From the IMG/VR virus record IMGVR_UViG_3300048930_000505, positions 1 to 47,780 of that record: a stretch of DNA of 47,780 nt. The stretch is one strand, 5' to 3'. The DNA comes from a virus. Positions 1 to 47,780 of the stretch are shown here, piece by piece. The notes beneath the pieces were generated by a model. That model saw nothing but the letters and a program-made list of their open reading frames with translations, searched no databases and was not told the DNA's origin. The stretch's first letter is position 1, and each line of letters starts with the position of its first letter. The position numbers and the translations under genes are program-made.

Positions 1-432
1 CTGAGAGGCTGCGATCTGAAAGGAATCACCCTGCCGACCAGCGTGGGCGGCTCGCTTGACCTGAGAGGCTGCGATCTGAAAGGAATCGCCCTGCCGACCA
101 GCGTGGGCGGCTCGCTTTACGTGAGTGGCTGCGATCTGAAAGGAATTACCCTGCCGACCAGCGTGGGCGGCTCGCTTGACCTGAGAGGCTGCGATCTGAA
201 AGGAATCACCCTGCCGACCAGCGTGGGCGGCTCGCTTGACCTGAGAGGCTGCGATCTGAAAGGAATCACCCTGCCGACCAGCGTGGGCGGCTCGCTTGAC
301 CTGAGAGGCTGCGATCTGAAAGGAATCGCCCTGCCGACCAGCGTGGGCGGCTCGCTTTACGTGAGTGGCTGCGATCTGAAAGGAATTACCCTGCCGACCA
401 GCGTGGGCGGCTCGCTTGACGTGAGTGGCTGC
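1..432 (+). repeat. 60-bp tandem repeat array, downstream part
   Basis: Seven full 60-bp units plus a partial one, nearly identical even at third codon positions. Units differ mainly at LRG/VSG, at atcacc/atcgcc/attacc (IT, IA, IT) and at SLD/SLY. The 120-bp block at 61-180 recurs at 301-420, giving a 240-bp higher-order period. This indicates recent expansion or conversion. The array continues at the window end. Confidence 0.95.
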
Positions 433-654
433 GTTCACCCAAACGCAGTGCATAATTGTGGAGGCCAAAAAAGGACAATTATGGCATATAACCATCATAA
501 GAAAGGGCTCGTTGTTAGCCTTGGATGCTTTATCGGAAACGAGCATGATTGCCATATTGCAATTAACCAAAAATACTCAGGACGTTATGCCGTAGAGTAT
601 TGTAAAAAAGTTTCAGAGGCTTTCATCAAATATTACGAATCAAACAATTATTGA
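1..654 (+). CDS. 20-residue-repeat solenoid protein, C-terminal part (continues from the window end)
   Basis: The frame is open from base 1 and joins in frame to the gene that starts at 47352, so this is its 3' part. Seven 20-residue repeats (LDLRGCDLKGITLPTSVGGS type) are followed by a non-repeat tail of about 75 residues that begins after the last GC motif and includes VSLGCFIGNEHD and a tyrosine-rich helix. The repeat reads either as a bacterial leucine-rich repeat (LxL..C.L...LP) or as one four-sided pentapeptide-type coil; both predict a beta-solenoid. There is no signal peptide, so it should act in the cytoplasm. It sits between the phage exonuclease and ssb, one base before the ssb start, so it belongs to the recombination operon. 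Its function is unknown; a protein-binding role is an inference. Confidence 0.8.
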   Translation: MRGCDLKGITLPTSVGGSLDLRGCDLKGIALPTSVGGSLYVSGCDLKGITLPTSVGGSLDLRGCDLKGITLPTSVGGSLDLRGCDLKGITLPTSVGGSLDLRGCDLKGIALPTSVGGSLYVSGCDLKGITLPTSVGGSLDVSGCVHPNAVHNCGGQKRTIMAYNHHKKGLVVSLGCFIGNEHDCHIAINQKYSGRYAVEYCKKVSEAFIKYYESNNY

Positions 655-655
655 T

Positions 656-1090
656 ATGATCAACAAAGTAACCCTGATCGGATTCCTGGGCAATGATCCA
701 GACTTTCGCACCCTCGAAAATGGCACACCGGTTTGCCGCTTATCTGTGGCCACATCTGACAGCTACAAAGACAAGGACGGCAACTGGCAAAATCAAACCG
801 AATGGCACAATGTAATTGCCTGGCGTGAACTCGCTGAGCGATGCAGCCAGAACCTGAGAAAAGGCAACCTGGTTTTCGTGGATGGCAAAATCTCACACCG
901 GAAGTACACAGACCAAAATGGCGTGGAGAAATCAATGACCGACATCGTGGCCAATAACGTGCGATTGCTGGAAAAGAAAGAGCGCGGAGGGAATGATTTT
1001 GTGCCAGTAGAACCGTATCAGGCGCCAGCGAGACAAGGCCAATCTGTGTCAGCTCCCGAGCCGCAAGGCGGTGACGATTCACCTTTCTAA
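656..1090 (+). CDS. ssb: single-stranded DNA-binding protein
   Basis: This 144-residue OB-fold SSB covers single-stranded DNA during phage replication and recombination. The N-terminus MINKVTLIGFLGNDPDFR and the core WHNVIAW with VFVDGKI are the family hallmarks (about residues 1-105). A short disordered Pro/Gln-rich linker leads to the acidic tip DDSPF, the variant of DDDIPF that recruits partner proteins. It starts one base after the repeat gene stop, so translation is probably coupled. It lies in the recT-exonuclease operon, which fits annealing and recombination work. Length and domain order are normal. Confidence 0.97.
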   Translation: MINKVTLIGFLGNDPDFRTLENGTPVCRLSVATSDSYKDKDGNWQNQTEWHNVIAWRELAERCSQNLRKGNLVFVDGKISHRKYTDQNGVEKSMTDIVANNVRLLEKKERGGNDFVPVEPYQAPARQGQSVSAPEPQGGDDSPF

Positions 1091-1102
1091 CATAACCACC
1101 AG

Positions 1103-1130
1103 CCCCCGGCTCTGAAATATGGGCCGGGGG
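1103..1130 (+). terminator. GC-rich hairpin after ssb
   Basis: Eight perfect pairs (cccccggc with gccggggg) plus two more around an 8-nt loop, starting 13 bases after the ssb stop. No T tract follows (aaacactaaa), so it may be an attenuator or an mRNA-stabilising hairpin rather than a full terminator. Confidence 0.4.
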
Positions 1131-1143
1131 AAACACTAAAAAA

Positions 1144-1248
1144 ATGTCATACACCAGATCACAACGCCAAGCAGAAAAATCTGCATTTCCCAAGTCTGCA
1201 ACCAAGCAAGATGTATTAAGCTCCATTGGCATCACAAAGCGCGAATAA
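1144..1248 (+). CDS. small basic hypothetical protein (34 aa)
   Basis: An ATG-initiated ORF just after the post-ssb hairpin encodes MSYTRSQRQAEKSAFPKSAT and 14 further residues ending in ITKRE. It is polar and basic, with no membrane segment or recognised motif. It lies in the same direction as, and 15 bases before, the next gene, as expected for an operon member. I do not recognise a family; the short length makes the call tentative. Confidence 0.45.
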   Translation: MSYTRSQRQAEKSAFPKSATKQDVLSSIGITKRE

Positions 1249-1263
1249 TTCGCTAATACTGCC

Positions 1264-1452
1264 ATGGGCGCAATTATTTCAGCAACAAGAGGAATGCTCC
1301 CAAAAGACGTAGCAAAGCTGGCCGTACTACAAGCCGAAGCCCTTCTGGAAGAACTGTACCCAGAGCTCAAAGAAGAACAAGAACAAGACGAGGACAAAGA
1401 GCGCGAAGCCGACGAACAGTGGGCAAGTCAGCCAAAAGAGTACGATCCTTGA
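1264..1452 (+). CDS. small acidic helical protein (62 aa)
   Basis: The N-terminal part (MGAIISATRGMLPKDVAKLA) is followed by an amphipathic helix, ALLEELYPELKEEQEQDEDK, and a Glu/Asp-rich tail. The strong negative charge and predicted helix suggest a binding protein, possibly a DNA mimic or an inhibitor, but no family is recognised. It is a member of the ssb operon. The 167 bases after it hold no gene that I can support. Confidence 0.6.
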   Translation: MGAIISATRGMLPKDVAKLAVLQAEALLEELYPELKEEQEQDEDKEREADEQWASQPKEYDP

Positions 1453-1619
1453 TTGAATAGCTGATACTACCTGACAGGAGATTAGTATTGCTGAACCTGC
1501 CATCATTTACGGTGATACAGAAAACGCACTTCATAAGTAACCAAGTTTCTGCATTTTGATGGGGGCTACTTCCGAAATATCAGCATCTGAGCAGGCAAGT
1601 CAGAAACAACATTGATCCT

Positions 1620-1772
1620 GTGACAAAGCCGCCGCATTACAGTATCAAGTCACTCAATCAACTTTCTTTCCAAATGCGATTAAAAAATCTTAAAAGCCGC
1701 CTAATGCGGGTTAATCAAAAGATTGAAAAGCTAAAATCCGATTTCCCGGAAATCAACTTTTCAAAATCTTAG
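1620..1772 (+). CDS. small basic helical protein (50 aa, GTG start)
   Basis: The GTG-initiated ORF reads MTKPPHYSIKSLNQLSFQMR and then a Lys/Arg-rich helix (KNLKSRLMRVNQKIEKLKSD). The heptad-like spacing of Leu and Val suggests a short coiled coil. It ends six bases before the next ATG, in operon fashion. No family is recognised. The start is uncertain: an internal ATG at residue 19 is also possible. Confidence 0.45.
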   Translation: MTKPPHYSIKSLNQLSFQMRLKNLKSRLMRVNQKIEKLKSDFPEINFSKS

Positions 1773-1778
1773 CACGGT

Positions 1779-1928
1779 ATGGCATGGCGCGAATACTTCG
1801 AATTATACAAAGACAAAATCTACTTGGAAGTAGACGTAAAATTTTGCGCGTCAGAAAACAGAAAAGAAATGTGCTACGACTGCAACTGCTGGAAGTTAGC
1901 TGCTGCAAACCATGAAAACAAAATCTGA
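1779..1928 (+). CDS. small Cys-containing protein (49 aa)
   Basis: The ORF starts MAWREYFELYKDKIYLEV and carries four cysteines, one early and three in the cluster CYDCNCW, which could bind a metal. It ends two bases before the start of the next gene, so it looks like a true operon member despite its size. No family is recognised. It is too short for many automatic gene callers. Confidence 0.5.
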   Translation: MAWREYFELYKDKIYLEVDVKFCASENRKEMCYDCNCWKLAAANHENKI

Positions 1929-1930
1929 CA

Positions 1931-2170
1931 ATGAAAATACTCGAAGACATACGGGTAAACCCCTTGATTACCGTAGATAAGGAAAAACAATTCGCAACGC
2001 CAGAAATGGTGCTGCTACTTCAAGTCACCAAATATAAAGTTACAGGTGACCTCATAAGTCCCGTAGTGGCTATAAAACCAGTCCGGTTTTGCGTACACAT
2101 AGAAAGCCTGAAAAAGCTGCATGAAGCAACGGGATTATTGCTTCAGGCGATTGACCAAGAACAGAAATGA
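1931..2170 (+). CDS. hypothetical protein (79 aa)
   Basis: A compact mixed alpha/beta protein (MKILEDIRVNPLITVDKEKQ...), ending in an amphipathic helix with ATGLLLQAIDQEQK. It has no signal peptide or membrane segment. It starts two bases after the previous stop, and its last codons overlap the next start (ATGA), so translation is probably coupled. Its function is unknown, but it is expressed with the recombination genes. Confidence 0.65.
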   Translation: MKILEDIRVNPLITVDKEKQFATPEMVLLLQVTKYKVTGDLISPVVAIKPVRFCVHIESLKKLHEATGLLLQAIDQEQK

Positions 2171-2346
2171 TCTACACGATCTGCCCAATAGAATACTTCA
2201 ACCTATTCCGCAACGGGCAAGTCCCGAACCTGTGGAGGCTCGTTGCGGATAACGGCAGAACTGCATTGCTTGTAAACTATTATTGCCCATCAATTAGCTG
2301 CGAAATCCTAAAAAAACACGCCTTGGCGCCGTTCGGGGTAAACTGA
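2167..2346 (+). CDS. small hypothetical protein (59 aa)
   Basis: Overlaps the previous stop by an ATGA. The product MIYTICPIEYFNLFRNGQVP continues with PNLWRLVADNGRTALLVNYY and three cysteines in all. Aromatic residues and alternating hydrophobic strands suggest a small beta-rich fold. It ends eight bases before the next gene. No family is recognised. Confidence 0.55.
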   Translation: MIYTICPIEYFNLFRNGQVPNLWRLVADNGRTALLVNYYCPSISCEILKKHALAPFGVN

Positions 2347-2353
2347 GAAAACT

Positions 2354-2827
2354 ATGACTGCAATTTTTCAAATCCAAAAGGTCGGTGAACGATTCACCGA
2401 AGCAAGCCGCGAAATAATGCGGGAACAGTTTGGAACCTTGGATCAGGGCGACTACAAAGTAACAATCGAAGTCGCAAAGCCAAAGCGATACAACGGAACC
2501 AGGTACAAATACTATTTCGGGCATGTGCTGACAACAATCCTGGACAAAGCCGGCGACAACTTCCAGATACTAAACCCAATGACCGGAGAAACAAAGCGTC
2601 CGGCCAACACGACCGACCTGCACGAGTGTATGAAAATGATGTTTAACCCGGTGATAATTGTCACCCCAAGGGGCGCCTACAATTCGGCCGGAACAACAAC
2701 CAGCCTGAGCGATACGGAGTTTATCAATGAGTATATCGAAAACATCATGGCTTTCTTTTCATCAGCTCCGTACCATATTGAATTTATGGAACGGGAAGAA
2801 TGGAACGAAATGATGAAAGCAAAATAG
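2354..2827 (+). CDS. NinB-like recombination protein (tentative)
   Basis: This 157-residue protein shows features I associate with NinB-type (Orf) single-strand-binding recombination mediators: an N-terminal beta region, YKYYFGHVLTTILDKAG (about residues 52-68), a helix LHECMKMMFNP, and the segment TTTSLSDTEFINEYIENI, which resembles the STa.LS..E...lIEYI signature. NinB proteins help load recombinases onto SSB-coated DNA, which fits its place as last gene of the recT-exonuclease-ssb operon. It is followed directly by a strong terminator. Family assignment by eye is moderate at best. Confidence 0.5.
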   Translation: MTAIFQIQKVGERFTEASREIMREQFGTLDQGDYKVTIEVAKPKRYNGTRYKYYFGHVLTTILDKAGDNFQILNPMTGETKRPANTTDLHECMKMMFNPVIIVTPRGAYNSAGTTTSLSDTEFINEYIENIMAFFSSAPYHIEFMEREEWNEMMKAK

Positions 2828-2852
2828 TTGCGTATTTGTTGAAGTTTGTGGC

Positions 2853-2888
2853 ATCCCTGGCGCTGTAATAGCGTCAGGGATTTTTTTT
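2853..2888 (+). terminator. rho-independent terminator of the recombination operon
   Basis: Stem atccctggcgct pairs with agcgtcagggat (one G-T wobble) around a 5-nt loop and is followed by eight T. It closes the operon that begins at the promoter near 45.75 kb, across the window ends. Confidence 0.93.
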
Positions 2889-2910
2889 GCAAATTTTTCT
2901 TTGCCGAAAA

Positions 2911-2941
2911 TTTGCAAGTATCCAAAAGGTGCATACCTTTG
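2911..2941 (+). promoter_or_regulatory. Bacteroidota-type promoter for the membrane-protein operon
   Basis: TTTG at 2911-2914, a spacer of exactly 19, then TACCTTTG at 2934-2941: a perfect match to TTTG-N19-TAnnTTTG. Transcription should start near 2948, so the next gene must begin at the ATG at 2971 (or 2980) and not further upstream. No operator palindrome overlaps it, so it may be active in the lysogen. Confidence 0.85.
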
Positions 2942-2970
2942 GCGAAAGAAAAAGCGAAGCGAAAAAACAT

Positions 2971-3768
2971 ATGGGATCAATGCACGAAAAAGGCGAAACG
3001 AAAACAGGGCGAAAAATCGTCGAGGAATCAGGGGTTTCGCCTGATACTTTTCGCATGAGGTTGGCGAAATTAAAGCGTGCAGGGCATCCTATTTTTCGCG
3101 AAATTTCGTGGTCGTTGGACGCGGAATTCACCGAAGCCCAGGCTGAGCTTTTGCTTAGTGGGCGGGCTAAAAAGGTAAATGTTCTCATTGATAACGAAGG
3201 CGAGTTTAACGGGATGGGGCTGGCAAATGAGCCGGCCCCTATTTTGCAGCCTTCTTCTCGGAGCAAAGACCCAGCAAAGAATCAGCAAAGAACATCTGAC
3301 CCTGTTTGGCCTATTTGGGTAGTTCTTTTGATAACTGGATTGGTGTCTGTGCCTCAAATGTATCAGATCACATCTGAAATTAAAGGAGCGGCAGGGTTGA
3401 CGCCGATTGCATGGACCGCCGTATTGACCGCCGTGCCTTTTCTTTTTGTGCTGGCAAGGATAAAAGGCGTATTTGCTTGGATAGTTCTGCTGATGGTCAT
3501 GGGATATACGGCTTTTTGTAACGCCACGGCAATTTTTGCAGGGCTTACGCACCTGGACGAAGGAACTGTTCTGAGGCCGACCAGATTTCTCGAAGTTGTC
3601 ACCAACATGCTAAATGCCGGATATATAGGCACCGCAAGGTTTTTGGCGGTGTTTATGGCTCTTTTGGCCACATTAACCGAGCTTTTAGCATTCAGCAAAC
3701 TTTCAAATGGTAATAATTGGAACTCTTGTCTTTTTTGGATTGATCGCATTCGCGGCAAAAAAGGCTGA
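2971..3768 (+). CDS. HTH-plus-membrane protein (265 aa)
   Basis: The N-terminal 40 residues (TGRKIVEESGVSPDTFRM then RLAKLKRAG) resemble a helix-turn-helix. Residues about 75-115 are polar, then four hydrophobic segments follow (VWPIWVVLLITGLVSV, WTAVLTAVPFLFVLARI, IVLLMVMGYTAFC, FLAVFMALLATLTELLAF). A DNA-binding-like head on a membrane anchor suggests a membrane-tethered regulator or a protein that holds DNA at the inner membrane; this is inference. The start is set by the promoter at 2911-2941, which excludes the longer frame beginning at 2887. The last 20 residues are polar, and a different frame in the same DNA reads as a clean hydrophobic end, so a frameshift near 3707 is possible. First gene of the operon. 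Confidence 0.75.
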   Translation: MGSMHEKGETKTGRKIVEESGVSPDTFRMRLAKLKRAGHPIFREISWSLDAEFTEAQAELLLSGRAKKVNVLIDNEGEFNGMGLANEPAPILQPSSRSKDPAKNQQRTSDPVWPIWVVLLITGLVSVPQMYQITSEIKGAAGLTPIAWTAVLTAVPFLFVLARIKGVFAWIVLLMVMGYTAFCNATAIFAGLTHLDEGTVLRPTRFLEVVTNMLNAGYIGTARFLAVFMALLATLTELLAFSKLSNGNNWNSCLFWIDRIRGKKG

Positions 3769-3896
3769 TGAAAATGCTTGAATATGTTTTGGGACGCATT
3801 CATTTTTTTACTCGAAAAGCCAGACCCAAAGCGCTTTTCCGTAGGTCTGCAATCGGCGCCGAACTGGAACGGAGAGCTCGAAGGGAGGCACAATAA
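3768..3896 (+). CDS. small Arg-rich protein (42 aa)
   Basis: It starts in a TGATG overlap with the previous stop, so coupled translation is likely. The product MKMLEYVLGRIHFFTRKARP continues with a strongly basic tail that ends in RRARREAQ. The net charge suggests nucleic-acid or membrane-phospholipid binding. It overlaps the next ORF in another frame by about 110 bases, so only one of the two may be used in that stretch. No family is recognised. Confidence 0.4.
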   Translation: MKMLEYVLGRIHFFTRKARPKALFRRSAIGAELERRARREAQ

Positions 3897-4218
3897 AAAA
3901 GACCGCTCCATTGCCGAAAGAGTTGTTAGGGTGAATGGTGAGGGCATTTGTGGCACTTTCGAATTTCCTGACGCCAGCCCATTTGACGGTATTGTGATTG
4001 ACGAGCGATTGACTGCTGATGATATAAGAGGATTGCAAGCCAGAGGATACCGGCCAAGCAGCCCGACCTACTCAGTGGCAAAAAAATACTTCGCCAAAAA
4101 CCCAAATTGCTCAAAAAAAGAGCTTGCAGAAAATAGCAAGCCACCAGAGGGAGCAGCGATGGCAGTAGAAACGGCAAAGGATGTGATAGCGGTTTTTCGC
4201 GCAAACGTACTTAAATAG
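3784..4218 (+). CDS. hypothetical protein (up to 144 aa, start uncertain)
   Basis: The frame is open from a TTG at 3778 and an ATG at 3784; a GTG at 3931 would give a 95-residue protein that hardly overlaps the preceding small gene. The part after 3931 (CGTFEFPDASPFDGIVIDER onward, with LTADDIRGLQARGYRPSSPT) looks the most protein-like. A terminal amphipathic helix carries AMAVETAKDVIAVF. There is no membrane segment beyond a possible N-terminal FWDAFIFLLE. It is the third member of the operon driven from 2911. No family is recognised. Confidence 0.55.
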   Translation: MFWDAFIFLLEKPDPKRFSVGLQSAPNWNGELEGRHNKKDRSIAERVVRVNGEGICGTFEFPDASPFDGIVIDERLTADDIRGLQARGYRPSSPTYSVAKKYFAKNPNCSKKELAENSKPPEGAAMAVETAKDVIAVFRANVLK

Positions 4219-4301
4219 CCCCTCCCCCACTCTCGATAGGGGCAAAAAACACGGGGGGAATCAGGAGTAAGGGGAGGGGGAACGATAAAAACAGCTTTAC
4301 A

Positions 4302-4724
4302 ATGGATACCTCAACAATTCTGTGCGCTGCCGGCCTTCTGATTGGACTGGCATACGTTTGGTCGAGAAAGACCAAGGCAGACGGCCGTGCATTCTTTTGG
4401 GCAACAATTTCAGAACCCCTGGACTACCGGACAGAGGACATTGACGACACGACCGTAATCGAGCGAGCAAATGAAGCCAGGCGCAACCTCAAAGAGCACG
4501 GGAATCCATACCTGAACGACGACGATATTTGGGAGTATATCTATGGAGCAACCCCCGGAACAGAAACACGCGACTTCTCACAATGGCGCGACTTTGTTGC
4601 ACTCGACGTTGTGAAGCGCCGGGAAGCATGGAGAGAGCAAAAACGCAAATGGAACCCAGACGCTGCAAAGCATCATTTTGCAGGCGAAAAAATCCAAGAT
4701 GGAAATACTGCAAGCCATAACTGA
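4302..4724 (+). CDS. single-span membrane protein with charged helical domain (140 aa)
   Basis: An N-terminal membrane segment (TILCAAGLLIGLAYVW, residues 4-19) is followed by a Lys/Arg stop-transfer sequence and about 115 mostly helical, charged residues rich in Trp and Arg (for example FSQWRDFVALDVVKRREAW). The predicted topology leaves the large domain in the cytoplasm. It has no recognised family. It overlaps the next gene by about 25 bases, in operon style. It may be the scaffold of a membrane complex with the neighbouring products. Confidence 0.65.
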   Translation: MDTSTILCAAGLLIGLAYVWSRKTKADGRAFFWATISEPLDYRTEDIDDTTVIERANEARRNLKEHGNPYLNDDDIWEYIYGATPGTETRDFSQWRDFVALDVVKRREAWREQKRKWNPDAAKHHFAGEKIQDGNTASHN

Positions 4725-5013
4725 TTTCGCCTCCCAAGGCATCGGTGAAATGATTGTCGTGGTAGGAATGCTGCGAGGGTTTGCTTTGATCTTACCTCCG
4801 ATAATTCCAGCCAGGCGAATCGTTTCAAAGCCAAAGCGAAAAGCAGCACAACCAAAACCGACAAAACCGAAAAGGCCGAAACAAGCGCCAAGGCGAAAAC
4901 AGAAAATCAAAAAGGAGCCGAAATATGTCGCACCTGAACTATCAGAATACGAACAAAGGCTATACGACGCCTACCTGCTTAGAAGAGCAGGAATGGCAAA
5001 CAGTTGGGCTTGA
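4699..5013 (+). CDS. membrane protein with Lys/Pro-rich linker (104 aa)
   Basis: The start at 4699 (MEILQAITDFASQGIGEM) gives one hydrophobic segment, IVVVGMLRGFALILPPII (about residues 19-36), then a long Lys/Pro/Arg stretch (PKPTKPKRPKQAPRR) and a short helix PELSEYEQRLYDAYLLRR. The basic linker could bind DNA or phospholipid close to the membrane. An in-frame start at 4678 is also open. It overlaps both neighbours. No family is recognised. Confidence 0.6.
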   Translation: MEILQAITDFASQGIGEMIVVVGMLRGFALILPPIIPARRIVSKPKRKAAQPKPTKPKRPKQAPRRKQKIKKEPKYVAPELSEYEQRLYDAYLLRRAGMANSWA

Positions 5014-5401
5014 AGAAGCACAAAAAAATCAGCTCGATCTATACTATCAAGGCCGGGACAAAGTAGTTGTGCATCAGCCAAAACAATCCACTGAAACAGT
5101 CATTCGTGAAGAACAATTTGGGACGGTGATTCGATTGGCAAAGCCATTGGCAGCAGGTGTTGCAATCGCTTCCGGCGCTGGTATTATCGTGAATACAGCT
5201 ATCGGAATAGGTGCCGCAGTCCTGCAATTCATCAATGCAAATGCACTATTGATCGGAGGCTCATTTTTTGCCATTGGCCTTATCTATTCGGCCGCACTGG
5301 CATTTTTCCAAAAACAACCAAAACAAGCCGGGCCAAATGATTCAGGCGAATGGGAGTTTTACCAGAAGCAGGAACAGGGCTGGCGAAGGAAAGAAAAATG
5401 A
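4925..5401 (+). CDS. membrane protein with two hydrophobic segments (158 aa)
   Basis: A polar N-terminal region of about 68 residues is followed by two hydrophobic hairpin segments, LAAGVAIASGAGIIVNTAIG and LLIGGSFFAIGLIYSAALAF, then a Gln/Lys-rich polar tail. It overlaps the previous gene by 89 bases in another frame, so its true start may be further in. It overlaps the next start by ATGA. No family is recognised; it probably works in the membrane with the other products of this operon. Confidence 0.55.
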   Translation: MSHLNYQNTNKGYTTPTCLEEQEWQTVGLEEAQKNQLDLYYQGRDKVVVHQPKQSTETVIREEQFGTVIRLAKPLAAGVAIASGAGIIVNTAIGIGAAVLQFINANALLIGGSFFAIGLIYSAALAFFQKQPKQAGPNDSGEWEFYQKQEQGWRRKEK

Positions 5402-5805
5402 ATAAATCCCAAAAGGGCTGGCTGCTCTATATAATGGTTCACCTTCCGTTCGTTTTTTTTATGAAGGTTGGTATAACCTCTTTGTCAATCGGAGCAATGG
5501 CTCGGGCAAAGAGTATAGATCGAACCATGCCAGGCTTCCCGCTTCCGATATTTGCCGTTCCTATCCCTGGGGCCTACTACGTTGAACAAGCGCTTCACCA
5601 AATGATGAAGCGATTCAAAGTCGTTTTCTACAAAGGGAACGGCCGAAAAGAGTGGTTTTTTATGGCACCTGCGTTTGTAGCTTTGCCGATCATGGTCGGA
5701 GTATGGTTCATGTACCTTATGCTGTTAGATCGTGCAATAGGAACGAAAATAGCGCCTACTCTGGCAAATTACATTTTTGAGGTTGTTTACTATTTTTTAT
5801 CCTAA
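5398..5805 (+). CDS. GIY-YIG-type nuclease with C-terminal membrane segment (135 aa)
   Basis: The start at 5398 lies in an ATGA overlap with the previous gene. Residues 10-87 fit the T5orf172-like GIY-YIG layout: LYI (10-12) for GIY, MKVGIT (22-27) for YIG, a following arginine (R36), the metal-binding glutamate in YVEQALH (E63) and the terminal GNGRKEWF (81-87). A membrane segment follows at about 89-110 (APAFVALPIMVGVWFMYLML), and a second hydrophobic stretch ends the protein. GIY-YIG enzymes cut DNA; a membrane-attached one could attack DNA as it enters the cell. That role, and even the activity, is inference. Last gene of the operon. Confidence 0.6.
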   Translation: MNKSQKGWLLYIMVHLPFVFFMKVGITSLSIGAMARAKSIDRTMPGFPLPIFAVPIPGAYYVEQALHQMMKRFKVVFYKGNGRKEWFFMAPAFVALPIMVGVWFMYLMLLDRAIGTKIAPTLANYIFEVVYYFLS

Positions 5806-5836
5806 AAAAACCCCGGACGAAATACATCGCCCAGGG
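5804..5836 (-). terminator. terminator of the late (minus) operon
   Basis: On the minus strand, hairpin CCCTGGGCGA...TCGTCCGGGG (8 pairs, two mismatches, 6-nt loop; 5811-5836) is followed by seven T. It lies 31 bases past the endolysin stop and faces the plus-strand operon that ends at 5805. Confidence 0.7.
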
Positions 5837-5867
5837 CACTACAAAAAAAATCAAATATCCTGTGCTT

Positions 5868-6335
5868 TTACGGGTCCACTATCAAAAAGCCTTCTTTCGG
5901 GTGCCACCCCTCAATGCGTGGGCGAGTATCCAAATGCACCCAAGTAGGCGTGAACCTCAAATTTTCAATGGTCGTAAGTCCTGCCGCTTCAAATTCAGTG
6001 CTATTGGCCAGAATTAGGTCCAATACCTGCGGAGGTTTCAAGCCAACCACCTTTACATCTGCAGCGCATCCGCGCCGGTGCTGACTTAGCTTGCCGCCGG
6101 TGCTATCCCATGGCGCACGATACCCAGATGAATCGAATTTCCCGTTACGAGTGAACCAGTTGTTCACCCAAACCGGAGCGCCTGCTTTTTCTCTGATTAG
6201 ATCACACACGCGAACAATTCGCGGATCAATCAGGCATGCGGCTTTCCAGCCCAACGCCTGCCAAGTGCGTTGATCTACAAACTCGACTACATCAAACCAC
6301 TTCGAGCCGTGAAGCGGAATTGCTTGTGTATTCAT
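5868..6335 (-). CDS. peptidase M15-like endolysin
   Basis: The 155-residue protein starts at the ATG at 6335 (an upstream TTG at 6341 adds two residues). Zinc-site motifs of D-Ala-D-Ala carboxypeptidase-type M15 enzymes are visible: SQHRRGCAADV (H86, D93) and TWVHLD (H134). The enzyme would cut peptidoglycan stem peptides or cross-links to release progeny. It has no signal peptide or cell-wall-binding domain and so needs a holin, and two candidates lie just upstream in the same operon together with a spanin pair. It is the last gene of the late transcript. Confidence 0.88.
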   Translation of the reverse strand: MNTQAIPLHGSKWFDVVEFVDQRTWQALGWKAACLIDPRIVRVCDLIREKAGAPVWVNNWFTRNGKFDSSGYRAPWDSTGGKLSQHRRGCAADVKVVGLKPPQVLDLILANSTEFEAAGLTTIENLRFTPTWVHLDTRPRIEGWHPKEGFLIVDP

Positions 6336-6349
6336 GGCCAATATTATTG

Positions 6350-6377
6350 GCGGCCCCCAATCTTTATCGGGGACCGC
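6350..6377 (-). terminator. hairpin between holin candidate and endolysin
   Basis: GCGG-c-CCCC pairs with GGGG-a-CCGC around a 10-nt loop. No T tract follows on either strand, so it is more likely an attenuator or RNA-processing hairpin that sets the endolysin level. Confidence 0.3.
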
Positions 6378-6389
6378 ACGTTAGGGAAG

Positions 6390-6866
6390 TTACATTGTCA
6401 AAACAGGGTCATTCAGTTTTTGCTGTTTGAAGTATCGGACAATCGTTGGAATTACCGTCTGTCCAAGCAGCGCAAAAAGAGCCATCCAGTCTTTTGTTCG
6501 TACTGCCTCAAACCCGGCTTCAATAGTTCCTTCTGGAAGAACAAACCCATAAATGGCCAAAGCCGAAAAAAAAGCGTTCGCCAAGGCAATCCAGGTCAAC
6601 CAGGACGACCGAAGTGCATTCCAAAGCCCTTTTAACGTCGTGGCCCCTGACTTGAACGCATTCCAAACCGGAACAATGAACGATGAAAAAAGCAGGGCGC
6701 CCAATGCCCAAACACCTCCCGTGCTGAGCGTCGTGGTAATCTCTCCAGCGAGAGTCGGAGTGTCTTGGCCAAATGACACACCAGCAGCAGCTAAAAGGAC
6801 CAGGATAAAGCTGATGATTGAGTAAATAAAGCCTGGGCTTTTGGGGTCAAAAACTTTCTTTTGCAT
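6390..6866 (-). CDS. membrane protein, holin candidate (158 aa)
   Basis: Three hydrophobic segments are visible: YSIISFILVLLAAAGVSF (about 15-32), GVWALGALLFSSFIVPVW (51-68) and WIALANAFFSALAIYGFVL (92-110), followed by an amphipathic C-terminal half with LFALLGQTVIPTIVRYF and a Lys/Gln tail. Size and position directly before the endolysin gene suggest a holin that would open the inner membrane. It is longer than many holins and no family motif is certain. The smaller two-segment protein at 7463-7687 is the alternative. Confidence 0.5.
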   Translation of the reverse strand: MQKKVFDPKSPGFIYSIISFILVLLAAAGVSFGQDTPTLAGEITTTLSTGGVWALGALLFSSFIVPVWNAFKSGATTLKGLWNALRSSWLTWIALANAFFSALAIYGFVLPEGTIEAGFEAVRTKDWMALFALLGQTVIPTIVRYFKQQKLNDPVLTM

Positions 6867-6893
6867 AGGTTTTGTGTTTATGCGCGTAGCGCG

Positions 6894-7154
6894 TTATTGA
6901 GTGACTGGATGCCAAGCCGGATAGGCAATGATTAAGGTGTCGTTACGGATAACAACTTTTTTTTCTTTGCCAAGTAGCCTTTTTGCCTCCCTTATTTTTT
7001 CCGCAAACTCGTTTCGTTTAACTGTCAGGCTTTCGCCTGAACAATAAAGGTTCATTTCCTGCGCTGGCGCATCAATGTGCAATTCGTGCTGAGCTTTGTG
7101 GCACCCTCCCATCAGTGCAAGTAGCGCCAGTATCGTTGTGAAAATTCGCTTCAT
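6894..7154 (-). CDS. outer-membrane spanin-like lipoprotein (86 aa)
   Basis: The signal sequence MKRIFTTILALLALMGGC ends in a lipobox (LMGGC, lipidated Cys18). The mature part is short and charged, with a helix NEFAEKIREAKRLLGKEKK and a beta end. It overlaps the upstream gene by ATGA, and that gene encodes a protein with one N-terminal membrane segment and a coiled coil. This matches the two-component spanin design, in which the o-spanin lipoprotein joins an i-spanin to fuse the two membranes during lysis of Gram-negative cells. Sequence alone does not prove it. Confidence 0.6.
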   Translation of the reverse strand: MKRIFTTILALLALMGGCHKAQHELHIDAPAQEMNLYCSGESLTVKRNEFAEKIREAKRLLGKEKKVVIRNDTLIIAYPAWHPVTQ

Positions 7155-7441
7155 CTTTTTATGCTTTTTAATATGTCATTCAAGTCATTGACTTGACGCT
7201 GTGTTTTTTCCAATTCTACACGCTGAATGCTGTCAATTTTGGCTCTCCAATACTGTTCGCACCGCATTACTTGCTCAAAGCAATCTGTCTGATAGTCAAA
7301 ACGCCTATTTGATACGGATGCTATTTCTGTATGTAGTTGAACTACATATCCAGACAAACCAAATATTGCGAAAACCATCACCGCAGCGATGGAGGCAGTG
7401 AAGTTCTCTTTGAGCGCTTTTATCAGAGTGCCAAATTCCAT
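7151..7441 (-). CDS. inner-membrane spanin-like protein (96 aa)
   Basis: A short cytoplasmic N-terminus (MEFGTLIKALKENFT) precedes one membrane segment (ASIAAVMVFAIFGLSGYVV, about 16-34). The periplasmic part is helical and heptad-like to the end (RVELEKTQRQVNDLNDILK). This is the usual i-spanin topology, and the o-spanin-like lipoprotein gene overlaps its stop by 4 bases. Two cysteines in DCFEQVMRCEQ could form covalent dimers. It acts after the endolysin has removed peptidoglycan, if the assignment is right. Confidence 0.6.
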   Translation of the reverse strand: MEFGTLIKALKENFTASIAAVMVFAIFGLSGYVVQLHTEIASVSNRRFDYQTDCFEQVMRCEQYWRAKIDSIQRVELEKTQRQVNDLNDILKSIKR

Positions 7442-7462
7442 AGGTGAAGCGTTTCATTAGGA

Positions 7463-7687
7463 TTAGAAACCAATGGCGCCAAAAAGCCAGTTTCCCCACT
7501 TCCATACAATGTCAGCGAGGAAAACTACAATAGTGCCACCGACAACAAGCGAAACAACAACAGCCCAAAAAACCTTTTCCCAGGCTTTAAGCTGATTCCA
7601 AATGTTTTCAACGTCTTTTCGACGCCCGACCATTATTGCTGCAATTATCGCTGCAAATGCGGCGGTTCTTTTTCGAATTTTTATCAT
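7463..7687 (-). CDS. small two-segment membrane protein, second holin candidate (74 aa)
   Basis: Two hydrophobic segments (AAFAAIIAAIMVG, residues 9-21; KVFWAVVVSLVVGGTIVVFL, 38-57) are joined by a polar loop, and the N-terminus is basic (MIKIRKR). Size and topology fit class II holins or antiholins. It is placed with the spanin pair and the 158-residue membrane protein. Which of the two is the holin cannot be told from sequence; they may be a holin-antiholin pair. Confidence 0.55.
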   Translation of the reverse strand: MIKIRKRTAAFAAIIAAIMVGRRKDVENIWNQLKAWEKVFWAVVVSLVVGGTIVVFLADIVWKWGNWLFGAIGF

Positions 7688-7701
7688 TCAAAACAGTGTT
7701 T

Positions 7702-7739
7702 TGGGATGCCGCCTAAAAGACAGCATCCCATTTTTTTTT
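7702..7739 (+). terminator. intrinsic terminator facing against the late operon
   Basis: TGGGATGC pairs with GCATCCCA around a 13-nt loop and is followed by nine T on the plus strand. All genes here are on the minus strand, so it can only stop plus-strand (antisense) transcripts, such as read-through from the 2.9-5.8 kb operon. On the minus strand no T tract follows the hairpin. Confidence 0.7.
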
Positions 7740-8034
7740 ACTGGTTAACCACTGGCAGCCCGAACCGGTCGGAGCCGTCGCCGAAATCGGCAAGTGCGGC
7801 CGCGTCGAGCGTGATATTCAGGCTCCACTGCGCCGGGCTTTGCTGTCGCGTCATTGCGAACTGAAACCCGCCCGGATACCCGGCATTGTAAGCACCTGGC
7901 CCAGTTGCGCCATAGTCGCGTGTGAATCGGCCGCAAGTTTCAGGCAGGGCATTAACCGCCTGCTCTGCTTGTGCTTCCGTGAGGCCCGAATTAAGGGCAA
8001 GGAGTCGAACGAAGTCCTGTTTTGTTCCTGGCAT
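7738..8034 (-). CDS. small structural-region protein with HU-like N-terminus (98 aa)
   Basis: Residues 4-30 (KQDFVRLLALNSGLTEAQAE, then QAVNAL) resemble the N-terminal helices of HU/IHF DNA-binding proteins, but the basic beta arms and DNA-contact region of HU are absent. The rest is Gly/Ala/Phe-rich (GPGAYNAGYPGGFQFAMTR) and ends in a beta-like stretch. It has no signal peptide, unlike its upstream fibre neighbours. It might be a fibre or virion accessory. The HU resemblance may be chance and should be tested by structure prediction. Confidence 0.55.
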   Translation of the reverse strand: MPGTKQDFVRLLALNSGLTEAQAEQAVNALPETCGRFTRDYGATGPGAYNAGYPGGFQFAMTRQQSPAQWSLNITLDAAALADFGDGSDRFGLPVVNQ

Positions 8035-8055
8035 GATATAATGAAAAATTAGTGA

Positions 8056-8880
8056 CTAAATCCGTACAATGCTACCCTCCACATTATAGGTGCATCCGGT
8101 GAAGGTTCCACTTGTTTTGATCGTAATTGCTGTGGATGCCTTGCATCTGATCTGCAAATGCCCGCTTGGGTATGGTACGGCACCGGAGGGCGAAATAGTT
8201 GTAGCAATCCACGCCCCTGTTGAAATCCGCAAAATCGGAATTATAACAGACCTTGCTGTATTTCCCTCGTCGGTATAATCGACCACAAGCGAAAAAGCCT
8301 CAGCGCTGCTTGTTGTTATGAGGATATTGCCAGACACATCATAACTGGCATCTGCACCGCCTACGGTAAGCGTCGCCACGCTTGCAACCGCCGCCGTTTG
8401 ACCTGTCGATCGCCCTGTTACAGCGTCACGGCCACCATTCCCATAAGGAAGTGTTCCTGTTACCGCGTCAGCGTCGGCAAGGTCAAGAGCACCCCAACCG
8501 TATGTATTAGTACCTGTTACCCTAAGCACCTGACCGCCGGTCGAGCTGTTAGGGATTGCTGTAAATGCGCCCGTGCCGTTACCCTGGAGCAAGCCGGTAA
8601 TGGTTGTCGCGCCGGTTCCCCCCTGTGCAACCGTAACTACGGCATTATCTGTCAGAATCGTTGCTGATGCGTTAGGCAGTGTGAACGTCTTTGTGGATGA
8701 TGCCGGGCCGGTAAACGCTGTAAAGCCGTTTCCAATGCTATGTGTCCGCACAGCAAGGAAGTTGGTTATCCACGACTTGCCCGGGTCAAAAACCGACACC
8801 CGCGTCGTATCGTGCAGCGTCGGCTGTGCAAATGCAGATAGGCTGCACAATAGGAAAAATATAATCAGGTTGTTTTTCAT
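8056..8880 (-). CDS. tail fibre-like protein with Sec signal peptide (274 aa)
   Basis: The start at 8880 overlaps the upstream stop by ATGA and gives a clear signal peptide, [19 protein letters not shown] (cleavage before Q19 likely). The mature part has low-complexity fibre repeats typical of phage tail fibres ([33 protein letters not shown]) and a beta-rich C-terminal domain ending with a Cys-containing strand ([13 protein letters not shown]). Known fibres bind cell-surface receptors. An export signal on a virion protein is odd; the protein may instead be displayed or released by the host cell. Confidence 0.8.
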
Positions 8881-10322
8881 CGCAAAAGGTCCCATGTATT
8901 GTTACCTGAATTACACATGCACTCGATGGTATTGCCTTGACCGTAAAAGGATTTTGTTGAGGCCCCATCAAAAAAGGTCTGTGTTGAGTTCGGGTCAAGG
9001 ATGAATGCAAAAGCATCAGTACCCCTCTTCATAAACTGATAACGCCACCCATCGCGTGTAGCATTGCAGTCTGGGAGGTTGATTGTAATATCAGCCGTCA
9101 GCGTCCCTACGTACACAACCCTGTCGTTTTCATCCACAGTTGCCGTACTTGTTACTGCCCGGTATGCGTGTTCCTCTACGCCGTCAACTTCAAGAGCGGC
9201 AAGTGATGCGGTACTGGTGAATGTTGCGGCCCCTGAGCCTATGATCTTCCCGTTGAATGTTTTTTGCCCGGCAAAAGTCTGGGCGCTGGTAGACACCGTT
9301 CCGCGGTTTGATGCGTCGGCGTTGGGTAGATTCAAATTAAGAGTGCTGGATGATCGGCTAAATCCAATAGCTGCCGCGTTTGTCGTGATTGCCGGCGTGT
9401 AATAGATATTTGCCGTTCCGTTACTACCAAATAGCGTAACGTCAGCGCCTACGGATGTTAGTCCAGTACCACCATTGGCAACACCCAAAGTTCCTGTTAC
9501 CCCTGTGGTAAGTGGCAGCCCGGTACAGTTAGTAAGCACGCCAGATGTAGGCGTGCCAAGAAGTGGCGTGGTAAGTGTTGGGGAGGTGGCGAAAACCAAA
9601 AGACCCGTTCCTGTTTCATTTGTTACGGCTGCAGCAAGGTTTGCGCTTGTTGCCGTTCCCAAGAAAGTAGCCATGTTTGCCGCCAATCCAGATACGCCAG
9701 TGCTGATCGGCAGGCCAGTGCAGCTTGTCAGCGTTCCGCTCGATGGCGTACCGAGTGCTGGTGTTACCAGGGTCGGAGAGGTAGCGAACACAAGGGCACC
9801 GCTTCCGGTTTCATTTGTTACGGCTGCAGCAAGGTTTGCGCTTGTTGGAGTTGCAAGGAAGGTAGCTACTCCGGTACCAAGCCCAGACACGCCCGTACTT
9901 ATTGGCAATCCGGTGCAGTTTGTAAGCGTCCCGCTTGTTGGAGTTCCAAGCACCGGAGTAACAAGCGTCGGCGATGTAGAAAGCACCACCGTCGAGCCCG
10001 TTCCCGTGGTAGATGCCGCCGTTAGCGCACCACCGGACGCACCCAATACGGTTGCCGTTACTGTTGTGGCAAGGGCGATGGCAGGGGTTGTCGTTCCATT
10101 TGTGATGGTAAAGTCAAACCCGTTTCCGTCCGTACCGGATACACTTGTCACCGTACCGCCGCCCGTGGCGTAGCTCAGAACGTAGTCCTTTACCGCCGAC
10201 ATATTCGTGATGTGAATAGTGTCGCCCTGCTCTACCTTCACCTTTGTAGCGCCCCAAATGGTAGGCTGTGCGCTTGCATATCCTGCCACAAAAAGCAGGA
10301 GAAAAAATAGTGTTTGTTTCAT
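8877..10322 (-). CDS. repeat-containing tail fibre-like protein with signal peptide (481 aa)
   Basis: The signal peptide is [19 protein letters not shown]. Residues 116-288 hold two and a half 65-residue repeats with [19 protein letters not shown] and [14 protein letters not shown], very like the shaft repeats of many phage fibres, ending in [11 protein letters not shown] collar-like [20 protein letters not shown] follows. The last 80 residues form a module ([28 protein letters not shown]) that is paralogous to the end of the next gene upstream (10340-11278), so the tip domain was duplicated. It probably forms trimeric fibres. The stop overlaps the next gene by ATGA. Confidence 0.85.
9459..9977 (-). 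repeat. 195-bp tandem repeats in the fibre gene
   Basis: Units begin at TSPTL (residues 116, 181 and 246 of the fibre): two full 65-residue units and one partial, about 80 percent alike. The repeat also keeps an antisense frame open, which is not a gene. Confidence 0.85.
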
Positions 10323-10339
10323 TGTCGTGTTTATTTGCT

Positions 10340-11278
10340 TTAGAAGTTGTCAAAAAACCAAACACCCGTGCCACCGTTAAACCGGCAGGTGCAGTCTATT
10401 GATACCTTCCCAAAAAAAATCTTCGTTGGCGTGCCGTCGTAAAACTGCTCTGTGCTTGACGGGTCAATAGTCACGCTGTACGCTGTATCCGTGCCATTGC
10501 GAACGAATTTGAATCGCTTACCGTCGAGCGCTGCGTTGCAGGATGGCAGGCCGAATACCGCCGCGCCGGATAGCGTACCTATCAGCACTTCATTAACGGC
10601 GCTGGTGATGGTCGCCCCGGATGTGACGAACGTGTAAGGGTTGCCCCAGCTTGGTTCCCATGTCGCTCCTGTCCACATTAACACCTCAGACGTTACCGCG
10701 CTTTGTTGTGCGATTTTCAACGGGTCGCCGCCGCTGCCATCGCCCGAAAGCGTCGCGTCTGTGGCAACTGTTGCAATTCCGCCGGAACTTGAAAATGTCA
10801 GTGTGTCGCCGGATAGCGCCGCCGTTACGTTGCTTCCCTCCCTCACAAATACATCATTACCCGTGCTTGAATTAAGGCGGTAAAGCGTTGCAGATACCTC
10901 CGTCCATGAAAGGTTGGTACTGCCAGCAGATGCGCAAGTCAGACAGAGCCATGCACTGCCATTCCATTCGTATAGCTCAGGTGTTGCGCAGGTGTTTGTG
11001 ACAACCTTGGACTGATATTTTTCAGGCGTATAAGCCGGAGCGGCACAACCTGTAATTTTTTGCACGACGCTGCCCATTTTTATCCAGTTTGTCGTGTTTC
11101 TGTCCATCGAAATGTACCAATCCATTGTTTGCGTATCCAGGGCAACAATAGAGCCACGTGCGCCAGGTCGAAACGTTGGCGCCCCGTCAGTCTGTGCAAG
11201 GCCGGGATTGGCTACGATATTATTCTGCGAAAAGCAAAATACCGGAGCAAACAACAATATGACGACAATTCGATTCAT
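10340..11278 (-). CDS. tail fibre-like protein with signal peptide (312 aa)
   Basis: It starts with a signal-like segment, [18 protein letters not shown]. The N-terminal mature part ([20 protein letters not shown]) resembles virion or host surface-protein attachment regions, and the middle is beta-rich with Ser/Thr/Gly. The C-terminal 75 residues ([39 protein letters not shown]) are paralogous to the tip of the 481-residue fibre, with cysteines conserved in CNA and in CTC/CMC. The start overlaps the upstream stop by ATGA. It may be an alternative receptor-binding tip. Confidence 0.78.
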
Positions 11279-11631
11279 TTTTTTTGCTTTTTCCTTCGAC
11301 CAAGGAAGGATTTATTCTCTTCTGCCACAATTCGCATTTTATCGGCCAATTCTTCCAGTTTTTCGGCCTGCTTAATCTTTTCTTCCGCTTCTTTTCTGGC
11401 AGTTGTTGCCTGCTCAATAAATTGATCAGAAAACAGGAAAAACTCTTCTGCCGACCGAAATAGCTGGTATGTGATCAGCGTTTGGGGTCTTGGGATTTCT
11501 TTGGTTGCTGTTCCGATAACTTTTTCTACCAAGTAGAAACTGTCTATGGAAATTGGATCAATCTCGTAGCTATTCGTTTGAGCGAATGAAGCAAATGGAA
11601 TGAGCAGAAACAGGATAAATTTGATTTTCAT
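11275..11631 (-). CDS. exported coiled-coil protein of the fibre cluster (118 aa)
   Basis: The signal peptide MKIKFILFLLIPFASFAQ is followed by a short beta region and a long charged helix (ATTARKEAEEKIKQAEKLEE and beyond) with heptad spacing, and a very basic end, GRRKKQKK. It overlaps the next gene by ATGA. A coiled coil with a basic tail could join fibres or act as an exported partner or chaperone. No family is recognised. Confidence 0.65.
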   Translation of the reverse strand: MKIKFILFLLIPFASFAQTNSYEIDPISIDSFYLVEKVIGTATKEIPRPQTLITYQLFRSAEEFFLFSDQFIEQATTARKEAEEKIKQAEKLEELADKMRIVAEENKSFLGRRKKQKK

Positions 11632-11640
11632 GTGTGAAAC

Positions 11641-12009
11641 TTAATGTGAAAAAGTGATTCCTGAATTTGCTGATATTGCCTCCAAGTAGTCAATTACCGC
11701 CTGCTCAATGGCATGTATCAGCTTTGCCGTGTCGCCGGTTCCTGTGCCTGTGTATGCGTCTATGTCGGACTTTCTAAACGTGACAGTGAACTCCACAACT
11801 TCGACAATATCAGCGCCGCCGGGAGTAACCGTGCATGTTACCACCCAGTTCTCCACAAACGGGTTGTATTTTGGCGAAACATAGATGTCCGGGTTGGTAT
11901 AGCTTGACAGCGCTCCATCTGCCAGATACACCTGGCCTCCGGTGCTGGATATTTGTGCTTGTGCAGATAGGCTGCACAGAACCGACAAAATGATGATGAT
12001 GTGCTTCAT
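11641..12009 (-). CDS. small exported protein of the fibre cluster (122 aa)
   Basis: The start at 12009 overlaps the upstream stop by one base (TAATG). The signal peptide is MKHIIIILSVLCSLSAQAQ. The mature part is beta-rich with GGQVYLADGALSSYTNPDIY and VVEFTVTFRKSDIDAYTGTG, then a helix AIEQAVIDYLEAISANSG. The repeated start context and signal type show that it belongs to the exported fibre block. Its function is unknown. Confidence 0.68.
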   Translation of the reverse strand: MKHIIIILSVLCSLSAQAQISSTGGQVYLADGALSSYTNPDIYVSPKYNPFVENWVVTCTVTPGGADIVEVVEFTVTFRKSDIDAYTGTGTGDTAKLIHAIEQAVIDYLEAISANSGITFSH

Positions 12010-14234
12010 TAGTATCCCCAAAAGTTAAAGGTTAATGCGTAAGCGGTTGAAGCCGGTAGGGTCCCAACTGCCTTGAATTCAAATGTAGCTGCATCCGATT
12101 CGTTGATTTTGAACTTCAAAAAATCATTTGCGGCATTGTCACCACTTTCAGCAGCCACATCTGCACCGGCCGAAAATGTGACAAATGATTTGGTTATGAA
12201 TGATGTTGGATATGTTAAGGTAAATATTACACCGTTAGCTGTTGGCGTGGTCCCAGTGCTAAATTTGATGTAAAACCCGTTTCCGGTGCCAACAATCTCA
12301 GTAAGCGTTGGCCCGGTTCCGGCCCCGTTACCAAAAGCAACGTTCCCAGCAGTGAAGGCATTACCCTCACCCATGAACAAATCAGACCTCGTGCGGCCTT
12401 CAACTGTCAAAGGGTATGTCGGGAATACGTTGTTTATTCCGACGTTTCCCGTCCCTGCATTATTGCGAACTGTAATACCTCTATCAAACTCGCCTGGCCT
12501 AAAGGCATCTGGCGTTATTTTGAACCGATCATCAGTATTGTCTATGCCAATGGAATGGGTCATTTGCCCATTCACAGAGAACTGCATCAATGCGTCACCA
12601 GCGTTGGCTCCGCCTGATTGCATTAGAAAAACAGTATGGTTATCAGCACTCTGAGTGTTGGAGTTCAGCATCTCCATCCACATGTTGCCGTTTATGTTAC
12701 CTGACATTCGTAGGAATGTCATGGCACCAGCGATTGCGCCAGCATTCAGGTTTAGAATGCCGGTATTTGCACCGATACCCGCAGTGGTGCCGGTGAATGT
12801 TGCCCTATCCGTTGCACCGTTGAATGTAAATGCCGCATCACTTCCTATCTGGTCATTCGCGGTCCAAAGGGCAAACCGATCTACAACGCCGGTCATTCCG
12901 AGTATGGTTTGTGCCTGTGCCCTGGTAAGTTCTTCGATAATTCCGTTTGCGCCTGAAATACGACCAAGGAAACGGTCGTCATTGACCACATTTTGAATTT
13001 TAGCATACGTGACAGCATCATCCAATATGCCGCCGGTAGCAACCTGGCCAAAAGCCAGCGCCGTGCCTGCTGTATTTACCCGCAGAACCTGGTCGGCTGT
13101 ACCCTGAATGTCGGCAACGTTTGCGGCAGCATTGCCCGTCACGCCAATCACAGACCGGGCCGCTCCCTGCCTGATTTTCGCATTAGAGATCGAGTTGTCA
13201 ATTACGTCCATGACAATCTCCGTTTCGTTGTTTACTGCGTCATCGGTGAGTGTCGCACTTACCCTTCCTGATGATATAAAGTTTGCGTTTACACGCTTTG
13301 TTTCGTCGGTTCCGTTATCTCTAAGGCCTTGGTAGGACAACCCTGTCACTGCCAAATTCCCAGCAGTTATTTGCAGGTTTGTGCCAACACCCAAAGAGGC
13401 CAGGTCGCCATCACCATCGGCAGCCAAAAGAAGCGTTGGCGTGTCGGTTGTTAGGTCCCTAATTCGCACCTCTCCATTCACATCCAGTTTCCGCGCTGGC
13501 AAATCAGTGCCAATACCAATCCGATCATTTGAACCGTCAGCTACCAAAAGTGTGCTGTCGGACAAGTCCCCGATGTAGAGGAAACGACCATCTATGTTCA
13601 CTTTCCGATTGTCGGTGAATGGGGCATCAGGGCTACCCATGTAGCGATTCCCAAGGCGTATTTTGCCGCCATCCTCGTTATCAGATACACCGTTGTTTGC
13701 CTCAACACTTCCACCTCCACCAAGGCCGGTCGTATCTACTGAAATCGTCAGCGTATCTACGTTGTAGGAGAATATTGTTGCGGCGCCTGCCTGAAAAAAT
13801 ACCGGCGAATCATCCTGTGAAAGAGTCAGCCTTGCTGTATTCACATTGAAGCTATCAATGTGAAGGTCCTGGGACCTGTGAGGTGCCGTGAAGTTGCACC
13901 ACGTCGAATCTGCCATTCCCTGAATCGAGAAAAATCCTGTTAGGGAAAGCGGGATAGTAACACGCTCGCTGTAGGGGTTTGCACCATGCTCCCAATATTC
14001 AACCAAATTCCCAGGCTTTACTCGTATGCTGTACGGCTGATCAAGCCAACGATAATAATTCCCATCCCTGAAAATCACCAATCCGTTGAATGAACGGCTT
14101 TGCACGATGCTACTCGGGCAAATGTCACAACTATCACCACTCAATCGCGATCCGCTTTGGCATTCAAAGGTATAGACCTGGGCATGTGCGCAAGTGAACC
14201 ATATAAAAGCCAAAATGGAGAATAAAAACTTCAT
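12009..14234 (-). CDS. large tail fibre-like protein with signal peptide (741 aa)
   Basis: The signal peptide MKFLFSILAFIWFTCAHAQ precedes a Cys-rich N-terminal region (FECQSG, DSCDICPSS) of about 180 residues. The middle contains IGIGTDLPARKLDVNGEVRI, a motif shared by phage fibres and exported Bacteroidota proteins, then long fibre-like beta repeats (ILDDAVTYAKIQNV, FLGRISGANGII). A C-terminal beta domain starts near GTGNGFYIKFSTGTTPTANG and ends in ALTFNFWGY. There is no S74 chaperone domain that I can see. It is probably the main adhesin of the cluster. Export would place it in the periplasm or on the surface, unlike normal virion assembly. Confidence 0.82.
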   Translation of the reverse strand: MKFLFSILAFIWFTCAHAQVYTFECQSGSRLSGDSCDICPSSIVQSRSFNGLVIFRDGNYYRWLDQPYSIRVKPGNLVEYWEHGANPYSERVTIPLSLTGFFSIQGMADSTWCNFTAPHRSQDLHIDSFNVNTARLTLSQDDSPVFFQAGAATIFSYNVDTLTISVDTTGLGGGGSVEANNGVSDNEDGGKIRLGNRYMGSPDAPFTDNRKVNIDGRFLYIGDLSDSTLLVADGSNDRIGIGTDLPARKLDVNGEVRIRDLTTDTPTLLLAADGDGDLASLGVGTNLQITAGNLAVTGLSYQGLRDNGTDETKRVNANFISSGRVSATLTDDAVNNETEIVMDVIDNSISNAKIRQGAARSVIGVTGNAAANVADIQGTADQVLRVNTAGTALAFGQVATGGILDDAVTYAKIQNVVNDDRFLGRISGANGIIEELTRAQAQTILGMTGVVDRFALWTANDQIGSDAAFTFNGATDRATFTGTTAGIGANTGILNLNAGAIAGAMTFLRMSGNINGNMWMEMLNSNTQSADNHTVFLMQSGGANAGDALMQFSVNGQMTHSIGIDNTDDRFKITPDAFRPGEFDRGITVRNNAGTGNVGINNVFPTYPLTVEGRTRSDLFMGEGNAFTAGNVAFGNGAGTGPTLTEIVGTGNGFYIKFSTGTTPTANGVIFTLTYPTSFITKSFVTFSAGADVAAESGDNAANDFLKFKINESDAATFEFKAVGTLPASTAYALTFNFWGY

Positions 14235-14821
14235 TAAAGTGACATCTCAGGGATTTCCAAAAATTCCACGTCGAAAATCATCTGAATGCTTTCGCGAGCG
14301 GTTTTCCCTTGGTTGAATGGAATGCTTGCATTTACATAAAACGGCTGAATACCTTCATCACCGCCAACAATTCTATGCTTTTCAACTCCTGCAACAACGC
14401 CGCCAATGGTTACGATATAAACCGTAAAGTCCTTTTTGTTGCGTTGAAGCTGACGAGCAAATGACACATGCCCGTCGTCAATATATGGCACATTTAGCGT
14501 CAATCGGTACACAAACTCCCTGTTTTCCACAAGCCTGCCGCCTGCCAGCGTTGCTTCGGTTTGGCTTAATGGCAAAAAGCTGCCAAGGCCAGCGACAAAG
14601 TGCGCAAAAGTGGAATCTGTGTTGTCAATATGGCCATCGTCGAACCATGAATCAAAGTCGTTCCATGTGCCGGGCCATGTTGCACCAGTTGGCCGAATAA
14701 TAACCCCACACACCTCCGACAAAAGCTGAGGGTACGAAACACAGTCCTGTATTTCTGGGAAAGCAGGAATGTCAATCTCCCCGCAGACGTCTGTCGGAAG
14801 GTATGTGAATGGGTTTAGCAT
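14234..14821 (-). CDS. phage structural protein, paralogue A (195 aa)
   Basis: The N-terminal motif PAFPEIQDCVSYPQL is shared with the next upstream protein (PAIPEVQDCTSYEQV), so the two genes are paralogues. The rest is beta-rich with a Trp-rich loop (GATWPGTWNDFDSWFDDG) and ends with FDVEFLEIPEMSL. It overlaps both neighbours by one base, so it is part of the late operon. Position after the capsid gene and before the fibres suggests a tail tube, collar or fibre-base protein; the identity is inference. It has no signal peptide. Confidence 0.7.
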   Translation of the reverse strand: MLNPFTYLPTDVCGEIDIPAFPEIQDCVSYPQLLSEVCGVIIRPTGATWPGTWNDFDSWFDDGHIDNTDSTFAHFVAGLGSFLPLSQTEATLAGGRLVENREFVYRLTLNVPYIDDGHVSFARQLQRNKKDFTVYIVTIGGVVAGVEKHRIVGGDEGIQPFYVNASIPFNQGKTARESIQMIFDVEFLEIPEMSL

Positions 14822-15426
14822 TACGCAAGCGGATTAATTCGACGGTCGGGGTCGCCAGATGCAAGCCATTTGATTTTCAAAACAGCAATATCGCGATCAT
14901 CCTTGCCGCCTCCTTTTGGGAAAGTAACGGTTACTTTTTTGGGCACGATACCTCCCTGCTTGCCATAGACATACTGAGTGCCACCCATGCCGGACGCATA
15001 GTAAAAAGTCAAATCAGTGTTTCCGCATTGCACTTGTTGCAGGAATGCGTACATAGCGTCATTGAGGTATTTGATATTGAAAATCAAATCATATTCAAGC
15101 TGCTCTGTTTTTTCCTGATTCATTGGGTAGTCCAGAACCGTTTCGGCTGGTTCAGCAATTCCACCCTCCCCGACAATAAACTTTGCCTTTACGTTGGTTG
15201 CATCCGTGTTATCTATCGCGTTTGCGGTAGCTGTCGGAGTGGTGGCAAAGTTGGTGAATGGGTCGGCAGAAGAAACGCCCCCTACCTGGGGCATAAGGTA
15301 GATAGTGTGAATCTGGGACTTCACCTGCTCGTAGCTGGTACAATCCTGAACCTCTGGAATCGCAGGAAGCAGGTTATCGTCGTCGCAATCTGCCGGACAA
15401 GTGGTGAATGAGTTTATAGTAGGCAT
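14821..15426 (-). CDS. phage structural protein, paralogue B (201 aa)
   Basis: It shares PAIPEVQDCTSYEQV with paralogue A and begins with a Cys/Asp-rich segment (TTCPADCDDDNLL). Strands in the middle (EYDLIFNIKYLNDAMYAF) and near the end (RDIAVLKIKWLAS) match corresponding strands of its partner (RLTLNVPYIDDGHVSFARQL). Such duplication is common in tail tube or baseplate ring proteins that form mixed rings. It has no signal peptide. The exact role is unknown. Confidence 0.7.
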   Translation of the reverse strand: MPTINSFTTCPADCDDDNLLPAIPEVQDCTSYEQVKSQIHTIYLMPQVGGVSSADPFTNFATTPTATANAIDNTDATNVKAKFIVGEGGIAEPAETVLDYPMNQEKTEQLEYDLIFNIKYLNDAMYAFLQQVQCGNTDLTFYYASGMGGTQYVYGKQGGIVPKKVTVTFPKGGGKDDRDIAVLKIKWLASGDPDRRINPLA

Positions 15427-15431
15427 TGTGT

Positions 15432-16484
15432 TTACACTATTGAGAGTGAACGAGAAAACCTGTTTTCCGGCTTACACATGAAGCAATCAGTAAGACCCTT
15501 TTTGGGTAGGTTTTGTGCTACCCAACGGATATTGTCTGAATACCGACTATTCAGATACGTTCGGCGGGATGCCAAACTTTCTATCTGATAGCTTGTGCAA
15601 GGGTTTACCAGGATAGTATCAATCAGTTTTGAAATCGCTATCGCGGCGCCTCTAAATTGAAGCGAGCGAGCCAATACGTCGCGGAGGTGGTATCCGTTGA
15701 GCTCTTCGAGCTCACACACCCATTCCAACTCTTCGCAGATCAGGAAAGCGTCAAGCGCCATTCCAAACCCAGCGCTCGAAAAAGTGCCGTATGTCGCCTC
15801 GTTATCCGACGCCTGAAATCCTGAAACATACAAATGGTCCATCCACCCGGGATGTTTGCCGCAGCAAGTCACATTGTTGTTCCTTGGCGTGGCGCCATTC
15901 CTGTCAAAAGCAATGTAGTATTCCAGCCATTTTTCTTCGCACGTCCTCGAATACAGTGGCAGCTCTATTTGCGTCGTTAAAACCTTTTGCGTCATGGTAT
16001 TTGCCGAAACAAGTACAACCTCCACAGGGTCCGGCGAAACAAAAAGCGGGTCGTTGCTTTTGATAGTTACAGTGTACGTTCCAGGGGTATCAAGCGCCAG
16101 AAATATTTTTTTGAGTACCAGCTTCGCACCTTTCTGGTTTTTTGTGCGAACTCTGAGCCCCAAAAAATCATGAGTGACGAGCCTGGAACCGGTTGACGTT
16201 AATTGGGCAATAACTCCCGAAAAAGGACTGATTGAGCCGTCGTATTTCTCGCGAAGTGCTGCCCTCAAATCTGATTTAATTTCGAGAATTGCCTGCGTTC
16301 GAGCCGCTTGAAGGAGCTCCCAACCGTCAAACGCGCATTGGTCAATGATCGTCAGACCGTAGTCAGTATCCGTCAGGTGATACCCACTGTCAGACGTATC
16401 GAAGCCCTCTGGCGCGTCGTCTGTAAAGCAGGAGTATTCCTGTTTAGATAATCCCACAAGCGTATCGAAGCAGGCAACACTCAT
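15432..16484 (-). CDS. virion-associated hypothetical protein (350 aa)
   Basis: Soluble and Cys-rich (at least 11 cysteines, for example SVACFDTLV, DQCAFDGWELL, VTCCGKHPGW, CFMCKPE). An N-terminal helical part (residues about 48-80) is followed by a beta domain (GTYTVTIKSNDPLFVSPDP) and a helical end with RDVLARSLQFRGAAIAISKL. It has no signal peptide, although its upstream neighbour has one. The location between capsid and tail proteins suggests a head-tail connector or neck role; I recognise no family. Confidence 0.65.
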   Translation of the reverse strand: MSVACFDTLVGLSKQEYSCFTDDAPEGFDTSDSGYHLTDTDYGLTIIDQCAFDGWELLQAARTQAILEIKSDLRAALREKYDGSISPFSGVIAQLTSTGSRLVTHDFLGLRVRTKNQKGAKLVLKKIFLALDTPGTYTVTIKSNDPLFVSPDPVEVVLVSANTMTQKVLTTQIELPLYSRTCEEKWLEYYIAFDRNGATPRNNNVTCCGKHPGWMDHLYVSGFQASDNEATYGTFSSAGFGMALDAFLICEELEWVCELEELNGYHLRDVLARSLQFRGAAIAISKLIDTILVNPCTSYQIESLASRRTYLNSRYSDNIRWVAQNLPKKGLTDCFMCKPENRFSRSLSIV

Positions 16485-16975
16485 TACTCCGTGGCTTTGA
16501 TATTGAATTCGATGTTTCTGGCAATGGTGTTCGTGCCCGTTTTCACAAAAGCAATCCGATGAAAAGCACCATATACAGTTCCACCCCTTAGCCTGAAAAA
16601 TAGTTTTGTCGAATCAGCGCCGGAAACAGAAACGCTATCAATAGCCGACCAAATCGCGCTATTCGCATTGTTTCGTTCTTCAAGCCTGATTTTCACATTG
16701 GGAGTGCCTGCAATCTTTCGCATTTTGAAAAAATACTGGTATTGATATGCAGACTTCATGTTCCAAGGCACATACACATAGGTTGTGCCAGCCGCAGACA
16801 TGGTATCCAATGGTAAAGACCGCTGCTCTCCACCGCCCATAGGGGCATAAAACTCAACGGTTTGGCCAGCTTCATCCGTATAGGTAACGGCTCGATCTGG
16901 CATGTCAAAGGCTGATACTGCCACCATGCATAAGATCAGCGTCAAAAGGCCAAAAATGGCATAGGATTTTTTCAT
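16484..16975 (-). CDS. exported beta-sandwich-like protein (163 aa)
   Basis: The signal peptide MKKSYAIFGLLTLILCMVAV continues SAF. The mature part is all-beta (YQYQYFFKMRKIAGTPNVKI, STKLFFRLRGGTVYGAFHRI) and looks like a jelly-roll or Ig-type domain. It lies directly after the major capsid gene and one base before the next gene. Head decoration proteins are often beta-sandwiches at this place, but a decoration protein would not need export. It is the first of seven signal-peptide genes in the late block. Confidence 0.68.
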   Translation of the reverse strand: MKKSYAIFGLLTLILCMVAVSAFDMPDRAVTYTDEAGQTVEFYAPMGGGEQRSLPLDTMSAAGTTYVYVPWNMKSAYQYQYFFKMRKIAGTPNVKIRLEERNNANSAIWSAIDSVSVSGADSTKLFFRLRGGTVYGAFHRIAFVKTGTNTIARNIEFNIKATE

Positions 16976-16989
16976 TGTATTGAAATTTT

Positions 16990-17011
16990 GCCCCCTGGAT
17001 TACCAGGAGGC
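16990..17011 (-). terminator. hairpin after the major capsid gene
   Basis: GCC-c-CCTGG pairs with CCAGG-a-GGC around a 4-nt loop. No T tract follows on the minus strand. It is probably an attenuator that keeps capsid mRNA above the level of downstream genes. Confidence 0.4.
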
Positions 17012-17034
17012 GTGTTTACTTAATCGGGTTGACT

Positions 17035-18108
17035 TTACTCGGTAGAGAATTGCAAAACGCCCTTCTCTCCGTTCGGGCCGGTTGGTGCGAATTCAAAGCC
17101 GCCAATCAGACGGGCATAAATGCAATACTGATTTTGTTGGAATTCCTGAGCGTCACGGCCGACACAAGTCACAGCCATTTCAAACTCATACAGCACCGGA
17201 GAAAGCACCCCGTTGTTGTTCCAGCTCAGGATTGGGTCGGCCTGAACCCATACCCATTTTTCACCATCAGCAGTTACCACCCGGCGAGGGGTAGTCGTGT
17301 TTCGAACAGTGTTCCAGAAAGCATAGGAATTTGCATTGACGGCAAACAGGGTTTTGCGCGTCATTTTCTGGTCGAGGTCACGAAGGTCGAAGTAGATTTC
17401 CTGCTGAGCGTAGGCAAGCGCCTGGTCGCGGAATCCTTCATTCATTCGGTTCAACTGAGAGCGCCAGCGATCGTCAGACAGCAAGCGCCCGGAAACCATG
17501 AAAAAGTCGTCGAAGTTGTTCAGCATCGCGACCGTTTGGAATTCATTGAAACGCTCGTAGGTGAAATCGGCCGTGGGAACAGTAATTCGAGGGCTGTTCG
17601 AGGTGTAATCCCACGTCGAATCAATTTGCGTATCAATGTTCACCTGAGAGGCCGCAGCAACTCCCGCAATCACGACATCCCGATTGAATGCAACGCGCAT
17701 CTGGGACATCATGTGTGCCTGTTGTGCCGCAATTTCTTCGGCGAATTGAAGCAAATTGTCCGAACGGTTGTCAAGGACTTTGGACTTTGAGCGCACCAGA
17801 ACGGTGCTTTCGTAGTCCGCTTTGATCGTTTCGGCCTCATCGCCGCAAGGAACATCGCAATCCGCCGGTGCCGTAGTGGCCGCGTTGGTTGCTGCATGTG
17901 GGCGAATATACCACGCTTCAACGCCCACAACAGTGTTTCCCGTAAGGCGGGGAATCACTCGTGAACGTTGGCGGGCGAGCATAGCGCGCGCAGTAGATGC
18001 GCTGCCTGCTTTGAGCTCAGTTTGTGCGGTGTTTGGAGCTGCAAACATTTCTTCAAGTCGCACCTGGGCGACTTGAAGCGCGGAATCGGTAAAATCTCCG
18101 GCTGCCAT
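17035..18108 (-). CDS. major capsid protein (HK97-fold type, by context)
   Basis: A 357-residue soluble protein that directly follows the scaffold-like gene. An N-terminal helical arm (residues 1-50, MAAGDFTDSALQVAQVRLEE) leads to a segment rich in strands and to the long helix region LLQFAEEIAAQQAHMMSQMR. Later parts (YERFNEFQTVAMLNNFDDFF, MVSGRLLSDDRWRSQL) and a beta end with FEMAVTCVGRDAQE resemble Bacteroidota phage capsid proteins in style. Hairpins on both sides would isolate its mRNA, as expected for the most abundant product. The assignment rests on length, position after scaffold, and composition, not on a catalytic motif. Confidence 0.8.
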   Translation of the reverse strand: MAAGDFTDSALQVAQVRLEEMFAAPNTAQTELKAGSASTARAMLARQRSRVIPRLTGNTVVGVEAWYIRPHAATNAATTAPADCDVPCGDEAETIKADYESTVLVRSKSKVLDNRSDNLLQFAEEIAAQQAHMMSQMRVAFNRDVVIAGVAAASQVNIDTQIDSTWDYTSNSPRITVPTADFTYERFNEFQTVAMLNNFDDFFMVSGRLLSDDRWRSQLNRMNEGFRDQALAYAQQEIYFDLRDLDQKMTRKTLFAVNANSYAFWNTVRNTTTPRRVVTADGEKWVWVQADPILSWNNNGVLSPVLYEFEMAVTCVGRDAQEFQQNQYCIYARLIGGFEFAPTGPNGEKGVLQFSTE

Positions 18109-18140
18109 TTTTGAAAGTAGTTTTGTGTTTCAAAGAATGC

Positions 18141-18162
18141 GCCGGCAATATCTCATGCCGGC
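18141..18162 (-). terminator. hairpin between scaffold and capsid genes
   Basis: GCCGGC pairs with GCCGGC around a 10-nt loop, overlapping the scaffold stop. It lacks a T tract; it could be a processing or attenuation element that separates scaffold and capsid expression. Confidence 0.35.
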
Positions 18163-19082
18163 TATTTGCCAGCAGTTTCCGTCTGTTGTTGGTGTTGCCA
18201 GGATTTAGTTGCTTCCAATCGCTTAGCCGGGTCTGGCTCTTTTAATTTAAAAGCATCGTATTCGGCTTGATTGGCGAATCTCATAGTGGGCTTCCAATCA
18301 TCCTTGGCGCCCTGAGCGCCTGCGGGGTTTGGATTACCGCCTCCATGGTTAGGGTTCTGGGTATGAATGCCGTAAAGCGGTGCAGCAATCTCATTAACAA
18401 TGTGCTTTTTCAAGTCAAAAGGCTTCCCGAATGTGTCAGCCTTTGGGCTTTCGCCATCGTCGTCGAGCATGTACGGATTTCCCTTTTCGTCAATAGCGAT
18501 CTTTGAGGGGTCGAGTTGGCGAAAAATAGCGTCAATCCGGTTCTGCTTTGAGATTGTAGAGCCTGGCACTTCAAGCACCACCTTAGCTTCTTCAAGCGTT
18601 TGAGATAGCCACGGTTTGAGAAGGTCCGCAACTCTGGCCTGCTTGGCCTGCTTGCGAGTGTTTTCTGCTTCCGCTTTTGCTGCCTCAACTGCTTGCTTGG
18701 CTTCGCTCAACCGAGCATTCAATACTTTTTTGAACGCTGGCAATTTGACAAGTTCGTCCTCCGTCATTTCTGCCGGCTTTTTGCCTGGGTCGGCTGTTTC
18801 AACGCGCCATGCGTCGAATGCCTCCAAAAGCTCTCTGCCTTGCAGATTTTCAGGGTTGTCGAACCCAACAGACTTGACAAACTTCCGAAGCTGGTCATTG
18901 ATTTCTCGCTGTCCGGTTGTTCGGCTGTTAGTCACTGCTGCTTTGACGCGCTCGGATATTGTTTGAGAAACAATTTCTGCAACTTCATCCTCACTGCGCC
19001 AATCTTCGCCGTCTTTGAGGGTGGCGAGCCATTCCGCGTCTAATTTGAGGGCCTTCGCGATGCCTGAGTATAGTTTACTCAT
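18162..19082 (-). CDS. capsid scaffolding protein
   Basis: 306 residues, highly charged and mostly helical. After MSKLYSGIAKALKLDAEW comes a long coiled-coil part (ARLSEAKQAVEAAKAEAENT, then RKQAKQARV, about 123-152), a small domain (AIDEKGNPYMLDDDGESP) and a Gly/Asn/Pro-rich linker with a basic C-terminal end. These are typical of tailed-phage scaffolds, which guide capsid assembly and then leave. It lies directly upstream of the capsid gene. No protease motif is visible, so there is no fused maturation protease. Confidence 0.78.
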   Translation of the reverse strand: MSKLYSGIAKALKLDAEWLATLKDGEDWRSEDEVAEIVSQTISERVKAAVTNSRTTGQREINDQLRKFVKSVGFDNPENLQGRELLEAFDAWRVETADPGKKPAEMTEDELVKLPAFKKVLNARLSEAKQAVEAAKAEAENTRKQAKQARVADLLKPWLSQTLEEAKVVLEVPGSTISKQNRIDAIFRQLDPSKIAIDEKGNPYMLDDDGESPKADTFGKPFDLKKHIVNEIAAPLYGIHTQNPNHGGGNPNPAGAQGAKDDWKPTMRFANQAEYDAFKLKEPDPAKRLEATKSWQHQQQTETAGK

Positions 19083-19275
19083 TTGTAGGATATTGTTCGT
19101 TTTTTGTCTTTTTTGCCTCTTTTGGTTCTGGGGCTGGCTTCTCTTGCTTTTCGTTCACTGGAAGAAAAACGTACTTGGGGCCAATCAACTTGTCGGCCTC
19201 CATTTCGCGTTTTTCTTGGTCTGAAATTGCCGGGTATTGCCGGCCGGTGCGCTTATTCTTTGGAATCCAGTTCAT
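19075..19275 (-). CDS. small Lys/Glu-tailed protein (66 aa)
   Basis: The chosen start MNWIPKNKRTGRQYPAISDQ (19275) avoids most of the overlap with the next gene; a longer frame is open upstream. A short compact part ends with GPKYVFLPVNEKQ, and the C-terminal tail PAPEPKEAKKTKNE resembles the tail of the neighbouring protein (AEPKEAKKKKEQ). The two may be diverged paralogues. Position before the scaffold gene suggests a minor head protein. Confidence 0.6.
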   Translation of the reverse strand: MNWIPKNKRTGRQYPAISDQEKREMEADKLIGPKYVFLPVNEKQEKPAPEPKEAKKTKNEQYPTNE

Positions 19276-19507
19276 CGGCTTGTTCTTTTTTCTTTTTTGC
19301 CTCTTTTGGCTCTGCGATAGGAGGTGTATATACGCGATACCCCTGTTTTTCGTAGGCTGCAATGTCAGCCTGTGGCACCTGAATCAAAATGGGATTGTCA
19401 GGATGCAGTGCGTTAAGCTGGTCATTCGTCACGGGAACCATGCCGTGACTGATTCGCTTTTCCTGCATTTTGGCGTATTTATCTGCCAGAATCTTTCTGA
19501 TGCTCAT
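19253..19507 (-). CDS. small Lys-tailed protein (84 aa)
   Basis: The start at 19507 (MSIRKILADKYAKMQEKRIS) is preferred to the longer frame at 19552. A helical N-terminus is followed by a short beta region (IAAYEKQGYRVYTPP) and a basic tail, AEPKEAKKKKEQADELDS, shared with the 66-residue neighbour. It is the first gene after a 79-base gap that separates it from the tape-measure gene. That gap contains TATTTTTG on the minus strand but no good -33 box. Function unknown. Confidence 0.62.
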   Translation of the reverse strand: MSIRKILADKYAKMQEKRISHGMVPVTNDQLNALHPDNPILIQVPQADIAAYEKQGYRVYTPPIAEPKEAKKKKEQADELDSKE

Positions 19508-19586
19508 GGGTAAAGTTTTGTTTGAAGCAAATACTGTGCAAAAATAATCCACTTTTGCAAACTTTGCGCGAATTTTCGCAAAATAA

Positions 19587-22268
19587 TTATTTGCCTTTTG
19601 GAAGCACTGTCTTTTTTACTTTCATTCTGCCATTGGTAACAACCTCTTTATACCCATCTTTCCAGGGGTAAACCGTTGGTTTTGCCTGAATCGCTTCAAC
19701 AATCCTATCGCTTGCGGCTTGATAGGCTTTTGCCAAATCAGCCTGCTTTTGTGCAGATTCTGCTCTTTCCCGGCGTCGTTCGAGCGATTTTATCCGTGGC
19801 GCCGCGTCTGACAATGGGCTTTCATGGTCACTAATGCCCTCTGCCATACGGTAGAGGTCCCGGCCTCGGTATTTGCCCCTGTTGAGGTTTGCCAGGAACT
19901 TGTCATGCTCTTTAGAGTGCTCGGTGCCAACGAGCCACTCGTCCTTTTCAACTGCAAAAATTCTTCGGCCGTCGAATACTAAATCCTCATTACCCTGCTC
20001 ATGGGTATTGCCGTCAAACTTGCGGCCCTTGCGCAGCTTTGGCGGCTCAGTGGCTTTCAATGCACGCGCCTTGGCTGTTGCGAAGGCTCCGAACATTAAG
20101 CCGATAGTCCCAATGGCCAGGCCAATACCAAGCGGACCCAGTGACGAAAGACTCTTGAAAATGTTTACTGAGCTTGTAATAAGGCCGGATAACTGAACGG
20201 CGCTATCCAAATAAATCTGTGCCCGTCTGGCTTTGGCTTCTTCCTTGGCTGCGTCGTCGCGCAGCTTTTTGGCTGTCGCCAGTTCCTGCTTTTTCAGGTC
20301 AACATTATTAGCCAAGCCCTGTTTTGCGTACTCTTGCTCCTTTTCAAGCGCCTCTTCTGCAGCCTCAACTTTTTCCTGTGCTGCTCTTGTCGCGGCCTCC
20401 GCTTCGTTAATTCTCGCCTGCGCCAACTCATTGAGCGAGTTGATAATTGAGCCGATTGACTTTCGAATAGCTTCTTCCTGCCCTGGCGGCAACTTAATGC
20501 CGAGAATGTCGAAAAGATTGATTGGTTGGCCGTCAGGTCCTTTTTTGGGCTCTGGTATGTCAATGCCCTTCAACAGGGTTTCGATCTCTTGAATCCGAGC
20601 TCGAATAATGTCTGCCTCCGGGCCAGACGCATTGAGCGCCAACAGCGCTTTTTGGTAGCGTAAATCAGCCTCCAAGCGTTGTGCCTGGATACGCTTGTTG
20701 AACTCGTTTTGCTGCTCTTTTACGGCCTGCTCATCGGCGCCTCCTGCCCGAAGCATTGCGACAAAATTGGCAAATTCTGCCTGGGTAATGTCAATGCGTG
20801 CATTTTCAAGTTCATTGGCCTGAGCAAGTGCCGCCTGGGCGTCTTTAATTCTGCCCTCGTCAGCCGCCTTTTTGGCCTCTTTCCGCTTTTCTTCTGCTTC
20901 GGCTTCTTTCTGTATGCCGTCGAGAATTGCGTCAAGGATTTCCTTTTCACCCTGTTCGATGGTATCAACAATCCGGTCCTGCAATTTTTGGCGTTGCTCG
21001 ATTTCTTTGTCGGACAATGGCCGCAGCTTCTCTACTTCTGCGATCTTTTTCAGGCCGTCCTGTATTGCCTGGACCTGAGCGGTAATGCCTTGGCGAATTT
21101 GTTCAACCTTCTTTTCTGTTGGGTCCTCTTGCAAATCAATGTCAAGGCGAGAAAGCAATTTGCTAACGTCGTCAAGGTTCTTCGTGATGAAGTCGGCACG
21201 CTCCTTTTCGAGCGCATTAAGTCGCTGCAATAGCCCAAGCCGGTTTTTCTCGGCATTGCTTCGCACCTCCATCACTTCTATTTCCTTTTTGATCAGCTTT
21301 TCCTTTTCTGCTGCATTCTGCGTTGAAAGCTGAAAAGCGGTGCGTGCATACTGTAATTCCTGCTCGGCAAACCCGACGCGAATTCTCGAAATTTCCCCCT
21401 CTATTTCGATAGCCTTTTTCAGCGATGCGATACGCTGATTGTAGGTCAAATTTTCTTTCCCGGCAGCCTCTTGGGCCTTTTCACTGGCCGATACGAGCTT
21501 TGCCGTAGAAATAGCGGCAGCGAACTGCGCATCCCTTAGCTTTTGAAGTGCCAACTCATTTGCGTCTGCTGCTGCAGCCGCGTCGTATATGGCACCTCCT
21601 ATGTTATTGAATGCCTGACCGAATGCAATGGCGGCCCCTGAATAATCCAAGGTAATGAACTTATATATCCCTTCGGCCAAAAAACTAAGCCGCTTTATAA
21701 CGACATTGATTGCGGCGTCAAATACCGCACTTGCCCGAGCGGCTGCGTCAATAACCTCCTGATACTTGAACAACTGCTGCACCAGCTTCGCAACTAATGC
21801 AACGATGAAGCCGATAGGAGATGCTTTCAAAACCGTGTCGAAAATTCGCTGTGCGACCGTCATGCCCTTGGTAGCGGCTTCTGCGCTTTTGGTAGCGGAT
21901 GCCGCCTGGTTGGTAGAAGCTGTGGCTTGGTTCAAAGTGGAGGCCATTGCAACGTTCTTTTTGATACCCTCGTTTTGGGCTGCTGCAAGGGCCTCCTGGG
22001 CCTTTCTGTGGGCTTCAATCTCTTTACGAAACTTCTCCTGTTTGGCAATTCTATCCTGAGCGCCGGCCGCAAGGCGTTCCTGGGCCTGCTTGTATGCTTC
22101 AAGGGATGCGGCAGCCCTTTCTGCATCTGAAGCAGATTTGCCCATGCCGGCAGAGATAGCATCCTGCGTGCTTTCGGCCGTTTTACCGGTCTGCTCTAAT
22201 TTTGCAGCAATCTTGTCCAGGCTGTCAAGGATTTGCTTGTCGTCAGATGTCAGCTTTAAATCTACCAT
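19587..22268 (-). CDS. tail tape measure protein
   Basis: At 893 residues this is the longest protein. It is rich in Ala, Lys, Glu and Gln, with long coiled coils (for example AAAEKARKAQEAL-type stretches near residues 60-110 and 430-480) and two hydrophobic segments, ASPIGFIVALVAKLVQQLF (about 148-166) and GPLGIGLAIGTIGLMFGAF (about 730-748). These are standard tape-measure traits; the protein sets tail length and may enter the cell membrane. It directly follows the frameshifted chaperone pair. Its length would predict a tail near 130 nm if the usual 1.5 Angstrom per residue holds. It precedes scaffold and capsid genes, an unusual order. Confidence 0.93.
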   Translation of the reverse strand: MVDLKLTSDDKQILDSLDKIAAKLEQTGKTAESTQDAISAGMGKSASDAERAAASLEAYKQAQERLAAGAQDRIAKQEKFRKEIEAHRKAQEALAAAQNEGIKKNVAMASTLNQATASTNQAASATKSAEAATKGMTVAQRIFDTVLKASPIGFIVALVAKLVQQLFKYQEVIDAAARASAVFDAAINVVIKRLSFLAEGIYKFITLDYSGAAIAFGQAFNNIGGAIYDAAAAADANELALQKLRDAQFAAAISTAKLVSASEKAQEAAGKENLTYNQRIASLKKAIEIEGEISRIRVGFAEQELQYARTAFQLSTQNAAEKEKLIKKEIEVMEVRSNAEKNRLGLLQRLNALEKERADFITKNLDDVSKLLSRLDIDLQEDPTEKKVEQIRQGITAQVQAIQDGLKKIAEVEKLRPLSDKEIEQRQKLQDRIVDTIEQGEKEILDAILDGIQKEAEAEEKRKEAKKAADEGRIKDAQAALAQANELENARIDITQAEFANFVAMLRAGGADEQAVKEQQNEFNKRIQAQRLEADLRYQKALLALNASGPEADIIRARIQEIETLLKGIDIPEPKKGPDGQPINLFDILGIKLPPGQEEAIRKSIGSIINSLNELAQARINEAEAATRAAQEKVEAAEEALEKEQEYAKQGLANNVDLKKQELATAKKLRDDAAKEEAKARRAQIYLDSAVQLSGLITSSVNIFKSLSSLGPLGIGLAIGTIGLMFGAFATAKARALKATEPPKLRKGRKFDGNTHEQGNEDLVFDGRRIFAVEKDEWLVGTEHSKEHDKFLANLNRGKYRGRDLYRMAEGISDHESPLSDAAPRIKSLERRRERAESAQKQADLAKAYQAASDRIVEAIQAKPTVYPWKDGYKEVVTNGRMKVKKTVLPKGK

Positions 22269-22554
22269 TTGCCTCGATGCGTTTTATGTGTTCTTGTTCC
22301 CGTTGTTCGCACTCGTTCACCAGCCTGAAAAAAGTCAGATAATCAAACTTTTCCAGGTCGTCGAGTGTGTATGGACTGAGCCGAAGAACGAACTCTTTCA
22401 TGTGCCGGAATTCGCGCTCAAACTTTTCAACGTTTAGCTCGATGCGCCCATTTTCTGCAACAAAATATCTACCAACGACCTTGCCGCTTGCTTTTCCGTT
22501 TCTTCCAATAACTCGCTGAATATCTCTCTCCAAGCGGGTATTTGCAACATTCCA
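22243..22554 (-). CDS. tail assembly chaperone, -1 frameshift extension (GT-type)
   Basis: This 103-codon frame has no ATG near its beginning and is open upstream to a run of nine T in the preceding gene. Slipping by -1 at T-TTT-TTT turns the upstream reading DLFFF into a fusion continuing with WNVANTRLERDIQRVIGRNG. The fusion would be 253 residues. Two overlapping frames in the -1 relation directly before the tape-measure gene are the classic lambda G/GT arrangement, in which both products coat the tape measure during tail assembly. A TTG at 22533 could also start it. It overlaps the tape-measure start by 26 bases. Confidence 0.75.
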   Translation of the reverse strand, partial: WNVANTRLERDIQRVIGRNGKASGKVVGRYFVAENGRIELNVEKFEREFRHMKEFVLRLSPYTLDDLEKFDYLTFFRLVNECEQREQEHIKRIEANGRFKADI

Positions 22555-23003
22555 AAAAAAAACAGGTCTTGCTCGTCTATGCCTTCGGCGGAGAAGTCCT
22601 CAATCATGGCCGTGGCGGCTTCCATATCCCATTCATACGGGCTTTTGCCTTCCTCGTAAATGAAAAGGGTTGCCAGATAAAAAGCCTTATCAAATTTGGC
22701 TTTACTCATATCAATAAGGCCCTTGATAATGCTATCAGCCCACACGATTGCCTCGGCGCGGATTTCAGAAACCTTTTTGTCAGATGCCCAAAGGTCTTTC
22801 ACGCTTCTGAGTGAAATGATTAGGTCGGAAAACGAAACACCGGCCCCTGCAACGATCATCAGTTTTTGATACTCCCCCCACTTGTTAATACCAAGCGGGT
22901 GCCCTGGCTGAATGAATTTGTATGTTTTCCCGTTGGCGGTGAACGGCTCAAACGTCATGTTTCCGGCCTCGTCCCTGGCGAACTTTTTCAACTGTGCTTC
23001 CAT
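22434..23003 (-). CDS. tail assembly chaperone, short form (G-type)
   Basis: 189 residues. The protein starts MEAQLKKFARDEAGNMTFEP, has FIQPGHPLGINKWGEYQKLM, and continues as a helical fold to EGIDEQDLFFFGMLQI, where the slippery T9 lies (codons 148-150). In lambda-like phages the unshifted product binds the tape measure together with a longer frameshifted form. Position immediately upstream of the tape-measure gene and the -1 overlap support this role. Sequence similarity to known chaperones is not obvious, as is usual for this family. Confidence 0.72.
   Translation of the reverse strand: MEAQLKKFARDEAGNMTFEPFTANGKTYKFIQPGHPLGINKWGEYQKLMIVAGAGVSFSDLIISLRSVKDLWASDKKVSEIRAEAIVWADSIIKGLIDMSKAKFDKAFYLATLFIYEEGKSPYEWDMEAATAMIEDFSAEGIDEQDLFFFGMLQIPAWREIFSELLEETEKQAARSLVDILLQKMGASS
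22554..22562 (-). promoter_or_regulatory. slippery site for -1 ribosomal frameshifting
   Basis: Nine T on the minus strand, in frame as TTT TTT TTT GGA, so the heptamer T-TTT-TTT is in the correct phase. A homopolymer miscount would change the reading and should be excluded with the reads. Confidence 0.75.
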
Positions 23004-23284
23004 TTTTCCCTAATGTCTTTGAAATCTTCCAGCAGGATTGCGCCGAAGCTGGCAGATAGGATTTGAAGGATATTTGTTACGTCAAAACAGCCGCAATAGG
23101 TTGCGACCTGATAAGCGACAGAAACCCAAACAGCATGACAGGCTCCGCATTCAATGAATGGATGCCGGACAAAATACGGCAGTCGTTCGGCAGCTAATTT
23201 CAGCCATCCGAATACCTTGCCGCTCTCTGACCATGGGCCGCAAAAAAGGTGCGACCATAGGGAAATTGCCAGTGTTTCAATCAT
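22988..23284 (-). CDS. small Cys-containing membrane-associated protein (98 aa)
   Basis: The start at 23284 overlaps the preceding stop by ATGA. It contains FIECGACHAVWVSVAYQVA (two Cys and a His before a hydrophobic segment), which recalls DUF1360-like proteins with a CxxC-tryptophan motif, and a second moderately hydrophobic stretch (DVTNILQILSASFGAILLED). It is found next to tail chaperones. Its role is unknown. Confidence 0.6.
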   Translation of the reverse strand: MIETLAISLWSHLFCGPWSESGKVFGWLKLAAERLPYFVRHPFIECGACHAVWVSVAYQVATYCGCFDVTNILQILSASFGAILLEDFKDIREKWKHS

Positions 23285-23418
23285 ATTACTTTCAATAGTC
23301 TTGCGCCGCACCAATAAGGCCATCCAACAGGGTAGCCATCATCCTTCGCGGCCTCATTTGAATCGTACTCGGGCAAACTTGCAAGCCATGCCCGAATTTC
23401 TGTTTCGAAAAAGTCCAT
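23281..23418 (-). CDS. small protein (45 aa)
   Basis: An ATG at 23418 overlaps the upstream stop (TAATG), and the stop overlaps the next start (ATGA), so it is tightly locked into the operon. The product MDFFETEIRAWLASLPEYDS is followed by DDGYPVGWPYWCGARLLKV. It is acidic at the start and aromatic-rich at the end. No family is recognised; perfect overlaps on both sides support it. Confidence 0.65.
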   Translation of the reverse strand: MDFFETEIRAWLASLPEYDSNEAAKDDGYPVGWPYWCGARLLKVI

Positions 23419-24305
23419 TATTCAACCCTTAAAAAAGCATCAGCGTGCGCGACGTGGTTTGGGCTGCCCCAATACGGATCGCCAACGCTGAGCGGTGAAA
23501 CAGTGCCACCACCGGACAAATTGCCAAGAAGCGCATCTTCGTTACTATCAAACACCGGAAGTCCGGCCAAAAACATGACCGCTTTGCGGCTGAACCAATT
23601 CACGTTTCCTGCAGGCGCAAGGCAGCCTACAGTTGGTGTCCATCCCTCGCCAAATTCAGGCAGGCAGTCACGATTCATCACAAACTCGCCGGATATACTT
23701 AGGCCAAAATAGTCGTATGGGTATAAAAACAGCCCTCTGTTCACACCATCCCTTGCAAAAGTGAACGGCTCGAAAATGCCTGGCGTTTTAGGCAACTCTG
23801 CAATGCTTTTTACCTCTATGTCTTTGAAAATCGTTTCCTCTATGCCACCGGCGAAAACCCCAACGGCACTATGAGGCCCGAAAAGCTGAGCTATCACATA
23901 CGGCGCAATGCGGCCGGATGGCTGGCAGCCGCCTGCCGTTATAGATGTGCCCAGGCGAACGGTATTCATCCAGCACAAAAACCGCAGGTTAAACTCGAAG
24001 CGAAGCCACATTTCCTTTGGCCCTTCGATCTGGCGAAGCCGCACCCCACCTCCATCAGTGAAAAATGCAATAGCCGCCTTTGAGCTGTCAGGCTCGAAAT
24101 ACTTGTGAACGCCACCCTCCCAACAGTTTTCAGCGTTTACAGAGCAAGCAACAGGGCATACCTGATACCCTTTTATGACCTGAACGCCATCGGCGCCGGT
24201 GACAAATTCCGGCCGGCTGGCTTGAACGACAAGCCCCCCGAAGCGCTCCAACCATTCCAGGGTTGTCAGCTTGCTTTTTAATACGTCCGCTATTACTGCA
24301 TTCAT
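23418..24305 (-). CDS. structural-region hypothetical protein (295 aa)
   Basis: A soluble Gly- and Cys-containing protein. The first helices (MNAVIADVLKSKLTTLEWLE) are followed by a long beta-rich body (KEMWLRFEFNLRFLCWMNTV, GIFEPFTFARDGVNRGLFLY). It lies between the gp10-like protein and the chaperones, where tail terminator and tail tube proteins are usually found, and its size would suit either a tail tube protein or a larger neck protein. I do not recognise the family. It overlaps the neighbours by ATGA and TAATG. Confidence 0.68.
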   Translation of the reverse strand: MNAVIADVLKSKLTTLEWLERFGGLVVQASRPEFVTGADGVQVIKGYQVCPVACSVNAENCWEGGVHKYFEPDSSKAAIAFFTDGGGVRLRQIEGPKEMWLRFEFNLRFLCWMNTVRLGTSITAGGCQPSGRIAPYVIAQLFGPHSAVGVFAGGIEETIFKDIEVKSIAELPKTPGIFEPFTFARDGVNRGLFLYPYDYFGLSISGEFVMNRDCLPEFGEGWTPTVGCLAPAGNVNWFSRKAVMFLAGLPVFDSNEDALLGNLSGGGTVSPLSVGDPYWGSPNHVAHADAFLRVE

Positions 24306-24754
24306 TCCAAAAGTGCTTTTATTCGGTTCAAAATCCTTCGAGTGTTTGCGTCACGAATGATCTGTATTTCTTCGCTGCTTGGGGTCAAAATGTTGCCCCT
24401 TTTCGGCACCGCCTTGGTCAAAATCTCCTGCCCCCTGGCATTGCCTGATTCAATTACAACGGTCGTCTGGTCCCTCGTGTGCGCCAATACCCTTGGGCGA
24501 ATAGAGGCCCACATTTGGCCCGTTTGGGTAAAGTCCACAAAGCCGACCTGGTACCCCGCCTCCCTTCTCAAACGCTTCGAAAATGGGGTATATGGCGGAA
24601 ATGGGTTGCCCTCAAAGTTTTTGCCGCTTGTCTGTATCCGCAGTTTTATGAGCGCAGATAAATCCAATGAGATTCTGAGAAGGTCAGCCTCCCGATTGTT
24701 TATCAGGTCCGCTTGCGCTCGCCTGATTTGATCTATCGCGCTCAAAAACTGCAT
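24302..24754 (-). CDS. tail completion / gp10-like protein (150 aa)
   Basis: The pattern is that of phage virion-morphogenesis or HK97 gp10-like tail proteins: a helical start, then IQTSGKNFEGNPFPPYTPFS, a basic patch SKRLRREAGYQVGFVDFTQT, GQMWASIRPRV, strands RDQTTVVIESGNARGQEILT, and a final helix ending ILNRIKALLE. Such proteins complete the head-tail joint or the tail. It overlaps the next gene by ATGA. The assignment rests on pattern and place, not on alignment. Confidence 0.65.
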   Translation of the reverse strand: MQFLSAIDQIRRAQADLINNREADLLRISLDLSALIKLRIQTSGKNFEGNPFPPYTPFSKRLRREAGYQVGFVDFTQTGQMWASIRPRVLAHTRDQTTVVIESGNARGQEILTKAVPKRGNILTPSSEEIQIIRDANTRRILNRIKALLE

Positions 24755-24769
24755 AACTCAGCCTTTCTT

Positions 24770-25582
24770 TTAAGTCAAAACGAAGTTTTCCTGGCAGCCG
24801 TTGAATGATTCAATTTCGGCGTCAAATGTGAAAATTCCGATGTTTAGTGCATTGCCCTGGTTTCTGAATTCAAATGCAACGTTTTGCATGGTAATTGAAG
24901 GGAACCCGGTACTGTTCTCGAATTTCACCGTAGCTATGTCGCCACATTTAGCAAAAAAAGTGAGAACGTAATCAGGCAGGTCGGGCACTTCAAGTCGGAA
25001 CCGCGATACCGTTCGGCTGAATAGGCTTGTAATATTGTCGTTCCCGTCAATTTCTTCTTCAATTTCTCGCTCTATCGCAGGTCGGTCCCATACCCATTTT
25101 GTCGGATAAAAGTGCTGTTTGTAGCCCTGCTGATATAGTACCGTGCCCTTATCCGTGTTGTTGTTGTCAAACTCAAAGCGCCATTCGTTTATTGAAAACT
25201 CGTTTGCTTCGAATAGGTGAAGGACTTCTGAGTAGTAGGTGATGCTATTAACAGTCAGCCATATTTCTCTATATCCGCAGTCTGGAATCGTCGTAAGGTT
25301 TGAGCCTGGGTACCAAGTAACCCACGAGCCGCCGCCGTCTTTGTGCACGATGTCAAGGTCCCCGGCAGTCATGGCCAGTCCGATGCCAATGGTATCCGTA
25401 GGTTCAACAAGTTTCCAGGTTGCGCTTGTTACCGTTACTGGAAAAAAAACCTGAAAAGGGATGAGGCGCGTGTTTGGCGCCCGAAGCCCAAAAGGCACGC
25501 GATTTTGCCCCTCCTGATAGTGGCGAAGCATTTCGCGGCTGTCTGAAAATTTCAGAATATTTCCCGGATTCAGTGGTATCAT
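24770..25582 (-). CDS. tail-tip candidate, small partner (270 aa)
   Basis: Beta-rich with many aromatic residues: VTWYPGSNLTTIPDCGYREI, NEWRFEFDNNNTDKGTVLYQ, YKQHFYPTKWVWDRPAI. Shared phrases such as G(G/S)WVTWY occur in the 580-residue neighbour (GEWVTWYEGI), and the two genes overlap by ATGA, so they probably form one complex. The repeated beta units fit distal-tail or receptor-site modules known in Bacteroidota phages, but this is inference. It has no signal peptide. Confidence 0.62.
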   Translation of the reverse strand: MIPLNPGNILKFSDSREMLRHYQEGQNRVPFGLRAPNTRLIPFQVFFPVTVTSATWKLVEPTDTIGIGLAMTAGDLDIVHKDGGGSWVTWYPGSNLTTIPDCGYREIWLTVNSITYYSEVLHLFEANEFSINEWRFEFDNNNTDKGTVLYQQGYKQHFYPTKWVWDRPAIEREIEEEIDGNDNITSLFSRTVSRFRLEVPDLPDYVLTFFAKCGDIATVKFENSTGFPSITMQNVAFEFRNQGNALNIGIFTFDAEIESFNGCQENFVLT

Positions 25583-27321
25583 TGCAATAGGTTCAATTTA
25601 AGCGTGCCACGCTGGGTATCCTGTTCAGCGCTTTTGACCTCCCCCCAACCAAGTTGGGTATTTATCAGCTCCGTTGGGTCGAATTCATCAGAGCAGCAAA
25701 ATTTTATAGTAATCTGATCTTGTTCTCTTGTTTTAGCGACGCTGTTGACCGTGTATCCGGTCACATTTGCGGTCGCGTCTGCGTGATACCTGCCATCGGC
25801 CCAAAGCGCGGGAAGTATGTTCTCCCATGCAAATGCCCCATTCGCTTCGCCTCCGAGCGTGTTGATCAGATACTCGCCGCCGCCAATGTCTACCGTGGCC
25901 ATAAGGAAAAAACCTTCGAGCCCTGCATCTGGATTTTCAACAAGCCCACCAAAGTCCGCACACATTTGATTGGCTGTTCGTTCGTCGCCCTCTGTCGTGG
26001 CACATGCTGCCGGGTATGTGATGCGTTTGGTTCTGAACTTATCCCTAAAACTTTCCTGATATGAAAAGCTCTCGAAATTCGGTATTTCCCTGTCAACTTT
26101 GAATGAATCTTTGCCGGCAATATACTTTCCGTTTTCTAATGTTGTCAGGTCAAGGCCGTTGGCACCATCCCAATAGGTATAGTGTTCAATTCGCAGCTTT
26201 TTCAAGCCTGATTCAACCGTAATTGAATAGAAAATATTCAGAATTTTCAGTTCTTCCCAAAACTCTTTCAGGGAAAAAGTGAACCTGGTCGCGTCGTTTG
26301 AAGCCGAAGCCCTAACAATATCGGACTTCTGGAAAAAAAAGACGTTTTGCATGTTGTCAGCAGCAAAATCGTAGGCGTCGTTGCTCGGGTTGGTAGCATC
26401 CGCATTGATACCAAAAAAATTGCTGATAACTTCGTCGAATCCGCAATCCATTTCCGCCACCAATTCGGTGATGATTTCAGCCAATTTCCTGCCACCTGAT
26501 ACCGGTGCGCTGTTTACAATAGTCGCTTCGAATCTCTGTTCTAACAGGCCAAGCTGCCCAGGTAGCGGCTGAGTAATTACCGGAACGCTGACATTAACTG
26601 GTCGAACCCATGTAGTGCCCGAAATATTTATCCATCCGTCACCCAACGGCGCCCCGACGCTGGTAGTCTTTTCTCGCGCCCAAGTTGTTTCAATGTCAAC
26701 CGTGCCTCCCAGATAATAGTGCTGCATGTGCATTATAGGGCGCCATGCAGTTGCGCCATCAGGGTCAGAACTGTTCGTGTAACCTGACGACCAACACCCC
26801 TTATAAAACCACATAGTAAGCGGCTGCCCAGGTCCAGGGAAGGGGGGACCGGGAGAAGAAACGCCAGACTGGCTGCAGGTGATCGTTTCAACGGTTCCGG
26901 TGATTGTTTTCACCGTCACAGGCTCAGCATAGTCCAGCCAATTCTTTCGGTCCTCAAATGCCCTCTGAGCGCAGAAATACACATCATTTGGCTTCACCTC
27001 AAACCGGACTTCGCACCGCGACGCATTGTAGTCGCCCGTAAAAATTGGGATAATGCCCTCGTACCATGTCACCCACTCGCCGCCGCAATAATTTTCAATC
27101 AGCAATGTGACTTCTGTGCAGGTTCCGGTGTCATATATGGCGCGGAAATACTGGTAGTCTGCGCCCTTAAAAAGTAGTTTATTGGCCAACTTCAACCGGT
27201 ACGCCCTGGTATTGCCTTCGCGCTCCCAACGGCGGCGAAGTGTCGCCACAATGGGTAAAACGTCGGTGTCACCTCCACCGTCGTTCGCTTTGAATCTGTA
27301 TGTGTCGAAAAGGGATGGCAC
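25579..27321 (-). CDS. tail-tip candidate, large protein (580 aa)
   Basis: It begins with GTG (MPSLFDTYRFKANDGGGDTD), directly after the previous stop. The first 120 residues are beta-rich with FKGADYQYFRAIYDTGTCTE and GEWVTWYEGIIPIFTG, a style I associate with baseplate hub-like proteins of Bacteroidota phages. A Pro/Gly-rich loop (SPGPPFPGPGQPL) and a Cys-rich C-terminal part follow. Size and partner overlap suggest a tail-tip hub or distal tail protein. It lies upstream of the tape measure, unlike the typical order in which tip genes follow it. Confidence 0.6.
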   Translation of the reverse strand: MPSLFDTYRFKANDGGGDTDVLPIVATLRRRWEREGNTRAYRLKLANKLLFKGADYQYFRAIYDTGTCTEVTLLIENYCGGEWVTWYEGIIPIFTGDYNASRCEVRFEVKPNDVYFCAQRAFEDRKNWLDYAEPVTVKTITGTVETITCSQSGVSSPGPPFPGPGQPLTMWFYKGCWSSGYTNSSDPDGATAWRPIMHMQHYYLGGTVDIETTWAREKTTSVGAPLGDGWINISGTTWVRPVNVSVPVITQPLPGQLGLLEQRFEATIVNSAPVSGGRKLAEIITELVAEMDCGFDEVISNFFGINADATNPSNDAYDFAADNMQNVFFFQKSDIVRASASNDATRFTFSLKEFWEELKILNIFYSITVESGLKKLRIEHYTYWDGANGLDLTTLENGKYIAGKDSFKVDREIPNFESFSYQESFRDKFRTKRITYPAACATTEGDERTANQMCADFGGLVENPDAGLEGFFLMATVDIGGGEYLINTLGGEANGAFAWENILPALWADGRYHADATANVTGYTVNSVAKTREQDQITIKFCCSDEFDPTELINTQLGWGEVKSAEQDTQRGTLKLNLLQ

Positions 27322-27552
27322 TTAATTATCGTTTGAAAAGTCTTGAACACGAACGAACGTCTGAGCCTTGTCTTTGCCGGGATATTCTACCTCAGCAACC
27401 AATCTGCCAACGATCTTGCAGTAACCAAGTCCGGTATTATCGCAGATAATGCGGGCATGTGCTTCGCTTATTGCCTCAATGTGCGGACCGGCCCACCGAA
27501 GTAGTTCGCCCGTTCTCGGGCAAATGGCTTGAATTTCAGTGACAAATTTCAT
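27322..27552 (-). CDS. small head-region protein (76 aa)
   Basis: MKFVTEIQAICPRTGELLRW, then a helix AISEAHARIICDNTGLGYCK and a beta end. Three cysteines could bind metal. It overlaps the MuF-like gene by ATGA, and its stop directly precedes the GTG of the next gene. Phage head genes often include such small zinc-binding-like proteins after the MuF gene. No family is recognised. Confidence 0.65.
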   Translation of the reverse strand: MKFVTEIQAICPRTGELLRWAGPHIEAISEAHARIICDNTGLGYCKIVGRLVAEVEYPGKDKAQTFVRVQDFSNDN

Positions 27553-28415
27553 TTTTTCAATGATTCCGCCAATTCCTCGCTTATCCAGCTAAGGTGATGG
27601 CGGCAGTTATAACCTCCGCAGTCAGTCAATGGGTTGTACCCTATTTTTGGCCTACCTGCGAACTCTAAATCCTCCCAGGATTCGATTGCTTCTCTCTCAA
27701 AAACCTTATTGACGCGCTCTCTGCAAAACGGACGGCTGTCAAGCATAAGCGTGCCCGAATAAATGGCATGTCTATACCCAAGTCGCTCAGCCAATAGCAG
27801 GTTTATTGTCCTGTCAATGCGCTGATATAGGTCAAAGCTGTTGGTTCTCCAATGGTTTTCGAGCAACCCGCGACCATTTGCGCCGACAAAAACAGCCCTG
27901 AAACTCTCACGGAAATCAGAAAGCGGCATCTGTTGAAGTATTGCCGCATTCATCAACCTGGCTACCTGCTGAGCGATCCTATCATTGGAAAAAAGCGCCT
28001 CGAAATAGCTGCCTGGCGTGATAGCATCGTTTTGGTATCCCCATCGCTGCAAAGTCAGCCGAACAGCTTTTTGAAAGTCGCTCTCGCTCATGTTTCCGGT
28101 GCCTTCAAAAGCATCGTAATACGCTTCGTTTTCCCTCAAAATTTCGCCCGTCTTGCTCAGCACGTTTCTGAGCATAAGTGCCCGAAAGTCAGCATTCCAA
28201 GTCCTGAAAACCCTATAAATTCCACTAACGGCGCCCAAGTTCTTCGAGCTGTATTTTATTGCTCCTTCTTCTGTTTCAACGTTCGAGAATATCCACTCAA
28301 TTAATACCAAGTAGCCAAGCGTCTGCCATACGCTCACCTCCTTCATAGTTTCAGAATGCGCCTTTTCGGCTGCATCTTCCCTACGCTTGATTAAATTGTC
28401 CAGCAGGGTTGGCAT
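27549..28415 (-). CDS. MuF-like minor head protein (288 aa)
   Basis: After a helical N-terminal half (residues 1-190) the C-terminal part shows the MuF pattern: AERLGYRHAIYSGTLMLDSR, PFCRERVNKVFEREAIESW, then GGYNCRHHLSWI (a Cys-rich end with NCRH). MuF proteins lie inside or at the portal vertex and help head morphogenesis or are ejected with DNA. It directly follows, and overlaps by 35 bases, the portal gene, as is usual. No fused toxin domain is present. Confidence 0.8.
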   Translation of the reverse strand: MPTLLDNLIKRREDAAEKAHSETMKEVSVWQTLGYLVLIEWIFSNVETEEGAIKYSSKNLGAVSGIYRVFRTWNADFRALMLRNVLSKTGEILRENEAYYDAFEGTGNMSESDFQKAVRLTLQRWGYQNDAITPGSYFEALFSNDRIAQQVARLMNAAILQQMPLSDFRESFRAVFVGANGRGLLENHWRTNSFDLYQRIDRTINLLLAERLGYRHAIYSGTLMLDSRPFCRERVNKVFEREAIESWEDLEFAGRPKIGYNPLTDCGGYNCRHHLSWISEELAESLKK

Positions 28416-30270
28416 CTACTTGCTCGATTTTAATTCGTTGGGTGAACTCAGCTACTTTGCGGTCAACTATTTGCTTTTGCATTCGATATTCCATCATGTG
28501 AAAATCTTGTGTTTCAGCTTCGATTTCGTCGAATATCATCAGCCAGTATGTCCAAAGAACCCGAACCGGGTCTGTTTGTGCCAATCCGTTTGCGATCATT
28601 GCCGCCTGTTGCTCGGATTTGTCGTCAAACGGCTTGAATTTGTACCGTGCCGCAATTTTGGCCTGGATTTCTGGATTCCCATCGAAAGACTTCTGAAAAA
28701 TCCTGGCCCTTTGTGCCGACATCGCTTCATATCCAACCCCTGCATTTTTAATCTGATTGAACCCCTCAACCATATCGGAAAGCATTTCGATTTTCAGATC
28801 GTCGGGGTAGCTTTTGTCAACCTCAATATCTATTCCCATGTACTGAGCCGCTACCCGATGGGCGAGCTCAAAGTGCTTCGAATCAACGGCGCCAAACGGT
28901 GTCAATACGTCAGCAATGCCCTCGAGGATCGAATTTACCTCGGTGGCTGTTTTAATTGTCGTTTCTGTGGGACGTTGAACAAGCCCAGAATCAAATACTG
29001 CGGCCATTATTCGGGCCTCTGAGCGCTCGATCTTTTTGTCCAACCATTCGAGCAGGGTAATGTCAATGGGCTGCGTAAAGGACAGCTTTTGCAGGTCAAG
29101 AAGCGTGTCTGCCGTGCTTCCCTCTGGCAGAACCAGCTCAATCTTTGCCTGCTCAGTTGTAAACCCCGACATTTTGCCGGAGCCTTTACAGTTTCGGCAC
29201 AAATGTTCTTCGTCGCGAATTCCGTTGTAGTATCCGCGCTCGCACTCGCCAAGGACGTCATGCCGATCGTTGCAGGCTTTTGTGTAAACCCACTCTTTCG
29301 GGTAGGCATACACTGTCAGAAGTACGTCCGCAATGCTTTTTTCGTGAATCAGGTCCTTAAAGACGTCCTCAGCCGGGTCAAACCATGGCACATACGTCTG
29401 CTGGCCTGTCACCTCGTCGAAGTACACGCCAACGCAATCGGCCGGCACCTCATTAGTGCCGTTTTCGATGGTCCGAATGTAAAAACTGCGGGTTTTCTCT
29501 TGCCCAACGGCAACTACCTGCTTGATAGTGTCGGGCAATGCCGGATTTACGATAAAATCAGCAGGGCTATAAACAGGAATTTCAACGATCTCTTCGCCGG
29601 CCTCTGGCGCACGCTTTTCGCTTACCTCCCTGGCTCTGATCAACCCGCCTGGGTAGTACAGAAAAAAGTCCTCAAGCATCTTCTCGACGTAGGACCCACG
29701 GGTGTAAGTTCGTTCGTACTCGATGGTCCTGAAAAGAACCCAATCAAGCACACCATAAGAACGCTGAAAATTCAGCACGTTCTCGCTGCCGAATATAACC
29801 GGATACACCTTCGTTCTGGTGATTTGGCCCTGAGTGTTGCGCGTGTCGCGTCGCTCGTATAGAATCCAAGCATTCGGGTCCGTTACGCCCAGGTATTCGA
29901 GATTTCGGTTTTGCCATTGTTCGAGTGATTCCCCAGGCATGAAGTTGTAAAACTGCTCTTGCAGCTCTTTCAGCTTCGTTTCGTTCTCGGATTCGATCTT
30001 TCTTCGAATACCCTCTACGCGGCCCATTCGCTTCCAGTATTTGCGCGGACGCGCCAAAGCGAATTTTGTGAGGGGATTGTATAGTCTGATGCGCTGCTCT
30101 TTCAGAACATCTTCTTCCCAACGGCGGTACCTGGTCACTTCTTCGTCTTGGCCTTCTCCGGTCGTGATCATTTTGGCAAATTTCTTCACCTCAATGGTCC
30201 GGTCGTAGTTAGAGTGCCGAAGTTGGCCGGTGATATTATCAGTCAGAATTTTTAGGTAGTCTTGCTCCAT
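28381..30270 (-). CDS. portal protein with an internal zinc-ribbon-like insert (629 aa)
   Basis: The start at 30270 (MEQDYLKILTDNITGQLRHS) is preferred over an upstream TTG. The length, the position between the terminase and MuF genes, and the body (RYRRWEEDVLKEQRIRLYNP onward, with TLLEWLDKKIERSEARIMAA) fit a portal, the dodecameric DNA channel of the head. Unusual is a Cys-rich insert at about residues 345-390 (KACNDRHDVLGECERGYY, LCRNCKGSGKMSG), which has the CxxCxGxG form of DnaJ zinc fingers. It could bind zinc and contact terminase or a partner. The C-terminus ends with a Gln/Asn-rich tail. Confidence 0.82.
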   Translation of the reverse strand: MEQDYLKILTDNITGQLRHSNYDRTIEVKKFAKMITTGEGQDEEVTRYRRWEEDVLKEQRIRLYNPLTKFALARPRKYWKRMGRVEGIRRKIESENETKLKELQEQFYNFMPGESLEQWQNRNLEYLGVTDPNAWILYERRDTRNTQGQITRTKVYPVIFGSENVLNFQRSYGVLDWVLFRTIEYERTYTRGSYVEKMLEDFFLYYPGGLIRAREVSEKRAPEAGEEIVEIPVYSPADFIVNPALPDTIKQVVAVGQEKTRSFYIRTIENGTNEVPADCVGVYFDEVTGQQTYVPWFDPAEDVFKDLIHEKSIADVLLTVYAYPKEWVYTKACNDRHDVLGECERGYYNGIRDEEHLCRNCKGSGKMSGFTTEQAKIELVLPEGSTADTLLDLQKLSFTQPIDITLLEWLDKKIERSEARIMAAVFDSGLVQRPTETTIKTATEVNSILEGIADVLTPFGAVDSKHFELAHRVAAQYMGIDIEVDKSYPDDLKIEMLSDMVEGFNQIKNAGVGYEAMSAQRARIFQKSFDGNPEIQAKIAARYKFKPFDDKSEQQAAMIANGLAQTDPVRVLWTYWLMIFDEIEAETQDFHMMEYRMQKQIVDRKVAEFTQRIKIEQVDANPAGQFNQA

Positions 30271-30334
30271 GAGGCGAAATTTCGCAAGCAAAGTTAATCA
30301 ATGCAAACGAAATACCATGAAAAATTTGCCTATT

Positions 30335-31729
30335 CTATGCAAAAGACACCGCAGGGCGAGCATTAAGCTCAGATATGATCATGCCGGTAAGGCAGTCAAC
30401 TCGGTCGTCATGTGCGGCGTTTGGGAAGGCTGCGCACTCTGTAAGAAATTGATCTACCCACGTCATGCCCTCTGGCAGAAATACCCGGCCTCCCTCTAAT
30501 GGCCCCTCGCAACTATGCGCCCTGGCCACTTTGTCGCCCCTTGGCGGCTCGGCCTCCCTTATGTTTAGCGCGGTTTCCTTTTTTACCACTTGTGCCAATG
30601 TGATTCCGGTGGCCTTTGGCTCTACTCGAATGATGCTGCTTGGGCTGTATCCATTTTTAGCAACAAACTCTTTTAGGCGCCGAAGCTGAGAAGAGAAGTC
30701 AAGCCACTCGGAAATACAGTCAAGCACATAAAAATTTGGCCCCTCTTTTATGTAAGCGATCATCGCCGTAGGGTCGTTTTTCTCCCTGTCGGTGTATGCT
30801 GTATCAACGTAGAAATTGACTCGCTTACCTGTTATTTTGTACTCTCTTGGATTGTAATATTGGAACCAGTGCCGCTTTATGATGCTGCCCTCGTCAGGGG
30901 CAGGACGCTGTTGATACAAAGCATTAAAAGCGCGACTTCCGTTTTTTTCCAATCGCTCTAAAAGCTGCTCCCTTGGGTAAAAGTCGGGCCAAATCGCTTC
31001 GCCGACATCTCTAAATTCTTCCTTTTCGTCTGCCAATGCAGGAAATCGAATGATCTCAATACCCTCGCCACTTTTGTCAATTATTCGGCCGGCAAGATCA
31101 TCCTCGTGCCAGCGCGTTTGGCAGATTATCTCTACCGCCCCCCGCTCGAAGCGGGTTGAGAATGTCGTGGCGTACCACTCCCAAGTTTTTTCGCGGTATG
31201 TTGTGCTGTATGCCTCTTCGGCGTTTTTCACCGGGTCGTCAATTATTCCGATGGTGGCGCCCTCACCGGTGATACCCCCGCCAACGCCTGCTGCAATGTA
31301 GTGCCCTCCCCCTGGCATGTCAAACCGGTGCCCTGTTCGGATTTGTCCGGTATTTTTTGCAGTAACAAATGAAAGTTCTGGGAAAAGTTCTGCGAATCGG
31401 TCGGACGCAAGCAGTCGCTGGCAGTCGCGGCTCATTCGGCCGGCAAGGGATACCGCATAAGATGCAACAATAATATGCTCAGATGAATTGCGCACAAAGC
31501 ACCAAGCCGGAAATAGGATTGACACGAGTTGGCTTTTCCCATGCCTGGGAGGCATCATCACAACCAAGCGCTTATATTTCCGCTCGGCAATGCGCTGCAG
31601 CGCGTCAATTAAAATCAAGTGGTGCCAGTTGAATACATACCCAGGGTAAACGTATTCGATGAAGTGCCGGAAGCTCTGGCGAGCAATAGAGGCTTTTAAC
31701 TGTCTTTTGAATTCAACATCATTGCCCAT
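30335..31729 (-). CDS. terL: terminase large subunit
   Basis: 464 residues. Walker A PPRHGKS (about 60-66), Walker B IGIIDD (about 160-165), and nuclease-domain acidic positions in FYVDTAYTD (D309), IIRVEPKA (E370) and HDDRVDCL (440-447) are all visible. It pumps DNA into the head and cuts the concatemer. The start overlaps the terS stop by 11 bases. The protein is of normal length and complete. The ATPase motif form RHGKS is typical of a large group of Bacteroidota and Proteobacteria phage terminases. Confidence 0.95.
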   Translation of the reverse strand: MGNDVEFKRQLKASIARQSFRHFIEYVYPGYVFNWHHLILIDALQRIAERKYKRLVVMMPPRHGKSQLVSILFPAWCFVRNSSEHIIVASYAVSLAGRMSRDCQRLLASDRFAELFPELSFVTAKNTGQIRTGHRFDMPGGGHYIAAGVGGGITGEGATIGIIDDPVKNAEEAYSTTYREKTWEWYATTFSTRFERGAVEIICQTRWHEDDLAGRIIDKSGEGIEIIRFPALADEKEEFRDVGEAIWPDFYPREQLLERLEKNGSRAFNALYQQRPAPDEGSIIKRHWFQYYNPREYKITGKRVNFYVDTAYTDREKNDPTAMIAYIKEGPNFYVLDCISEWLDFSSQLRRLKEFVAKNGYSPSSIIRVEPKATGITLAQVVKKETALNIREAEPPRGDKVARAHSCEGPLEGGRVFLPEGMTWVDQFLTECAAFPNAAHDDRVDCLTGMIISELNARPAVSFA

Positions 31730-32099
31730 CCTGTTCTAAAATGGCCAGTGCGGCCAGTTTTTTCTCTAAACTGATTGAATCAAACTGAATTGCGCCACCG
31801 TCTTTGCCTCTGTGGTCAATTTCGGACCGCTCAACATAGCCCCGATCTTTGCCCTTGGTTTTGAGAAAAAATATGATGCAGGCCGTATTTCCGTTCTGTA
31901 TCTCTTTCATCAGGGCCGTTTCTACCAGGTCAATGACACCTTCCTGAATATCCTCAACCTCCTTGGCAAAATCAGGGTTGTTTTGCTTTTCAAGATAAAA
32001 GCCTGCGCGACTAATTCCGGCCTGCTCACATGCGTGCGAAACATTGCCGCCTGTTTTTTTCAGCGCGGTTAAAACGATGTTCCTTTTTTTAGTGTCCAT
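31719..32099 (-). CDS. terS: terminase small subunit
   Basis: 126 residues. The N-terminal helix-turn-helix (ALKKTGGNVSHACEQAGISR, about 12-31) is of the type that binds pac or cos DNA; a helical middle region (VIDLVETALMKEIQNGNTAC) serves oligomerisation; then KTKGKDRGYVERSEI, a common signature of terminase small subunits. It overlaps terL. The repeated 14-bp motif found 300-600 bases upstream could be its DNA target, but this is untested. Confidence 0.85.
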   Translation of the reverse strand: MDTKKRNIVLTALKKTGGNVSHACEQAGISRAGFYLEKQNNPDFAKEVEDIQEGVIDLVETALMKEIQNGNTACIIFFLKTKGKDRGYVERSEIDHRGKDGGAIQFDSISLEKKLAALAILEQDGQ

Positions 32100-32103
32100 A
32101 TTG

Positions 32104-32410
32104 TCAAGATTTGTCCTCGATACGCGTCTGAATCACTTTGTCAAAAATCTCGCCCTTTACGAACAGATCATCCTTGCCAAACCCGTATTTGATCAGGAAT
32201 TTCGCCTTTGCTTCGTAGGTATCGGTCAATGTGCCGCATTCCTGGCACGAAGTACATAAAACAACAGACCACCTCATCAAATAACGGAGCGACCATATCA
32301 AGCAGCATTATACTATCCTTCCCGCAGCTAAAAAACACGATAGCGCGGTTCGACAACTGCCGAGCCGCGCTAATTGTTTTTGTGGCCGTTTCAATAGGTT
32401 TACCCGCCAT
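32104..32410 (-). pseudogene. broken PAPS-reductase-like / ATP-pyrophosphatase gene
   Basis: The first frame starts MAGKPIETATKTISAARQLS and contains the PP-loop motif VFFSCGKDSIMLLDM, as in phosphoadenylyl-sulfate reductase-like phage proteins (usual motif SGGKDS), then FMYFVPGMRHIDRY. After this point the protein-like reading moves to another frame (EAKAKFLIKYGFGKDDLFVK, ending RIEDKS), consistent with a single-base insertion near 32225. Even when joined it would be about 100 residues, less than half the usual size, so it is also truncated. The frame is open upstream to the stop of the 38-residue gene. It probably no longer makes an active enzyme. Confidence 0.6.
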
Positions 32411-32693
32411 TTCTTGCCCTCGCTCGTCCAGAAACGTTTTGGAATTGGTTGTCGTTGAATTGGCCAGCTCTGGAAATACCTCGTACCATTGGTAATTTTT
32501 TTTTGGTGAAAACTCTGGGAACTACCCGCCATTTCTGGCGTTTGCGCGTGCCGCGCGTGCGGCCAAACCGGCCTCCCGGCGTTGGCGAATGCGCTCTACG
32601 TCGCTTGTGACAAAAGTGCGTCTTGGGCCTCGAAACATGGCTTTTTTGTTTTATGGTGAAAAAATAAAATTTTGCAGGTTACCCGCCGTTTCT
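32401..32693 (-). repeat. three copies of a 14-bp motif upstream of the terminase genes
   Basis: TACCCGCC(A/G)TTTCT occurs at 32401-32414, 32523-32536 and 32680-32693. In the last two copies it extends to the inverted arms CGCC-NTTTCT-GGCG. The copies overlap the ends of two small genes and the start of the PAPS-like remnant. They could be packaging or TerS sites, or the footprint of a duplicated small gene. Confidence 0.6.
32522..32638 (-). CDS. tiny Arg/Ala-rich protein ending in ARNGG (38 aa)
   Basis: An ATG at 32638 starts MFRGPRRTFVTSDVERIRQR, followed by an Arg/Ala-rich helix and the end RAARANARNGG. The next gene upstream encodes a similar protein with the same ending, so both are likely real and paralogous. 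Strong positive charge suggests DNA or RNA binding. They are the first genes after the late promoter. They are too short to be assigned to a family. Confidence 0.55.
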   Translation of the reverse strand: MFRGPRRTFVTSDVERIRQRREAGLAARAARANARNGG

Positions 32694-32819
32694 GGCGCCT
32701 GCGCGCAAACCTCTTGCGCGAAGGGCCGCGTTTCTGGCTCTTGATGCGGCGTTTCTCGGTGTCGGGGCGCCATTTCGAACAAAATCGAAAGTGCCTACCC
32801 TGGTAATGCCCGTTCTCAT
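32679..32819 (-). CDS. tiny Arg-rich protein ending in ARNGG (46 aa)
   Basis: MRTGITRVGTFDFVRNGAPT is followed by PRNAASRARNAALRARGLRA and the end GARNGG, the same C-terminus as its 38-residue neighbour. It is the first gene of the late transcript, about 45 bases after the predicted transcription start. The repeated RNA-Arg pattern is protamine-like; a role in packaging or late regulation is a guess. Confidence 0.55.
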   Translation of the reverse strand: MRTGITRVGTFDFVRNGAPTPRNAASRARNAALRARGLRAGARNGG

Positions 32820-32871
32820 GTGAAAAAATGTTTGGTGAAAAGTGAAAAGTGAAAAGAGCGAAAAAGATAAA

Positions 32872-32902
32872 CAAAGGTAAACTTTTTATTTGCCTTTGCA
32901 AA
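32872..32902 (-). promoter_or_regulatory. late promoter for the terminase and virion operon
   Basis: On the minus strand TTTG (32902-32899), spacer 19, then TACCTTTG (32879-32872): a perfect consensus. It has no operator palindrome, unlike the other strong promoters. The leader contains three direct repeats of a (C)TTTTCACTTTTCAC type. It faces the small genes, PAPS remnant, terS and terL. Confidence 0.85.
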
Positions 32903-32909
32903 CACCTGG

Positions 32910-33221
32910 CTAACAATTTTTTACGCTCAGTACCTTGCCAATTTTCAGTACAAACGTATCATATGGCCGATTTTCGCCCTCGAATTGAATTTTTTCTACA
33001 GAAATACCTAAACATTCTACGATCATTTCGGGCCGATCTTTTCGGTACCCATTGAAAAACAAAATTTCTTTGATAGGCTTAAAAGATGTGATTTCGCCGT
33101 ATTTGTCAATGGTGCAAAACCTTTGTAAATAATAGTCGTTAACGTCGCGAAACTCTTTCTTTTTGGTGCCTGCTTTGATTTGGTCGAATGGGGCGCGTTT
33201 TAAAATTAAGTTGATGCGCAT
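32910..33221 (-). CDS. ASCH/PUA-like domain protein (103 aa)
   Basis: The start MRINLILKRAPFDQIKAGTK and the charged loop KKKEFRDVNDYYLQRF have the shape of ASCH domains (hydrophobic strand, helix with I.aG.K..E.R, then strands). The family is PUA-like and binds RNA or modified nucleotides; the one studied member activity is an RNase or amidohydrolase in distant relatives. It ends just before the late promoter. It probably belongs to the transcript from 34.3 kb. Confidence 0.68.
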   Translation of the reverse strand: MRINLILKRAPFDQIKAGTKKKEFRDVNDYYLQRFCTIDKYGEITSFKPIKEILFFNGYRKDRPEMIVECLGISVEKIQFEGENRPYDTFVLKIGKVLSVKNC

Positions 33222-33224
33222 TTT

Positions 33225-33467
33225 TTAGGCTTTTTCAGGGTCAATGTTTGAGAGGCTGTAATTCGTTTTTGCAAGATCATTCAGGGCATTAAGCGCCCTA
33301 AAAACGTTGTCTAACGTAGGGTGAAACTTGCCTGAAAACATTTGGCCAACTGTTGCAGGTCTTACACCTATTTTTTCGGCCATTGCTGTATTTGTGATTT
33401 TGTGGCCGTCTGCGAGTGCCTTTAATTTTAAAAGCGCTGCTTTGCTTTGCTCTTTGTGTTGGTACAT
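33225..33467 (-). CDS. XRE-type HTH regulator (80 aa)
   Basis: The ATG at 33467 starts MYQHKEQSKAALLKLKALAD. A helix-turn-helix is clear (NTAMAEKIGVRPATVGQMFS, about 26-45), followed by FHPTLDNVFRALNALNDL. A 35-residue Lys/Thr-rich extension is open upstream to an ATG at 33572 and cannot be excluded. It ends three bases before the ASCH-like gene. It may control the late promoter that lies 320 bases downstream; no direct evidence. Confidence 0.75.
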   Translation of the reverse strand: MYQHKEQSKAALLKLKALADGHKITNTAMAEKIGVRPATVGQMFSGKFHPTLDNVFRALNALNDLAKTNYSLSNIDPEKA

Positions 33468-33605
33468 GGTTGCGTTTTTTTGCGCCTGGGTAGGCTGGTT
33501 TGATGTTTTATTTGAAAGCTGCTTTGTTGCCTTTGTCTTGGTATTTTTTTTGCCGCCAACACTCGAAAGCATTGGCGGCTGGTGAAAGATTGGTTTTGTG
33601 TGTAT

Positions 33606-34283
33606 TTATGCCGGCAAAATTTGAACGCGCAAACCATCGCAGGGTAAACCCTCTTTTTCTGCCTGCTTTTGGCAGGTTTTAATGTTTTTCAAGTGGTTCA
33701 AAATTTGGGCGTCGGTACCGATAAACTCGCCACTTTTGAACCCTGAAAAGATAACCTTTTTGAGTTTGGGCATTTGTGGTACAGGTGCAATTTTCGAGCG
33801 CAAAAAATAGAGCTCTTTTAATCGTTTGTTAATTGGCTCTAATTTTTCTCGAGCCGTTAAATAGCTGTATTCGGCCGCTATTTCTGTCTTTTGCTTTAAT
33901 AGCCTGTTTATATCAGCCTGTAAATTTTCGGTTATTGCGGCCTTTTCGGCCGGTGTCAAGTGGTCGTAATTTTCGGCCTTTGCCTGGGGCCGCTTTGCTT
34001 CTTTTTGCGGCTTTGCCTGGCTTGGTATTGGGGCCGGTATTGGGGCCGGTATTGGTTCGTTATCTTGAATTTTTGCCGCAATAGTTTGGGGCTGCATTGC
34101 CTTTGCCGGCATGGGCATTTTTACCGTTTTGGCTTTTTGTGGCGCCTGTTTCTTTTCTGATATTTTGATCTTTGCCGGCTTTTCAGCCTGTTTTTTTTCA
34201 GGTTGTGCAATGCGCGCAAAGTCGAATTTATTTGTTCGAATGTAGAGTGAATGCCCGATGAAAACAGATTCAAAGTTTTTCAT
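33606..34283 (-). CDS. Lys/Pro-rich hypothetical protein (225 aa)
   Basis: A short start (MKNFESVFIGHSLYIRTNKF) is followed by a long disordered Lys/Pro/Ala/Gln linker with the triple repeat PIPAPIPAPIP, then a coiled-coil domain (LQADINRLLKQKTEIAAEYS) and a compact end (VIFSGFKSGEFIGTDAQILN, CDGLRVQILPA). It is the first gene behind the operator-bearing promoter at 34328-34358, so it is likely silent in the lysogen. No family is recognised. Confidence 0.7.
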   Translation of the reverse strand: MKNFESVFIGHSLYIRTNKFDFARIAQPEKKQAEKPAKIKISEKKQAPQKAKTVKMPMPAKAMQPQTIAAKIQDNEPIPAPIPAPIPSQAKPQKEAKRPQAKAENYDHLTPAEKAAITENLQADINRLLKQKTEIAAEYSYLTAREKLEPINKRLKELYFLRSKIAPVPQMPKLKKVIFSGFKSGEFIGTDAQILNHLKNIKTCQKQAEKEGLPCDGLRVQILPA

Positions 34284-34327
34284 TTTTTTGTGCCGTGAAA
34301 CGTTGCCGCCGTATTTTAGTGATGGTA

Positions 34328-34358
34328 CAAATGTATGTAAGTTTTACATACTTGCAAT
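34328..34358 (-). promoter_or_regulatory. operator-bearing promoter for the 33.6-34.3 kb genes
   Basis: Minus strand: ATTG (34358-34355), spacer 19, TACATTTG (34335-34328). The perfect palindrome GTATGTAA-GTT-TTACATAC (34333-34351) lies between the boxes, the same operator as in the immunity region. Confidence 0.82.
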
Positions 34359-34386
34359 ACTTTGCTGTAAATTTATTTATATATTT

Positions 34387-34614
34387 TTAAACCGTATATG
34401 TTTTTCGTTTACAATAAATAGCCCTTTCGATTTCAATACATAAAAAATCTCTTTCGCCTTTTTGGCGAAGGTCTAAATTAGGTATCGGTTTTGGTATGGT
34501 AACGGTATGTGTGCCTTTTATAGTAAATGTATTAAAAACGGCCGTGACTATCAATTTTTTGGCCGTCTTTTTAACGTTTATAATAGTAATGTCTGAAAAT
34601 GTGTGAGGTTTCAT
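34387..34614 (-). CDS. small beta-rich hypothetical protein (75 aa)
   Basis: MKPHTFSDITIINVKKTAKK is followed by alternating hydrophobic strands (LIVTAVFNTFTIKGTHTVTI) and a charged helix DFLCIEIERAIYC. There is no membrane segment. It lies 26 bases after the previous gene on the same strand and shares its promoter at 34997. No family is recognised. Confidence 0.6.
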   Translation of the reverse strand: MKPHTFSDITIINVKKTAKKLIVTAVFNTFTIKGTHTVTIPKPIPNLDLRQKGERDFLCIEIERAIYCKRKTYTV

Positions 34615-34640
34615 GTTTTTTCTGTTGAAGTGGTGAAAAA

Positions 34641-34964
34641 TTAAAGTGAGGTATAAAGGCCCGTTTCTTGTTCGAAAATTTCAGTTAATTGATCGTTGTA
34701 AACATTCTCATGTTTGGCAACTAAAACCCGGCTGAGGGTTTTGCCCAAGCGAACGCGCAAAAATTCAACGTCGTAGAGGTCTAAACCGTTAAGCGTTACT
34801 TTGACAACGTTGATTGAATTTTTTGCACCTCTGCCAATTTTGAACTGCAGCCAATTAACGTCGCAGAAAAAGTATTTTGCGCCTGTAAATGCAATAAAGC
34901 GACGGCCGCCAAGCTGGCGAAGAATTTCGGTGGCGACGGCTTTTGTTTGTTCTGTGGTAGTCAT
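34641..34964 (-). CDS. phage hypothetical protein (107 aa)
   Basis: The start at 34964 (MTTTEQTKAVATEILRQLGG) sits behind the promoter at 34997-35027, which excludes the longer frame from 35018. The body RFIAFTGAKYFFCDVNWLQF and NVVKVTLNGLDLYDVEFLRV, and the end LTEIFEQETGLYTSL, have the pattern of a small conserved protein often seen in phages and plasmids. The function is unknown. It is expressed when the operator is free. Confidence 0.75.
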   Translation of the reverse strand: MTTTEQTKAVATEILRQLGGRRFIAFTGAKYFFCDVNWLQFKIGRGAKNSINVVKVTLNGLDLYDVEFLRVRLGKTLSRVLVAKHENVYNDQLTEIFEQETGLYTSL

Positions 34965-34996
34965 GCGATTTCTATTTTTTGTGTGATGTGATGGGG

Positions 34997-35027
34997 CAAA
35001 GGTATGCACAAATTGCATACCGGCAAG
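34997..35027 (-). promoter_or_regulatory. operator-bearing promoter (variant operator)
   Basis: Minus strand: CTTG box (35027-35024), spacer 19 after TTG, TACCTTTG (35004-34997). The palindrome GGTATGCA-CAAAT-TGCATACC (35001-35021) has the same spacing as the other operators but GC instead of TA at the fifth arm positions, so it may have another affinity or another binder. Confidence 0.78.
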
Positions 35028-35136
35028 GGTTTTGAGTAAATTTATTTATATTTATTTTTCAATAATGTATTAAAGCGCTGATTATCAATGTGTAAAAACA
35101 CACTATGTAAATTTATTTATTTTTTATTTATTGGCT

Positions 35137-35168
35137 ATTGCGCGGTATGTAATACTTACATACCTTTG
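35137..35168 (+). promoter_or_regulatory. operator-bearing promoter for the 35.2-36.1 kb genes
   Basis: ATTG (35137-35140), spacer 20, TACCTTTG (35161-35168). The perfect palindrome GTATGTAA-TAC-TTACATAC (35145-35163) overlaps the -7 box. It is divergent to the promoter at 34997-35027. Confidence 0.82.
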
Positions 35169-35199
35169 CCCCATCGTTAACAATTAAACAACCTTTAAA

Positions 35200-35478
35200 A
35201 TGGCAAACACCGTAACCGCTCAGTACATTCAAGACATACCCAAAAACAAAATAAGAACAATTTATAAGCCTATCGGCAATTTTGGGCAAATGATGCTTTT
35301 TAAAATCATGCACCACGAAAAAAACATTGTTGTTATTAATAGGGCCGGCTTATTAAGATACATTGGTGATGCTCAGCTTTGTTATTGCTATGGGCAAAAA
35401 GGTAAAGAATTTAAAGAGTTTAAAAATGCTTTGTCTGCTGCGAATTATATCAATAAACAACTTTTAAAAAATGAATGA
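35200..35478 (+). CDS. hypothetical protein (92 aa)
   Basis: MANTVTAQYIQDIPKNKIRT is followed by strands (GQMMLFKIMHHEKNIVVINR), a short Cys-containing stretch (AQLCYCYG) and a Lys-rich helix FKEFKNALSAANYINKQLL. It is the first gene after the repressor-controlled promoter, 32 bases downstream. It overlaps the next gene by eight bases. No family is recognised. Confidence 0.7.
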   Translation: MANTVTAQYIQDIPKNKIRTIYKPIGNFGQMMLFKIMHHEKNIVVINRAGLLRYIGDAQLCYCYGQKGKEFKEFKNALSAANYINKQLLKNE

Positions 35479-35722
35479 ACACCTTTTTTCTGTGGGTGAA
35501 CTTTTTCACCTGGTAAACGATGCCGGCCTTTTAGCTTTTTGCGAAGTGGTAGAAACGACAGAAAAAGCGGTCAAAGTAAAGGCTGATTTTTTCGGGCCTG
35601 CTGTTTTTCGATGGTTGCCAAAATCGGCGCTGAAAAAGCAAAAGAGGCACGAACTTTTGCACGAAACAACCCCCGACGCTTTTAAAATAGCGCAATGGTG
35701 TAAATTTCAAAGTCTAAACTAA
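35471..35722 (+). CDS. hypothetical protein (83 aa)
   Basis: MNEHLFSVGELFHLVNDAGL then strands FCEVVETTEKAVKVKADFFG and AVFRWLPKSAL suggest a small beta barrel, followed by a basic helix (KKQKRHELLHETTPDAFKIA). Small phage proteins with this start-strand-lysine pattern often bind nucleic acid, but no family is certain. Second gene of the operon from 35.15 kb. Confidence 0.7.
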   Translation: MNEHLFSVGELFHLVNDAGLLAFCEVVETTEKAVKVKADFFGPAVFRWLPKSALKKQKRHELLHETTPDAFKIAQWCKFQSLN

Positions 35723-35736
35723 GGTGCATATTTTTG
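35705..35736 (+). promoter_or_regulatory. possible internal promoter
   Basis: TATTTTTG at 35729-35736 fits the -7 box; TTTC at 35705-35708, with spacer 20, is a weak -33. A small inverted repeat, GTGCA-N6-TGCAC, overlaps the -7 box. Confidence 0.4.
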
Positions 35737-35765
35737 CACATTCAACAAACAAAAAAAATTTCAGT

Positions 35766-35993
35766 ATGTCACACTGGTTAGTAAAGTCAAAAGCAGAAGG
35801 CGACAAAAATTCGCCAACAATATTATCTTCTCAGTTCGAAAAATTCACTGAACTAAGCGAAGCAAAAGAAGCGCTTATGTATGAAGTTGAAGCGTACAAA
35901 GATTCAGGCGCAGACGTTCACAAAGTAGACGAAACCTGCTTTGTTGTGGTAGATGAATCTGATCGGGCTAAGTGGGTTATTGAAATAGTTTAA
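35766..35993 (+). CDS. hypothetical protein (75 aa)
   Basis: The ATG at 35766 (MSHWLVKSKAEGDKNSPTIL) is preferred to a distant start at 35724 that would overlap the possible promoter. A helix LSEAKEALMYEVEAYKDSGA is followed by strands (CFVVVDESDRAKWVIEIV). It is acidic with a compact alpha/beta layout. Function unknown; third gene of the operator-controlled cluster. Confidence 0.65.
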   Translation: MSHWLVKSKAEGDKNSPTILSSQFEKFTELSEAKEALMYEVEAYKDSGADVHKVDETCFVVVDESDRAKWVIEIV

Positions 35994-36025
35994 AAATAAA
36001 TCGTTAACCTTCAACCATCAAAAAA

Positions 36026-36145
36026 ATGACATACTACGTTTCAGGTAAAGAATTTACCGATCTTGTTTTGGCGCTAAAATTTGCACGAGAAAATTCGGTT
36101 TCATTCTTTTTTGATAATAGAGGTGGCGAATATTACATAAATTAG
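36026..36145 (+). CDS. very small protein (39 aa)
   Basis: MTYYVSGKEFTDLVLALKFA is followed by RENSVSFFFDNRGGEYYIN. This short alpha/beta pattern (strand, helix, strand) looks protein-like, and the gene follows the previous one by 32 bases before a terminator. It has no recognised family. Confidence 0.5.
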   Translation: MTYYVSGKEFTDLVLALKFARENSVSFFFDNRGGEYYIN

Positions 36146-36174
36146 CCTTAATAATAGGCGATTAAACACCCCGA

Positions 36175-36196
36175 CCCCTGAAAAATGGGGCCTTTT
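36175..36196 (+). terminator. weak terminator
   Basis: CCCC pairs with GGGG around an 8-nt loop, then CC and six T. Followed by a much stronger terminator 30 bases on. Confidence 0.45.
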
Positions 36197-36215
36197 TTAC
36201 ATTTCTAAATTACAA

Positions 36216-36253
36216 ACAAAAAGCCTGCCGGTGTTTAATCGGCAGGCTTTTTT
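36216..36253. terminator. bidirectional terminator
   Basis: GCCTGCCG (36223-36230) pairs perfectly with CGGCAGGC (36240-36247) around a 9-nt loop; six T follow on the plus strand and A-rich sequence precedes it, which gives T on the minus strand. It separates the plus-strand cluster (35.2-36.1 kb) from the minus-strand lipoprotein genes. Confidence 0.92.
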
Positions 36254-36295
36254 ACAACCCGACCAAGTGAGCATCGTGGAGAGGCTTTGCGGGCC

Positions 36296-36646
36296 TTATT
36301 GTACTTTCATAATGGAAAAAGATAGGCCCCCCAGGGGCCTGATAAGCGCAGTGGATTCCGGTCGGAATATTACGGTAAATCGTTGGCGTGTGCCTTGCTC
36401 AATATCCAGCAGGTCCAGCGTATCGCCTAACGTGCTGTAAACATATTTGTTTTCGTAGATGGTTTGCCCGAGAACGATTTTCGCGTTCCATGCCTGGCCA
36501 TCGTTGAACCCGTACCAATTTTCTTGGTTTTCTACACCCTGCCAAACGCCATGAATTTGTTGGTCCAGGGTAGGCGCCGGGTCATTGTCTGAGCAGCTAA
36601 TTAGGCTAATCAGTGAGAATATCAGGATTACCGTCAGGGATTTCAT
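36296..36646 (-). CDS. lipoprotein (116 aa)
   Basis: The start at 36646 gives a lipoprotein signal MKSLTVILIFSLISLISC with lipidated Cys19, then SDNDPAPT as a tether. The mature domain contains QQIHGVWQGVENQENWYGFN and beta strands (RQRFTVIFRPESTALIRPL), like a small lipocalin-type or copper-resistance-like beta barrel (VWQG...) found in host lipoproteins. It is probably placed in the outer membrane. It lies next to attP, a place where lysogenic-conversion genes are common; a role in changing the lysogen surface is inference. It overlaps the upstream gene by 41 bases. Confidence 0.7.
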   Translation of the reverse strand: MKSLTVILIFSLISLISCSDNDPAPTLDQQIHGVWQGVENQENWYGFNDGQAWNAKIVLGQTIYENKYVYSTLGDTLDLLDIEQGTRQRFTVIFRPESTALIRPLGGLSFSIMKVQ

Positions 36647-37022
36647 AGTTCGCCGGTAGTTTGGTTTTTGTATCAGCGTTTTGATCATCAATAAGCCCTA
36701 AAATTCCTTTTGATTCAACTGAGCCAGGAATAATATACTTGCCGCCGTCATGTTTCGTTTCCCAGAAAACATCCTCTTTAGTTTCTGGCATGCCAGTAGC
36801 TGCCAGCATTTTCAAAGTCATTGTGATGTATGTCTGCGGGTAGGTTTGTTGCTTTGGTCCTGAGTAAACCAGGTGCAAAACAACGCCGTCAGCAACCGGC
36901 ATAAAATTAGGCTGGCCTGCTGTATCTTCAACGGTGTACTGGTCCCAACGCTGGCCACCACCTTCGGCAAATGATGGGAGATTGTGCTTCGTGCCAATCG
37001 GGTTTTTGTTGATTCTAAGCAT
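36606..37022 (-). CDS. hypothetical protein beside attP (138 aa)
   Basis: MLRINKNPIGTKHNLPSFAE then GGGQRWDQYTVEDTAGQPNF, strands VVLHLVYSGPKQQTYPQTYI and a Gly/Lys-rich end. It has no signal peptide. On the minus strand a -7-like TAATTTTG ends four bases before the ATG, so the transcript may be almost leaderless. It is cotranscribed with the lipoprotein. Function unknown. Confidence 0.65.
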   Translation of the reverse strand: MLRINKNPIGTKHNLPSFAEGGGQRWDQYTVEDTAGQPNFMPVADGVVLHLVYSGPKQQTYPQTYITMTLKMLAATGMPETKEDVFWETKHDGGKYIIPGSVESKGILGLIDDQNADTKTKLPANYEIPDGNPDILTD

Positions 37023-37051
37023 GTGACAAAATTAGGTTATTTGATTGAATT

Positions 37052-37070
37052 TTGCACGCTTATTGCACGG
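37052..37070 (+). promoter_or_regulatory. integrase arm-type site (left)
   Basis: Tandem TTGCACG-N4-TTGCACGG. The same 19-bp arrangement occurs at 37250-37268 on the other side of the attP core. Paired direct repeats that flank the core are typical for arm-type binding by tyrosine integrases. Confidence 0.65.
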
Positions 37071-37109
37071 AAAAACAAAAACGGACTGCGCATTTCGGCG
37101 CAATCCGTT
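37071..37109 (-). terminator. terminator after the tRNA fragment
   Basis: On the minus strand AACGGATTGCGC pairs with GCGCAGTCCGTT (one mismatch, 6-nt loop), followed by TTTTGTTTTT. It follows the tRNA-Pro 3' end, so it would terminate the tRNA transcript after integration. Confidence 0.78.
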
Positions 37110-37122
37110 GAGAATCAATAGT

Positions 37123-37165
37123 CGGGATGACAGGATTCGAACCTGCGACCACACGCCCCCCAGAC
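37123..37165 (-). other. attP core: 3' half of a tRNA-Pro
   Basis: On the minus strand the sequence reads as the end of a tRNA: anticodon-loop-like CTGGGGG, variable region, T arm GCAGG-TTCGAAT-CCTGT and acceptor strand CATCCCG. The anticodon would be GGG (proline). The 5' half of the tRNA is absent. Phages that use a tRNA attB carry just such a 3' piece to restore the gene. The adjacent integrase remnant and arm sites fit. Confidence 0.75.
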
Positions 37166-37249
37166 TTTCCTTTGTTATTCAACGGACTTGCACCCTGTTA
37201 TTTCCAGGCAATACAGTGCGATTTTATGGCATTTTGTTTTTTGTAGTCA

Positions 37250-37268
37250 TTGCACGATTTTTGCACGG
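37250..37268 (+). promoter_or_regulatory. integrase arm-type site (right)
   Basis: TTGCACG-N4-TTGCACGG, the partner of the site at 37052-37070, located between the attP core and the integrase remnant. Confidence 0.65.
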
Positions 37269-37287
37269 ACAATCTCAACGATACGCA

Positions 37288-37903
37288 ATGCAATACCCTA
37301 CCGCTTCGATCATTCAGCACGTTCGGAAGAGGGCTGACGGCACTCAGCCTCTATACCTCCGAGCCACTTATCAAGGCAAAAGTAAGTATTTCCCACTTGA
37401 TATTTATTGCCTGGAAAAAAACTGGAACCCGGAAGAAAGACGGGTATCAAAATCAGTCTACGGATACAAAGAGATCAACGACCTTCTCAGGTCAATCGAG
37501 CAAAGGGCATCGGATGCGCTGTATGACTTCAAGAGATCAGGCGTACCCTTTTCATTTGACAGATTCGAACAGATGGTGTTTGTTTCATCAAGTCCGATTC
37601 TCACAAAAAACGTTGCTGAATACTGCCGGAAAAGAGCGGCCGACCTTCTTGCTGATCAGAGGGCCGGAAATGCGGCTTTGTACGATAGCCTGGCCCGGGT
37701 TGTTGAGGGGTTTAAAAAAGGCGCCACGTTTGCGGACATTGGACACGATTGGCTATTAAAGTTTGAGAAATACCTTCGTTCTGTTAGGGGCAATTCAGAC
37801 GGGGGAGTATCTTGGGCACGAGGATTTCAAAACTACTCAGCTCTATTTGAAAAAACACAGCCCCGCCGAGGTGGACGAGGCTGCCGATATTTTAAGGAGG
37901 TGA
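37288..37903 (+). pseudogene. tyrosine integrase with internal deletion
   Basis: From the ATG at 37288 the N-terminal arm-binding domain (ASIIQHVRKRADGTQPLYLR, about 6-60) and the SAM-like core-binding domain (up to GHDWLLKFEKYLRSV, about residue 170) are intact. Directly after, the reading shifts: the other frame reads EYLGHEDFKTTQLYLKKHSP and AEVDEAADILRR, which is the very end of a Bacteroidota tyrosine recombinase (LGH and the nucleophilic Tyr). About 150-180 residues with the catalytic Arg, Lys and HxxR are missing, and the two parts are out of frame. The unshifted frame runs to 37908. Such a protein could bind DNA but not recombine it. Confidence 0.85.
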
Positions 37904-38260
37904 AATAACACTTTTAATAGCCCTTAATGCTTTGCACATATACTTGAATCGCTCGTAATGCTCAAAAAAACCATCTCCGTCAGGGTATTCGCAAAGAATC
38001 ATCACTCCCATTACATCAGGGTATTCTACGGTAAAAAAACCGCCACGCAAACGAAGGTATCCTACTTTGTCAGGACCCAAAAGAACATCGTACTGCTCAG
38101 GACATGCTAAGGAAGTCAAGTGAAGATCAAGGCCATGCCGCGCATATAGCTTTTGCAACAGATGAACGTGCAACTTTTGCCAATCAAATTCGTCAAAACG
38201 CTTTTTTGGGAACATTCTTCGACGCTTTTGTTCAAACTTTTGGAACGGTGTTGGTTTCAT
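37892..38260 (-). CDS. hypothetical protein (122 aa)
   Basis: MKPTPFQKFEQKRRRMFPKK is strongly basic; a middle alpha/beta domain follows (EQYDVLLGPDKVGYLRLRGG, FFTVEYPDVMGVMILCEYPD) and an aromatic helix with FFEHYERFKYMCKALRAI. It overlaps the end of the integrase remnant by 12 bases in convergent direction. It is the last gene of the leftward replication operon. No family is recognised. Confidence 0.7.
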   Translation of the reverse strand: MKPTPFQKFEQKRRRMFPKKRFDEFDWQKLHVHLLQKLYARHGLDLHLTSLACPEQYDVLLGPDKVGYLRLRGGFFTVEYPDVMGVMILCEYPDGDGFFEHYERFKYMCKALRAIKSVISPP

Positions 38261-38269
38261 GCCTTTGTT

Positions 38270-38926
38270 TTACTTTTGTACGAACTCGATCACCCAAACC
38301 CATGGGTTTTCGTCAACTGACTCTGGTCCATTGATGTATTCCCACAATGAGAAAAAAGAATCTATTGGCGAGGTGAAGGGGAATTTCTGAACTGATTTGC
38401 CGTTCAAAAACTTTTTCTCTGCCATATAGTCCCTGTATCTGGTTACGGGTTCTCCATCGCCAGGAACCGGCCGGAATGATTCAACCCCCTCGGCTATTGC
38501 GTCTGCCTCTGAAATATCTTGAAGCCGCTCGCATCGAATGCTTTTGTTTTCGAGCAAAAGCCTGCATGCCTCTCTGGGCATAAACAAAGACGGCCTCCAT
38601 GGTCCATCTTCCGGCGTTCCATCTTGCTTCGCTGTGGCCCGGTATTCGTATGGGTGGCCAGTCGGCCATTCGGCGCGCTTCCATGTTTCGCGCACCCAAA
38701 GTTTGTCGCCTGGTTTGCCGTATGGGCAATGCAGCATTTTTTGAAATTTAATCCATTGTTCAATTGGTTCGACTTCCTCAGAACCGTCTGAATTTTTGAT
38801 AAGCCAATCACCCGTTTGCGGGTCAATGTTTGGCTGCTTTTTCATTACTCTCCGCGTCTGTGTTATCCTGCCTTCGAGTATGGCCCGAACCATTGGCGTA
38901 CTGAATAAAATTGGTCTTTCTTTCAT
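38270..38926 (-). CDS. ASCH-like phage protein (218 aa)
   Basis: The order of motifs matches a widespread phage family related to ASCH domains: ERPILFSTPMVRAILEGRIT and QTRRVMKKQ at the start, CPYGKPGDKLWVRETW (about 69-84), PSLFMPREACRLLLENKSIR, CERLQDISEADAIAEGVESF and the end FSLWEYINGP with NPWVWVIEF. The biochemical role is not established; the PUA-like fold suggests binding to RNA or modified bases. It overlaps the HNH gene by 4 bases. Confidence 0.85.
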   Translation of the reverse strand: MKERPILFSTPMVRAILEGRITQTRRVMKKQPNIDPQTGDWLIKNSDGSEEVEPIEQWIKFQKMLHCPYGKPGDKLWVRETWKRAEWPTGHPYEYRATAKQDGTPEDGPWRPSLFMPREACRLLLENKSIRCERLQDISEADAIAEGVESFRPVPGDGEPVTRYRDYMAEKKFLNGKSVQKFPFTSPIDSFFSLWEYINGPESVDENPWVWVIEFVQK

Positions 38927-39228
38927 GTGAATAAATTAGGTTGTGTTTTGAAAAAATCTGCTCCAAACTTCCTTTTTGCGGTATGCCTATGCAAGTCGTA
39001 TTTCAAATGACAAGCCTGACAAAGAGCCGCCAGCCGGTCATCTGAAATATTCTGGTTTTCGCTGTCATGGTCTAAATGAGCAATTGTCAGGATAACTTTT
39101 GTCCCGTTTGGCTTAATTGCATAGTTTTCTATTCCGCAAAACTTGCACCTGTGGCCATCGCGCTCTTTTATTCGCGGGACAATCTCATTTTTCCAGTTTG
39201 GAGGGTATTTTTTGTAGTCTATTGGCAT
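38923..39228 (-). CDS. HNH endonuclease (101 aa)
   Basis: The start MPIDYKKYPPNWKNEIVPRI (39228) is typical of this phage HNH group; a longer frame to 39273 is open but would overlap the next gene. Zinc Cys pairs CKFC (near 28) and CQAC (near 76) surround the HNH core IAHLDHDSENQNISDDRLAA and HLKYD. HNH enzymes nick or cut DNA, often beside replication or packaging genes. Whether it is a homing or a host-attack enzyme cannot be told. Confidence 0.88.
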   Translation of the reverse strand: MPIDYKKYPPNWKNEIVPRIKERDGHRCKFCGIENYAIKPNGTKVILTIAHLDHDSENQNISDDRLAALCQACHLKYDLHRHTAKRKFGADFFKTQPNLFT

Positions 39229-39241
39229 GGCAAACAATGTT

Positions 39242-39427
39242 TCATGCTGCTTGCTGGTTTTCGACAACTCCATTCAGAGCGTCGCGGTGAATTCTGTAAT
39301 GCCGCCGGCTACCCATGCCAATACGGACAGCCGGGATTCTTTTTTCTTCGGCCCAGTTTCGAACAGTGGCCTGCGTAACTCCAAGAGCCTGAGCGGCCTC
39401 TTTGACGGATAGATAGGTCTTTGTCAT
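39242..39427 (-). CDS. excisionase-like HTH protein (61 aa)
   Basis: The start at 39427 (MTKTYLSVKEAAQALGVTQA) gives a complete MerR/HTH_17-type winged helix: TVRNWAEEKRIPAVRIG, then GSRRHYRIHRDALNGV. Small proteins of this type act as excisionases or transcription factors. It overlaps the VRR-NUC gene by ATGA. With the integrase broken, its excision role would be lost; it may serve only as a regulator. Confidence 0.82.
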   Translation of the reverse strand: MTKTYLSVKEAAQALGVTQATVRNWAEEKRIPAVRIGMGSRRHYRIHRDALNGVVENQQAA

Positions 39428-39810
39428 AGGTCGAGGTATTTTTTCACGAGATTGAAAGCCTGTTCGGAGCTCCATACAAATTCGGCCATATATCCACGGT
39501 GCCGGAGCATTTCGAGGCATTGGGCCTGAGCTTCAACATGGTCGTCCTTTTTAAGCGTAACACCATCTTTTTTGAACGGTGTTTCTGATTTGAATTCCAG
39601 GTATAATCCGGCATATTCACCAGACGGCTGCGGTATAAAAACATCCGGCCACTTTACCCCTGTGCTGAGTTTGTTGGCCCTAAGTTGCTGCAGCCTGGTT
39701 TTTTTTATGTGCGCGGCCGTGTCGCTGAAAACCATTATTTGCGGAAGCCGTAAGGCCATCTGTTTGACAAACTTCGCCTGTATTTCGTATTCGGGATTTT
39801 GCTTTCTCAT
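39424..39810 (-). CDS. VRR-NUC nuclease (128 aa)
   Basis: Motifs of the VRR-NUC (PD-(D/E)XK) family are in order: HIKKTRLQQLRANKLSTG, KWPDVFIP (D56), YAGLYLEFKSE (E72, K74) and EAQAQCLEMLRHRGYMAEFV. Phage members resolve Holliday junctions or flaps during replication and recombination. It overlaps the methyltransferase stop and the excisionase start, so all are in one operon. Length is normal. Confidence 0.88.
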   Translation of the reverse strand: MRKQNPEYEIQAKFVKQMALRLPQIMVFSDTAAHIKKTRLQQLRANKLSTGVKWPDVFIPQPSGEYAGLYLEFKSETPFKKDGVTLKKDDHVEAQAQCLEMLRHRGYMAEFVWSSEQAFNLVKKYLDL

Positions 39811-40574
39811 TGTTCAAAAAGTTGAGCCTGTTTAAAATCGTACATTTCGGATGCGTTGAAAAGTTGCTGATTTACCTTTTTGTGATTTTCAAAACGGGCT
39901 TCCTCAAGTTCAAAATAAATTTCTTTGTTTTCGCAACCCCAAAAGTCAAAACCCATATCATAGGCAGCAATTCTATGAGAGCCAGATCCTAAATGAGTAT
40001 CCAAGATTTTATCGCCTGGCTTAGCATAATTTTGCAATAACCATTTGTATAGAGCTACTGGCTTTTGAGTTGGGTGTATTTTTTCTTCTGTGTTTGCGCC
40101 TCCTGTGTTACTGTATGAAAAAACTTTAGCAGGGCAGTCAAATGAGGTCCAGGCAAATTCTGCCTGAGAAAAATTGTCCCATGGCTGCAACTTGTTCCAA
40201 ATAGCGAAGCCGCGACAAGGCCCTAAATTGAAGTAATTTCCACCCCATATTACTTGATTTTTAGAAACACGAAAAAGCTCTTTAAAATACTCATCACTTG
40301 GAATCTCATTGTCCCAGTCAATTTCAGACTTATTCAGTATTCTGTTTTTAAGTTTTCCAGCACCTTGATTAAGACGCCCTTTCCTGAGCTTGTTTGCCGT
40401 GCTTTCGCTTGGATAACCGCCACCGCCTTTTCTTTTAGGATTGCTGCCCATGTTCATTTTTGGCGCATTCAGCGCATATGGAGGGTCAACTATTGCAAGG
40501 TCCCAAAACTTATCTGGAGCGTTACGCATAAGCTCCATATTATCCATCATTTTTACAATGCTAATTGGATTCAT
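39807..40574 (-). CDS. DNA methyltransferase, beta class (N6-adenine or N4-cytosine)
   Basis: The catalytic motif DPPY (residues 30-33) precedes the substrate region and the SAM-binding motif DTHLGSGSH (about 192-200), with IHPTQKPVALYKWLL before it; this order is the beta class. Such phage enzymes modify DNA to protect against host restriction or tune regulation. No partner restriction enzyme is evident, although HNH and VRR-NUC genes are nearby. It overlaps the next gene upstream by 4 bases. It is complete at 255 residues. Confidence 0.92.
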   Translation of the reverse strand: MNPISIVKMMDNMELMRNAPDKFWDLAIVDPPYALNAPKMNMGSNPKRKGGGGYPSESTANKLRKGRLNQGAGKLKNRILNKSEIDWDNEIPSDEYFKELFRVSKNQVIWGGNYFNLGPCRGFAIWNKLQPWDNFSQAEFAWTSFDCPAKVFSYSNTGGANTEEKIHPTQKPVALYKWLLQNYAKPGDKILDTHLGSGSHRIAAYDMGFDFWGCENKEIYFELEEARFENHKKVNQQLFNASEMYDFKQAQLFEQ

Positions 40575-40783
40575 GCCTCAGAAAATAGGGTTTTGACTTC
40601 TTTCAAGAAAATAGGGGCATGCTTTTGAACCTGCTCAAGTATTTCATGTGACGCTTGCCGCCAGTTGCCCAGGTCGCCATGCTTTCGGAAGTTGATGCAG
40701 TTCTCTGCACGAGCCCGAATAATTAAGGGGAGGCCAATTCTTTCGAGCTGGTCGAATCTTGTTTTTAACACGCTTTTTTTCAT
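40571..40783 (-). CDS. small helical protein (70 aa)
   Basis: The start at 40783 (MKKSVLKTRFDQLERIGLPL) overlaps the DnaC-like stop by ATGA. Helical, with RARAENCINFRKHGDLGNWR and a C-terminal helix ILEQVQKHAPIFLKEVKTLF. A link to replication is suggested by the gene pair. No family is recognised. Confidence 0.7.
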   Translation of the reverse strand: MKKSVLKTRFDQLERIGLPLIIRARAENCINFRKHGDLGNWRQASHEILEQVQKHAPIFLKEVKTLFSEA

Positions 40784-41589
40784 CGCATCGAATTTCCTTT
40801 GAAGTGAACGGAAGTGCACATTGAGCGAATACGGTCGAAAACCATGGGTGAAAACATTGCGGCCGCTTCGTTTGGCGTGCTGTTGCTGATAAAGTGTGTT
40901 AATTGCCCGTACCTGCGGGATCGCTCGTACCTGGCTTCAATTATCGCTTCGTTTATGTCCAAGTCGTCCCCGAATCGCTTAACTGGTCCAACGTGGCGCC
41001 CAAACTCATCCAGGGCGCGATCAAACTGAACGTTTGGAGCAATCGGGTCAAAGTCAGCGTTTGACTTGGCCGAAACATACACCTCGCTCATAGAGGTCAC
41101 ATGGAACGCCTTTGTCAGTTCGTACTCATTTGTAAATCTTGACAGAATGGCCATGAATTCGCTTTTACCGGTGCCGGGAAGTCCATACACGAACAATCCC
41201 TTCGTAAGTGGCCAAATGCAGGACGGGTCGTTGATATAATACTTCACCAAGTTTGCAAGCAATTCAGGCTCCTGAATCTTCCAGGAAAAATCCTGGTTCA
41301 TTATTTCGCTCAGGTGTGCGGCACGCATTTGGAACATGGCCCAAACGCGACGCCTTGCCGCATCGTAGTCCATTTCCTGCCGTGTTGATCGTGACACCAT
41401 TAGGGCTTGACTTTTCGGCGTATCCGCTTTCAGCTTTTTCAGATACTCGGCTGCTGCCTCATTTTGAGGCGTTGGATGGCTTACGGAAGGGATAGGGCTT
41501 TGATACAGTCGGCCCTCTTGCTTTGCTCGAAGTTGTTCGAGCGACAAGCCGCCAGCCAATTCTTTTGCAATTTGATCAATGGACTGCAT
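40780..41589 (-). CDS. DnaC-like replicative helicase loader ATPase (269 aa)
   Basis: AAA+ motifs are seen: Walker A GLPGTGKS (136-143) and a Walker B-like ALDEFG (about 192-197), then sensor-type HFISNSTPNEAAAMFS and an arginine-containing end, FDRIRSM. The N-terminal 110 residues are helical, as in DnaC-type partners of the helicase. It would load the host DnaB helicase at the phage origin, with the O-like initiator encoded two genes upstream. No phage helicase is encoded in the window. Confidence 0.88.
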   Translation of the reverse strand: MQSIDQIAKELAGGLSLEQLRAKQEGRLYQSPIPSVSHPTPQNEAAAEYLKKLKADTPKSQALMVSRSTRQEMDYDAARRRVWAMFQMRAAHLSEIMNQDFSWKIQEPELLANLVKYYINDPSCIWPLTKGLFVYGLPGTGKSEFMAILSRFTNEYELTKAFHVTSMSEVYVSAKSNADFDPIAPNVQFDRALDEFGRHVGPVKRFGDDLDINEAIIEARYERSRRYGQLTHFISNSTPNEAAAMFSPMVFDRIRSMCTSVHFKGNSMR

Positions 41590-41592
41590 GGC

Positions 41593-41832
41593 TTAATTTT
41601 TTCGGTTTTGGCCTATTTTTTTCATGTCTGAAATCTTGACAATTTTTGCCTGGATTTTGAATGACTTTGAAATAGCCTCTTTGGCTAAATTCTGGGCCTC
41701 AAATCGGTTGTTGGAGGTGGCAATTTTTTCAAGTGCTTCAATGCAGACCTGCCCGATCTCGGAGAGCATTTCAAGCCTGTTTTCGTCAACTTCTCCAAGG
41801 AATTTCGCGTTGCTTTCTCTGTTGGTACTCAT
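41593..41832 (-). CDS. small helical protein (79 aa)
   Basis: MSTNRESNAKFLGEVDENRL is followed by two helices (EMLSEIGQVCIEALEKIATS, QNLAKEAISKSFKIQAKIVK). It lies two bases from the initiator gene and three from the DnaC-like gene, so it is a replication operon member. It may bridge initiator and loader; function unknown. Confidence 0.68.
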   Translation of the reverse strand: MSTNRESNAKFLGEVDENRLEMLSEIGQVCIEALEKIATSNNRFEAQNLAKEAISKSFKIQAKIVKISDMKKIGQNRKN

Positions 41833-41834
41833 GG

Positions 41835-42665
41835 TTAAAATGCTTGTGGTTTAGTGTATTGTTGATGATCTGAACCAAGGAAGTTCAAACCTTTTTTTGG
41901 CGTTTGCTGTCTTGCTGATATTTCTGCAGATGTCTTTTTTATGCGCTGAACGTTAAAAAAGTGCTGCCGGTAATCTCTGTCATTGTTGTAAGTGCTGAGA
42001 AGCGCCTCCTGCTCTTTCGTGAACTGGTCAACGGCCTGCGCAAATTCATTTTGTGGCCTTCCTGTTTGGCTTTGAAACATTTCTGCAGCCCTGAAATCGT
42101 TTTTCATTCGGTCGGCTGCGTCAAACAAGTCTATGCCGTACCGCTTTGGACCTGAATCGCCTGGTGCAATGGGGGGGGGCGCCGGAACTTGGGGGGGCAT
42201 TTTATTTTCGGCTTCTGGCGAAAAATTTGATCCAGCCCCTTCTTCTTCTTCTATTGAATAAAAAGAACTATAACTACCTATATATGATTTGCCCTTTTGG
42301 GAACTTCGATTTGCCCTTTCGGCAAATCCATTTGCCCTTTCGGCAAATGGCATTTCAAGGAAGTAACGCCATGCCTTTTCGCTTAATTTATAGCCCTTTG
42401 TTCTGTCATATCCAGCAGCCGATTCCTGAATAATAAGGCCGCTCTCAAACATTCTTTCCAGCGCACCACGAATCTGCTTAGGCTTCAAATATGGATATGT
42501 GCCTTGAAGCGCTCTAACAGAGCGCACAACCAATGTCTTTTTTGCCTCTTCCAAATTGTTAGCGTAGGCTGTCTGCAGGTGATAAAAATGCTGCATCAAA
42601 ATAGCCTCAACAATGCCCTCCTGTGTGGCAATGAATACAGAAAACGAGTGGGATACGTTGAGCAT
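41835..42665 (-). CDS. O-like replication initiator (276 aa)
   Basis: The N-terminal 110 residues form a winged-helix-type domain (TQEGIVEAILMQHFYHLQTA, YPYLKPKQIRGALERMFESG, LIIQESAAGYDRTKGYKLSE), common in phage initiators and DnaD-like proteins. A linker with FAERANGFAERANRSS, Ser/Glu stretches and proline runs follows; the C-terminal part (about 160-276) is helical. The linker is encoded by iterons (42287-42350), as in lambda O, where the origin lies inside the gene. Runs of nine and seven G on the plus strand encode the Pro runs and are prone to slippage. Confidence 0.75.
   Translation of the reverse strand: MLNVSHSFSVFIATQEGIVEAILMQHFYHLQTAYANNLEEAKKTLVVRSVRALQGTYPYLKPKQIRGALERMFESGLIIQESAAGYDRTKGYKLSEKAWRYFLEMPFAERANGFAERANRSSQKGKSYIGSYSSFYSIEEEEGAGSNFSPEAENKMPPQVPAPPPIAPGDSGPKRYGIDLFDAADRMKNDFRAAEMFQSQTGRPQNEFAQAVDQFTKEQEALLSTYNNDRDYRQHFFNVQRIKKTSAEISARQQTPKKGLNFLGSDHQQYTKPQAF
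42287..42350 (+). repeat. iterons: candidate replication origin
   Basis: Three 21-22-bp direct repeats of ATTTGCCCTTTCGGCAAATCC type (42287, 42309, 42330; the first diverged), each of the last two holding the palindrome TTTGCC-N5-GGCAAA. An AT-rich stretch (about 42250-42286) lies next to them and could unwind. They are inside the initiator gene. Confidence 0.65.
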
Positions 42666-42666
42666 A

Positions 42667-43239
42667 TTAGGCGATTTTTACGAAGCGAAAAGCCTCATTT
42701 TTAACATTACTGGCGCCTTCATGAATGGAAAGACGGGTTTGGCTTACTTCGATACGGTACTGATCATTTTGGTAGAAAAAGCCTCCATTTTCGTACTTTT
42801 CGAAAATCATTTTTACCCGGCCGGAAACGGTGCTGTTTTCCATCCCCATTTTATGCCCAATCTCGGAGCGTGTAATGTCACCGCCTTGAAGCGATATAGA
42901 CAAAATTTGGAATGCAACCTGCCCTTCCTGGGTGCTGAAATCAATACTGCGATAAGCGTTGACGCTGGTTGCCTTTGTATTGCGCTTTTTTGGGTCAAAA
43001 ACACACTTAAAGTGTATTTTTCCCGTATTCAGGAACATGACACGACGACCATTTTTTTGCTGGCCAGAAAATTGAAGGAAATACCCGGCGTCCTTTGCCT
43101 TTTTTTCGGCCTCGAGCATCTGGGCTCCCCAATTCCTATACTCAGTCAAATTATTGGTTTCCATGTCCTTCCATGGCTTCGCCTTAATGCCTGCAACGGC
43201 ATATTTGAACAGGTTTAGGTTCTCAATGAATTCTTTCAT
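42667..43239 (-). CDS. DNA-binding protein with winged-helix C-terminus (190 aa)
   Basis: The first half (residues 1-95) is alpha/beta and rich in Lys (AQMLEAEKKAKDAGYFLQFS, GRRVMFLNTGKIHFKCVF). The second half has a MarR/winged-helix pattern: TQEGQVAFQILSISLQGGDI, TRSEIGHKMGMENSTVSGRV, KMIFEKYENGGFFYQNDQYR. It probably acts in early regulation or replication. It follows a terminator (43261-43292), so its expression may need antitermination or another promoter. It lies one base from the initiator gene. Confidence 0.72.
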   Translation of the reverse strand: MKEFIENLNLFKYAVAGIKAKPWKDMETNNLTEYRNWGAQMLEAEKKAKDAGYFLQFSGQQKNGRRVMFLNTGKIHFKCVFDPKKRNTKATSVNAYRSIDFSTQEGQVAFQILSISLQGGDITRSEIGHKMGMENSTVSGRVKMIFEKYENGGFFYQNDQYRIEVSQTRLSIHEGASNVKNEAFRFVKIA

Positions 43240-43260
43240 AACGGGTCGTTTTTGAAGGAT

Positions 43261-43292
43261 AAAAAAGCCCGAATGTCATTGCGACTTCCGGG
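43261..43292 (-). terminator. early leftward terminator
   Basis: On the minus strand CCCGGAAGTC pairs with GACATTCGGG (one mismatch, 5-nt loop) and is followed by C and six T. It stands between the first two leftward genes and the replication genes, a place like lambda tL1. Confidence 0.78.
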
Positions 43293-43317
43293 AGGCATGA
43301 ACTGAAATCGCATTTAT

Positions 43318-43581
43318 TCAACAAACAAACTCACTCTTAAACGTCTTTTTCATGCGGCTGCAAAGGCCCTTCCAATCATAACATGCCATCGCATCGCGAT
43401 ACCCTGGAACCATACAGTCAACACGCTTCCCGCCATCGAATACGCGCTCTTCTTCGAGCACGAATTCTACGCTTCGGCTTTTCAGAAAGCATTTATATCG
43501 AAGTTGTACCTCATAGCCACCCGGGATGGCAACAACTTCGGTATGGTAAAAAGTTACTATACTTCTTTTTTTGTTTGGCAT
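43318..43581 (-). CDS. small early protein (87 aa)
   Basis: The ATG at 43581 starts MPNKKRSIVTFYHTEVVAIP. Strands EVQLRYKCFLKSRSVEFVLE and a Cys-containing helix end (YDWKGLCSRMKKTFKSEFVC) follow. It is the second gene behind the leftward promoter and the last one before the terminator at 43261. By place it could be an early regulator or antiterminator, but no motif supports this. Confidence 0.65.
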   Translation of the reverse strand: MPNKKRSIVTFYHTEVVAIPGGYEVQLRYKCFLKSRSVEFVLEEERVFDGGKRVDCMVPGYRDAMACYDWKGLCSRMKKTFKSEFVC

Positions 43582-43616
43582 GGTATGTATTTTTTGGATG
43601 CCTTTGGGCAAAACTT

Positions 43617-43871
43617 TTAATAAGCTGCCATTGTGGATGCAGATTTTGCAATCTCGGCAGCATCTTCCATCATTCGCGCCTTATTGGCTTCAAGCTCTTT
43701 CCAGAGTTTAGAAGCCTCAAGCACAATTCTACTGTCGTCGGCGCCATCATCTTTCAGTACACGCCTTACCCATTCTCGCGAGTGCCCAACGCGCTTCGCC
43801 AGGGTAGTAATACTTCCACGGTGCCTTTTTAATCCGGCATAAACTTCAACTTTTACGGATACTCTTTTCAT
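43617..43871 (-). CDS. small HTH regulator, Cro-like position (84 aa)
   Basis: The ATG at 43871 (MKRVSVKVEVYAGLKRHRGS) follows the promoter at 43899-43929, which excludes the longer frame from 43928. A helix-turn-helix is visible: ITTLAKRVGHSREWVRRVLK (about 21-40), and an Ala/Glu-rich helix ends the protein. It is the first leftward gene, divergent from the regulator at 43962, so it has the position of Cro or an early activator. Confidence 0.75.
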   Translation of the reverse strand: MKRVSVKVEVYAGLKRHRGSITTLAKRVGHSREWVRRVLKDDGADDSRIVLEASKLWKELEANKARMMEDAAEIAKSASTMAAY

Positions 43872-43890
43872 TGTTGCTAACTTTGCGTTG

Positions 43891-43957
43891 TGTTGGCACA
43901 AAGGTATGTAAGATTTTCTTACATACAATACCCGATGTAAGAAAATTTTAAAAAAAA
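43891..43957 (-). promoter_or_regulatory. left operator-promoter region (OL/PL-like)
   Basis: Minus strand: ATTG (43929-43926), spacer 19, TACCTTTG (43906-43899). Between them is the 23-bp perfect palindrome GTATGTAAGA-TTT-TCTTACATAC (43904-43926); a half-site ATGTAAGA lies at 43935-43942. The whole 66-67 bp matches 45697-45762 in inverted orientation with about three differences. Confidence 0.9.
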
Positions 43958-43961
43958 ATTT

Positions 43962-44543
43962 ATGCCATTTGATCCAAAAATTGAACGCCTTGAATATGCC
44001 AGGAAGTCACTCGGACTTTCAAAAGGAGAGTGGGCGACTTCAATGGGAATCGTATCTCAGTATTATTCTCAAATACTGGCAGAAAATGGGAAGGGGAACC
44101 TTCGACTCGAGCACCTCGAGCAACTGCTAAAATCAAAAGCAATAAACCCCGCCTGGATATTATCCGGGCAGGGTAGTATGCTTCTTGACGTGAAAGAAAC
44201 GGAATGGATAGAGCAGAGTGTGCTACCTGATGAAATCGGAGCAGCAAATGCAGACGACAAAAAGGTAGCGAAATTGGTTGGGGATATTATTGCCTCTATT
44301 GGCGTCCCGGTACTGTACTCCGATCTTTCGTATCATTTACTTGTACGGGCTTGCAGGCAGTACATAGGCAGGAATCCGGGTGCGGCACCTGATCATCAGG
44401 ATACTCTTGCCGTGACCTCAGCATTCGCAGCAATGCTGGAATCTTTTCAATCGCTTCTTGATGCGACCTTTGAGTTATCTGATCAGGAAAAGCTGACTGT
44501 TGCGTTTCAGGGGAATCATTACACATTCCGGCGTGCAAAGTAG
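43962..44543 (+). CDS. HTH phage regulator A, repressor candidate (193 aa)
   Basis: The N-terminal 60 residues form an XRE-like domain (LEYARKSLGLSKGEWATSMG, IVSQYYSQILAENGKGNLRL), then a linker (INPAWILSGQGSMLLDVKET), and a helical C-terminal domain (KLVGDIIASIGVPVLYSDLS, FAAMLESFQSLLDATFELSD). The phrase NPAWILSGQGSM is common in phage repressors. There is no S24 peptidase serine-lysine pair, so RecA-driven self-cleavage is unlikely. The gene starts just after the left operator. It or regulator B is the repressor of the operator family. Confidence 0.8.
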   Translation: MPFDPKIERLEYARKSLGLSKGEWATSMGIVSQYYSQILAENGKGNLRLEHLEQLLKSKAINPAWILSGQGSMLLDVKETEWIEQSVLPDEIGAANADDKKVAKLVGDIIASIGVPVLYSDLSYHLLVRACRQYIGRNPGAAPDHQDTLAVTSAFAAMLESFQSLLDATFELSDQEKLTVAFQGNHYTFRRAK

Positions 44544-44656
44544 TTGTTAGAGGCATGAGCGCAGATTGTTTTGTTGATTAAAGAGTACAGCAAACATAGT
44601 ATTTTTGACTTCTAAACAAAATATTTTCTTTCGGCTCCCTATATCCATCATTTGCA

Positions 44657-44664
44657 TACCTTTG
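44657..44664 (+). promoter_or_regulatory. -7 box of a leaderless-type promoter
   Basis: TACCTTTG ends four bases before the ATG at 44669, so transcription would begin at or very near the start codon. The -33 box is poor. A small inverted repeat CATACC-N5-GGTATG overlaps it. Confidence 0.5.
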
Positions 44665-44668
44665 CGGT

Positions 44669-44890
44669 ATGAAGTTAAAACAAATGACCTATCTGGATGC
44701 TTACGATGATTTTCGCAAGTGGCTGCCTCAGCAGGATCGCTGGCAAAACATGGTAAAAAGAGAAAAGCAGTACATTGCCAAGGCTGATGAGGCCAGGCGA
44801 AAAGGAACCCTTGGCATTGAGCGTGTAAAAGCTCTTTTGGAAAAGTATGCGCCGGAGCGCTATACCATTACTGTTTTGGTTTCAGTCTAA
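44669..44890 (+). CDS. small helical protein in the immunity region (73 aa)
   Basis: MKLKQMTYLDAYDDFRKWLP is followed by a charged helix (NMVKREKQYIAKADEARRKG) and a second helix with a short strand (ERVKALLEKYAPERYTITVL). It has its own promoter within the region flanked by the two operators, so it is probably expressed in the lysogen. It overlaps the lipoprotein gene by 23 bases in convergent direction. It could be a lysogeny accessory or immunity factor; the function is unknown. Confidence 0.68.
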   Translation: MKLKQMTYLDAYDDFRKWLPQQDRWQNMVKREKQYIAKADEARRKGTLGIERVKALLEKYAPERYTITVLVSV

Positions 44891-45299
44891 AAGTATAGCT
44901 GTGGCCAAATTTTATGCGCGAATCTTGCTGCATTTCATATCCACGCACGGCCATATAGTTTAGGAATTCTGTTGAAGAAGCAAACTGCTCGCTTCTTCCT
45001 GAGCTGTCGGTTATAACTTGGTACACATACCGAAAAGGCTTCGATAATGCCGGCTCTTCCAATGTTTTCTGTGCGACAAAACCATGTGCAGGCTCGGCCA
45101 TTGCAATAAGGTCAATGTCGAAATACTCCAAGCCGATCTGGCTGGTTACGATTGCGGAATCAATAGTTTCTGCAACCTTTGTGAATGTTTTTTTGGTAAC
45201 AAAAAGGCCCGGGTATTGTGGTGTAATAGGGTCCGGGGTGCTGCTGTTATTGCATGAAATTGCAAAAAAGGCAGCCAAAAAGGGTAGATAATACTTCAT
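44868..45299 (-). CDS. lipoprotein of the immunity region (143 aa)
   Basis: The lipoprotein signal MKYYLPFLAAFFAISC ends with lipidated Cys16. The mature part starts with a Ser/Thr/Pro tether (NNSSTPDPITPQYPGLFVTK), then an alpha/beta domain (FTKVAETIDSAIVTSQIGLE, FRYVYQVITDSSGRSEQFAS). It is 18 bases downstream of regulator B on the same strand, so both are likely cotranscribed in the lysogen. Phage lipoproteins made in lysogens often block receptors or DNA entry (superinfection exclusion); that role is a strong candidate but inferred from place. Confidence 0.72.
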   Translation of the reverse strand: MKYYLPFLAAFFAISCNNSSTPDPITPQYPGLFVTKKTFTKVAETIDSAIVTSQIGLEYFDIDLIAMAEPAHGFVAQKTLEEPALSKPFRYVYQVITDSSGRSEQFASSTEFLNYMAVRGYEMQQDSRIKFGHSYTFRLKPKQ

Positions 45300-45317
45300 C
45301 CTGCTGATATTTTGATT

Positions 45318-45695
45318 TTATTTGTTCCTAAGTTGTTCCACAATATCGCCCAAAAGCTTTAACACTTGACGCCTGAACGCCTGATCTTCTTCCCTGATTA
45401 CTGTTTCAATCATTTTCACCCTTTCCTCTAACGCTGTTGCCTCGGTCTGTTCGAGATCGGCCCATTCTGGTACTGGTTGGTCCCAATAATATTCCTGCTC
45501 CTTGTTGATTATAAAATCAGGATGCACCTGTAACGCTTGCGCCAAGCGCTTTATTTTAAGCATTGAGAAATCCTCCCCGCTATTGATCTTTTTTGAAAAG
45601 GCTGTTTCGTTCCATCCGATCTCGTGTGCGAATGCTTTTTGCTTCAATCCACGACGCCGAATGAGCTGCTTTATCTTCTCTCCTTGGGTCTGCAT
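45318..45695 (-). CDS. HTH phage regulator B, repressor candidate (125 aa)
   Basis: A classic HTH_3 domain: KIKQLIRRRGLKQKAFAHEI, GWNETAFSKKINSGEDFSML, KRLAQALQVHPDFII (residues 7-60). The rest is a helical region (LEERVKMIETVIREEDQAFR, RQVLKLLGDIVEQL) that probably dimerises. It has no peptidase domain. It starts just left of the right operator, divergent from recT, in the place of lambda cI. Its operon continues into the lipoprotein. It may act with, or against, regulator A, since both control regions are near-identical. Confidence 0.82.
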   Translation of the reverse strand: MQTQGEKIKQLIRRRGLKQKAFAHEIGWNETAFSKKINSGEDFSMLKIKRLAQALQVHPDFIINKEQEYYWDQPVPEWADLEQTEATALEERVKMIETVIREEDQAFRRQVLKLLGDIVEQLRNK

Positions 45696-45696
45696 A

Positions 45697-45762
45697 TTTT
45701 TTTAAAATTTTCTTACATTAGGTATTGCATGTAAGAAAATCTTACATACCTTTGTGCCAACA
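45697..45762 (+). promoter_or_regulatory. right operator-promoter region (OR/PR-like)
   Basis: ATTG (45724-45727), spacer 19, TACCTTTG (45747-45754). The palindrome ATGTAAGA-AAA-TCTTACAT (45729-45747) lies between the boxes and a half-site TCTTACAT is at 45711-45718. It drives recT and the following operon. It is an inverted near-copy of 43891-43957. Confidence 0.9.
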
Positions 45763-45820
45763 ATTCGCCGACAGATTGCAAATGTAAACAAACGCAATTA
45801 AAAACAAAGCAACTTCAACA

Positions 45821-46567
45821 ATGAGCAACAACATCCAAAACTACGACCTGAGCGATTCAGACATTCAAACGCTCGCCCAGGCCGGTGTCATTCCGGCCGG
45901 CACACCTGCTCCAATCGTGCGCGTATTTGCCGTGACTTGTAAGCAGCACGGCCTCTCTCCATGGAAAAAAGAGATTTACCTGGTTGGCTATGGCGGCAAG
46001 TATTCAACTATCGTTGGCATTGACGGTATGCGTGCAAAAGCCGATAGAACCGGCCAGTATGCAGGCAAAGACGACGCAAAATTTGACTTGCTTCCTGACG
46101 GAACCTACAAAACAGCCGTACAGCTATTGTCAGAAAACAAACTTCCAACGACTTGCACCGTGACGGTGTACCGAGTTGTCGCAGGTTTGCGGGTTCCATT
46201 CACAAAGACGGTCCTATTCAAAGAGTATTGCCCGGCCAACAAGTCTGGAAAGTGGGCCACTATGCCCTTTAATATGATCGAGAAGTGCGCAGAGGCTGCA
46301 GCCCTTCGCATGGGCTTCGCTTCCGAAACGGCTGGCCTACATATTGAAGAAGAAAGCGCAGCGATCAAAGACGTGACTATTCAGGCCGCACAAGAAAAGC
46401 CTTCCGCAGCTATTGACCCCCAAGAGCTCGAGCAAAAAATTGCAGCTATTGACACGCTGGAAGCGCTTTCAGCACTCTACCGGTCAAACCCTGGGCACGC
46501 AGATTTTGCCCAAATGTTCACCGAGCGTAAACTTGATATTCAACAATTAACCGGTACTATCCAATGA
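45821..46567 (+). CDS. recT: RecT/Bet-type single-strand annealing protein
   Basis: 248 residues. The core matches phage Bet/RecT proteins: VFAVTCKQHGLSPWKKEIYL, VGYGGKYSTIVGIDGMRAKA, DRTGQYAGKDDAKFDLLPDG and TMPFNMIEKCAEAAALRMGF. It anneals complementary single strands during phage recombination. An acidic C-terminal extension (about 195-248) may contact SSB or exonuclease. It is the first gene behind the right operator, and its stop overlaps the exonuclease start by 4 bases. Expression should be shut off by the repressor. Confidence 0.95.
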   Translation: MSNNIQNYDLSDSDIQTLAQAGVIPAGTPAPIVRVFAVTCKQHGLSPWKKEIYLVGYGGKYSTIVGIDGMRAKADRTGQYAGKDDAKFDLLPDGTYKTAVQLLSENKLPTTCTVTVYRVVAGLRVPFTKTVLFKEYCPANKSGKWATMPFNMIEKCAEAAALRMGFASETAGLHIEEESAAIKDVTIQAAQEKPSAAIDPQELEQKIAAIDTLEALSALYRSNPGHADFAQMFTERKLDIQQLTGTIQ

Positions 46568-47337
46568 GCGCAGCAGTCCAAACCATAACGCACCTGAGTT
46601 TTACCAGACTGAAAAATCTGGCACATTCTCCACTTAAGCTCAAAAACTATATTGAGCAGGTAACGCCAGCCACCGACGCAATGATTGAGGGCAGTCTTTT
46701 TGACTGCCTCCTTTTCGAGCCTGAGAAGTTCGGTGAACGCTTTTTCTCCATTGATAAGCCAGACAGGCGCACAAAAGACGGCAAAGCCGCCTATGAGGCA
46801 GCCCTGGAGCAATGCAACGGCCGAACGCTTGTATATACCGAACAAATCGAAGCGGCCAAAAGCCTAATTACCAGCATCGAAGAAAACAGTACAGTGGTTT
46901 ACCATGGCCTTTTGAACCCTGACTTTTTCAAGTTCCAGGTTGAGGTTAAATTCTTCCTGAATGGCTTCCTGCACAAAGGTGTAAAAGACGCAGACGGCAC
47001 CAGCCGCTCCGGTGAGCGAGTTATTTGGGACCTGAAACGCATGGGCAACGCCTCCGGTGAAAAGCTCGTGCGCTCTCAAATTAGGGCCAACAAATACGAC
47101 CTGCAGGCCGCTATATATTGCCATGAATTTGACAGCAAAAACGAGCCGGTGAAATACTATGTAATTGCTGTGGACAATGACGGCTATGTGACGCCGTTCG
47201 AGATCGGCCGCGATGCCAGAGAGCAGGCACGCATTGAGTGGATGAACCTAATACGGGCCGCGCATCGGTGTAACATGGAAGGGCTTGACATGGGCCCTGA
47301 GTTTTGGGCTGGCCACGATGGATTTTTTCAATACTAA
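46564..47337 (+). CDS. PD-(D/E)XK exonuclease, RecE/lambda-exo type
   Basis: 257 residues with the phage exonuclease layout: LSFTRLKNLAHSPLKLKNYI, EGSLFDCLLFEPEKF (about 42-56), an acidic position in FQVEVKF (E127), the core motif IWDLKR (D156, K158) and a terminal NKYDLQAAIYC helix that carries the conserved Gln and Tyr. The enzyme would resect double-stranded ends and hand the strand to RecT. It overlaps recT by ATGA. The solenoid repeat gene follows 14 bases later, an unusual neighbour. Confidence 0.92.
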   Translation: MSAAVQTITHLSFTRLKNLAHSPLKLKNYIEQVTPATDAMIEGSLFDCLLFEPEKFGERFFSIDKPDRRTKDGKAAYEAALEQCNGRTLVYTEQIEAAKSLITSIEENSTVVYHGLLNPDFFKFQVEVKFFLNGFLHKGVKDADGTSRSGERVIWDLKRMGNASGEKLVRSQIRANKYDLQAAIYCHEFDSKNEPVKYYVIAVDNDGYVTPFEIGRDAREQARIEWMNLIRAAHRCNMEGLDMGPEFWAGHDGFFQY

Positions 47338-47351
47338 ACTAATTATCTGAC

Positions 47352-47780
47352 ATGAAAGACGCAAAAAAAATTATTGAACAATATGATGGAAGCGGCTGGC
47401 TTGACCTGAGTGGCTGCGATCTGAAAGGAATCACCCTGCCGACCAGCGTGGGCGGCTGGCTTGACCTGAGTGGCTGCGATCTGAAAGGAATTACCCTGCC
47501 GACCAGCGTGGGCGGCTCGCTTGACCTGAGTGGCTGCGATCTGAAAGGAATCACCCTGCCGACCAGCGTGGGCGGCTCGCTTGACCTGAGAGGCTGCGAT
47601 CTGAAAGGAATCGCCCTGCCGACCAGCGTGGTCGGCTCGCTTTACGTGAGTGGCTGCGATCTGAAAGGAATTACCATGCCGACCAGCGTGGGCGGCTCGC
47701 TTGACCTGAGAGGCTGCGATCTGAAAGGAATCGCCCTGCCGACCAGCGTGGGCGGCTCGCTTTACGTGAGTGGCTGCGAT
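47352..47780 (+). CDS. 20-residue-repeat solenoid protein, N-terminal part (runs off the window)
   Basis: The ATG at 47352 begins MKDAKKIIEQYDGSGWLDLS, a short helical cap that leads straight into the repeats. Seven units are seen (six and a partial one) before the window ends after a complete codon. The frame continues at base 1 and stops at 654, giving at least 360 residues when joined. At the join the repeat phase is broken (GCD followed by LRGCD), so at least part of a unit is missing or collapsed. The gene is 14 bases after the exonuclease stop, in the recT operon. See the entry at 1-654 for fold and role. Confidence 0.85.
   Translation, partial: MKDAKKIIEQYDGSGWLDLSGCDLKGITLPTSVGGWLDLSGCDLKGITLPTSVGGSLDLSGCDLKGITLPTSVGGSLDLRGCDLKGIALPTSVVGSLYVSGCDLKGITMPTSVGGSLDLRGCDLKGIALPTSVGGSLYVSGCD
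47400..47780 (+). repeat. 60-bp tandem repeat array, upstream part
   Basis: Six full and one partial unit. The first three use LSG (less derived), later ones LRG and VSG. The last 79 bases (47702-47780) are identical to 57-135 and to 297-375, so the contig ends cannot be joined uniquely. Confidence 0.95.

Follow-up and report, generated by a model that had tools for sequence, protein, structure and literature searches.

Six consecutive minus-strand genes of the window, as the whole analysed stretch of 47,780 nt is called here (a stand-alone 47.8-kb IMG/VR virus record), encode predicted preproteins with type I signal peptides of the Q-rule kind, and together form a fibre block (8056–14234) in the late region. 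Judging from sequence, the proteins of the block are very probably processed and exported, and their fibre nature can be assumed with good confidence. The best explanation, to which a probability of about 0.4 is assigned, is that a late tail-fibre module has been converted to Sec export, so that its proteins would fold and be stored in the periplasm and dock on virions at lysis.

The late genes of the minus strand run in the order TerL (30335–31729), tail genes, tape measure (19587–22268), scaffold-like gene, probable major capsid gene (17035–18108, without signal), 16484–16975, 15432–16484, two paralogous genes (14234–15426, 195 and 201 aa), the fibre block, and a lysis region (5868–7687) with an M15 peptidase (weak Pfam match), membrane proteins and an o-spanin-like lipoprotein (6894–7154). 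Capsid, scaffold and tail-tube roles were given by position, without family matches; the capsid gene follows the scaffold-like gene, and the paralogues are tail-tube-like by position only. Single-sequence scans with terminase, capsid and 16484–16975 returned no relatives, profile scans of 28381–30291 and 22434–23003 matched L089 alone, a contig which stops before the fibre block, and a scan of genome contigs gave three MAG contigs only, all from other phyla. A clade of IMG/VR phages was found with a TerL-pair profile. Beyond the late block, small lipoproteins were predicted at 36296–36646 and 44868–45299 (..SLISC, ..FAISC), and the window edge (43–654) carries near-identical 20-residue repeats of the type GGSLDLRGCDLKGITLPTSV.

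An earlier note on this DNA had claimed seven late products with signal-type N-termini, most of them with Q-type sites. All seven were present, on the minus strand, and were of Sec type according to our own scanner (threshold ≥5.5), with a basic n-region, a hydrophobic h-region and small residues at −3/−1 in each. The threshold was reached by exactly these seven of the ca. 78 window ORFs. A small residue followed by Q at +1, the Bacteroidetes Q-rule site, was found in six of them (starts at 8880, 10322, 11278, 11631, 12009 and 14234), with the Q-type claim failing for the gene starting at 16975; the remaining ORFs of the window had no site of this type. With predicted cleavage marked by a slash, the N-termini from 11631, 12009 and 14234 are MKIKFILFLLIPFASFA/QTN, MKHIIIILSVLCSLSAQA/QIS and MKFLFSILAFIWFTCAHA/QVY, and that from 16975 is MKKSYAIFGLLTLILCMVAVSA/FDM (AVSA/F). 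Of 2338 ORFs in control IMG/VR loci, 19 passed the scanner, five of them with Q, and shuffled N-termini passed in 0.3% of trials; the probability of Q at +1 in at least six of seven proteins is 1e-7 under a 5% background. For the 8056 gene, an upstream ATG at 8895 was rejected, 8880 being the likely start.

A Bacteroidota host is implied by the six Q+1 sites taken together with the predicted Q-value in Bacteroidetes (mean 71%, and >48% in 332 of 334 species; Bochtler 2018, PMC5837995), and distant relatives of window genes in Croceibacter and Parabacteroides phages agree with this prediction. A lipobox with Cys at +1 was absent in the seven signal proteins (+1 is Q, or F in 16484–16975), and the signal-bearing proteins gave no Pfam or NCBIfam match to a T9SS C-terminal domain. 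Since neither was found, the periplasm is the expected location, and ordinary surface display is argued against.

At least three of the six Q-rule proteins are fibres by tail-fibre homology. Homology to annotated tail fibres was found for 8877–10322, 12009–14234 and family members of 10340–11278; regions of the block match tail fibres of Pseudomonas, Nitrincola, Limnohabitans and other phages, and fibre stretches match annotated tail fibre, tail spike and virion structural families. All six genes lie on the minus strand. Gene 8056–8880 (274 aa) is classed as fibre-like only by the resemblance of its N-terminus to that of 8877–10322. The latter encodes a 481-aa tail fibre (...GYASA/Q) with repeats that recur in signal-less fibre-like genes of the Manatee Spring podoviruses and of Pseudomonas phage PfAn1, and it has a C-terminal domain in common with 10340–11278, a 312-aa fibre (...FCFS/QNN). 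The small protein of 11275–11631 (118 aa, ...SFA/Q) may, from its position, correspond to the 204-aa partner described below, and a test for homology between the two found none. Gene 11641–12009 encodes a small fibre partner (122 aa, ...SAQA/Q), and 12009–14234 a large tail fibre (741 aa, ...AHA/Q) with a Cys-containing N-terminal domain after the signal and a body (residues ~298–740) homologous to fibres of three other IMG/VR loci (L088, L171 and L172). Residues ~228–265 of the large fibre hold the motif IGIGT..P..KLDVNG, also present in the phage families phrog_13535 and phrog_9563. Flavobacterium phage FCL-2 (L232) has a Q-rule protein at 45363–45806 which is phrog_13535 and carries IGIGT..P..LDVNG in like manner. 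Apart from the signal-bearing set, no fibre-like genes were seen within the window.

The seventh signal-type gene, 16484–16975 (minus strand), encodes a 163-aa protein with a hydrophobic N-terminus and a non-Q site, and lies between the capsid gene and 15432–16484. Positional homologues beside the capsid gene in three relatives each have a hydrophobic N-terminus, longer and with no clear cleavage site, the homology being remote (hhalign E 1.5e-4, probability 51%). This gene is non-Q-rule, non-fibre, and separate from the fibre cassette.

The paralogous neighbours (14234–14821 and 14821–15426; 28%, 1.5e-18) had been put forward as a sharp signal-less contrast to the block. They do lack signals, but they are not a matched control, since no relation to the signal-bearing proteins was detected. 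A proper control is offered by relatives in which the homologous fibre and partner lack a signal. In L088, L171 and L172, the body of 12009–14234 adjoins a homologue of the partner 11641–12009, neither with a signal; in L088 the given start is the first in frame, so that no signal can be added upstream. The partner homologues of L088, L171, L172 and L237 begin where the mature window protein does, with Met opposite its Q+1. Signal-less homologues of the partner occur also in the phages G016 and G017 (L237 in the latter). In G016, G017 and G021, where the head and packaging gene set differs from that of the window, a tail-tip protein gene, signal-less in G016 and G017, lies downstream of the tape measure, and the C-terminal part of its product is weakly similar (25–32%) to the 12009–14234 body. 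Because homologues in other lineages adjoin tail genes without signal, fibre and partner appear to be ordinary cytoplasm-made tail parts elsewhere, with the signal probably added to both in the window.

A search of related phages for the same signal-plus-fibre block, suggested in the earlier note, recovered the N-terminal domain of 10340–11278 in 38 IMG/VR loci, with a signal and Q+1 in 38/38. Of the two search patterns, one contained Q; the count is not circular, because most loci (...FA/QNN, ...SA/QNN) could match only the other. The mature N-domain of the family is QNN...GAPxFxP...GC.APAYTP...PELY.W.GSAW. Among 20 unique relatives of 10340–11278, identity averages 89% in the first 100 columns of the alignment and is near zero in places further on, and the family lengths are 577–990 aa, save for one short frame (L218). 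Such a conserved N-terminus with a hypervariable C-terminus is what fibres that dock on virions usually show. Some members match tail spike, tail fibre and virion structural PHROGs, and one has a 42% match to a tail protein of Nitrincola phage 1M3-16, itself without signal. The mature N-domains of the 20 unique fibres hold 40 Cys, 3.5-fold enriched over the body and with two invariant positions; since Cys-rich proteins occur in the window also among those lacking a signal, the argument from Cys is weak.

In HK97-type siphophages, the signal-fibre gene is located between the tail terminator (phrog_347) and the major tail protein (phrog_1407). Next to it comes the gene of a 204-aa partner that bears a Q-rule signal as well (29 loci, signal in 29/29 partners; most family loci without a partner stop too early to show one). 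AlphaFold models of signal-fibre and partner were of low confidence, too poor for fold assignment, and viral fold matches gave no more than ‘phage fibre-like C-terminal domain’. Some signal-fibres have a ‘PRMTTAQRD..’ C-terminus. A ~372-aa protein with a strong signal (..KTTKVQA/Q) was seen in another phage group (L137 1743–2858, L141 3222–4337, L142 3265–4380), and in L221 (MW202701) the annotated ‘ribonuclease E’ at 19544–20815 is antisense to a fibre-like frame and likely a mis-annotation.

Between G008 and G006, which belong to the terminase clade of the window, and the HK97-type contigs, the cassette is the only DNA in common, and for this reason it appears to move like a fibre module. 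In the pair L217 (G008) and L190, identity is 96% across the 115 mature residues and 77% at fourfold sites, against 40% for signal codons and 32% for upstream DNA. Neutral drift was ruled out as the cause by the difference between mature part (96%) and signal codons (40%). The signal was swapped at the cleavage site between lineages with its function kept, so export is under selection and not a start-codon artefact; this we regard as the strongest sequence evidence.

Strong Shine-Dalgarno motifs are lacking in Bacteroidota as an anchor for starts, and mis-called starts or chance hydrophobic N-termini might be suspected on account of this weak guidance. Such an error is hardly credible when tight overlaps with upstream genes back the starts 8880, 11278 and 12009, the chance of at least six Q in seven is as low as given above, and the signal is conserved across 38 loci. 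The proposal of the note that the N-termini are uncleaved membrane anchors, which would position the fibres on the inner membrane as an assembly site, could draw on the family of 16484–16975 with its longer hydrophobic N-termini; it is quite improbable for the fibre block, where small residue and Q+1 are strict in all genes as in the 38 relatives, and in the pair with the exchanged signal similarity sets in again at the first mature residue. Capture of host exported proteins as lysogenic-conversion adhesins, also raised there, is unlikely from comparisons with phages. The motif of 12009–14234 is real and recurs in the Q-rule gene of FCL-2, and the ‘PRMTTAQRD..’ C-terminus may likewise speak for a host source, but the motif is one of phage families (phrog_13535 and 9563), most of the block matches phage tail fibres and ordinary tail genes of relatives, the genes are embedded within a late operon, and the window genes tested included no recognisable integrase.

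A stronger rival, plausible though short of an even chance, is that the exported fibres act at the envelope of the infected cell before lysis (as adhesin in the periplasm or at the surface, receptor mask, superinfection exclusion factor or envelope enzyme) and do not belong to the virion. Export is required only for an event that takes place outside the cytoplasm before lysis, G016 and G017 already have a separate signal-less tail-tip fibre, and Matrishin et al. (PMC10367356) suggested that Q-rule proteins of Porphyromonas phages modify the envelope. On the other hand, without lipobox or recognised T9SS C-terminal domain there is no evident route across the outer membrane, the signal-fibre C-termini are unlike the tail-tip fibre of the same phage (G016, G017, G021), and the signal-bearing fibre set is the only one seen in the window. 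The same dissimilarity led us to reject a decoy of the phage's own receptor domain.

Because lysis frees cytoplasmic fibres anyway, the signal must serve periplasmic folding, segregation from virions, or an envelope task before lysis. Folding or segregation followed by docking is favoured by the virion-docking layout, the location in a structural operon, and the lack of another fibre set in the window. In this preferred reading of exported, later docking fibres, the host Sec system would carry the fibre-block proteins across the inner membrane late in infection, and signal peptidase I would cut before Q, which by the established host pathway would be cyclised to pyroglutamate. Folding and oligomerisation of the fibres and small partners would take place in the periplasm, separated from the cytoplasmic assembly of capsids and tails; once the cell is opened by holin, endolysin and spanin-like proteins, the fibres would mix with the virions, and the conserved mature N-terminal domain would dock on the virion for receptor binding. 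The two invariant Cys of the N-domain support periplasmic folding weakly, as signal-less proteins can be Cys-rich. Docking on virions outside the cytoplasm is, as a step of its own, somewhat less than an even prospect: the second, signal-less tail-tip fibre encoded by G016 and G017 counts against it, and given that fibre the signal-fibres may be accessory. Export with a stay in the periplasm but without a virion role fits the same sequence data.

The window block has the signal architecture of Bacteroidetes Q-rule signal peptidase I substrates (PMC5837995; mBio 2023, PMC10653852), with Q+1 in 6/7 proteins against a mean of 71% there; those substrates are host proteins, whereas these are predicted phage tail fibres and partners, for which pyroglutamate is inferred. 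Porphyromonas gingivalis ‘Nixviridae’ prophages likewise have five Q-rule genes in a Bacteroidota-host phage, with function not assigned, and unlike here the text names neither fibres nor a cassette (PMC10367356). Single Q-rule genes are found in Hankyphage, FCL-2 and 6H; that of Hankyphage p00 (L233, 20053–20439, MKRFLLFFVLILGFVSATFA/Q) is in the structural region of an induced Bacteroides prophage. Ordinary caudoviral fibres of Pseudomonas phages PfAn1 and Rollin and of Nitrincola phage 1M3-16 have shaft or repeat sequences in common with the window fibres but no signal peptide. PblA and PblB of a Streptococcus mitis prophage, as described in the review PMC9917116, are likewise phage proteins that become extracellular adhesins; there they are freed by lysis of a fraction of the cells of a Gram-positive host and not by Sec export. 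In the single record of Bradyrhizobium phage ppBdUSDA122-1 (OP596612, L229), an annotated tail fibre and the gene upstream (1947–3395 and 3431–6028) both have a Sec-like signal, without Q at +1 in this alphaproteobacterial phage; signal-bearing fibres may thus extend beyond Bacteroidota, and a search with the fibre N-terminus returned that one record only. Open-licence papers gave no report of signal-bearing tail fibres or Sec-exported fibre modules. Q-rule phage proteins without assigned function are already known, and the putative Sec-exported tail-fibre module is apparently new.

Dozens of uncultured phages carry a like fibre pair within their tail-gene operon, which hints that phage fibres may be built or used in a manner not described so far. 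Tentatively, the virions of many tailed phages of Bacteroidota, and perhaps of some alphaproteobacterial phages, could be finished outside the cytoplasm, with Sec-exported fibres maturing in the periplasm and attaching at lysis. Assembly of tailed phages is taken as wholly cytoplasmic, and such a route, if true, would be a second assembly compartment for Caudoviricetes. The Q-rule signal joined to a fibre domain is a sequence handle for finding such genes, and recombinant fibres of Bacteroidota phages would be made in the mature form, possibly pyroglutamate-capped and possibly disulfide-bonded. A mobile, conserved signal-plus-fibre cassette would mean that in at least some phages part of the Sec capacity goes into fibres, and either a periplasmic stage in virion assembly or envelope-acting proteins built from fibre parts.
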